IMG/VR virus record: IMGVR_UViG_3300029995_000032
Location: 1 to 30,108 of that record
Length of the DNA stretch: 30,108 nt
Source: a virus
Strand: one strand, 5' to 3'
Shown: in pieces, positions 1 to 30,108 of the stretch
Numbering within the stretch: position 1 is the first letter of the stretch
How the letters are laid out: every line of letters begins with the position of its first letter
Position numbers and translations under genes: made by a program
Notes under the pieces: model-generated
What the model saw: the letters and a program-made list of their open reading frames with translations, nothing else
What the model was told of the DNA's origin: nothing
Databases searched by the model: none

Positions 1-134
1 CCCTCACACGCGCTTAACCAATTTTGGAATATATTAGTATATATGAATATCAATATGTCTTGATGTATAAATATAATAATATGTTTGACATTTTAGCCTA
101 ACACTAAGTATGCGAAAACATTAAAGCCGAGATT

Positions 135-225
135 ACTTTGTATATATTAACATATTGGGTTTCCACTTTATATATGACTTAACTATATAATATCGTTACA
201 TAAACAGATCACTTTGTATATATTA
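135..225. repeat. 15-bp direct repeat, two exact copies
   Basis: ACTTTGTATATATTA occurs exactly at 135-149 and 211-225, 76 bp apart. The core ACTTTGTATA returns as its complement TATACAAAGT at 406-415, and a one-base variant ATATAAAGT lies at 351-359. Such spaced, two-orientation words could be binding sites for an initiator or repressor. Low complexity of the region makes chance repetition easier than usual. Confidence 0.5.
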
Positions 226-425
226 TTATATTATTATCGAGGTATATTTTATAGCCATTCTTTACCCACAATATAAAAATATATAATATAGAAATATATC
301 TCGCGCGTCTAAATCTAAAAATACCCCCCTATACACTAATATAATAATATATATAAAGTAATATAAATAATAAAGAAGAATAGATACTTAGGAGATTTTT
401 GGGCATATACAAAGTAAAAACAAAG

Positions 426-509
426 TATAGTAATATAGTTGGGGGTAGCCGAACCGCATGAGCTTTCAGCAACTTAGCGCGATGCCAAAAAGGCCGGTAT
501 ATTACTATA
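426..509. repeat. 12-bp perfect inverted repeat before promoter
   Basis: TATAGTAATATA (426-437) and TATATTACTATA (498-509) are exact reverse complements separated by 60 bp that are distinctly more GC-rich than the surroundings. The right arm ends 4 bp upstream of the -35 box at 513. It could be an operator, a cruciform or part of an origin. Confidence 0.5.
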
Positions 510-512
510 TTC

Positions 513-541
513 TTGACAGGCTGCTAGAGGTGTGCTAGGAT
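513..541 (+). promoter_or_regulatory. sigma70-type promoter P1
   Basis: A consensus -35 TTGACA (513-518) is followed after 17 bp by TAGGAT (536-541), with an extended -10 TG at 533-534. It would start transcription around 548, just ahead of the first gene at 578. This is the only promoter I see for the 578-3041 operon. Confidence 0.75.
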
Positions 542-577
542 AGCTTTCAAATGTGGGCAAATGAAAGGAGATAAGTT

Positions 578-841
578 ATGAACGGAGCAAGTATTATGCG
601 TAGTTTTTATAATGAAATTAAAAGACTTAAAGATTTTAATGATAGTGCAGATATTCAGATTAAGGCAATGTTTGCAGATATTGAGAAGCTTACTAAAGAA
701 CTTAATGATTTCAAGCGTTGCTATATTCTTTTAGCAAGCCAACACGCAGAACTTGTTAAAGAAAAGGACATAACAAAAGAGACTGTGCTTAGAATCAAAA
801 AGCAAATTATTCAATATATTATTAACAACATAAAGGACTAA
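578..841 (+). CDS. Small coiled-coil protein, unknown function
   Basis: This 87-aa protein is the first gene after promoter P1. An AAAGGAG ribosome-binding site lies 7 bases before the ATG at 578; the Met at codon 7 lacks as good a site. The sequence is highly charged and has heptad-like spacing of Ile, Leu and Phe from about residue 8 to 80, so a helical or coiled-coil fold is likely. There is no membrane segment or Cys motif. The next gene starts 3 bases after its stop, so it is part of an operon. I do not recognise the family. Confidence 0.7.
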   Translation: MNGASIMRSFYNEIKRLKDFNDSADIQIKAMFADIEKLTKELNDFKRCYILLASQHAELVKEKDITKETVLRIKKQIIQYIINNIKD

Positions 842-844
842 ATT

Positions 845-1399
845 ATGGAAGAAGTTTATGAAACAAGTGAATTTGCAAAAGAACGGCTAAAAACAAGTCA
901 AACTAAATTATATCCATTTGAACAACTCAAACAAGGTTTATCATTTTTTGTTAAATTTGACGAAGTTGAAGAAAGAAGTTTTAGAGCTTTAGTTAGCACA
1001 AATTCTAGAAAATTAAATAGAAATTTTAAATGTATTAAAAACACAGAATTTGAAGCTTTTGAAGTAACTGAAATAGTAAATGAAAAAGTTATTGAATTCC
1101 AAATTGTTCAATGCTCTGAAGATGCGAGAAAAGTTCAATTTAACTCAGATAAAGAAAGAACAGCTATTTTTAATGCTTTGCCTGAAGGTTTGTCTTATAT
1201 TTTAAATATTGCAGATGTTGACGAAAAAATATGGAAATCTGCTTGCAGCAAAAGTTCCAAACGTTTAGCTACAAAATTTATATTGCTAAAACACGAACAA
1301 TATGATAAATACGAACTATACCATGCTCGAAAAGATCAACAGCAGCTTTCGTTTTTTGAACCTTCGCTCGAAGCAGCAGGAATTAAAAATGGCAATTGA
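845..1399 (+). CDS. Tandem-duplicated small domain protein (YPF..L..GxSFFV type)
   Basis: This 184-aa protein appears to hold two copies of one domain. Residues 23-73 begin YPFEQLKQGLSFFV and residues 107-158 begin with a related IFNALPEGLSYIL, and the segments that follow align in hydrophobic and basic pattern, including NSRKL/SSKRL. The same motif, YPFDALEVGQSFFV, opens the C-terminal domain of the protein at 3204-3833. Such domains occur in many phage hypothetical proteins; I recall a DUF7303-like label but cannot verify it. Function is unknown. The 3' end overlaps the next gene by 11 bases. Confidence 0.75.
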   Translation: MEEVYETSEFAKERLKTSQTKLYPFEQLKQGLSFFVKFDEVEERSFRALVSTNSRKLNRNFKCIKNTEFEAFEVTEIVNEKVIEFQIVQCSEDARKVQFNSDKERTAIFNALPEGLSYILNIADVDEKIWKSACSKSSKRLATKFILLKHEQYDKYELYHARKDQQQLSFFEPSLEAAGIKNGN

Positions 1400-1559
1400 A
1401 ATAAAACATTACAAGCCTGGGGATGAAGGATTTGAAGAAATTGCAAAACAAATAACACAAATTGAAAGAATTGGCGAAAGTAAACATTCTAATTTTATTT
1501 ACGCTGAAATTGATCCTGCTTATAGAAATTCTGTTAGAAGAAAGGAAACGTCAGATTGA
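1389..1559 (+). CDS. Small hypothetical protein (56 aa)
   Basis: I place the start at the ATG at 1389, which has a GCAGGA site about 7 bases upstream and overlaps the previous gene by 11 bases. A longer frame reaching back to 1302 would overlap that gene by nearly 100 bases and has no ribosome site. The protein is acidic and basic in alternation, with no Cys pair or membrane segment. Its stop TGA overlaps the ATG of the next gene (ATGA). Function is unknown. Confidence 0.6.
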   Translation: MAIEIKHYKPGDEGFEEIAKQITQIERIGESKHSNFIYAEIDPAYRNSVRRKETSD

Positions 1560-1723
1560 TGAACATGCGAAACGAATTAGCCAAAGCCGCAATGCAAGCA
1601 ATTTTGTCAAATCCTGTTATAGGTGATTCTTTGTTACATGAAAAACCAGAAGATTGGGTAAAGGATATTTGCGAAGCTGCTTATGAGTTTACCGATCAAA
1701 TGATTAAAGAGAGTATAAAATGA
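1559..1723 (+). CDS. Small hypothetical helical protein (54 aa)
   Basis: The frame opens at the ATG overlapping the previous stop (1559) and closes at 1723, overlapping the next start by the usual ATGA. A second ATG at codon 3 is equally possible. An AAAGGAA site lies about 11 bases upstream. The protein starts MNMRNELAKAAMQA and reads as a mostly helical, acidic protein, like many short early-phage proteins of unknown role. Support comes from the tight four-base overlaps on both sides. Confidence 0.6.
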   Translation: MNMRNELAKAAMQAILSNPVIGDSLLHEKPEDWVKDICEAAYEFTDQMIKESIK

Positions 1724-1917
1724 GCCACATTGCTAGAGATGTTTGCAAAGTTGAACGTATTATAAATTCTTGTAAAACTTACGCTCAAGCAGCGATCGCT
1801 TATAATATAAAATACCAATTTTGCAAAACTTACTCAAATACTAAAGAAGCTGGCGAACTGCATGACAAAGCGTTGAGAGTTTTATGCAGTTTTGAAAAAC
1901 CGCAGGCTTCAAAATGA
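1720..1917 (+). CDS. Small hypothetical protein (65 aa)
   Basis: This basic protein contains four Cys (residues 9, 18, 34 and 56) not arranged as a clear zinc motif. It is coupled to both neighbours by ATGA overlaps, so translation is probably coupled. I recognise no family. It sits immediately before the VRR-NUC nuclease gene, which hints at nucleic-acid work, but this is only context. Confidence 0.6.
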   Translation: MSHIARDVCKVERIINSCKTYAQAAIAYNIKYQFCKTYSNTKEAGELHDKALRVLCSFEKPQASK

Positions 1918-2288
1918 CTCCTGAACAACTTGCAAAGGATAGCGAACATTCGCACCAGACCGCGCTTTTTGCCTGGGCCGCGTTAAGCCGACAAACTTAT
2001 CCTGAACTTTCAATCATGTTTAGCGTAAAAAATGAGGAAAAGAGCGGCTCTGCTATTGTGGGTAGCCGGTTTCGTGCAGCTGGAGTCAAAAAGGGAGTTT
2101 CGGATGTAGTTTTGCCTGTAGCCCGAAAAGGTTGTCACGGCCTTTTCATAGAGATGAAGAAGCCTGGAGGTAAAGCTTCAAAGGAGCAACTTGAATTTGG
2201 GGCTAAAGTACAAACCGAAGGTTACGGATTCTGTGTTTGTGACTCTTGGGAAAAAGCAAGAGATATTTTGGTTGAGTACTTATCTTGA
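1914..2288 (+). CDS. VRR-NUC domain nuclease
   Basis: This 124-aa protein is a stand-alone VRR-NUC domain, a PD-(D/E)XK nuclease family related to Holliday-junction resolvases and found in many phages. Visible marks are SEHSHQ near residues 10-15, the GVKKGVSD block ending at Asp64, and the E-x-K pair Glu80 and Lys82 in GLFIEMKKPGGK. The C-terminal half, with a GYGFCVCDSWEKA stretch, matches the usual family ending. Length is normal for the minimal domain. It probably cuts branched DNA during recombination or before packaging. The start overlaps the previous stop as ATGA. Confidence 0.9.
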   Translation: MTPEQLAKDSEHSHQTALFAWAALSRQTYPELSIMFSVKNEEKSGSAIVGSRFRAAGVKKGVSDVVLPVARKGCHGLFIEMKKPGGKASKEQLEFGAKVQTEGYGFCVCDSWEKARDILVEYLS

Positions 2289-2485
2289 AAACATTGCAAG
2301 AATGCCAAAATCTTGCTTTAGAATTGCATCGAGTTTATACACCGCCTCAAGCGATTGTTTCAAAACTTAACGAGCTTTCAGAAGATACTTTTTATTTAGC
2401 TTACGGTAATATTTATAGAATTAACCCCGCAAGTCCTGTTGCAGATTTAATTTTAAATAAAGATCAAAAGGAGATTTATGATTAA
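2285..2485 (+). CDS. Small hypothetical protein (66 aa), TTG start
   Basis: The frame has no internal Met, so the only reasonable start is the TTG at 2285, which overlaps the stop of the nuclease gene (TTGA). No strong ribosome site is seen, so translation is probably by re-initiation. The end overlaps the start of the next gene by 8 bases. The protein is helical at the N-terminus with one Cys. I recognise no family. Confidence 0.55.
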   Translation: MKTLQECQNLALELHRVYTPPQAIVSKLNELSEDTFYLAYGNIYRINPASPVADLILNKDQKEIYD

Positions 2486-3041
2486 CAAAGATATTTTGCC
2501 GGTTTTAAAAACTTGGAAATGCAAAGAACGAAAGTTTAATATTTGTATAACTTTGCTTGTAGTTATTTTAATTTTAATAGCACATTCTTGTTCTAAAGAA
2601 AAAGAAGTTAGTTGTTTGCCTAGTCACCCCGTACCTGCAAAACCTATAGTTTCTAACGGACAACGCTGGCATAAATTTGTAGCTTATTTTAAAAAGTCTG
2701 GCAACAAGCATCCTGAAATGATGGCAACGGCTGTACTGGAAACAAAAAGACCAAAATTGATGGCAGCACTGGCTGTGAAGGGCGAACGCAACACACCTTA
2801 TACCGTAAGGAGGGGCGGCTTCAGAAAACGTCACAGGGGAGCATTTCAGGTTAACGAGGCGTTGCATGGGGCAGCAGGGGAAACCCCAATTGATCAAGCT
2901 TTGAAATCTGAACGAATTATAGAAGACCTTCTTGCTGAATCAGGTGGTAATTTGCAAAAGGCTTTAAATCGTTATGGCGGTGATCGAACTAAAAAACAGT
3001 ATGCTAAAAATATTTTGCAAGAAATTGAAAATACCCCTTGA
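2478..3041 (+). CDS. Membrane-anchored lysozyme/transglycosylase-like protein
   Basis: This 187-aa protein has a short basic N-terminus, one strong membrane segment at about residues 20-37, then a Pro-rich linker and a C-terminal domain. The domain resembles small lytic transglycosylases: KGERNTP with Glu103 as candidate catalytic acid, RGAFQV (120-125) in place of the family's G-hmQv block, and an ending like AL-RYGGD--YA-NIL-EI. Cys38 follows the membrane segment, but the residues before it (AHS) fit a lipobox poorly. An AAGGAG site precedes the ATG at 2478. It may degrade peptidoglycan for lysis or entry, a second such enzyme besides 4196-4636. The stop is inside promoter P2. Confidence 0.65.
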   Translation: MINKDILPVLKTWKCKERKFNICITLLVVILILIAHSCSKEKEVSCLPSHPVPAKPIVSNGQRWHKFVAYFKKSGNKHPEMMATAVLETKRPKLMAALAVKGERNTPYTVRRGGFRKRHRGAFQVNEALHGAAGETPIDQALKSERIIEDLLAESGGNLQKALNRYGGDRTKKQYAKNILQEIENTP

Positions 3042-3066
3042 CAGTTTGAAGTTAGTTTGGTATAAG
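3038..3066 (+). promoter_or_regulatory. sigma70-type promoter P2
   Basis: TTGACA (3038-3043) and TATAAG (3061-3066) are separated by 17 bp, with an extended TG at 3058-3059. The -35 overlaps the stop codon of the preceding gene. It would drive the 209-aa gene at 3204 through a leader of about 130 nt. Confidence 0.8.
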
Positions 3067-3090
3067 TTAAACACACTTTGGGAAACAAGT

Positions 3091-3168
3091 TTGCAGTTTG
3101 GTCCAAGGACCGGTAGGAAGCTCTTGCACTGAGTGTAAAATCCCTGGTTGGTATAAGCCAAACTGCAA
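3091..3168 (+). ncRNA. Structured 5' leader of the 209-aa gene
   Basis: TTGCAGTTTGG (3091-3101) and CCAAACTGCAA (3158-3168) are perfect complements, closing a 78-nt element with an 11-bp stem. Inside it are TTGCAC/GTGTAA (3124-3129/3133-3138, one G-U), ACCGG/CTGGT (3108-3112/3144-3148) and, as an alternative to the stem base, GGTC/GACC around 3100-3110. The word TTGGTATAAG from the promoter (3057-3066) recurs at 3148-3157. This looks like a multibranched leader: a cis-regulatory element, riboswitch-like RNA or protein-binding site. I do not recognise a known class. Confidence 0.5.
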
Positions 3169-3203
3169 TTCGATTAAGTTTTTAAAAAGAAAGGGGAATT
3201 AAA

Positions 3204-3833
3204 GTGGCAAAGTTGAGCAAGATGGAGCAAGTGGCTTTGAATCGTCTGCCGGAAATTGTAGCAGCAACAAATGCAGGAAGTTGTGTTTATGCTGAAAAAT
3301 TTGATATGGCGTATTTGATTGACGAAGGACTTGCTGAAGCTTTTGACGATTATACAAATCCTGAAAACGCTGAAGAAGTTGCGATCAGAGCAACACAAAA
3401 AGGTATTGACTCAGTAGCAAGTGAAACTACGGCTTCGGCCACAAATCAGCCTGAAAAGGCAAAATCGAAAGGAAGTAATAAAATGAGCTTTAAAATTGAA
3501 AACATTCCTGTTGCAGCTGGTAAACGTGGCGGCGGTAGTCGCACCGCAAAGTATCCCTTTGACGCTCTTGAAGTTGGTCAGTCGTTTTTTGTTGCTGCAA
3601 CTGAAGATCATCCTGAACCGGCTAAATCCCTGGCTTCTGCTCTGACGAACGCGATGAAGAAATACGACGTTCCTCTGCTGGATGAAGCGGGTGTTCAGAA
3701 AACGAAAGCAATTACTGTTCCGAAAACTGGCGAAAAACGTACCATCCTGGCGACTAAACACACCCGCGTATTTGTTGCGAACGCTGTTATTGAAAACGAC
3801 GTTAAGGGCGCTCGAATTGGGCGTACTGCTTAA
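3204..3833 (+). CDS. Two-part phage hypothetical protein with YPF..GxSFFV domain
   Basis: This 209-aa protein starts at a GTG (3204) with AAAGGGG 7 bases upstream. Residues 1-90 form a helical N-terminal part ending in a Ser/Thr/Lys-rich linker. Residues 94-209 carry the same domain type as the protein at 845-1399, opening YPFDALEVGQSFFV at 117. An in-frame ATG at 3483 (codon 94) has its own GGAAG site 7 bases upstream, so the C-terminal domain may also be made alone. Base and codon use become clearly more GC-rich from about codon 94. It has its own promoter and leader. Function is unknown. Confidence 0.75.
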   Translation: MAKLSKMEQVALNRLPEIVAATNAGSCVYAEKFDMAYLIDEGLAEAFDDYTNPENAEEVAIRATQKGIDSVASETTASATNQPEKAKSKGSNKMSFKIENIPVAAGKRGGGSRTAKYPFDALEVGQSFFVAATEDHPEPAKSLASALTNAMKKYDVPLLDEAGVQKTKAITVPKTGEKRTILATKHTRVFVANAVIENDVKGARIGRTA

Positions 3834-3848
3834 AAGCAGTCTTTCCTT
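3825..3848 (+). terminator. Weak terminator-like hairpin over the stop codon
   Basis: ACTGCT (3825-3830) and AGCAGT (3835-3840) pair around a TAAA loop that holds the stop codon at 3831-3833. The trailing CTTTCCTT is only partly T-rich, so read-through into the RNA that follows is likely. It could alternatively be an RNA-processing hairpin. Confidence 0.4.
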
Positions 3849-4130
3849 AAAGTGAAAAAGCTCGTTCTAGCGTCCGGGGCAGCACGAGTAAGTAGCTTAA
3901 AGAAATATTGAGGGGCGCGTCTCTTTGATCATAACGCGCAATGGCTCAGCGACCTTGCGGTATAGCAGGAGCCGGATATAGAGGACGAACCGCTTATACA
4001 GTCCGCCGTAAGGTAGCTCCTACGGCAAGCAAAAGACCTCCTGATTCGCTACCAGGAGGCAGCGTCTAAAATCCTAGTCGGTGAGTACGTCTAGGTAGAT
4101 ACCCGCCCCTAAAAAGGCGGGTTTTCTTTT
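3849..4130 (+). ncRNA. Candidate structured noncoding RNA, ~280 nt
   Basis: This gene-poor stretch is far more GC-rich than its flanks and packed with hairpins: CTCGT/ACGAG (3861-3865/3884-3888), GCGCGT/ACGCGC (3915-3920/3934-3939), GGCTC/GAGCC (3943-3947/3969-3973), GGAC/GTCC (3983-3986/4001-4004), GCCGTA/TACGGC (4005-4010/4021-4026), CCTCCTG/CAGGAGG (4037-4043/4053-4059) and CCTAG/CTAGG (4073-4077/4091-4095). It ends in a strong terminator. Apical loops 4011-4020 and 4044-4052 are complementary (GTAGC with GCTAC), allowing a kissing interaction. No own promoter is obvious, so it may come from P2 read-through. It does not look like tRNA, tmRNA or RNase P. A 42-codon ATG frame at 3941 lacks a ribosome site. 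Confidence 0.6.
4102..4130 (+). terminator. Strong intrinsic terminator
   Basis: CCCGCC (4102-4107) pairs with GGCGGG (4116-4121) around an 8-nt loop, followed by TTTTCTTTT. It closes the structured RNA just 4 bp before promoter P3. Confidence 0.9.
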
Positions 4131-4133
4131 ATC

Positions 4134-4163
4134 TTGACAGTTAGCTTTGTCTTGTGGTAAGGT
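4134..4163 (+). promoter_or_regulatory. sigma70-type promoter P3 of the lysis cassette
   Basis: TTGACA (4134-4139) is followed after 18 bp by TAAGGT (4158-4163). The 8-base word GGTAAGGT around the -10 is shared with promoter P4. Transcription would start near 4170, about 26 nt before the endolysin start codon. Confidence 0.65.
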
Positions 4164-4195
4164 GACATGCAAAATAAAAGTCAGGAGGTTTGTTA

Positions 4196-4636
4196 ATGAC
4201 TCGTGAAGAAACCTGTATAAAGCTTCATTCTGTCGCAAGCAAAGAGCTTGGAGTTCATGAAACTGCTGGTTCTGAAGCAACCGCTCGTATTATCGAATAT
4301 GACAAACACACAACTATGAAAGCAACAAGCGACGAAGTTCCGTGGTGTTCAGCTTTTGTAAATTTCGTTGTTGACACGTCTGGTTTTGTAGGTACTCTTT
4401 CTGCTGCTGCTGCATCCTGGCGTAATTGGGGCGTTCCTCTCGAAATTCCTATTAAAGGCTGTATTGTAATACTTCCTAGAAATGATCCCAGCAATCCTAA
4501 TGCGGCGCATGTCACATTTTGCGATCATCCTGATATTTCAAATGGTATAATTCGTTGTCTAGGTGGAAATCAAAGTGATGCTGTAAAAGTTTCAAGGTTT
4601 CCGGTGAAAGGTGCACAGTACCGGAGTCCTATATGA
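4196..4636 (+). CDS. Endolysin, NlpC/P60-like amidase (TIGR02594 type)
   Basis: This 146-aa protein fits the TIGR02594 family of single-domain NlpC/P60-like (Cys/His) peptidoglycan hydrolases used as phage endolysins. Cys51 in VPWCSAFVNF is the likely nucleophile and His105 in NAAHVTF the likely partner. AAASWRNWG (71-79) and LGGNQSD near the end are family signatures. No signal peptide is present, so release by the holin-like protein downstream is expected. AGGAGG sits 7 bases before the ATG at 4196; an upstream TTG at 4190 would leave almost no spacing. It is the first gene after P3. Confidence 0.9.
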   Translation: MTREETCIKLHSVASKELGVHETAGSEATARIIEYDKHTTMKATSDEVPWCSAFVNFVVDTSGFVGTLSAAAASWRNWGVPLEIPIKGCIVILPRNDPSNPNAAHVTFCDHPDISNGIIRCLGGNQSDAVKVSRFPVKGAQYRSPI

Positions 4637-4803
4637 GTTGCCCAAAAGTTCACAAGAAATGTAAGTTCTTTTCAATGTTTAATAGTAGTTGTACTTTGAC
4701 TCAAGTAAAACGAATGCCTTGGGATGATGCTTGTCCTTCTTATGAAGTAAAACCTTTAATTTATATTAAAGGACTTAACGATATTAAACCTTTAGAGGTA
4801 TAG
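4633..4803 (+). CDS. Small tetra-cysteine protein (56 aa)
   Basis: The frame starts at an ATGA overlap with the endolysin stop and ends at 4803, one base before the next start. Four Cys (3, 10, 20 and 34) are spaced to permit a small metal-binding or disulfide fold, and the first half is strongly basic. No family is recognised. Its place between endolysin and holin is likely only operon packing. Support is mainly from the coupling and the unbroken frame. Confidence 0.5.
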   Translation: MSCPKVHKKCKFFSMFNSSCTLTQVKRMPWDDACPSYEVKPLIYIKGLNDIKPLEV

Positions 4804-4804
4804 A

Positions 4805-4930
4805 ATGGCCTTAAAAAGATGTACTTATGACCGCAACGTTGAATGCGATGATTGTCAACGTTGTTTTAAAGAAAAGCAAACATCTCATTTGAAAGTTGCA
4901 ACACAACATTTAAAAGAAAAAGGAGAATGA
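4805..4930 (+). CDS. Tiny Cys-cluster protein (41 aa)
   Basis: This frame begins 2 bases after the previous stop, without a clear ribosome site, and ends at 4930. Its Cys pattern, Cys6-x7-Cys14-x2-Cys17-x2-Cys20, suggests zinc binding; the rest is a basic helix. The sequence before its stop provides the AAGGAG site for the holin-like gene, which supports its being a translated leader. Function is unknown. Confidence 0.5.
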   Translation: MALKRCTYDRNVECDDCQRCFKEKQTSHLKVATQHLKEKGE

Positions 4931-4932
4931 AA

Positions 4933-5205
4933 ATGGCAAGTGTAACCGTAACTCTTCCGACTACCACTAGTTGGAAAACGACCCTTTCAGGCGCGTTAAT
5001 GTCCGTGGCAATTTATTTGTCCTCTTTGGACGGGTACTATGCCATTGTCGGTAAGGCTTTGGTTGTAATTATTCCCATTGTTTGGGGATTGGTTCAGAAA
5101 GACAGCAACGTTACTGGTGGCACTGTGGTTCAGCCTAGTTCTGTTGAAGCCAAGGCTGCTGTAACTACTACTCCTACTGCAACCGCCACTACTCCGGCTG
5201 TGTAA
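4933..5205 (+). CDS. Holin-like membrane protein
   Basis: This 90-aa protein has hydrophobic stretches at about residues 16-33 and 38-55, then QKDSNVTGG, a motif common after the last membrane segment in small phage holin-like proteins, and an Ala/Thr/Pro-rich tail. It sits directly after the endolysin block and before the spanins, the usual holin place. I choose ATG 4933, 7 bases after GGAG; an in-frame ATG at 4927 is only one base from that site. It would form holes in the inner membrane to release the endolysin. Confidence 0.7.
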   Translation: MASVTVTLPTTTSWKTTLSGALMSVAIYLSSLDGYYAIVGKALVVIIPIVWGLVQKDSNVTGGTVVQPSSVEAKAAVTTTPTATATTPAV

Positions 5206-5459
5206 TGGCTGCTTTTCTAGCATGCATTCCTGCCTTATGTGGTTTAATAGTGGCTTTTTTGCAGCTATGGAACGCAAATGCTTCAAATCGAGAGGCAAAA
5301 AGTGCAAATGATAATATACAGAAAGGACGCAAGGATTTGGGCGATGGCAATGTTGTTGCTGTTGAGTCTCGCATTGACAGCTTGCTCACAAACTCAGACA
5401 GTAGTAATGCCGGAATCGAAAGTGCAGAAGATGCTGAAAGGAGAATCAGCCAGCTTTGA
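5205..5459 (+). CDS. Inner-membrane spanin subunit (Rz-like)
   Basis: This 84-aa protein starts at a TAATG overlap with the holin-like gene. It has an N-terminal membrane segment at about residues 4-22, then a polar, probably helical periplasmic part. A lipoprotein gene begins inside it in the +1 frame (5344). That nested arrangement is typical of phage Rz/Rz1 spanins, which join the inner and outer membranes in the last step of lysis of Gram-negative hosts. It is short for an i-spanin, so the call rests on topology and nesting rather than sequence identity. Confidence 0.7.
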   Translation: MAAFLACIPALCGLIVAFLQLWNANASNREAKSANDNIQKGRKDLGDGNVVAVESRIDSLLTNSDSSNAGIESAEDAERRISQL

Positions 5460-5535
5460 TGGATTTTTGCTTACATCTGGTGCTTTAAGTAAATTGCTAG
5501 AAACAGCAGAGAAATGTAAAAGTACTGCAAAGTAA
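5344..5535 (+). CDS. Outer-membrane spanin lipoprotein (Rz1-like), nested
   Basis: This 63-aa frame starts at ATG 5344, with AAGGA 8 bases upstream, inside the i-spanin gene in another frame. The N-terminus is a textbook lipoprotein signal, MAMLLLLSLALTAC, with lipobox LTAC and the lipidated Cys at residue 14. The mature part is short, polar and about 50 residues. A longer frame from 5278 has no ribosome site and would bury the signal. It extends 76 bases beyond the i-spanin stop. This pairing implies a host with an outer membrane. Confidence 0.8.
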   Translation: MAMLLLLSLALTACSQTQTVVMPESKVQKMLKGESASFDGFLLTSGALSKLLETAEKCKSTAK

Positions 5536-5634
5536 AGGAATTTTATGTTTTTTAAAAAATGGAGAAACAATCTAATTAAAGTATTATTAACTTTGTGCAG
5601 TGACCAATGCACAATTAAAAAGGAGATTTTAAAA

Positions 5635-5832
5635 ATGAGCCAAGAACTTGATAACCTAACTGCTTCTGTAACTGCACTTGCCACTAATGTAGCTGCTGCT
5701 ACTGCTGAAATTGCAAAACTGACTACTGAAAAAGAAGACCCTGCTGCACTTCAGACTTTGACTGTTCAGATTAACGCTGCTAATTCTGCTTTAGCTGCTG
5801 CTGTTCCTGCTGCTGTGACGCCTGCTGCTTAA
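5635..5832 (+). CDS. Small Ala-rich coiled-coil phage protein
   Basis: This 65-aa protein begins MSQELDNLTASVTAL and continues as an Ala/Thr-rich helix, followed by a DPAALQTL segment and an Ala/Pro tail. Small proteins of this kind are common in tailed phages near lysis or tail-fiber genes; their role is not known to me. AAGGAG lies 9 bases before ATG 5635. An in-frame ATG at 5545 with its own AAAGGAA would add 30 basic residues, so a longer form is possible; I prefer the shorter because it matches the usual family N-terminus. Confidence 0.7.
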   Translation: MSQELDNLTASVTALATNVAAATAEIAKLTTEKEDPAALQTLTVQINAANSALAAAVPAAVTPAA

Positions 5833-5846
5833 TTGTATGTAAATTT

Positions 5847-5870
5847 AAAGGTAGCAATGTTGCTACCTTT
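5847..5870 (+). terminator. 11-bp perfect hairpin, terminator-like
   Basis: AAAGGTAGCAA (5847-5857) and TTGCTACCTTT (5860-5870) are exact complements. The only T run is the end of the stem, so it may be a partial terminator or an RNA-stability hairpin after the lysis cassette. Confidence 0.6.
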
Positions 5871-5894
5871 ATGTGAATATGCAAGGAGCTTAAA

Positions 5895-6017
5895 ATGTGC
5901 TACGTCTGCCCACATTTATATATTTTAGCAGAACATTGTGGTCTTTGCTATCAAGACATTGACGATGAAGAGATACTTGAAGAAGCAATCCGTAATTTTG
6001 AGTTAGGAGAATGTTAG
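5895..6017 (+). CDS. Tiny zinc-ribbon-like protein (40 aa)
   Basis: AAGGAG lies about 9 bases before ATG 5895. The protein has the pattern Cys2-x2-Cys5-x9-Cys15-x2-Cys18, a plausible minimal zinc-binding knuckle pair, followed by an acidic helix and a terminal Cys. It ends one base before the HNH start, and the sequence near its end (AGGAG at 6005-6009) is the ribosome site for that gene. Function is unknown; it may work with the HNH nuclease. Confidence 0.6.
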   Translation: MCYVCPHLYILAEHCGLCYQDIDDEEILEEAIRNFELGEC

Positions 6018-6018
6018 C

Positions 6019-6423
6019 TTGCCCTCTGCCCCTAGAAAACCTTGCAGAAAGTCGGGATGTAATAAACTTACTGTGGGTACATATTGTGGAGATCATGCTA
6101 TTCAAAAGCAAGTAGAACAAAAGCAAGAACGTATTAAGTATGATAAAGAACGAGGTACTTCGGCAAGTAGAGGCTATACTTCAAGATGGAGCAGAGTAGC
6201 AAAACTTTATCGTATAGAGAATCCTTGGTGCGTTAAATGCAAAGCTAAGGGCATTTTAAAGTTTAACGAATGTGTCGACCACATAGAACCTGTAGATGGT
6301 CCTGATGATCCTAAGTTTTGGGATGAAAGTAATTGGCAAGGGCTTTGTATTTCATGCCACAGTGAGAAAACTGCTTCGGAAGATGGTGCTTTGGGAAATA
6401 AAAAGAAAGAAAGGTTTTTATGA
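6019..6423 (+). CDS. HNH endonuclease, packaging-associated
   Basis: This 134-aa protein is an HNH nuclease of the type found next to terminase genes in HK97-like phages, where it assists DNA cleavage by the terminase. The core is Asp87-His88, Asn105 and His114, with zinc-binding pairs Cys71/Cys74 and Cys110/Cys113. The N-terminus has a second Cys-rich knuckle (Cys9, Cys14, Cys23, His26) usual in this group. The start is a TTG at 6019, 9 bases after AGGAG; there is no better ATG. The stop overlaps the next gene as ATGA. Confidence 0.92.
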   Translation: MPSAPRKPCRKSGCNKLTVGTYCGDHAIQKQVEQKQERIKYDKERGTSASRGYTSRWSRVAKLYRIENPWCVKCKAKGILKFNECVDHIEPVDGPDDPKFWDESNWQGLCISCHSEKTASEDGALGNKKKERFL

Positions 6424-6590
6424 CAGAAGAACAAGAATTAGCTTTGTTGGTGGGCCAGCTTGACTATGATTCGCAACTTAAAGTTGGAAATTGCTATATT
6501 TGTTTAAACGAAGTTCTTAGTAGATATTCTGATGAAATTTCAATGTTGGCTTTGGCTAGAGTTGGTATTGAAAGGACGAACAAACTATGA
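6420..6590 (+). CDS. Small hypothetical acidic protein (56 aa)
   Basis: The frame is coupled to the HNH gene and to the next gene by ATGA overlaps. It is helical in appearance, with one Cys-x2-Cys pair (25/28). No family is recognised. Confidence 0.55.
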   Translation: MTEEQELALLVGQLDYDSQLKVGNCYICLNEVLSRYSDEISMLALARVGIERTNKL

Positions 6591-6739
6591 ACGAAACAAC
6601 TTTTCAGAGAGATTCTTGTAGCAATTGCAAACACAAGCATCTTAAATCCTTTGCTACTCCTTGCGACAAATGTAACGTAGCTGATAAAGAAACTCCATTT
6701 CCTAAATGGGAAAAAGAAGGAAAGTTAAATCATGAGTGA
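6587..6739 (+). CDS. Small zinc-ribbon-like protein (50 aa)
   Basis: Two Cys-x2-Cys pairs (11/14 and 26/29) with basic residues between them form a good minimal zinc-ribbon pattern. The frame begins by ATGA overlap and ends 8 bases inside the next gene. An AAAGGA site (6571-6576) lies upstream within the previous gene. Its role may be nucleic-acid or protein binding in packaging, but this rests only on motif and place. Confidence 0.6.
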   Translation: MNETTFQRDSCSNCKHKHLKSFATPCDKCNVADKETPFPKWEKEGKLNHE

Positions 6740-6869
6740 TATTGACTTTAAAATAACAATTAATTGTAAACTTGATAAGCCTAGTTTTAAAGAACTAAAT
6801 GAATTTATTAAAAAACTGGAAAAAATTAATAAAATTTTGTTACTTAATAAACTTTCTAGGATTAGATAA
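6732..6869 (+). CDS. Small Lys/Asn/Ile-rich protein (45 aa)
   Basis: AAGGA precedes ATG 6732 by about 8 bases. The protein is basic, with a C-terminal helix rich in Lys, Ile and Leu. It ends 1 base before the terminase small-subunit start. No family is recognised, and the very AT-rich composition makes the coding call less certain. Confidence 0.5.
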   Translation: MSDIDFKITINCKLDKPSFKELNEFIKKLEKINKILLLNKLSRIR

Positions 6870-6870
6870 A

Positions 6871-7362
6871 ATGGTAGGAAAAAGACCGAATATAACTGCT
6901 TTGCATGTTGTAGATAAAGCCCATGCTTATCGGCATAAAGATCAACCTGAACCGTCTAAAGATACTCCCGTTGCTCCTGAATATCTTTCAGAAGAAGCAA
7001 AAGCTATTTTTAATGAACTAGTTGAAACGATTAACGAACTTTATCCTGCTTCTGCTTCTCATACTGAAATGATTGCTTTATATGCCGAACATAAAGAACT
7101 TGCATTGCAAATGGATTGGTTTTTAAGAAGCATTGATCCTGAAACCGGCAGACAGCACGGTCATACCTACACAACTTTAAATAAACTTGGCGAGAAGATG
7201 ATTAAGCCTAGACCTGAAGTAAAAATACTTCATGACGCTAGGGTATCTTGTTCCAATATACTTAAAGAATTCGGGCTTTCCCCTTCTAGCCAGCGTTCGG
7301 TTAAAATTGAAAAGAAAAAAGCAGTTGAAAATGCTTTTGCTAATCTTGATAAAATAGGTTAA
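6871..7362 (+). CDS. Terminase small subunit (P27-like)
   Basis: This 163-aa protein fits the P27-type small terminase family. After a basic N-terminus it has PEYLSEEAKAIFNELV (about 36-51), a central helical region, and LKEFGLSPSSQRSVK near the C-terminus, matching the family's G-L-P-x-S-R ending. It recognises phage DNA and presents it to the large subunit. I choose ATG 6871, with an AGGA about 10 bases upstream; a frame reaching back to 6799 would overlap the preceding gene. Unusually, the large subunit does not follow directly: a homing-type nuclease lies between them. Confidence 0.85.
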   Translation: MVGKRPNITALHVVDKAHAYRHKDQPEPSKDTPVAPEYLSEEAKAIFNELVETINELYPASASHTEMIALYAEHKELALQMDWFLRSIDPETGRQHGHTYTTLNKLGEKMIKPRPEVKILHDARVSCSNILKEFGLSPSSQRSVKIEKKKAVENAFANLDKIG

Positions 7363-7455
7363 CATGTTTAGTCAGATGTGGTAGCGTGTGTCCTACATAA
7401 ATCACGTATCGTGCAGGATGCGTTAAGGTAGTGCGATCTTCCCTGGTCGCCACTT

Positions 7456-7500
7456 GCAAAGCCCTTAATTTTCGACTGCGCTCGAAATTTTGGGCTTTGC
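7456..7500 (+). promoter_or_regulatory. Long hairpin before the GIY-YIG gene
   Basis: GCAAAGCCC (7456-7464) and GGGCTTTGC (7492-7500) are perfect 9-bp complements, with TTTCGA/TCGAAA (7470-7475/7482-7487) inside. CATTTTT follows. It could end transcription from the terminase small-subunit gene, or limit access to the GGAG at 7508-7511, as hairpins do before some phage homing-endonuclease genes. The rest of the gap (7363-7455) holds no gene I can see. Confidence 0.65.
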
Positions 7501-7517
7501 TCATTTTTGGAGTTGCT

Positions 7518-8471
7518 ATGTATGAAATTGAAGATATATCCGTCTTAGAAGTTTCGATTAAAATTCGAGTTAGAGAAAAGAATGGAATTAGTACAAAACC
7601 GACTAATATTTATATTTGTTGCGACCCTTTAACAATGGAACCTAGATATATAGGAAAAACTGTAAAGCCGGTGCATGTTAGAATCAGAGAGCATACTACA
7701 AAAGTAAACAATACTTATTCGAATAAATGGTTTCATAAGATAAAAGTACCATATTATTTTATAGTCGAAATAGTTCCCCCTGGTGAAAATTGGGCTGAAG
7801 CTGAACAATTTTGGATAGCTTATTTTAAAAGTTTAGGAGCTAGACTTACAAATCTTTCTTTTGGTGGTGAAGGAACTACTGGATATAAACTCTCAGATGA
7901 AGCAAAAGATAAAATAAGAGTAAAGTCAAAAGGACGAATTGTTTCAAAAGAAACTCGCATTAAATTGAGTATTGGTAGTTTGGGCAAAGAAAAATCAAAA
8001 CTTCATAGAGAACGAATGAGCAAATCTAATAAATTAAGATGCTTGGGAGTTTTTAGAACTGAAGAAGATAGATTGGCGATAGCTGCTGGAATGATAGGCT
8101 TAGTGCCGACTCCAAGGTCTGAACAAGCAAAACGAAATATGAGCGAATCCCAAAAAGGTCACTCTGTTTCTGAATCATGTAAAGAAAATATTAGAAAAGC
8201 GTTGATTGGACGAAAACTTTCAGAGGAACACAAAGCGCATATTAGCGAAAGTGGAAAAGGCCGAAAATTTACCGAAGATCACAAAGAAAAAATAAGTAGC
8301 GCGTTAACTGGTAAAGTTCGTACCGCTGAACATTGCGCTAAAATTAGCGATGGTAAAAAGGGAAAGAATAAAGGTCCAATGCCGCCAGAAGTTTTAGCTA
8401 AAAAAATGGCAGCTTACTATAAAAATAAAGAAACTAAAGAAATTTTAGCAGCGTGGAGTTGTGCGCTATGA
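7518..8471 (+). CDS. GIY-YIG homing-type endonuclease with NUMOD3 repeats
   Basis: This 317-aa protein has an N-terminal GIY-YIG nuclease domain: NIY (30-32), YIG (44-46), Arg55/Arg57 in the helix after it, and Glu96 as metal-binding acid. From about residue 120 it has at least five NUMOD3-type repeats of about 17 residues (pattern G-KLSEEHK-HIS-S-KG), as in SegA- or I-TevI-like enzymes that bind DNA. GGAG lies 6 bases before ATG 7518; the frame's extension to 7431 crosses the hairpin and is unlikely. No intron is evident, so it is a free-standing selfish gene between terS and terL, coupled to terL by ATGA. Confidence 0.9.
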   Translation: MYEIEDISVLEVSIKIRVREKNGISTKPTNIYICCDPLTMEPRYIGKTVKPVHVRIREHTTKVNNTYSNKWFHKIKVPYYFIVEIVPPGENWAEAEQFWIAYFKSLGARLTNLSFGGEGTTGYKLSDEAKDKIRVKSKGRIVSKETRIKLSIGSLGKEKSKLHRERMSKSNKLRCLGVFRTEEDRLAIAAGMIGLVPTPRSEQAKRNMSESQKGHSVSESCKENIRKALIGRKLSEEHKAHISESGKGRKFTEDHKEKISSALTGKVRTAEHCAKISDGKKGKNKGPMPPEVLAKKMAAYYKNKETKEILAAWSCAL

Positions 8472-10192
8472 CCTACTTGGAAAAATCTTTAAAATATTGC
8501 GAAGATGTAATTAACGATACCCTATCTAATCGTAAATCTTGCAATTTTGAAAAATTAGCTTGCAAACGTCAACTTAAAGATTTAGAGCGCCAGAATTATG
8601 AAAACTTTCCGTATTATTTTGATGAAAAAGCTGGCGATAGGCATTGCCGATTTATGGAAATGCTGCCTCATGTAAAAGATCAATGGAAAGGTACTCTTTT
8701 AACTTTGGAGCCGCACCAAGTCTTTATGCACCATACTCTATACGGATGGCGAAAAAAAAGCAATGGCTTTAGAAGGTTTTCTAAAGCTTATTTTGAACTT
8801 CCTAGAAAGCAAGGTAAATCATTTTCTGCGGCTGGAATTGCACTTTATATGGGGTTTGCTGATAAAATTTACGGGGCTGAAGTATATTGTGCGGCAACTA
8901 CTGAATCTCAAGCACAAATGGTTTTTAAACCAGCTTGGCAAATGGTTCAGATGAATAACGATTTGAAAGAAGCGTTCGGCTTAACTTTGGCAGGAACTCC
9001 AAAAAACCCAACTTCTATATATAGACTTGAAGACATGTCTTTAGTTTCGCCTGTAGTTGGTCGTGCTTCAGACGGTCAAGCCCCTTCGTGCGCAATTATT
9101 GACGAATACCACGAACATCCAAACAGTAGTTTGCTAGATGCTTTTGTAACTGGAACTGGAAGCAGGCAACAACCGTTAATTTTAATAATTACAACTGCTG
9201 GTTTTGATACAACTTATCCTTGTTACGAAGAACACTTAGAAGCTATTAAAATTTTAGAAGGTAGCTTAGAAAAGGAGCATGTTTTTGTAGCAATGTTTGG
9301 AATTGATAATGACGACGATTGGACTGATTTTGAAGTATGGAAAAAGGCGAATCCTAATTACGGAGTTTCCATACAAGAAGACGGGTTAATGATTCAATAT
9401 CAAGATGCTATGAATAGTTTAAAAAATAGAAATACTCTTTTATGCAAGCATTTAAACAAATGGATGAATGCAGGTTCAGCCTGGATGGATATGCAAAAGT
9501 TTGAATTGTGTAAAAGACCTGATTTAAAATTAGAAGACTTTTACGGTCATGAAGTTTGGATAGGTGTAGATTTAGCAAACAAAATAGATTTGTGTGCTGT
9601 TCAACTTTTATTTAAATTACCAGATGGAGGTTTTGTTACTTTTGGGAAATACTATCTTCCTGAAGAAATTGTAAATAAAAAAGAAAATTCGCATTACCAA
9701 CTTTGGCGTGACGAAGGTCTTTTAATAACAACTGAAGGTGCTGTTACTGACTTTTTTAAAATAGAAGAAGATTTAAAAGAACTTGATAAACTGTTTGTTA
9801 TAAAAGAACTCGACTTTGATCAAAAAGAAGCTCATTTTTGGGTGCAAACAATTCAATTGTGGGCTAATTTTGAATGTATTGAAATACCTCAATCTGCTCA
9901 ATTTATAAGCGAACCAATGAAGACTTTAGAATCTTTAATTTATGATGGCAAAATGTTGCATGATGGAAATAAACTTTTAACTTGGTCTTTTGGAAATGTA
10001 ATTCAAAAACTAAGTAGAGGCTCAAGTTCTGTAAAATATTATTATCCAGCTAAACAAACTAATGCTAATAAAATTGATCCGGTATGCGCTTTAATTATGG
10101 CTCTAAGCAGAGCTTTAGTATGTGAAGACGACGGTAATATTTACAACAAACGCGCCGCAAGAGGCGAAAAAGACATATTGAGGGTGCTATGA
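8468..10192 (+). CDS. Terminase large subunit
   Basis: This 574-aa protein is the packaging ATPase-nuclease. Walker A is PRKQGKSF (112-119), Walker B is AIIDEYHE (209-216, Asp212-Glu213), and ITTAGFDTT (241-249) matches the coupling motif region. The nuclease domain starts near WIGVDLA with Asp368. Length and order fit the HK97/P27-type Terminase_1 family. I choose ATG 8468, overlapping the endonuclease stop and 9 bases after GGAG; a GTG at 8453 has no ribosome site. It docks on the portal and pumps DNA into the prohead. Confidence 0.95.
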   Translation: MTYLEKSLKYCEDVINDTLSNRKSCNFEKLACKRQLKDLERQNYENFPYYFDEKAGDRHCRFMEMLPHVKDQWKGTLLTLEPHQVFMHHTLYGWRKKSNGFRRFSKAYFELPRKQGKSFSAAGIALYMGFADKIYGAEVYCAATTESQAQMVFKPAWQMVQMNNDLKEAFGLTLAGTPKNPTSIYRLEDMSLVSPVVGRASDGQAPSCAIIDEYHEHPNSSLLDAFVTGTGSRQQPLILIITTAGFDTTYPCYEEHLEAIKILEGSLEKEHVFVAMFGIDNDDDWTDFEVWKKANPNYGVSIQEDGLMIQYQDAMNSLKNRNTLLCKHLNKWMNAGSAWMDMQKFELCKRPDLKLEDFYGHEVWIGVDLANKIDLCAVQLLFKLPDGGFVTFGKYYLPEEIVNKKENSHYQLWRDEGLLITTEGAVTDFFKIEEDLKELDKLFVIKELDFDQKEAHFWVQTIQLWANFECIEIPQSAQFISEPMKTLESLIYDGKMLHDGNKLLTWSFGNVIQKLSRGSSSVKYYYPAKQTNANKIDPVCALIMALSRALVCEDDGNIYNKRAARGEKDILRVL

Positions 10193-10344
10193 ATGAACTG
10201 GAAGAACATTGGAAAAGAACCGTTCGTTTAATGCTTTATAATATTGATATTAAAGAAGAAATGTTAGACCTTTATTTTAAAGCTGGTTTTACTTGCGAAC
10301 AAGCTTTTCTAAAAATTAAACAGACATTTATGGCTATTTTATAG
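10189..10344 (+). CDS. Small hypothetical protein (51 aa)
   Basis: The frame starts at an ATGA overlap with the terminase stop and is predicted to be all-helical, with one Cys. An AGGG lies about 5 bases upstream. No family is recognised. Twelve bases separate it from the next gene. Confidence 0.55.
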   Translation: MNELEEHWKRTVRLMLYNIDIKEEMLDLYFKAGFTCEQAFLKIKQTFMAIL

Positions 10345-10355
10345 AAAGGAGAGTT

Positions 10356-10676
10356 ATGACAACTTTAGATTGTGTTGCTAGTGAAAAAGGCAAAATTAGT
10401 TTTGAACAACATCGTGTTGAAAATTTTGATTATAGCAAAGAAATTACTATTTGCAAAATAAACGCCACGGTAACTGATAGAAATGGTTTAAGTTGGTCTA
10501 AAGACTTGCCTACAAAAGAAGGTTGGTATTGGCTGAAGCGTGATGAAGATTTTGAGATAATTTACATCCACTACGATGCTTATGATGATCCTTACATTGA
10601 AGGTAGAGATTTGTATGAGCGTTTAACCGAAAGGAAAAATCATTTATGGTATGGCCCAATTGAGCCTCCGAAATAA
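10356..10676 (+). CDS. Phage hypothetical protein with EGWYWLK...WYGPIE motif
   Basis: This 106-aa protein follows an AAAGGAG site 4 bases before ATG 10356. It carries LPTKEGWYWLK at about 52-62 and WYGPIEPP at the end, a motif pair I know from many uncharacterised phage proteins; the function is not known. Many aromatic and acidic residues suggest a small beta-rich fold. It is the last gene before the noncoding region with two promoters. Confidence 0.75.
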   Translation: MTTLDCVASEKGKISFEQHRVENFDYSKEITICKINATVTDRNGLSWSKDLPTKEGWYWLKRDEDFEIIYIHYDAYDDPYIEGRDLYERLTERKNHLWYGPIEPPK

Positions 10677-10720
10677 CGATAACCATTATTCACAATATCC
10701 GCTGTTTTTGTAAATAATAG

Positions 10721-10749
10721 TTGACATTAAGTAAACATTTCGGTAAGGT
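10721..10749 (+). promoter_or_regulatory. sigma70-type promoter P4
   Basis: TTGACA (10721-10726) is followed after 17 bp by TAAGGT (10744-10749); the word GGTAAGGT is shared with P3. A terminator lies only about 75 bases after the expected start site, so this promoter appears to serve a small RNA. Confidence 0.7.
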
Positions 10750-10755
10750 TATTTT

Positions 10756-10837
10756 ACCTGTTTAATTGTCGCCCGATATGCGGCAATGCTTGTCCACATA
10801 AAGCTTCTGCAATTAATTTTGCAGGGGCTTTATTTTT
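10756..10837 (+). ncRNA. Candidate small RNA (~80 nt)
   Basis: A complete sRNA-like unit: promoter P4, then a first hairpin ATTGTCGC/GCGGCAAT (10765-10772/10780-10787, one G-U pair), a short single-stranded linker, and a terminator hairpin with a T run. No start codon with a reading frame is present. The transcript ends 2 bases before promoter P5, so it is separate from the head operon unless read-through occurs. The target is unknown. Confidence 0.6.
10800..10837 (+). terminator. Intrinsic terminator of the small RNA
   Basis: AAAGC/GCTTT (10800-10804/10827-10831) and CTGCAA/TTGCAG (10807-10812/10819-10824) form an interrupted 11-bp stem with a TTAATT loop, followed by ATTTTT. It insulates the head operon from upstream transcription. 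Confidence 0.85.
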
Positions 10838-10839
10838 AC

Positions 10840-10868
10840 TTGACAATATATGAAAAATCGAATATAAG
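10840..10868 (+). promoter_or_regulatory. sigma70-type promoter P5 of the head operon
   Basis: TTGACA (10840-10845) and TATAAG (10863-10868) are separated by 17 bp. It starts the operon of portal, protease and capsid genes, with a leader of about 75 nt. Confidence 0.8.
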
Positions 10869-10892
10869 ATTATCAACACTGCTTCACTACAA

Positions 10893-10946
10893 CGGGTAGA
10901 GAAGCTGCCGAAACGAAGCCGGGACACAGCAAACAGGAGCTACCCG
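10893..10946 (+). promoter_or_regulatory. Structured leader over the head-operon ribosome site
   Basis: CGGGTAG (10893-10899) pairs perfectly with CTACCCG (10940-10946), and GCTG with CAGC (10904-10907/10927-10930) inside. The Shine-Dalgarno AGGAG (10935-10939) touches the stem and the stem's 3' strand fills the gap before the TTG start at 10950. Folding should therefore affect initiation. AGGAGCTACC (10935-10944) is also an exact complement of an apical loop in the RNA at 3849-4130. Confidence 0.5.
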
Positions 10947-10949
10947 CAC

Positions 10950-11144
10950 TTGATTAAACGCATTCTCTCCATAGTGCCGGACAAGTCCGACAGCTTCTTG
11001 TATTTAGGTACAGGAGCGGTCTTTTTCGGCGTCTATCTTATTTACCCTCCTGCTGCTTACATCACCGTGGGGCTCATATTTTTGTATGTCGCTTGGTTGC
11101 AAGCCAAACCTCCCGTAATGCTTTCTGCAAAGGAGAGTGAATAA
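10950..11144 (+). CDS. Small membrane protein before the portal gene
   Basis: This 64-aa protein has two hydrophobic stretches, at about residues 16-34 and 36-52, joined by YPPAA. Similar tiny membrane proteins beginning with a basic segment and SIVPDK-like sequence sit just upstream of the portal gene in many HK97-like phages; their role is unknown. The start is a TTG at 10950, ten bases after AGGAG. The stop overlaps the portal start as TAATG. Confidence 0.75.
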   Translation: MIKRILSIVPDKSDSFLYLGTGAVFFGVYLIYPPAAYITVGLIFLYVAWLQAKPPVMLSAKESE

Positions 11145-12514
11145 TGGCCTTGCTAGCCCCTGCATTTGAGTCGAGAGCCGCTACAGGGGCAATTTTACCG
11201 CTTTCTGGCGGTGATCCTGCATTGTCTACCTACTTCGGTGGTGGCGGTATCAGCAATTCGGGGCAAAATGTAAATTCAAACACCGCCCTTAAAACCTCAA
11301 CAGTTTATGCTTGTATTAATCGCAGAGGCAAATGCTTTGCAATGTTGCCTCTTCACATTATGCGCAAATTGCCCGGTGGCGGTCATGAAATAGCGGATAA
11401 GTTCAGGCTGTATAAGCAAATGAATCTAAGCCCTAATGCTTGGCAGACGTCTTACGAATGGCGTTTAACTGGCATGCTTCATATTCAAATGCGCGGCAAC
11501 TTTTATAATTACATTCAATCAACGCCCGGGCGTGGTTTAAATCAATTAATACCTCTTGATCCTGATAGAGTATGGCCGTTTATAGTAACTCCTTTGGGTG
11601 TTACGTATTACATGTATGACAATAGCCCAACTCCTCCGGCGAATTCAAAGGTTTATTACCAATACTTTCCATTTAATGGTCAAACTGTAATTTTTGATTC
11701 GTCTGAGATTCTTCATATTAGGGGAATGAGCCAAAACAGCATTGTGGGCAAAACTGTAGTTAAGTTGTTTGCTGAAAGTTGCGGCCTTGCAATGGCAATG
11801 GAAGAACAAGGTGCAAGACTTTTTACCAACGGCGCTCAAATTTCTAAAGTTTTCGAACATCCCGGAAAGTTGGATGATGAAGCTTTTGATAGATTGCGTG
11901 AACAACTTAACGGTTATACTGGCGTAGAACAAGCTCATAGAACTATGATACTCGAAGAAGGTATGAAAGTATCAAGTCTTAGTATGACAATGCAAGATAG
12001 CCAGTTTATTGAAAGCCGTAAATTTCAAGTAGAAGACCTTTGTTCCTTCCTTGATATTCCGATGATGTTGATTCATCGTTCCGGGGATAAGAACCAAACG
12101 TTTGCTTCTGCTGAAGTTGTCATGCAAATGTTCGTTACTTTAAGTATGCAACCTGACTTTGAAAATTGGGAGCAACGACTTAAAAAAGATTTGCTTTACG
12201 ATTCGGAACAAGATTACTTTTTTAAATTTGATTTTGATGAACTTATGCGTGGCGACTCTGCTGCAAGAGCTTCTTATTATAAGTCTCGTTTTGATACAGG
12301 TTCGATTACTCCTAATGACATTAAACGTAAAGAGGGTGAAAGTCCTTATAACAACGAAGAGAGTGATTTAACTTATGTTCAACCTGGGGTTTTACCTGCA
12401 AAATTAGCAGGACAACAAAATCAACCAGCACCAAGCGAAACAAAGCAAATAGATTCGACTAAAGTTGCTGAACCTAAAGTTATTGAACCTAAAAAAGTTG
12501 AGGAGGCTAAATGA
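11144..12514 (+). CDS. Portal protein (HK97 family)
   Basis: This 456-aa protein matches the HK97-type portal family: TSTVYACINRRGKCFAMLPL (51-70 region), MRGNFYNYI, LIPLDPDRVWP, and a C-terminal segment with KSRFDTGSITPNDIKRKEG typical of the family. The last 50 residues are a Pro/Lys/Glu-rich tail. It forms the ring at one vertex, binds the terminase and is the entry for DNA. AGGAG lies 8 bases before ATG 11144. Coupled by ATGA to the next gene. Confidence 0.95.
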   Translation: MALLAPAFESRAATGAILPLSGGDPALSTYFGGGGISNSGQNVNSNTALKTSTVYACINRRGKCFAMLPLHIMRKLPGGGHEIADKFRLYKQMNLSPNAWQTSYEWRLTGMLHIQMRGNFYNYIQSTPGRGLNQLIPLDPDRVWPFIVTPLGVTYYMYDNSPTPPANSKVYYQYFPFNGQTVIFDSSEILHIRGMSQNSIVGKTVVKLFAESCGLAMAMEEQGARLFTNGAQISKVFEHPGKLDDEAFDRLREQLNGYTGVEQAHRTMILEEGMKVSSLSMTMQDSQFIESRKFQVEDLCSFLDIPMMLIHRSGDKNQTFASAEVVMQMFVTLSMQPDFENWEQRLKKDLLYDSEQDYFFKFDFDELMRGDSAARASYYKSRFDTGSITPNDIKRKEGESPYNNEESDLTYVQPGVLPAKLAGQQNQPAPSETKQIDSTKVAEPKVIEPKKVEEAK

Positions 12515-12690
12515 ACTTTACAATTTTAGGCAAAGAAGGTTATGAATCTTATTGTTATGCTTCTGGAAATAAAAGTTTAGTTTCCGGCTGCGAACTGCCT
12601 AAATGGGAAGAACTCAGACCTGAAATAAAAACAGCTTGGATAGCTTCAGCAACAGCAATTATTGAACTTGGAAAGGTGCTAAATGTATGA
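12511..12690 (+). CDS. Small phage protein with LPxWxEL...AW motif (59 aa)
   Basis: The frame is coupled to the portal stop and to the bacterioferritin start by ATGA overlaps. It has YESYCYASGNKSLVSG followed by LPKWEELRPEIKTAWIASA, a pattern common to small phage and prophage proteins encoded in structural or packaging clusters; function is unknown. GAGG lies about 5 bases upstream of the ATG. Confidence 0.75.
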   Translation: MNFTILGKEGYESYCYASGNKSLVSGCELPKWEELRPEIKTAWIASATAIIELGKVLNV

Positions 12691-13157
12691 AAGGTTCTGA
12701 TAAAGTAATTTCTAAACTAAATAGTTTGCTGGCTTCTGAACATTCAGCAATAGTTCAATATACTGTACACGCGCGTGAAATGGCAAACTTTGGTTATGAA
12801 AAACTTACTGAATATATAACTGAAAGAATGAATCAAGAAAAAGAACATGCTCAAGAATTGATTGATCGCATATTATTTCTTGAAGGAATTCCGCTTTTTG
12901 AAAATATTGACGCTGTAAATGTGGGTAGCACGGTTCTTGAAATATTTCCTAATGATCAGGCTTCTGAGATAACTGCAATAACGGGTTATACGGAAGGAAT
13001 TGAGATAGCTGTTGCGGAAAAAGACTTTACCACAAGAGCTTTACTTGAACATATTCTAGGCGAAGAAGAAAAGCATCTTAGCGATATAGAAAGTAACATT
13101 TATCAAATAACTCAAATGGGTATAGACAACTATCTCCCGGTACAAATAGAGGGGTGA
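12687..13157 (+). CDS. Bacterioferritin, heme ligand missing
   Basis: This 156-aa protein is a full-length bacterioferritin (E. coli Bfr is 158 aa). The di-iron ferroxidase residues are all present at the E. coli positions: Glu18, Glu51, His54, Glu94, Glu127 and His130, with Tyr25. RILFLEGIP (61-69) is a family block. The heme-binding Met52 of E. coli Bfr is Lys here, and His46/Asp50 are Glu/Gln, so heme binding and inner-surface iron transfer should differ. It could oxidise and store iron, protecting DNA or phage particles from iron-driven damage. Its place between portal and prohead protease, coupled by ATGA to the previous gene, means it is expressed with the head genes. Such a location is very unusual. 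Confidence 0.93.
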   Translation: MKGSDKVISKLNSLLASEHSAIVQYTVHAREMANFGYEKLTEYITERMNQEKEHAQELIDRILFLEGIPLFENIDAVNVGSTVLEIFPNDQASEITAITGYTEGIEIAVAEKDFTTRALLEHILGEEEKHLSDIESNIYQITQMGIDNYLPVQIEG

Positions 13158-13160
13158 TTT

Positions 13161-13817
13161 ATGAAACCTGACGAATTTGAAAAAACTGAGGACGTAGAAA
13201 GGCGTACTCATACTGTAGAAATGCGGATTAAAGAACCTACTATTGGCAAAAAATCAGCAACTATTGAAGGTTATGCTGCTAATTTTAATTCGCTTTCTGA
13301 AGATTTAGGCGGGTTTCGTGAGATGCTAATGCCTGGGTGCTTTGCCGATGCTTTAAAAACTTCCGACATTCGGGCCTTATTTAATCACGATCCTAATTAC
13401 GTGCTTGGCCGCAACATGTCAGGAACGTGTCGTTTGATTGAAGACGAAAAAGGTTTACGTTTTGAAGTTGATCCTCCTGACACTACTTACGCGAGAGACT
13501 TACAAGTTTCTATGAGCAGGGGCGATATTAATCAATGCAGTTTTGGTTTTCGTGTGGCTGAAGACGGTGATGCCTGGCGTAAAGAACCTGACGGAACTTA
13601 TTTACGTTCGATTATGAAAGTAGATCGTTTGTTTGATGTTTCTCCGGTAACTTATCCGGCTTATACTTCAACTTCTTGTGCTGTTCGTTCTTTGCTTCAA
13701 AAGAAACAAGAAGAAGAATCTGAAGAAAAACGTAAATTGGAAGAGCAAAAAGAAGTTGAACGGCAGCAAGCAGTTTATATTAAAAGAAAACGTCTGGAAC
13801 TTGCCGAAAGACTGTAA
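13161..13817 (+). CDS. Prohead maturation protease (HK97 family)
   Basis: This 218-aa serine protease cuts the capsid protein's N-terminal scaffold domain after prohead assembly. The key residues are His76 in LFNHDPNYVLGR and Ser127 in INQCSFGF; MLMPGCFADAL (55-65) is the usual P-G-F/A-F block. The last 45 residues are a charged Glu/Lys/Arg coiled coil. GAGGGG lies about 6 bases before ATG 13161. It follows the bacterioferritin by 3 bases and precedes its substrate gene. Confidence 0.95.
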   Translation: MKPDEFEKTEDVERRTHTVEMRIKEPTIGKKSATIEGYAANFNSLSEDLGGFREMLMPGCFADALKTSDIRALFNHDPNYVLGRNMSGTCRLIEDEKGLRFEVDPPDTTYARDLQVSMSRGDINQCSFGFRVAEDGDAWRKEPDGTYLRSIMKVDRLFDVSPVTYPAYTSTSCAVRSLLQKKQEEESEEKRKLEEQKEVERQQAVYIKRKRLELAERL

Positions 13818-13854
13818 ACTAAAAGGTCGCGTATAGCGCCGAAGGAGAAATGGT

Positions 13855-15102
13855 ATGGCTAAAAATCTTAAAGAATTGTATGAACTTCGTGGTAAAGCTG
13901 TAGCCGATGCGCGTGTTTTAGTTGACGCGGCAGACAACGCAAAACGTATTATGAACGAAGATGAAGAACGACAGTACAAAGCTTTCATGTCTGATGAAGC
14001 ACGTTTTGCTGATGAAATTAAGCGTGAGGAAGAACTTCTTAGTGCTGAAAAAAGGGTAGCTGGTGAAAATCTTGCTGCACAGAACAAAGATGAACAGCGC
14101 GGTAAGCAGTCGCCTGAAAATGAATTGCGCTCTACTGCGTTCCGCAAATTGCTGGTACAGGGGGAACAGTCTCTTTCTCTTGACGAGCATCGTACCTTGA
14201 CTACTGGCAGTGACACCCAGGCGGGTTTTTTGAATTCTCCGCAAGAGTTCGTTCAACAGTTGATTGAGCGTGTCCATGACGAAGTTTTCATTGAAGCCGC
14301 TTCTACTCAGCATACTACCACGAATGCAAACGGGCTTGGCTTTCCGTCTCTCGAAACTTATCCCGGCAAAATTAAGATGATTACTGAAATTGGCGAAGTA
14401 AAGGAAGACAAAGCCCTTGCTTTTGGCAAGCGTGAGTTTAAACCGCATCTTGCTCGTAACCTTATCAAAATTTCGACCAAAATGCTTCGTGCTGATGGTA
14501 TGAATCCTGAAACCATTGCCATTAACGCAATGACTTATATTATTTCGATTACCAAAGAATATATGTATCTTCTTGGTACTGGCAATCAAGAACCTCTTGG
14601 CCTGTTTACTGCTTCTGACAAAGGCATTCCCACAAGTCGCGACTTTACAACCGATATGAATGCTGGAAATGATCCTACAGGAGCTTTTAACTTCACTGCC
14701 GATGCTCTTAAAGGTGTTAAGTACAGTTTGAAAGCACAGTATATGAAAACTGCTTCTTGGTTGTTTCATCGTGACGCTGTTGCGCGTCTTGCCAAACTCA
14801 AAACCGGCGACGGCTATTACATCTTTGATGCTACTGATAAAGTTGGCGCTGTGGATCAGCTTTTGGGCCGTCCGCTGATGATGTCTGAATATGTGCCTAA
14901 TACCTTTACAGCAAGTCAGTATGTGGGCATGTTTGGCGATCTTAGCAAATATTGGACTGTAAATAGTCTTGCTCTTCGTATTCAGCGTTTGAATGAATTG
15001 TTTGCCGCAACCGGCGAAGTTGGTTTCTTGTTTGAACTTGAATTTGACGGTATGCCTGTTCTTTCTGAAGCTTTCACTCGTATCAAAACCGCGGCGGCTT
15101 AA
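13855..15102 (+). CDS. Major capsid protein (HK97 fold)
   Basis: This 415-aa protein is the main shell subunit. Residues 1-90 are a charged coiled coil acting as built-in scaffold (delta domain), expected to be removed by the protease. The mature part begins near residues 100-125 and includes GFLNSPQEFVQQLIE, LIKISTKMLRADGMN, LLGTGNQEPLGLF and LFHRDAVARLAKLK, all typical of HK97-like capsids. GGAG lies 7 bases before ATG 13855; an ATG at 13850 is out of frame. Codon use is more GC-rich than in most neighbours, in keeping with high expression. A hairpin follows the stop. Confidence 0.96.
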   Translation: MAKNLKELYELRGKAVADARVLVDAADNAKRIMNEDEERQYKAFMSDEARFADEIKREEELLSAEKRVAGENLAAQNKDEQRGKQSPENELRSTAFRKLLVQGEQSLSLDEHRTLTTGSDTQAGFLNSPQEFVQQLIERVHDEVFIEAASTQHTTTNANGLGFPSLETYPGKIKMITEIGEVKEDKALAFGKREFKPHLARNLIKISTKMLRADGMNPETIAINAMTYIISITKEYMYLLGTGNQEPLGLFTASDKGIPTSRDFTTDMNAGNDPTGAFNFTADALKGVKYSLKAQYMKTASWLFHRDAVARLAKLKTGDGYYIFDATDKVGAVDQLLGRPLMMSEYVPNTFTASQYVGMFGDLSKYWTVNSLALRIQRLNELFAATGEVGFLFELEFDGMPVLSEAFTRIKTAAA

Positions 15103-15118
15103 TTTATTTTAAACTAAA

Positions 15119-15138
15119 GCCCCTGTTTACGCAGGGGC
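15119..15138 (+). promoter_or_regulatory. Hairpin after the capsid gene
   Basis: GCCCCTG (15119-15125) pairs with CAGGGGC (15132-15138) around a 6-nt loop. No T run follows, and the next ribosome site starts directly after it. It probably protects the capsid mRNA 3' end or weakly attenuates transcription. Confidence 0.6.
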
Positions 15139-15152
15139 AAAGGAGATATTTT

Positions 15153-15602
15153 ATGAGTAATTTTCTTGCAAACAACAAAGTTGACCAGATTGCAGGTTAC
15201 ACTGCTGCCGGTGTAACGGCGGTGAAATCTGACATTGTTGACATGGCTGGTTATGAAGAGGCATCGTTTATCTTTCATTTTGATACTTTAATTGCAGGTA
15301 GTGTTTTGAATTGCTATATAAACGGCAATACTACTAACGCAACTGGCGGTACTAAATTGGCAGGTGCGATTGCTTATACTGTAACTAGTGCAGACGCTGC
15401 TTTAGGGCAATCTGCAATTGCAATTAGCGTTTATCAGGCCGATCCTGCTTTGTATCGGTATCTTGAAGCCGTTGTTGATCCTGATACGCAGAACGCCGTG
15501 CTTACAGGTGTAACTTGCATTCGTTCTGGTGGTAAGTATAAGCCTGAACCAAATACTGGCTTGCTGGCAAAGGCAATTCTTGTTAGTCCTATTGCTGCTT
15601 AA
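15153..15602 (+). CDS. Putative capsid decoration or minor head protein
   Basis: This 149-aa protein follows the capsid gene and an AAAGGAGA site 8 bases before ATG 15153. It is low in charge and rich in Ala, Thr, Val and Gly, with alternating hydrophobic residues suggesting a beta-sandwich. Placement between capsid and connector genes, and a hairpin on each side, fits a high-copy virion protein such as a decoration protein. I do not recognise the exact family. Confidence 0.65.
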   Translation: MSNFLANNKVDQIAGYTAAGVTAVKSDIVDMAGYEEASFIFHFDTLIAGSVLNCYINGNTTNATGGTKLAGAIAYTVTSADAALGQSAIAISVYQADPALYRYLEAVVDPDTQNAVLTGVTCIRSGGKYKPEPNTGLLAKAILVSPIAA

Positions 15603-15618
15603 TTAATTTTAAATTTAC

Positions 15619-15640
15619 AGGGCGGCTTGTAAAGCGCCCT
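15619..15640 (+). terminator. Hairpin with short T run between head genes
   Basis: AGGGC/GCCCT and GCTT/AAGC form a 9-bp stem with a one-base bulge (15619-15628/15632-15640), followed by TTT. It may be a partial terminator that reduces downstream expression. Confidence 0.55.
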
Positions 15641-15654
15641 TTTAAGGAGTTCTT

Positions 15655-16089
15655 ATGGGCGGTGCAAATACCAAAAACTATCAAAAACAAGGCGGGGCTG
15701 ATTGGCGTATTGGCGGAACAATTACTGAAGAATTAGGTGGTGATATTCTTTCTAAAGTAGTTTTAAATACTAGTTCTGCCGATATTGGAACTGCTGGAAG
15801 TACGTTTATTGTTTCTCCTTTTGCTGGCACAATTGTAAATTTAAGTGCTGTAAATACTGCGGCTAATGCTGGAACTAAAACAGTTTTGCTTGCTAAACTT
15901 GCGGGAACTACTGTAACCGCTCCTGCTTGGGAAGTTGGCGTTACTGCTGCTGCGGGTACTGCTACTTCGGTTGTTCCTACTGCTGCTAATACGGTAACTG
16001 CTGGACAGGTAATTGAATTAAATTTTGATGGCGGTAGCTCTTCGGTTACTCCTGCTGTTTTTTCAGTTGTAATTGCAAGAACTGCATAA
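15655..16089 (+). CDS. Putative head decoration protein
   Basis: This 144-aa protein begins with YQKQGGADWRIGG, a pattern seen in phage proteins encoded just after the capsid gene. The remainder is Ala/Thr/Val/Gly-rich and likely all-beta, with few charged residues. AAGGAG lies 8 bases before ATG 15655. A role in stabilising or decorating the capsid is inferred from place and composition. Confidence 0.65.
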   Translation: MGGANTKNYQKQGGADWRIGGTITEELGGDILSKVVLNTSSADIGTAGSTFIVSPFAGTIVNLSAVNTAANAGTKTVLLAKLAGTTVTAPAWEVGVTAAAGTATSVVPTAANTVTAGQVIELNFDGGSSSVTPAVFSVVIARTA

Positions 16090-16102
16090 GAAAGGCAAAC
16101 AA

Positions 16103-16402
16103 ATGAAAATTAAAATGAATACGATAAGTGCGGGTCCAAATCCTTCCTTGAATTGGCATGAAGGAGAAGAACGGGAAGTTTGCCCGGAAGAGGCAGAGCA
16201 TTGGATTAAGCAAGGTGTCGCAAAGTCCTGTGAAACGGCAATCATGCAGCCCTCTGAGAAGGTTGTCACGGGCCCGAAAGAAAAAGCCGTGGTACAACCT
16301 ACTGAGACGACTGTCAAAGCTCCTGCGCCCTCTCCTGCTAAATCAGGCAATACACAAACGTCGAATTCTGCTCCTACGTGGAGTACACCGGGGGTAAAAT
16401 GA
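16103..16402 (+). CDS. Small phage protein with Pro-rich tail (99 aa)
   Basis: I place the start at ATG 16103, seven bases after AAAGG; a frame reaching 16073 would overlap the previous stop. The first 40 residues (PSLNWHEGEEREVCPEEAEH, then a Gly-Val-Ala ending) resemble short phage proteins found between capsid and connector genes, where a V-x-E-E-A-x-x-W/L pattern recurs. The C-terminal half is Pro/Thr/Ser/Lys-rich and probably disordered. The stop overlaps the next start as ATGA. Confidence 0.65.
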   Translation: MKIKMNTISAGPNPSLNWHEGEEREVCPEEAEHWIKQGVAKSCETAIMQPSEKVVTGPKEKAVVQPTETTVKAPAPSPAKSGNTQTSNSAPTWSTPGVK

Positions 16403-16758
16403 AATATTTGCATATAGTAATTTTTGCATACATACTCACCGTTCCGGTTGCTTTTGCCTTGCCTGAATTACCTCGCGATGGCCAAGGCCAGAAAATACAA
16501 GCTTTTGCACCAGATATGAGTAAAACATCTTTTCTTACTGTTTATTCTACCTTGATTAATATTAGTAATGATTTGAGATGGAATGTTTATACTCCTACCG
16601 CTTGTAAGTTTAGAGTTTTGAGCAGTGCTACTAAAATTGGTACTGCTCTAACTCTTCCTGCTAACAGTTTTACAGAACAAGTTATAAATAGAAATAGTTC
16701 GGTATATAAATTTTTTAATTCGACAGGTTGCGCAAACGCTGAATTGAAACGTCAATAA
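16399..16758 (+). CDS. Exported protein with signal peptide, in head cluster
   Basis: This 119-aa protein starts at ATG 16399 by ATGA overlap with a GGGGG run just upstream. Residues 1-21 form a clear signal peptide (Lys2, hydrophobic core, AFA before the cleavage site). The mature part begins LPELPRDGQG and is beta-rich, with two Cys (in TACKF and STGCA) that could form a disulfide in the periplasm. The LPRDGxGxxIQAFAPD start resembles phage virion-cluster proteins, which I recall without a signal peptide. A periplasmic role, such as blocking reinfection, is possible; so is a virion protein with a coincidental hydrophobic start. Confidence 0.7.
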   Translation: MKYLHIVIFAYILTVPVAFALPELPRDGQGQKIQAFAPDMSKTSFLTVYSTLINISNDLRWNVYTPTACKFRVLSSATKIGTALTLPANSFTEQVINRNSSVYKFFNSTGCANAELKRQ

Positions 16759-16767
16759 GGCTAATTT

Positions 16768-17373
16768 ATGATTTTAAAGACAATTACAAAACCTACGTCT
16801 TATCCAGTAGCCCTTTCAGATTTTGAAGGACAAACTAGACTTTATGACCAATTGGCGGCTGAGTCAAGCACCGTTAACTTAATGATAGGTGCTGCAACTT
16901 CACAAGCTGAAACTATAATGAGGCGCGCTTTAATTGTCCAGGTTTTGGAATTGACTTTAAATGGTTTTCCTGATAGCAAAATCATTATACCGAAACCTCC
17001 CCTCATTGAAATAAATAACGTAATGTATGTTGACGCAGATGGTAATACCCAAGAACTTGATCCGACTTTGTATAAAGTAGTTTCCGATGCCGAACCTGCT
17101 TATATTATTCCTACTTATGGTGCTTCTTGGCCTGTTACTTTACCTGATACTGAAACGGTAAAAATTAGGTATCGTTGCGGTTATGGCCCGTTAGACACTC
17201 AAGAAGGAACACCTAATAATGTTCCAGAACCAATTAAGCAATGGATTTTGATGAAAACCGCAAATCTATTTGAAAATCGAGAAACGTTAGGTGTTGCTTA
17301 CAGAGAAACAAAATATGACGTTTCTGAGTTAATGGATGGCCTAATTGAAAGTTACAGGATACACCGAATATGA
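16768..17373 (+). CDS. Head-tail connector (gp6-like / phiE125 gp8 family)
   Basis: This 201-aa protein fits the head-tail adaptor family below the portal: an N-terminal helical part (YPVALSDFEGQTRL, TSQAETIMRRAL), a central beta part (IIPKPPLIEINNVMYVDADG), IRYRCGYG, and a C-terminal PIKQWILMKTANLFENRE helix, all characteristic. It extends the portal channel and closes the filled head with the next gene's product. The ribosome site is weak (AAGG). The stop overlaps the next start. Confidence 0.88.
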   Translation: MILKTITKPTSYPVALSDFEGQTRLYDQLAAESSTVNLMIGAATSQAETIMRRALIVQVLELTLNGFPDSKIIIPKPPLIEINNVMYVDADGNTQELDPTLYKVVSDAEPAYIIPTYGASWPVTLPDTETVKIRYRCGYGPLDTQEGTPNNVPEPIKQWILMKTANLFENRETLGVAYRETKYDVSELMDGLIESYRIHRI

Positions 17374-17696
17374 GAAATGGGGCTAAGCGTTGTTTGATAA
17401 CAATTGAATTACCCACCAAGGTAAAACAAGCAAATTCTTCTGTGGTTACAACGTGGAGTACTTTTAAACAATTGTGGGCAAGCATAGAGACTTTAAAGGG
17501 TGGCGAAAAAGTTTCAGCTTGTGCGGCTTGGCCTAAAGCAGATCAAAAAATAAGTTTTCGTTTTATTGATGGTGTTTTGCCCACAATGCGAATAGTTTTT
17601 AGCGGTTACATTTATTCAATACTTGGAATTAATAATGTTGATATGCGAAACAGAGAATTGATTTTAACTACTGAATCTGGCGTTAAAGCCCAATAG
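17370..17696 (+). CDS. Head closure / head-tail joining protein
   Basis: This 108-aa protein matches the SPP1 gp16/HK97 gp7-like head-closure group: a short beta-barrel with TWSTFKQLWASIETLKGGE (about 27-45) and RIVFSGYIYSILGINNVDMRNREL near the C-terminus. It starts by ATGA overlap with the connector gene and would form the stopper below the connector ring. Confidence 0.87.
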   Translation: MRNGAKRCLITIELPTKVKQANSSVVTTWSTFKQLWASIETLKGGEKVSACAAWPKADQKISFRFIDGVLPTMRIVFSGYIYSILGINNVDMRNRELILTTESGVKAQ

Positions 17697-17710
17697 AAAG
17701 AAGGTTTAAA

Positions 17711-17920
17711 ATGGCAATTATAACTCATGACGAACAAGATTTTGCTAAGAAAATGATGAAAGTTTTAGGACTGCCTAGATATACAAAATCTTTTGAGTTG
17801 CGTGTAGCTGTCAATGAAGTAGTTAGTTGTAAATGTGAATTTTTTTGCAACATTAATGTTGGAGATATTGAAACTATTTTTGTTGAATACGACTTGATTA
17901 AAAAGGTTAAAGCACAGTGA
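17711..17920 (+). CDS. Small hypothetical protein (69 aa)
   Basis: An AGAAGG site lies about 5 bases before ATG 17711. The protein is alpha/beta in appearance, with three Cys in the middle (CKCEFFC). No family is recognised. It is coupled to the tail-completion gene by overlap of its stop with the GTG at 17917. Confidence 0.6.
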   Translation: MAIITHDEQDFAKKMMKVLGLPRYTKSFELRVAVNEVVSCKCEFFCNINVGDIETIFVEYDLIKKVKAQ

Positions 17921-18390
17921 CAATACCTTTAGAAACACAACTTTCAACTGTTTTAGTTCCTGTTTTTGGGAATGAAATTTATCCCATAGTGCATCCTGAC
18001 CCTGATGGAACAAGTTCTGAAGTTGCTAGTTTATACGCAATTTATACCGTAATTGGCGGGCAGTCTTTTAATAAACTCGATGGGGATTCGGGAACCAATA
18101 GAGTGAAAATTCAAATTTCAATTTACTCTATTGATTATAGTGATATGAAAATAAAGCAAAATAATGTAGATGCTGCAATGAAAGCTGCAAATTTGTTAGC
18201 AAGTAATGCAGTAGAATCGCAAACGGATCATTATCAAATAGCTGGCGCAATTGCAAACGTTTCTGTGTCAGTACCGATAGAAAGTTTTGAAACGGATACT
18301 AAAAGATTTTATACACATATGGAGTTTTATTGTTGGTCGTTAGACGGTGAGAACCAGGACGGAGGCACAGATGAAGTTATTGTTATTTAG
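17917..18390 (+). CDS. Tail completion / neck protein (DUF3168-like)
   Basis: This 157-aa protein starts at a GTG overlapping the previous stop. VFGNEIYPIVHPDPDG, YAIYTVIGGQSF and the later VKIQISIYSIDYSDMK are typical of DUF3168 proteins (HK97 gp10/lambda U-type tail terminators), which cap the tail at the head end. The C-terminus ends EFYCWS. Its last 20 bases overlap a lipoprotein gene in another frame. Confidence 0.82.
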   Translation: MTIPLETQLSTVLVPVFGNEIYPIVHPDPDGTSSEVASLYAIYTVIGGQSFNKLDGDSGTNRVKIQISIYSIDYSDMKIKQNNVDAAMKAANLLASNAVESQTDHYQIAGAIANVSVSVPIESFETDTKRFYTHMEFYCWSLDGENQDGGTDEVIVI

Positions 18391-18595
18391 CTCAATATTA
18401 ATTTTGTTTGCTTGTGCAAATACAAATGAAACTGTTTTAGCTGCTTCTGCTGGCAAAATTGTGTCAATTCATTTTAAATGTCCTGCTAGAACGTTAACGT
18501 TTGGTTGCTATACTGCTTCTGCTTCTAAAAATGGCATTTATAAAGAAATGATTTTGTGCGAATCTTCTTGTAACAGTTCTCAGGTCGGAAGATGA
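18371..18595 (+). CDS. Small lipoprotein in the connector cluster
   Basis: This 74-aa protein starts at ATG 18371 with GGAGG 6 bases upstream, inside the end of the preceding gene. The N-terminus is a lipoprotein signal, MKLLLFSSILILFAC, with the lipidated Cys at 15. The mature part has four more Cys (37, 46, 63 and 67), which suggests two disulfides in an oxidising compartment. It is not a virion-assembly protein by design. Phage lipoproteins encoded in late operons, such as T5 Llp, block receptors against superinfection; that role is a guess. Confidence 0.7.
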   Translation: MKLLLFSSILILFACANTNETVLAASAGKIVSIHFKCPARTLTFGCYTASASKNGIYKEMILCESSCNSSQVGR

Positions 18596-18768
18596 ATAAT
18601 TTGGCTAAAATTGAGCTTTTAGAATTACAACAAGAATGCTCTGTAAAAGTTTTAGAAGACGGCAATAAACATAGAAGAAATGGAAAATATTATACAGTAG
18701 TTGCTTATAATGTTTTTTCCCCAAGTGGTATTTGTTTAAGAATTGATTCTTGGAAAAATAAAAATTGA
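18592..18768 (+). CDS. Small hypothetical protein (58 aa)
   Basis: The frame starts by ATGA overlap with the lipoprotein stop, with a CGGAAG site about 3 bases upstream, and ends 13 bases before the next gene. It is basic in the middle and has a KYYTVVAYNVF beta-like segment. No family is recognised. Confidence 0.55.
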   Translation: MNNLAKIELLELQQECSVKVLEDGNKHRRNGKYYTVVAYNVFSPSGICLRIDSWKNKN

Positions 18769-18781
18769 AAAAGAGGTGACT

Positions 18782-19042
18782 ATGCCGAACGCTGATACCA
18801 TTTTGTGGGCTGGAATTTCAGGTTTGATTTTAATAATGCTTGGCGTTATTGGCTATTTGATAGATAACGGTTTTACTTCTTTAAAAGAGGATTTAAAAGA
18901 AGAGCTTAAAAAGTTATGGGAAAAAATAGATTTGCATCAAGCAACTGCTGAAAGAAATGCTTTAGATATAATTGAAATTAAAACTAGATGCAAAGAACTT
19001 CATAGAAACCATAGACGAACCGATGATTCTTACGAAGGTTAA
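18782..19042 (+). CDS. Membrane-anchored coiled-coil protein (86 aa)
   Basis: I choose ATG 18782, five bases after AGAGG, rather than an upstream ATG at 18743 inside the previous gene. Residues 6-27 form one membrane segment, then a charged coiled coil (about 30-70) and a His/Arg-rich tail. The layout recalls small phage membrane proteins near tail genes, including XhlA-like ones, but I cannot assign a function. Confidence 0.65.
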   Translation: MPNADTILWAGISGLILIMLGVIGYLIDNGFTSLKEDLKEELKKLWEKIDLHQATAERNALDIIEIKTRCKELHRNHRRTDDSYEG

Positions 19043-19076
19043 CTAAACAAGTGCAAATTGCACGAAGGAGAACATT

Positions 19077-19736
19077 ATGAGTATTGCCGCTCAGTTGGCT
19101 CAAAATTCTAAGCTGTATATTGCCGGAACGTCCGGTTCTGCTGCCACACTTACTGCTGTAGTTCCTGGTTATCCCACAATTCTTGCTATGACGGGGCATT
19201 CAGGAGTTGCAAACGGAGATGTTGTTACTTTTGCAAGTTTTGCTGGTTCAGATGCAGCATTACTTAATGGGCAAACTGCTGTTGTTACTAAAGTTGCTAC
19301 CGGTGCAACCAATGACACATTTGCCGTTGATATTAACACTGCTGGTAAAACTATTACTATTGGTACTGCAACTGCAACGCCTGCTTTATGGACTGTAATT
19401 AACCAGATAAAAACCATTAAACCTTCTGGTGCGAGTGCTACTAAAATTGACGTTACCGATTTGCAAAGTTCCGCTAAAGAATATCGTACTGGCCTTGTAG
19501 ATAATGGCACGGTTTCTTGCGATGTCTTTATTTTGGAAAGTGATGCTGGGCAAGCAGCTTGTCTTGCTGCTTTTGGTGCTTCTTCTACTCCAAACTTCAA
19601 GTATACAACTCCTGCTAAAGTTAGAACTTTTAACGCTTCTATTTTGAAGTTTCCTACTGCTCCTGATTCTCAAGTAGACGGTGTACAGACTGGCAGCTTT
19701 GAATTTCAGATCAACGGCGCTGTAACGGTTGCTTAA
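19077..19736 (+). CDS. Major tail tube protein
   Basis: This 219-aa protein precedes the G/G-T chaperone genes, the fixed place of the tail tube gene in siphoviruses. After SIAAQLAQNSKLYIAG it has an inserted Gly/Ala/Val-rich domain at about residues 25-105 with HSGVANGDVVTF and LLNGQTAVV, similar to the small beta inserts seen in other tail tube proteins. The remainder (IKPSGASATKIDVTDLQSSA, then GSFEFQINGAV) is the tube fold. AAGGAG lies 7 bases before ATG 19077. A UUCG-capped hairpin follows. Confidence 0.9.
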   Translation: MSIAAQLAQNSKLYIAGTSGSAATLTAVVPGYPTILAMTGHSGVANGDVVTFASFAGSDAALLNGQTAVVTKVATGATNDTFAVDINTAGKTITIGTATATPALWTVINQIKTIKPSGASATKIDVTDLQSSAKEYRTGLVDNGTVSCDVFILESDAGQAACLAAFGASSTPNFKYTTPAKVRTFNASILKFPTAPDSQVDGVQTGSFEFQINGAVTVA

Positions 19737-19751
19737 TAAATAGTTTAACAA

Positions 19752-19775
19752 AGCGCCCTTCGGGGCGCTATTCTC
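19752..19775 (+). terminator. UUCG-capped hairpin after the tail tube gene
   Basis: AGCGCCC (19752-19758) and GGGCGCT (19763-19769) flank a TTCG tetraloop, a very stable hairpin, followed by ATTCTC. It probably acts as a partial terminator or mRNA 3'-end protector so that the tube protein is made in excess over the tail genes downstream. Confidence 0.7.
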
Positions 19776-19797
19776 AAGTCAGAAAGGCGAATGCGCA

Positions 19798-20175
19798 ATG
19801 AGTGTACTTAACAGGGATGAAATTTTAGAGAGTGGCAAACTTAAAACTGAAGTTGTAGAACTTGAAAGCGGAAGTGTTATTGTTTCGGAATTAAGCGGAA
19901 ACGATTATATGGAAGTTTGTGAACTTTCTAGGAAAGTAGATTCGGATGAAATTGATATGAAAAAATTTCAGCCGTTATTAATTTGTGCTGCGATTGTTGA
20001 TGAAAGTGGAAATAGGATTTTTAGCAAAGATGATGTAGAATTAATTAAAGGAAGAAGTAAAGATTTTTATTTTAAAATTTTGTCTGTTGCGAATAAACTA
20101 AATGGTCTTTCGAGTAGCGCAGAAAAAAACTCAGACGACAACCAGTCCTCAGAAGCCTCTATCGCCTCTGCTTAG
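19798..20175 (+). CDS. Tail assembly chaperone G (zero-frame product)
   Basis: This 125-aa protein is the short form of the tail assembly chaperone that guides tape-measure and tube assembly, like lambda gpG. It is acidic, with VIVSELSGNDYMEVCEL early and a Ser/Asp-rich end. AAAGG precedes ATG 19798 by about 10 bases. The gene contains a -1 slippery heptamer at 20124-20130, in phase, and its stop (20173-20175) lies in the loop of the downstream stem. Confidence 0.85.
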   Translation: MSVLNRDEILESGKLKTEVVELESGSVIVSELSGNDYMEVCELSRKVDSDEIDMKKFQPLLICAAIVDESGNRIFSKDDVELIKGRSKDFYFKILSVANKLNGLSSSAEKNSDDNQSSEASIASA

Positions 20176-20540
20176 AGATTGGTTGTCGGCACCCTGATGA
20201 ACTCGTACGTGGGGAACCTAGCAGGACGCTCAAATTTAGCCTGGGTGTCTGGTTCGGCAAGCCTCGCTACCTAACCTTCATTCTTTCGGGGAAACCAGGC
20301 TTAACCGGCTCACAAATCGCAGGATGGGGTGTTTATGAGCGGATCGAACCTTACGGGCAATATCGAGATGAATTAAGGCACGGCCAAATGATGGCGTTGC
20401 ACCTTAACTTGAATCGAGATAGTAAAGCAAAGCCTGAACCTTTTACAACAATTGATTGTATGAATTTTATAGAAAGAGAACCGGAAAAAGAATATACACA
20501 AGAAGAATTAGAAGCTTACGCTAACAAACTTTTTGGGTAA
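19798..20540 (+). CDS. Tail assembly chaperone G-T, -1 frameshift fusion
   Basis: A slip back by one base at AAAAAAC (20124-20130) continues translation without a stop to 20540, giving a fusion of about 247 aa. The T part reads LYRLCLEIGCRHPDELV, then LTGSQIAGWGVYERIEPYG and RDELRHGQMMAL, close to the lambda T-like pattern in which a Trp/Tyr-rich motif and EPFG recur. Its ending is acidic. The product is expected at a low ratio to G. No independent start for T is evident. Codon use between 20190 and 20330 is unusually GC-rich for this window. Confidence 0.88.
20124..20188 (+). other. Programmed -1 frameshift site with stimulatory stem
   Basis: The slippery heptamer A AAA AAC (20124-20130) is in the zero-frame phase. 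After a 5-nt spacer, CGACAACCA (20136-20144) pairs perfectly with TGGTTGTCG (20180-20188), a 9-bp stem with a 35-nt loop that may fold further by AAGC/GCTT. Heptamer, spacer and stem fit the standard arrangement for -1 frameshifting. Confidence 0.9.
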
Positions 20541-20587
20541 AGGAGAAGCCGTTAAATAGCATTCGCGAGGATATTATTTAGCGGCTT
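20540..20587 (+). promoter_or_regulatory. Ribosome site separated from its start by a 13-bp hairpin
   Basis: AAGCCGTTAAATA (20546-20558) pairs with TATTTAGCGGCTT (20575-20587) over 13 bp with one G-U. AAGGAG (20540-20545) touches the 5' base and ATG 20599 lies 11 bases past the 3' base. Folding would bring the two together, as known for T4 gene 38. TTTTGTGTATTTT after it means it could instead be a terminator. Confidence 0.6.
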
Positions 20588-20598
20588 TTGTGTATTTT

Positions 20599-21048
20599 AT
20601 GGCCGAAGATGGAGCAAGTATAACAATTAGCGGATTAAACGAATTAGGTCAAAGGCTTAAAATTTTTTCTGATGTAGTTGCAAATCAAATTGTTAAAGAA
20701 GCGGTTAGAACTAGTATCAAAATATTTAGAGACGAAGCAGCGTTACGAGCGCCTTTAGGAAGCGTTGAACATTACTTAGGCAAAGGCGAAAAGAAAGTTT
20801 TACTTAAGCCTGGAAACTTGAAAAAAAATATTAAAATTAAAGTTGTTAAAAATATGCCTAAAGGAACGTTTAGATTTGAAGTTTTTGTTAAGAACAAAGA
20901 AGCATGGTATGCAAAGTTTATAGAACGCGGAACTTCTAAAATGGCGGCACAGCCTTTTATGGCCCCTGCTTTTGAAAGCAAACGCCAAGAAGTCGTTGAC
21001 ACATTTAAAGAAACAGTTTTGCGAGCTATCCGCGAAGGTGGTATATAA
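20599..21048 (+). CDS. HK97 gp10-like head-tail / tail completion protein
   Basis: This 149-aa protein has SITISGLNELGQRL, RDEAALRAPLG, WYAKFIERGTSKMAAQPFM and a C-terminal helix, signatures of the HK97 gp10 family. That family helps join head and tail. ATG 20599 is preferred to GTG 20590, which falls 2 bases after the hairpin. The usual place of the gene is before the DUF3168-like gene; here it lies between the chaperones and the tape measure. The stop overlaps the next start as TAATG. Confidence 0.85.
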   Translation: MAEDGASITISGLNELGQRLKIFSDVVANQIVKEAVRTSIKIFRDEAALRAPLGSVEHYLGKGEKKVLLKPGNLKKNIKIKVVKNMPKGTFRFEVFVKNKEAWYAKFIERGTSKMAAQPFMAPAFESKRQEVVDTFKETVLRAIREGGI

Positions 21049-24000
21049 TGTCAGATGATCTTATAATCGGGTTTCAAGCCAATACTTCTAAGTTTCAAAT
21101 GGACGTTGAAAAAGCATTTAAAGTTGTTAGCGAATTTGCTAATAAAACTGGCGATGCTTCACGTTCTGTGGATCAAGCTTTTAAAAGATTGTCTCAAGCT
21201 GCTGCAAATGCTGGTGGAGAGATACAAAAATCTTTTAATTCTTTAAATATAAATTCTGATTTTACAATGAAGTTGCAGCAAGATCAATTGCAACGCGCTA
21301 GACAATTTTTTCAAGCTCAATTCGAAGCTATTGGTAACGATGCTAATTCAAGTGCTGCTGATGTTATGCGAGCTTTTAGAAGTTTAAATAATATAGAAGC
21401 TACTTTAAACGCAACTGCTTTAAAATCTGAATTTCAAACATTAGGTATTCAATCTGCTGCTTCTATTGAAGCTGCTAAAATTAAAATTGTAAACGCTTTC
21501 CAAGAAATTAAGACTTCGGGAACAGCTTCAGCAAGCGATATAGTTCGTGCTAATGAAGCTATGACTGCCAAGCTTTCTGAATTAGATAAACAGCTAGTTA
21601 CGAGTGCGCAAAGAACTGCCTCTGAAAGACGAGCCGCTTTTAACGAAGCCAACGGTTCGTCTATAATGTCTTCTTCGGGTGCAGCAAATACTTTAATTGG
21701 TCAACCTTTAGCGGGTACGCAGTTTTCTAGCAGCATTAAAGCACAAATGCAAGAAGCTGCTGCTTTTGCTCAAACTCGTTCAACTGAAATGGCTTCTTAC
21801 GCCGCTTCCGCAATGCAAGGTGAAGCTGCCGCTGCTCGTCTTGTGGGCCAAACTCAAGCTGGCGCTCAATTTGCCTCTCAACTTAAATCTCAGATGGAAG
21901 GTACTGCTACCAATACAGCGAAAGCCCACGAGGGTATGAGCGGCTTTAGTTTGGCTTCTGTTACGGCGATTGCTAAAATACAAATTTTATATTCTTTAAT
22001 TAATAACGTAATGGGAGCAATTGCTTCTGCCCCTGGAATTGCAGTAGAGGCAATTGCCAGTTTCCAATCTTCCGTTATTAAAAATGCGGCAATGGTTACT
22101 TCGATGCAAGGCAGTGTTAAAGATATAGGTTTGTCTTATAAAGAAAATAAGCAATACGCAGAAGGTGTTCAAAACGTTCTTATTAAAATGGATGCAGAAA
22201 CAGCAGCCGGAGCTAAACAACTTCAGTTGATGAACGATCAATTTGTTCAGCAAGGCATTTTAATTGACGTTAACAATAAAAAACAAATTGACGGTTTTAA
22301 AAATATTGCAAATGCTTTAGCTGCTATTACTTCGGGCGATCAAAACAAAGATATGCAGTTTTCACAAGAAATCCGAGCGTTAAGAGATATGAATGCTCGT
22401 CCTGGCGATAGACTTGTTCAGATATTAGAATCAATGGACCCTTTGATTAAAGCCCACATGGAAGAGTGGCGAAAAATAGCCAAGGAAACTGGAAATTACG
22501 GTTTAGTTCTTGAGAAAATAGGGCCGATGCTTCAAGGCTTTGCCGCTGCTCAAGGCGATATTAACAATTTGTGGGAAACAGTTAAAACCACAATGGTTAC
22601 TATTCGGGACCAAGTTTTAAGAGGTGGTCTGTCTGAAGGATTTGGCGAAATTGTTGCAGCAATGAAAGAAGTTTCTAAATACGCTACTGAAAATAAAGAA
22701 AAGATTCAGGCTTTTATAAAAGAAGGTTTCGCTGACGCTAAAGCGGTTGGTAAGTTTATTTGGGATTGGAGAGATGCTTTTATTGCTTTGGGAAAAGCTA
22801 GCATATTTTTGGCTGTTACTACTGGTATTTCAAGCGTTATTGAAAAAATAAAATTATTAGATGCTACTTTTAAAGCAGGAGCTTTATATAAATTAATGTC
22901 TAACCCAATTACAGCATTGGGAGTTGGCGCAATTTATGGGGGATATAAAGCGGTAAGCCAAGTTAATTCCGATAATCAATTAAACGATGAAGCAAAATTA
23001 ACAAAGCAAATAGCAAAACAAACTTCTGTTTTTGGCAGTGCGGAACCTTCTCAATTGAATGCCAAACATATGGGAGAATTTAAAAATGCCTTTCCTTTAG
23101 ACGGGCCTGAACTTTTGGCTTTGGCTTTAAATAAAGGTGCTGCAACTTTGTCACCGGATAAATTAAACGGCGGCACTGATATGTACAAGCTTAAAATGAA
23201 CATTGAAGAAATTAAAAAACTAAGGGAAGGAACTGCTGTAACTCCTTATCCAAAAGATGTTAAAACGGGAGGAAAGGCAGAACAACCTGATTACACTGAA
23301 TATAACGAAGCGGTTAAATCTTATAACGAATTAATATTATTAATGGATAAGTACGAAGTATCTACAATTAAATCTTCTAAGGCCCAAGGAGAATTGGCTA
23401 GCAAAATAGAAGCTGTAAACACAGAACTTTCTAACGATAAAACTAAACTTGCAAAAGCTAATTTGTTTGGTCAAGATACACAAGACATGCTTGATTATTT
23501 AGATGCTATAACCAAAGTTAAAATAGAAAACTTAACTTTAGCGGACACTAAAAAAGGCCAAGCTGAACTAGACAAAGCTGAAAATTCAGCAAGTTTATCC
23601 GAGTATAAAACAAATCTCGCCAATCAAGAATCTGCTTTAAAAGAACATTACGCGGCAGGTTTGCTTACTACAATTGCTTTTTATGAAAAAATGAAGCAAT
23701 TGATAAAAGATAATTCTTCTACTGAAATTGACAGTTTAAATAATTCTTTAAATAAAGCCACAATTAACGCGATTGACCCTAATTTAAGCCGTGGAGATGA
23801 ACTTAAAGCATGGGCGGAAGTTGTTAAAATTGAAGAACAACTTTCTAAGGTTCGTGATGATGCTAGTAAAAAATTAAATGACAATTCCAGACAGTCTATT
23901 ACAGCTTTGGAATCTGAAAAAAGAAATTTCCAAAGCATTCAAATTCAAATGCTTGATCTTGTGGGTAAGTATGAGTTGGCTGCGATTTCAAAAAAGAAGT

Positions 24001-24902
24001 TTGAAGAAACAGACCCTAACTTTTTAAAATTACCAGAAGATGTTAAAAAGTTAAAAAGTGAACTTTCCGAATATGAAATACAATTAGGAAAATTCAAAGA
24101 TGCTAAAGAGCAAGTAGGCATTTTTGCAAAACTTCAAAATTCAATAGGTGGAAACAATTACGGTTCTAACTTTGGGGCTATTGGCGAAGAACATAATTCT
24201 GAAATATCTAAACTGCAAGCTCAGTACGATCAAAAACTTCTATTAAAAGAAGATTTTAATAGAAAAATGCTAGATTCTGACACTTTGTATTCTACTCAAA
24301 AAGCAAGTCTTGAAATTCAAATGGTTTCTGATTCTTTAAGTGTTGCTAAAGAAGGTTTTGCTGGCAATAAAACAATGCAACTTGCTATTTTGGCAATGGA
24401 AACTGGAATTGCAATTTCTAGGATTATGATAAACGCAGAAGTGGCAAAAATGGCAGCTACTGCTTCTGCTGCAATGCTAGGCCCAATAGCAGGCCCGGTT
24501 GCTGCCGCTGCACAAATTAGTTTGATAACTGCAAGCGAAGTAATGTCAATAGGTATAGTCGGGGCTTCTGCTGCCATTAAAGGTATGTCTATTGCCGGAG
24601 GCAGAGCTAACGGAGGGGATGTTACAGCAGGGCAAACTTATATAATAAATGAAAATAGAAAAAGCGAAGGGCCGGAGTATTTTACACCTGGGGTTTCTGG
24701 CACAATTACCCCCGCTAGTAAAATGGGGGGATCGTCTTTTGAGCAGCATGTAACAATTGACGCCAGAGGCACCGATTCTTCAGTTTTGCTTCGCATTGAT
24801 TCTGCTATGAAGCAAGCTAAAGAACAAGCCAAGGCTGAAATATTAAATGATATGAACAGGGGCGGACAATTTGCCTTGGCTTCGGGAAGAATGCGCGGAT
24901 AA
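21048..24902 (+). CDS. Tape measure protein
   Basis: This 1284-aa protein is the longest gene fully inside the window and follows the tail chaperones, as expected. The N-terminal half is a long Ala/Ser/Gln-rich coiled coil. Hydrophobic stretches occur at about residues 297-340, 577-600 and 1130-1180, typical of tape measures that enter the host membrane. The end has RANGGDVTAGQTYIINE, a frequent tape-measure motif. At about 0.15 nm per residue the tail would be near 190 nm (inference). GAAGGTGG lies about 8 bases before ATG 21048. Confidence 0.95.
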   Translation: MSDDLIIGFQANTSKFQMDVEKAFKVVSEFANKTGDASRSVDQAFKRLSQAAANAGGEIQKSFNSLNINSDFTMKLQQDQLQRARQFFQAQFEAIGNDANSSAADVMRAFRSLNNIEATLNATALKSEFQTLGIQSAASIEAAKIKIVNAFQEIKTSGTASASDIVRANEAMTAKLSELDKQLVTSAQRTASERRAAFNEANGSSIMSSSGAANTLIGQPLAGTQFSSSIKAQMQEAAAFAQTRSTEMASYAASAMQGEAAAARLVGQTQAGAQFASQLKSQMEGTATNTAKAHEGMSGFSLASVTAIAKIQILYSLINNVMGAIASAPGIAVEAIASFQSSVIKNAAMVTSMQGSVKDIGLSYKENKQYAEGVQNVLIKMDAETAAGAKQLQLMNDQFVQQGILIDVNNKKQIDGFKNIANALAAITSGDQNKDMQFSQEIRALRDMNARPGDRLVQILESMDPLIKAHMEEWRKIAKETGNYGLVLEKIGPMLQGFAAAQGDINNLWETVKTTMVTIRDQVLRGGLSEGFGEIVAAMKEVSKYATENKEKIQAFIKEGFADAKAVGKFIWDWRDAFIALGKASIFLAVTTGISSVIEKIKLLDATFKAGALYKLMSNPITALGVGAIYGGYKAVSQVNSDNQLNDEAKLTKQIAKQTSVFGSAEPSQLNAKHMGEFKNAFPLDGPELLALALNKGAATLSPDKLNGGTDMYKLKMNIEEIKKLREGTAVTPYPKDVKTGGKAEQPDYTEYNEAVKSYNELILLMDKYEVSTIKSSKAQGELASKIEAVNTELSNDKTKLAKANLFGQDTQDMLDYLDAITKVKIENLTLADTKKGQAELDKAENSASLSEYKTNLANQESALKEHYAAGLLTTIAFYEKMKQLIKDNSSTEIDSLNNSLNKATINAIDPNLSRGDELKAWAEVVKIEEQLSKVRDDASKKLNDNSRQSITALESEKRNFQSIQIQMLDLVGKYELAAISKKKFEETDPNFLKLPEDVKKLKSELSEYEIQLGKFKDAKEQVGIFAKLQNSIGGNNYGSNFGAIGEEHNSEISKLQAQYDQKLLLKEDFNRKMLDSDTLYSTQKASLEIQMVSDSLSVAKEGFAGNKTMQLAILAMETGIAISRIMINAEVAKMAATASAAMLGPIAGPVAAAAQISLITASEVMSIGIVGASAAIKGMSIAGGRANGGDVTAGQTYIINENRKSEGPEYFTPGVSGTITPASKMGGSSFEQHVTIDARGTDSSVLLRIDSAMKQAKEQAKAEILNDMNRGGQFALASGRMRG

Positions 24903-24964
24903 ATCTTTACAAAATATAAAAATCGTGATATGCAAATATTGGAATTTCTAAATAAGGACACCTC

Positions 24965-25573
24965 ATGTCTATTTTAACTTTGCCCACATTAAGCAGAACT
25001 TGCGCAAGCTCTGCTATTTTTTCGCTGGTGCCAAATACTCTTGCCGCTGAATCCCCTTTAAATAAAACCATTCAGACTTCAGAACTGCCAGGTGCTCGTT
25101 GGAAAAGTTCGTTTTCTTACAATAATTTAACTGACGCGGACGCCCGAATTTTCAAGGCTTGGATTAATAAGCTGTCAGGTCGAGCTGGCCGTTTTTATTT
25201 ATATGATTTTTCGCATCAGACTCCTTCAGGAACGGCTAGCGGGTCGCCTCTTGTGAAAGGGGCTGGGCAACAAGGCCGAACGCTTCTAACTGACGGATGG
25301 GCCGCTTCTCAGCCAAAATTGCTAATGCCTGGAGATTATTTCGGTATAGGACAACAACTTTTTGTAATTACTGAACAAATTTCGTCAGATGGTAATGGTA
25401 ACGCAACTTTAATTTTTGAAGCACCTATACGTTCAACGTTCCCGGATAATTCAGCCATAACTATAAACAAACCAACTTGTGTAATGGCTTTGGCGACAGA
25501 TGAACAGGACAAATTTTTGTTTGAAGAACGCAACAAAACTTCAATATCTATTGATTGTTTGGAGATGTTTTAA
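24965..25573 (+). CDS. Tail tip protein (distal tail-like)
   Basis: This 202-aa protein follows the tape measure, with AAGGA about 8 bases before ATG 24965. It has ADARIFKAWINKLSGRAGRF and PGDYFGIGQQLFVITE, then a final domain with EAPIRSTFPDNSAI, a pattern of tail-tip proteins encoded before the J-like gene in lambda/Pseudomonas-type siphophages. It likely links the tube to the tip complex. The exact fold is not verified. Confidence 0.75.
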   Translation: MSILTLPTLSRTCASSAIFSLVPNTLAAESPLNKTIQTSELPGARWKSSFSYNNLTDADARIFKAWINKLSGRAGRFYLYDFSHQTPSGTASGSPLVKGAGQQGRTLLTDGWAASQPKLLMPGDYFGIGQQLFVITEQISSDGNGNATLIFEAPIRSTFPDNSAITINKPTCVMALATDEQDKFLFEERNKTSISIDCLEMF

Positions 25574-26124
25574 TGCGCTCAATGACCTCAGAGGCTAAAC
25601 GTAGTTTTAGTAATTTGCATTTTCCAGCTTTAGTTTTAGTTGAATTAGATTTTGCAGACGGGGTAGTTAGAGTTTGCAACGCTTCTTATACTTTTTCTTG
25701 GGACGGCAATGATTGGTTGGGCATGGGAACTTTAGGTTCAATAGAAGCCATTAGCGAAGGTTCTGCTTTGCAAATGTATAATTGTGCTTTAACTCTGTCT
25801 GGAATTCCTTCAGATTTAATAAGCGAAGCTTTAAGCCAAAATTACCAAGGTCGAAATGCTATAATAAGAATAGCTCCGCTAAACTCAGATTATACCTTTA
25901 TAGCCGATCCTGTAATAGTTTTTAAAGGTAGAATGGACACAATGGATATTGAAATTGGTTCTACTTCCAAATTAAGTCTTAGCGTTGAAAGCAGACTTGT
26001 TGATTGGGATAGACCTAGAATCAGAAGGTTTAATGACGACGACCAACGTTCAGAATTTCCAAACGATAGAGGCTTTAAGTATGTTGCGCAAGTAGTTCAA
26101 AAAGATTTGAAATGGGGTCGTTAA
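25573..26124 (+). CDS. Tail tip / minor tail protein (L-like, DUF2163-like)
   Basis: This 183-aa protein starts at ATG 25573 by TAATG overlap. ALVLVELDFADGVVRVCNASY, YTFSWDGNDWLGMGTLGSI and the Ile-rich ALTLSGIPSDLI are typical of hub-type minor tail proteins preceding the K-like peptidase. The end holds RRFNDDDQRSEFPND. It is coupled by TAATG to the next gene. Confidence 0.8.
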   Translation: MRSMTSEAKRSFSNLHFPALVLVELDFADGVVRVCNASYTFSWDGNDWLGMGTLGSIEAISEGSALQMYNCALTLSGIPSDLISEALSQNYQGRNAIIRIAPLNSDYTFIADPVIVFKGRMDTMDIEIGSTSKLSLSVESRLVDWDRPRIRRFNDDDQRSEFPNDRGFKYVAQVVQKDLKWGR

Positions 26125-26528
26125 TGCGATATGAAAATTGGGCGGAAAAACTTAATACCGTTTTAGTAACAAAACATTTTGAACCTTTCGTGTGGGGAAA
26201 GCATGACTGTTGTTTGTTTGCCGCTGATTGCATATTAGAAATGACTGGAATTGATTATGCTGTTGATTTTAGAGGTTGCTATAAAACTGTTTTAGAAGCC
26301 GCTCGAATTTTAAAAGAAAAAAACGGTGTTAGAGGTGTTGCAACTTTAGCATTAGGCAATGAAATTTCTTACAAACTAGCGCAACGGGGGGATATTGTTT
26401 TAATTGAAACTGAAGAACACGGAGAAACCTTAACTGTCTGCGTAGGCGTTGTTTGCGTTGCGCCTGGAATAGAAAGACTTGAATACGTTCCAATGGAAAA
26501 AGCCATTTGTGCTTGGAGGGTTATTTAA
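26124..26528 (+). CDS. Tail assembly NlpC/P60-like protein (K-like, DUF6950)
   Basis: This 134-aa protein begins MRYENWAEKL and has VWGKHDCCLFAADCILEMTG with Cys29/Cys30 as candidate active-site Cys, then RGCYKTVLEAARIL, QRGDIVLIE and a final ICAWRV. This is the DUF6950 pattern seen where lambda has gpK. It probably acts in tail tip assembly or cell-wall penetration. The second catalytic residue (usually His) is not clear. It starts by TAATG overlap and ends directly at the J-like gene. Confidence 0.82.
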   Translation: MRYENWAEKLNTVLVTKHFEPFVWGKHDCCLFAADCILEMTGIDYAVDFRGCYKTVLEAARILKEKNGVRGVATLALGNEISYKLAQRGDIVLIETEEHGETLTVCVGVVCVAPGIERLEYVPMEKAICAWRVI

Positions 26529-29500
26529 ATGCCGCCTCTTGTAGTAGCTTTAGCTGTTTATATTGGAACTATCGCCGCAACTATTGTAGTTTACGGCTCT
26601 ATTATTATAACTTTAGCTTCTATAGCTTATTCTGCTTATATGATGGCTACTATGGAAAAGCCTAGTAGTCAATCAGACGCCACAAACAGAACCCAAACAG
26701 TAAGGTCTACCGTTCAACCTCATAGAATAATTTACGGGGAAGTTATGACAGGAGGGGTTCTTGTTTATGCGCAATCTCATTCTATCGACCCTGAAACTAA
26801 TTTAAAAGTAGACGGAACTAATATTTATATTAGTTTAGTTGTTGTTTTTTGCGCTCACGAAGTTGAGCAAATTAAAGAAATTTGGTTAAACGATAAGCTT
26901 TCAACAGACGTTGCTTTTAAAAAACATGTTGATTTTCAAGCCGAACAAGGTTTCTCGACTAGAATACCAGACCCTACAGGAGATAGTGAAAACGGCATTT
27001 ATGTTTGGACTAAAACTAGAGATGAAATTTTAGAACACGATGGTTCTTGGGTTCATATAAATAAATATACAGGCACTTTAACTCAAGAGGCCGATCCTTT
27101 TTTAATGTCTCTTCCTCCTAATCCTTCTAGTATAATTTCTTCTTATCCGCAAAGCGGGTTAAATGATTTAGTTATTAAAAATAATGATGATGGTACTGGA
27201 ACTTTTACAGGAATAGGTGTTGCTGTTTTTACTATAAAACTTTCAGATTTGGCATCTAACGCAGGTGCTACTGCTGGTTTTCCTAATGACACTTTTACTT
27301 GGAAAGAACAAAAGTATGAAGGCGATGGGTCTACTTTAGATAACGCTGCTTCTGGAACTTTAAGTATAACTGGTGATTATCAATTATTAGCAGAAGGAAT
27401 TCAAATTAAATTTTCTGCTTTAACTGGCCATAGTATCGGTCAAACTTGGGAAATTAGAGTTTTTGACGGTTCTCCTTGGACTTCCGATTGCAAATTGACA
27501 AATAGAGCTTATGTAGTGGTCACAATGGAGAAAAACGATACAATTTTTCCAAACGGATTGCCCAACGTAAAAGCTTTAATTTTGGGTAATAACAAAATTT
27601 ATAATCCTCGCACAGAACTTACCAATTATAGTAATAATTGGGCTTTATGTGTAAATAACTATTTAACCTCTAAATTTGGTTTGAATGCTGTTTATGAAGA
27701 AGATATAAATGAAACGGTTTTAATAGCTGCTGCAAATATTTGCGATGAAGATGTTTTGTCAGCAAACGGCGCTACTCAAAAAAGATATCCTATTAATGGA
27801 TCGTTCACAGTAGATAAAACACCTACTGCAATAATGAATGAAATTTTTGCAACTGCTTATGGGGCTATTACTTGGACTCAAGGGCAATACAGAATATTGC
27901 CAGCCGCTTATTACGCCCCTGATTTAACTTTTTATGGAATGAATTCTTCAATTGTGGGTCTTACTGATTCGGATTTAAGAGGTTCTATTAAAGTAAGACC
28001 TTTGTCGAGCATGAAGGACAAATTTAATACTGTCAAAGGAACTTTCGTTTCTACTGAAACTTGGCAAACTATAGATTTTCCTAAAGTCACAAATGCTTTA
28101 TATTTAGAAGAAGACGGAGGGATTGAAATTGTAAAAGATATTCAACTCTCTTATGTTACCGATGCTGGTATGGCTCAACGCATTGCTAAAATAGTATTGG
28201 AAAAAAGCAGACAAAGCATTGCTGTTGATTTTCCTGCAAAATGGTCTGCTTTTCCTTTAGCGGTTGGTGATAATGTTCCAATTACTATAAACTACTTAGG
28301 ATGGGCCCAAAAAATATTTACAGTTAGAGATTGGAAAATGAACCCGGAGGGCGGCATTGATTTGCAACTTCAAGAAGATGCAATAGGTTGCTATGCTTGG
28401 AATAGTGGGGAAGAAACAACTGTAGATTTAGCTCCTAACACAATATTACCAGACGCTAGAATTGTCAGTAAACCAATACAATTAGCGAGCAACTATCGAA
28501 GATATGACACTAATTCAAATACAAACACAAGAATGGATTTGTATATAACTTGGTCTGCCGGAGATGGAAGAGCTGTTAAATATCAAGTCCAATATGAAGA
28601 ACCGTCTGCCGCTATTTGGTTAAGCATACCGGATACAAGTGACACGGTTGCAACTGTTAATAATTTGCTTGAAGGTACTTATAATATTAGAGTTCGGGCA
28701 ATTAGTGCATTAGGCGTAATGTCAGATTGGGTCACTACAAGTTGTTATGTTCCTCTGCCTGATTTTGTTATACCTGATATAACTGGTTTGGAAATATTTG
28801 GGCAAGGAAACATTACTGAATTTGTGGGCAAAGATATTAAATTGGATTGGCGTAAAGTATCTCCTAGAGTTAGCAGCACTGTTGACAGTACGGCTTCTGT
28901 CAATCAAAATAATTCTTGGTTTAGATATTATGAATTAAAAGTATTTACTGAAAATGATGTTTTGCTTAGAACTGAATATTTAGCTACTGAAAGCTATAAT
29001 TATGACTATGAAAAAAATTACGCCGACAATTCAGGATTGCCAAAAAGAAATGTTAAGTTTGAATTAAGAGCGGTTTCTACTTGGGGCGAAGTATCGGCAA
29101 ATCCTGCTAAGTTGGAAGTTAACAATCCCCCTGTTGCAAAACTTACAGGAATTGTTTTAACTGGCGGGGTAAACATTTTTTCAGTAGCTTTGCCCGTTCC
29201 GCTCGATTCTGATTTTGCCGGTTTCATCGTTTGCGCATCGCAGACGAGCGGATTTACGCCAGGAACGTCTAACCAGATCAACACAGGGGGTAGTGAGGCT
29301 CAGGTTACAAAGACAGCAGCTACGGTCGGTGTGTGGTATGTTCGGGCAGCGGCTTATGACTCGTTTGGTTCTGACGGGGCTATTTATTCTGATGAATACT
29401 CTGTAACGGTAAACAGCTTTAGTATTGATGCAGGTAATTTAGACGCTGCTCAAAGAGTAGATTTTTATATTAGAAACTCTAACTTTTATTTTGCAACCGC

Positions 29501-30108
29501 AACTTTAAATTGGTCTGATGGTTATATAGATCGTGCGGATAAAACCTATACTTTAGCTGCTGGAACTTTAGCAACAGCTAGTGCTTGCTATATAATTGCA
29601 ACTTTAAACGATAGTACCAATATTGCTACTTTGAGTAAATCTATTGCTGGAACTGGTTTACCCACATTAACGGATTTACAAGTAATTATAGCAATTACAT
29701 CAGATTGGGCAACAGGGCAAGGAAATTATATATGCTTTGTTAGACAAGCTAACTCTGCATCTTTCGAAGGAGCTTTAATACGTGACGCGACTATAACTGA
29801 TGCTAAAATAACTGGAACTTTATCAGCTAACAAAATAACAAGTCTTAATGGAAGTACTTCTATAACCGGTGAAGGTGTTACCTTAATTGATATAAACAAC
29901 ACGTCAACTTCAGCTTCAAGTGCAGCAAGTAGTGCTGCTAGTGCTGCTAGTGCTGCTCAATCTACTGCAAACGGTGCTGCTAATTCAGCTTCTACTGCCA
30001 ATAGTTTGCTTGCCGATATTGCATCGGATTCTAAATTAACGCCTAATGAAAAAATAGCAGTTAAAAAAGAGTATGACTCAATTGTTGCTGAAAACGATTT
30101 AATTTTAA
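26529..30108 (+). CDS. Host-specificity protein J-like tail tip protein, partial
   Basis: The frame opens at ATG 26529, directly after the previous stop, and is unbroken to the window end, at least 1193 codons. Residues 5-45 are hydrophobic. The hub part begins TVQPHRIIYGEV, the standard start of J-like central tail tip proteins. A fibronectin type III-like domain spans about residues 640-740. A C-terminal Ala/Ser-rich helix repeats from about 1130, followed by LTPNEKIAVKKEYDSI, a segment common to phage tip proteins. It determines receptor binding. Codon use near 29180-29390 is more GC-rich. The end lies outside the window. Confidence 0.9.
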   Translation, partial: MPPLVVALAVYIGTIAATIVVYGSIIITLASIAYSAYMMATMEKPSSQSDATNRTQTVRSTVQPHRIIYGEVMTGGVLVYAQSHSIDPETNLKVDGTNIYISLVVVFCAHEVEQIKEIWLNDKLSTDVAFKKHVDFQAEQGFSTRIPDPTGDSENGIYVWTKTRDEILEHDGSWVHINKYTGTLTQEADPFLMSLPPNPSSIISSYPQSGLNDLVIKNNDDGTGTFTGIGVAVFTIKLSDLASNAGATAGFPNDTFTWKEQKYEGDGSTLDNAASGTLSITGDYQLLAEGIQIKFSALTGHSIGQTWEIRVFDGSPWTSDCKLTNRAYVVVTMEKNDTIFPNGLPNVKALILGNNKIYNPRTELTNYSNNWALCVNNYLTSKFGLNAVYEEDINETVLIAAANICDEDVLSANGATQKRYPINGSFTVDKTPTAIMNEIFATAYGAITWTQGQYRILPAAYYAPDLTFYGMNSSIVGLTDSDLRGSIKVRPLSSMKDKFNTVKGTFVSTETWQTIDFPKVTNALYLEEDGGIEIVKDIQLSYVTDAGMAQRIAKIVLEKSRQSIAVDFPAKWSAFPLAVGDNVPITINYLGWAQKIFTVRDWKMNPEGGIDLQLQEDAIGCYAWNSGEETTVDLAPNTILPDARIVSKPIQLASNYRRYDTNSNTNTRMDLYITWSAGDGRAVKYQVQYEEPSAAIWLSIPDTSDTVATVNNLLEGTYNIRVRAISALGVMSDWVTTSCYVPLPDFVIPDITGLEIFGQGNITEFVGKDIKLDWRKVSPRVSSTVDSTASVNQNNSWFRYYELKVFTENDVLLRTEYLATESYNYDYEKNYADNSGLPKRNVKFELRAVSTWGEVSANPAKLEVNNPPVAKLTGIVLTGGVNIFSVALPVPLDSDFAGFIVCASQTSGFTPGTSNQINTGGSEAQVTKTAATVGVWYVRAAAYDSFGSDGAIYSDEYSVTVNSFSIDAGNLDAAQRVDFYIRNSNFYFATATLNWSDGYIDRADKTYTLAAGTLATASACYIIATLNDSTNIATLSKSIAGTGLPTLTDLQVIIAITSDWATGQGNYICFVRQANSASFEGALIRDATITDAKITGTLSANKITSLNGSTSITGEGVTLIDINNTSTSASSAASSAASAASAAQSTANGAANSASTANSLLADIASDSKLTPNEKIAVKKEYDSIVAENDLIL

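Follow-up and report, generated by a model that had tools for sequence, protein, structure and literature searches.

A conserved bacterioferritin gene in the head module of uncultivated tailed phages, with ferroxidase sites lost or rebuilt in some ferritins beside the portal

Results

A bacterioferritin homologue is encoded inside a phage head operon

The window analysed here, a 30,108-base virus record from IMG/VR, carries a genuine bacterioferritin (Bfr) gene that is conserved as part of the phage head module and placed between the genes for portal and prohead protease. In remoter phages the position after the portal is held by ferritins whose ferroxidase centre has been lost or rebuilt, although the gene, its slot and the fold are retained, so that a plain reading as an iron-detoxification AMG is insufficient. 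The relevant features of the window are:

6799–7362, + strand: terminase small subunit
8453–10192, + strand: terminase large subunit
11144–12514, + strand: HK97-type portal protein
12511–12690, + strand: 59-aa ORF, function unassigned, with ATGA overlaps at both ends
12687–13157, + strand: Bfr ORF (ATG start, 156 aa, no internal stop)
12840–12842, + strand: codon 52 of Bfr (AAA, Lys), the haem-ligand Met position of canonical Bfr
13161–13817, + strand: prohead serine protease (Peptidase_S78)
13855–15102, + strand: HK97-fold major capsid protein (MCP)

That 12687–13157 encodes a bacterioferritin homologue is virtually certain, and chance is a negligible source of the observation. The product contains a ferritin-like domain (Pfam Ferritin PF00210, E 1.3e-28, residues 9–143) and aligns over its full length with NCBIfam bfr TIGR00754 (4.4e-36, 124.2 bits, 1–154 of 157), narrowly missing the equivalog cut-off of 125.55 bits. 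Bacterioferritins in the PDB were matched by sequence (best 3e-28), the nearest being 9h1u_M, a heterooligomeric Bfr subunit with Leu at 52. An AlphaFold2 model (mean pLDDT 96.8) comprises helices at residues 5–35, 38–64, 83–110, 114–144 and 146–153, the last being the C-terminal fifth helix, and solved Bfrs match it at TM about 0.94–0.99, with the S. oneidensis hetero-Bfr 9iig as the best fold match. Length, five-helix fold, six ferroxidase ligands and Tyr25 are shared with E. coli Bfr 1bcf and P. aeruginosa BfrB (TIGR00754; TM 0.96–0.99), and the C-terminus (...NYLPVQIEG) is as in E. coli Bfr; unlike canonical Bfr, the window protein lacks Met52, scores below the cut-off and sits in a phage head operon. 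The full-length Bfr described by the sequence-only reading is thus borne out by Pfam, TIGR00754 and PDB matches and by the modelled fold. PHROGs returned no significant match to the protein (best E 0.015), and its best viral structure match (BFVD) was only 20% identical. Weak structural matches in BFVD included long uncultured-phage proteins named ‘Prohead protease’ (A0A6J7WPK9, A0A6J7XDU5 and A0A6J7WIS1) and ‘Dps’ proteins of 201–679 aa; ferritin–protease fusions are possible among them.

Profile matches of the neighbouring genes confirm the earlier placement of Bfr between portal and prohead protease, and the translational coupling proposed upstream was found as a start overlap. One ATGA (12511–12514) joins the portal stop to the start of the 59-aa ORF, and a second (12687–12690) joins the stop of that ORF to the Bfr start; relatives do not keep the 59-aa ORF, and their Bfr follows the portal either directly or after other small ORFs. 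A separate IMG/VR contig (L209/L002) corresponds to window 4097–13933 with one mismatch in 9837 bases (99.99%), and a chimera is unlikely because of this near-identity over 9.8 kb; together with relatives of the same gene order, it excludes the assembly error at 12511–13160 that the sequence-only reading had raised. Elsewhere in the window, a NUMOD3/GIY-type homing endonuclease (7431–8471) lies between the terminase subunits, and a large ORF of at least 1193 aa (26529–30107), tail-tip/fibre-like by eye, is open at the contig end, so that the record ends inside the tail module.

The window group keeps the ferroxidase ligands and replaces the haem ligand

Alignment confirmed that all six ferroxidase ligands (E18, E51, H54, E94, E127 and H130) are present in the window Bfr, as had been claimed, and they are complete in nine full-length members (the window, L003, L004, L009, L010, L011, L096, L171 and L172). 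With these ligands intact, the window protein is probably ferroxidase-competent and iron oxidation is probable in the window phage. Residue 52, Met in 76 of 80 fetched cellular Bfrs, is Lys or Arg in all seven phages of the window group. As Lys52 replaces Met52, we treat the window protein as a haem-ligand-less Bfr homologue, not as canonical Bfr, and its sequence predicts that it cannot bind haem in the usual manner. Glu occupies residue 46 and Gln residue 50; among the same cellular Bfrs, His46 occurs in only 26 and Asp50 in 44. The loss of the haem ligand is notable and the changes at 46 and 50 are not, because Met52 is near-constant and His46 and Asp50 vary widely. Hence the Glu/Gln replacements highlighted beforehand are present but unremarkable, and the lost haem ligand, though correctly read as Lys52, is not unusual, haem-free and ferroxidase-active Lys52 subunits being known in cells (SoBfr1; PMC12120770).

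Such subunits offer the closest cellular comparison. S. oneidensis SoBfr1 belongs to cages that incorporate an extra co-expressed subunit (PMC12120770), and M. gryphiswaldense Bfr1 is likewise haem-free and ferroxidase-active (PMC6529640). These hetero-Bfr subunits and 9h1u_M resemble the window protein in keeping the ferroxidase centre with a residue other than Met at 52; they differ in that the window gene has no haem-binding partner gene alongside and the phage head clade lies apart from cellular Bfrs. One ferritin match each was found in the window and in related viral contigs, records that may be fragments and whose host might supply a partner, and a search of the related phage contigs returned no second ferritin and no Bfd.

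The portal–Bfr–protease order recurs in related phages

Whether this gene order recurs has a clearly positive answer among IMG/VR relatives. Six contigs encode Bfrs with 83% (L003), 66% (L004), 64% (L009), 63% (L010), 59% (L011) and 53% (L096) identity to the window protein, each in the order portal–Bfr–protease–MCP. L171, L172 and a truncated L177, which have Met52 and a complete ferroxidase centre where present, are remoter members of the clade, as are L192 and L220; the portals of L171, L192 and L220, loci found via their Bfr, share 51%, 53% and 52% identity with that of the window. In a portal survey, 5 of the 72 loci having a portal plus protease or MCP carried Bfr: every portal at least 56% identical to the window's was accompanied by one, and no Bfr was seen at loci with portals at most 36% identical. 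Overall, wherever a recovered portal was at least 50% identical to that of the window, this order was retained. About 22 distinct viral contigs carried a Bfr or ferritin-fold gene next to the portal, a count that is not an unbiased frequency, as the scans used phage sequences in their queries. Bfr commonly abuts or overlaps the portal stop, with ATGA in L004, L011, L192, L220, L197 and L199.

Pairwise dN/dS of the phage Bfrs is roughly 0.07–0.26 (Nei–Gojobori, pairs with estimable dS), values that are rough because dS is largely saturated, and the range resembles those of portal and MCP; the window-group Bfr is under purifying selection. Homing endonucleases related to that at window 7431–8471 lie between Bfr and protease in L004 (4932–5576) and L009 (8474–9190), and the slot therefore accepts insertions. 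Two further observations concern neighbouring head genes. The portal of L003 (958–2319) is in two ORFs of 288 and 148 aa, by frameshift, sequencing error or real disruption, and the TerL of L010 (1567–4533; 988 aa) has an intein-like insert that splits its match to the window TerL (two BLAST pieces, translation inspected).

Ferroxidase centres are lost or rebuilt in other portal-adjacent ferritins

Catalytic residues survive in the window group, in L171 and L172 and, where present, in L177; they are lost in L192 and L220 and changed in L193–L205. The ferritins of L192 and L220 share 53% identity and are without most ferroxidase ligands (H18, S51, S54 and K94 in L192; F18, S51, N54 and V94 in L220), and both proteins stop before the fifth-helix region. 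They nest within the window clade (11 head-slot rows, support 99/89, or 97/87 without the second group described below), and a scan for more ferroxidase-dead relatives of the two returned none further.

The second group (L193, L194 and L197–L205) has portals only 24–33% identical to the window's, and its ferritin-fold gene always follows the portal (L193 4694–5152; L194 8001–8459; likewise L197–L205). Its site is rebuilt, with Ala or Thr at 51, His52, Phe or Trp at 54, His127 and His130, and carries the conserved motifs EAHLN.QYR and KWHxxHxxW; a new metal site may possibly be formed by H20, H52, H127 and H130. The model has a clean Bfr fold (pLDDT 93.4, TM about 0.96), and dN/dS is 0.05–0.27 in five members. 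A profile of the rebuilt ferritins matched in 16 of 395 cellular genomes, and the six matches inspected were ordinary Bfrs. L195 encodes a lone, long-branched ferritin with His51, Asn54, Ile127 and Arg130. Alignment of the slot family revealed no N- or C-terminal extension resembling a targeting or scaffolding tag.

In trees resting on about 156 columns, cellular Bfrs fall outside the phage head clade. Uniting all head-slot groups in one clade was rejected (p-AU 0.006, with long branches), and the topology suggests that Bfr was probably recruited next to the portal on two or more occasions, a number we word cautiously because the second group sits on a long branch. An 18-row all-viral clade in the first tree (96/91) is not claimed, its support being 61/56 without the second group.

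Bacterioferritins occur in other viral contexts and in uncultivated phages

Association with head or neck genes is strong but not universal among other viral Bfrs. The Mu-like L185 (2–5614; PHROGs matches) has the order portal–Bfr–protease–MCP in another head lineage, with Val at residue 52. By PHROGs, Bfr lies between major head protein and neck protein in L178, lies between major head protein and tail sheath in L179, and adjoins the head–tail adaptor in L174; in L173, L183, L184, L186 and L187 it is not visibly in head or neck modules. In L184 (8176–9675) and L186 (8556–10055), the viral Bfr genes stand beside very large DarB-like antirestriction proteins.

A collection of 50,697 isolated-phage records gave no convincing phage Bfr match, and the location, described as rare at the outset, is accordingly rare for isolated phages but not for uncultivated ones. 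Matches in that collection were set aside. ‘Pseudomonas phage Y5’ (L005, OQ572407.1) has argG, pyrC, rnt and a peroxiredoxin as bfr neighbours and reads by eye as bacterial chromosome; L006 (MT835709.1, a faecal scaffold) looks by eye like a piece of actinobacterial chromosome; Acinetobacter phage MD-2021a and two Salmonella contigs look bacterial, judged by size and names only; and L007, L008 and MT840072 were also not counted as convincing. The nearest cellular Bfr found was that of Geotalea, and with the window portal as query nothing passed among 277 genomes of Geotalea's class.

Discussion

Phage iron genes are usually classed as metabolic cargo. The position, coupling and recurrence of this gene across unrelated head modules, together with catalytic-site loss in the slot, argue that the programme for building particles can include a ferritin fold. 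We judge it an evenly balanced proposition that the gene encodes a late, co-translated ferritin acting in or around the assembling head and, in the window phage, oxidising iron. Being translated together with portal, protease and MCP, Bfr would appear late and probably at structural-protein levels. It might then form a cage or sub-assembly that is put together jointly with the (pro)head, packed inside it or fixed to it, a contact to which gene order points, and in the window phage it would also oxidise and hold iron. A head role is favoured over pure iron detoxification because catalytically changed versions stay in the slot and because recruitment beside the portal was probably repeated. Against a head role, descent alone may keep gene order within one clade; most window-clade members have intact ferroxidase ligands, which point to iron chemistry; in several viruses Bfr is encoded away from head modules; and the proteins bear no targeting or scaffolding extension. 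More broadly, and tentatively, leaning slightly against it ourselves, we suggest that tailed phages took up Bfr into the head module two or more times (as prohead cargo, a scaffold-like protein or a portal-associated component) and that its iron chemistry became dispensable in some lineages, which would make it a ferritin-fold virion-assembly family and the phage counterpart of the encapsulin–ferritin pairing. As the slot is the first gene after the portal, further cases should be easy to find and test.

The gene could instead encode a soluble late iron-detoxification enzyme, that is, an AMG: cytoplasmic 24-mer cages would oxidise Fe2+ and curb Fenton damage to phage DNA, and the operon would simply provide strong late expression. 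Six ligands in nine full-length members, purifying selection and a canonical fold agree with this, as do the viral Bfrs outside head modules, and the gene is indeed a host-type metabolic gene lying between viral genes on viral contigs. There are also precedents. For a Vrana Lake sediment vOTU, a viral bfr was described as an AMG subject to purifying selection (PMC10904782), and viral bfr was also reported in Flandersviridae vOTUs (PMC11780533). Both are likewise carried by uncultivated viruses but are regarded as metabolic or adaptive, and the available portions of these two papers describe neither a conserved portal–protease slot nor ferroxidase loss for those genes. Dps and Mn-catalase are frequent in gut phages (PMC8008677), and the Dps/ferritin-like proteins of Gratiaviridae and Lactobacillus phages share the ferritin superfamily with the window protein, although they are Dps, not Bfr. 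Iron detoxification, suggested by the sequence-only reading, is nevertheless not supported as an overall explanation of the gene, since the same slot holds ferroxidase-destroyed (L192, L220) or rebuilt (L193–L205) ferritins. The repeated recruitment beside the portal and the head or neck positions in other phage types are left equally unexplained, and we consider this reading rather unlikely.

It is improbable that the protein serves as a haem-free partner of host Bfr, in a mixed cage shifted towards oxidation and storage or, with the dead versions, poisoned. Both the closest solved sequence (9h1u_M) and the best fold match (9iig) are heterooligomeric Bfrs, the S. oneidensis haem-free subunit has Lys52 in cages that accept an extra subunit (PMC12120770), and a second ferritin and Bfd were not found in related phage contigs. 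However, L171, L172 and L177 of the same head clade have Met52, the absence of the C-terminal helix region in L192 and L220 should harm cage assembly, and the tight portal linkage is unexplained.

A Ferrojan-Horse-like role, in which iron-loaded ferritin on the particle aids binding or entry via iron-uptake receptors, seems very improbable. A ferritin-like protein does occur in Vi01-like virions beside a tail completion protein (PMC10892097), and some viral Bfrs are near neck and sheath genes, but the window gene is in the head operon, not the tail operon, the Vi01-like phages showed no dependence on TonB or FeoB (PMC10892097), and the usual route of iron loading would be closed to ferroxidase-dead members. 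An assembly artefact or functionless passing moron, for which the homing endonucleases adjoining Bfr in L004 and L009 might speak, is already refuted by the 99.99% identical separate contig, by the 53–83% identical relatives in the same slot and by dN/dS well below 1.

Viral Bfr genes are thus already known, as are haem-free Lys52 subunits; for the conserved head slot, our search of the non-subscription literature found no report of a conserved portal-adjacent Bfr or of ferroxidase loss there. The reading of the gene as a head-module ferritin bears on how HK97-fold shells and ferritins came to pair in encapsulins, which are known with ferritin-like or Bfr cargo (PMC8346489). As in the window, encapsulin systems place a ferritin-superfamily gene beside an HK97-fold shell gene; in the window, by contrast, a phage capsid accompanied by portal, protease and terminase genes serves as the shell, and Bfr has no C-terminal targeting peptide. 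Finally, two peptides of host bacterioferritin were reported in CsCl-purified virions of Stenotrophomonas phage AXL1 (PMC9206674), so that unattached cages may co-purify with virions; the peptides reflect either such contamination or, as a hint, association with the particle.
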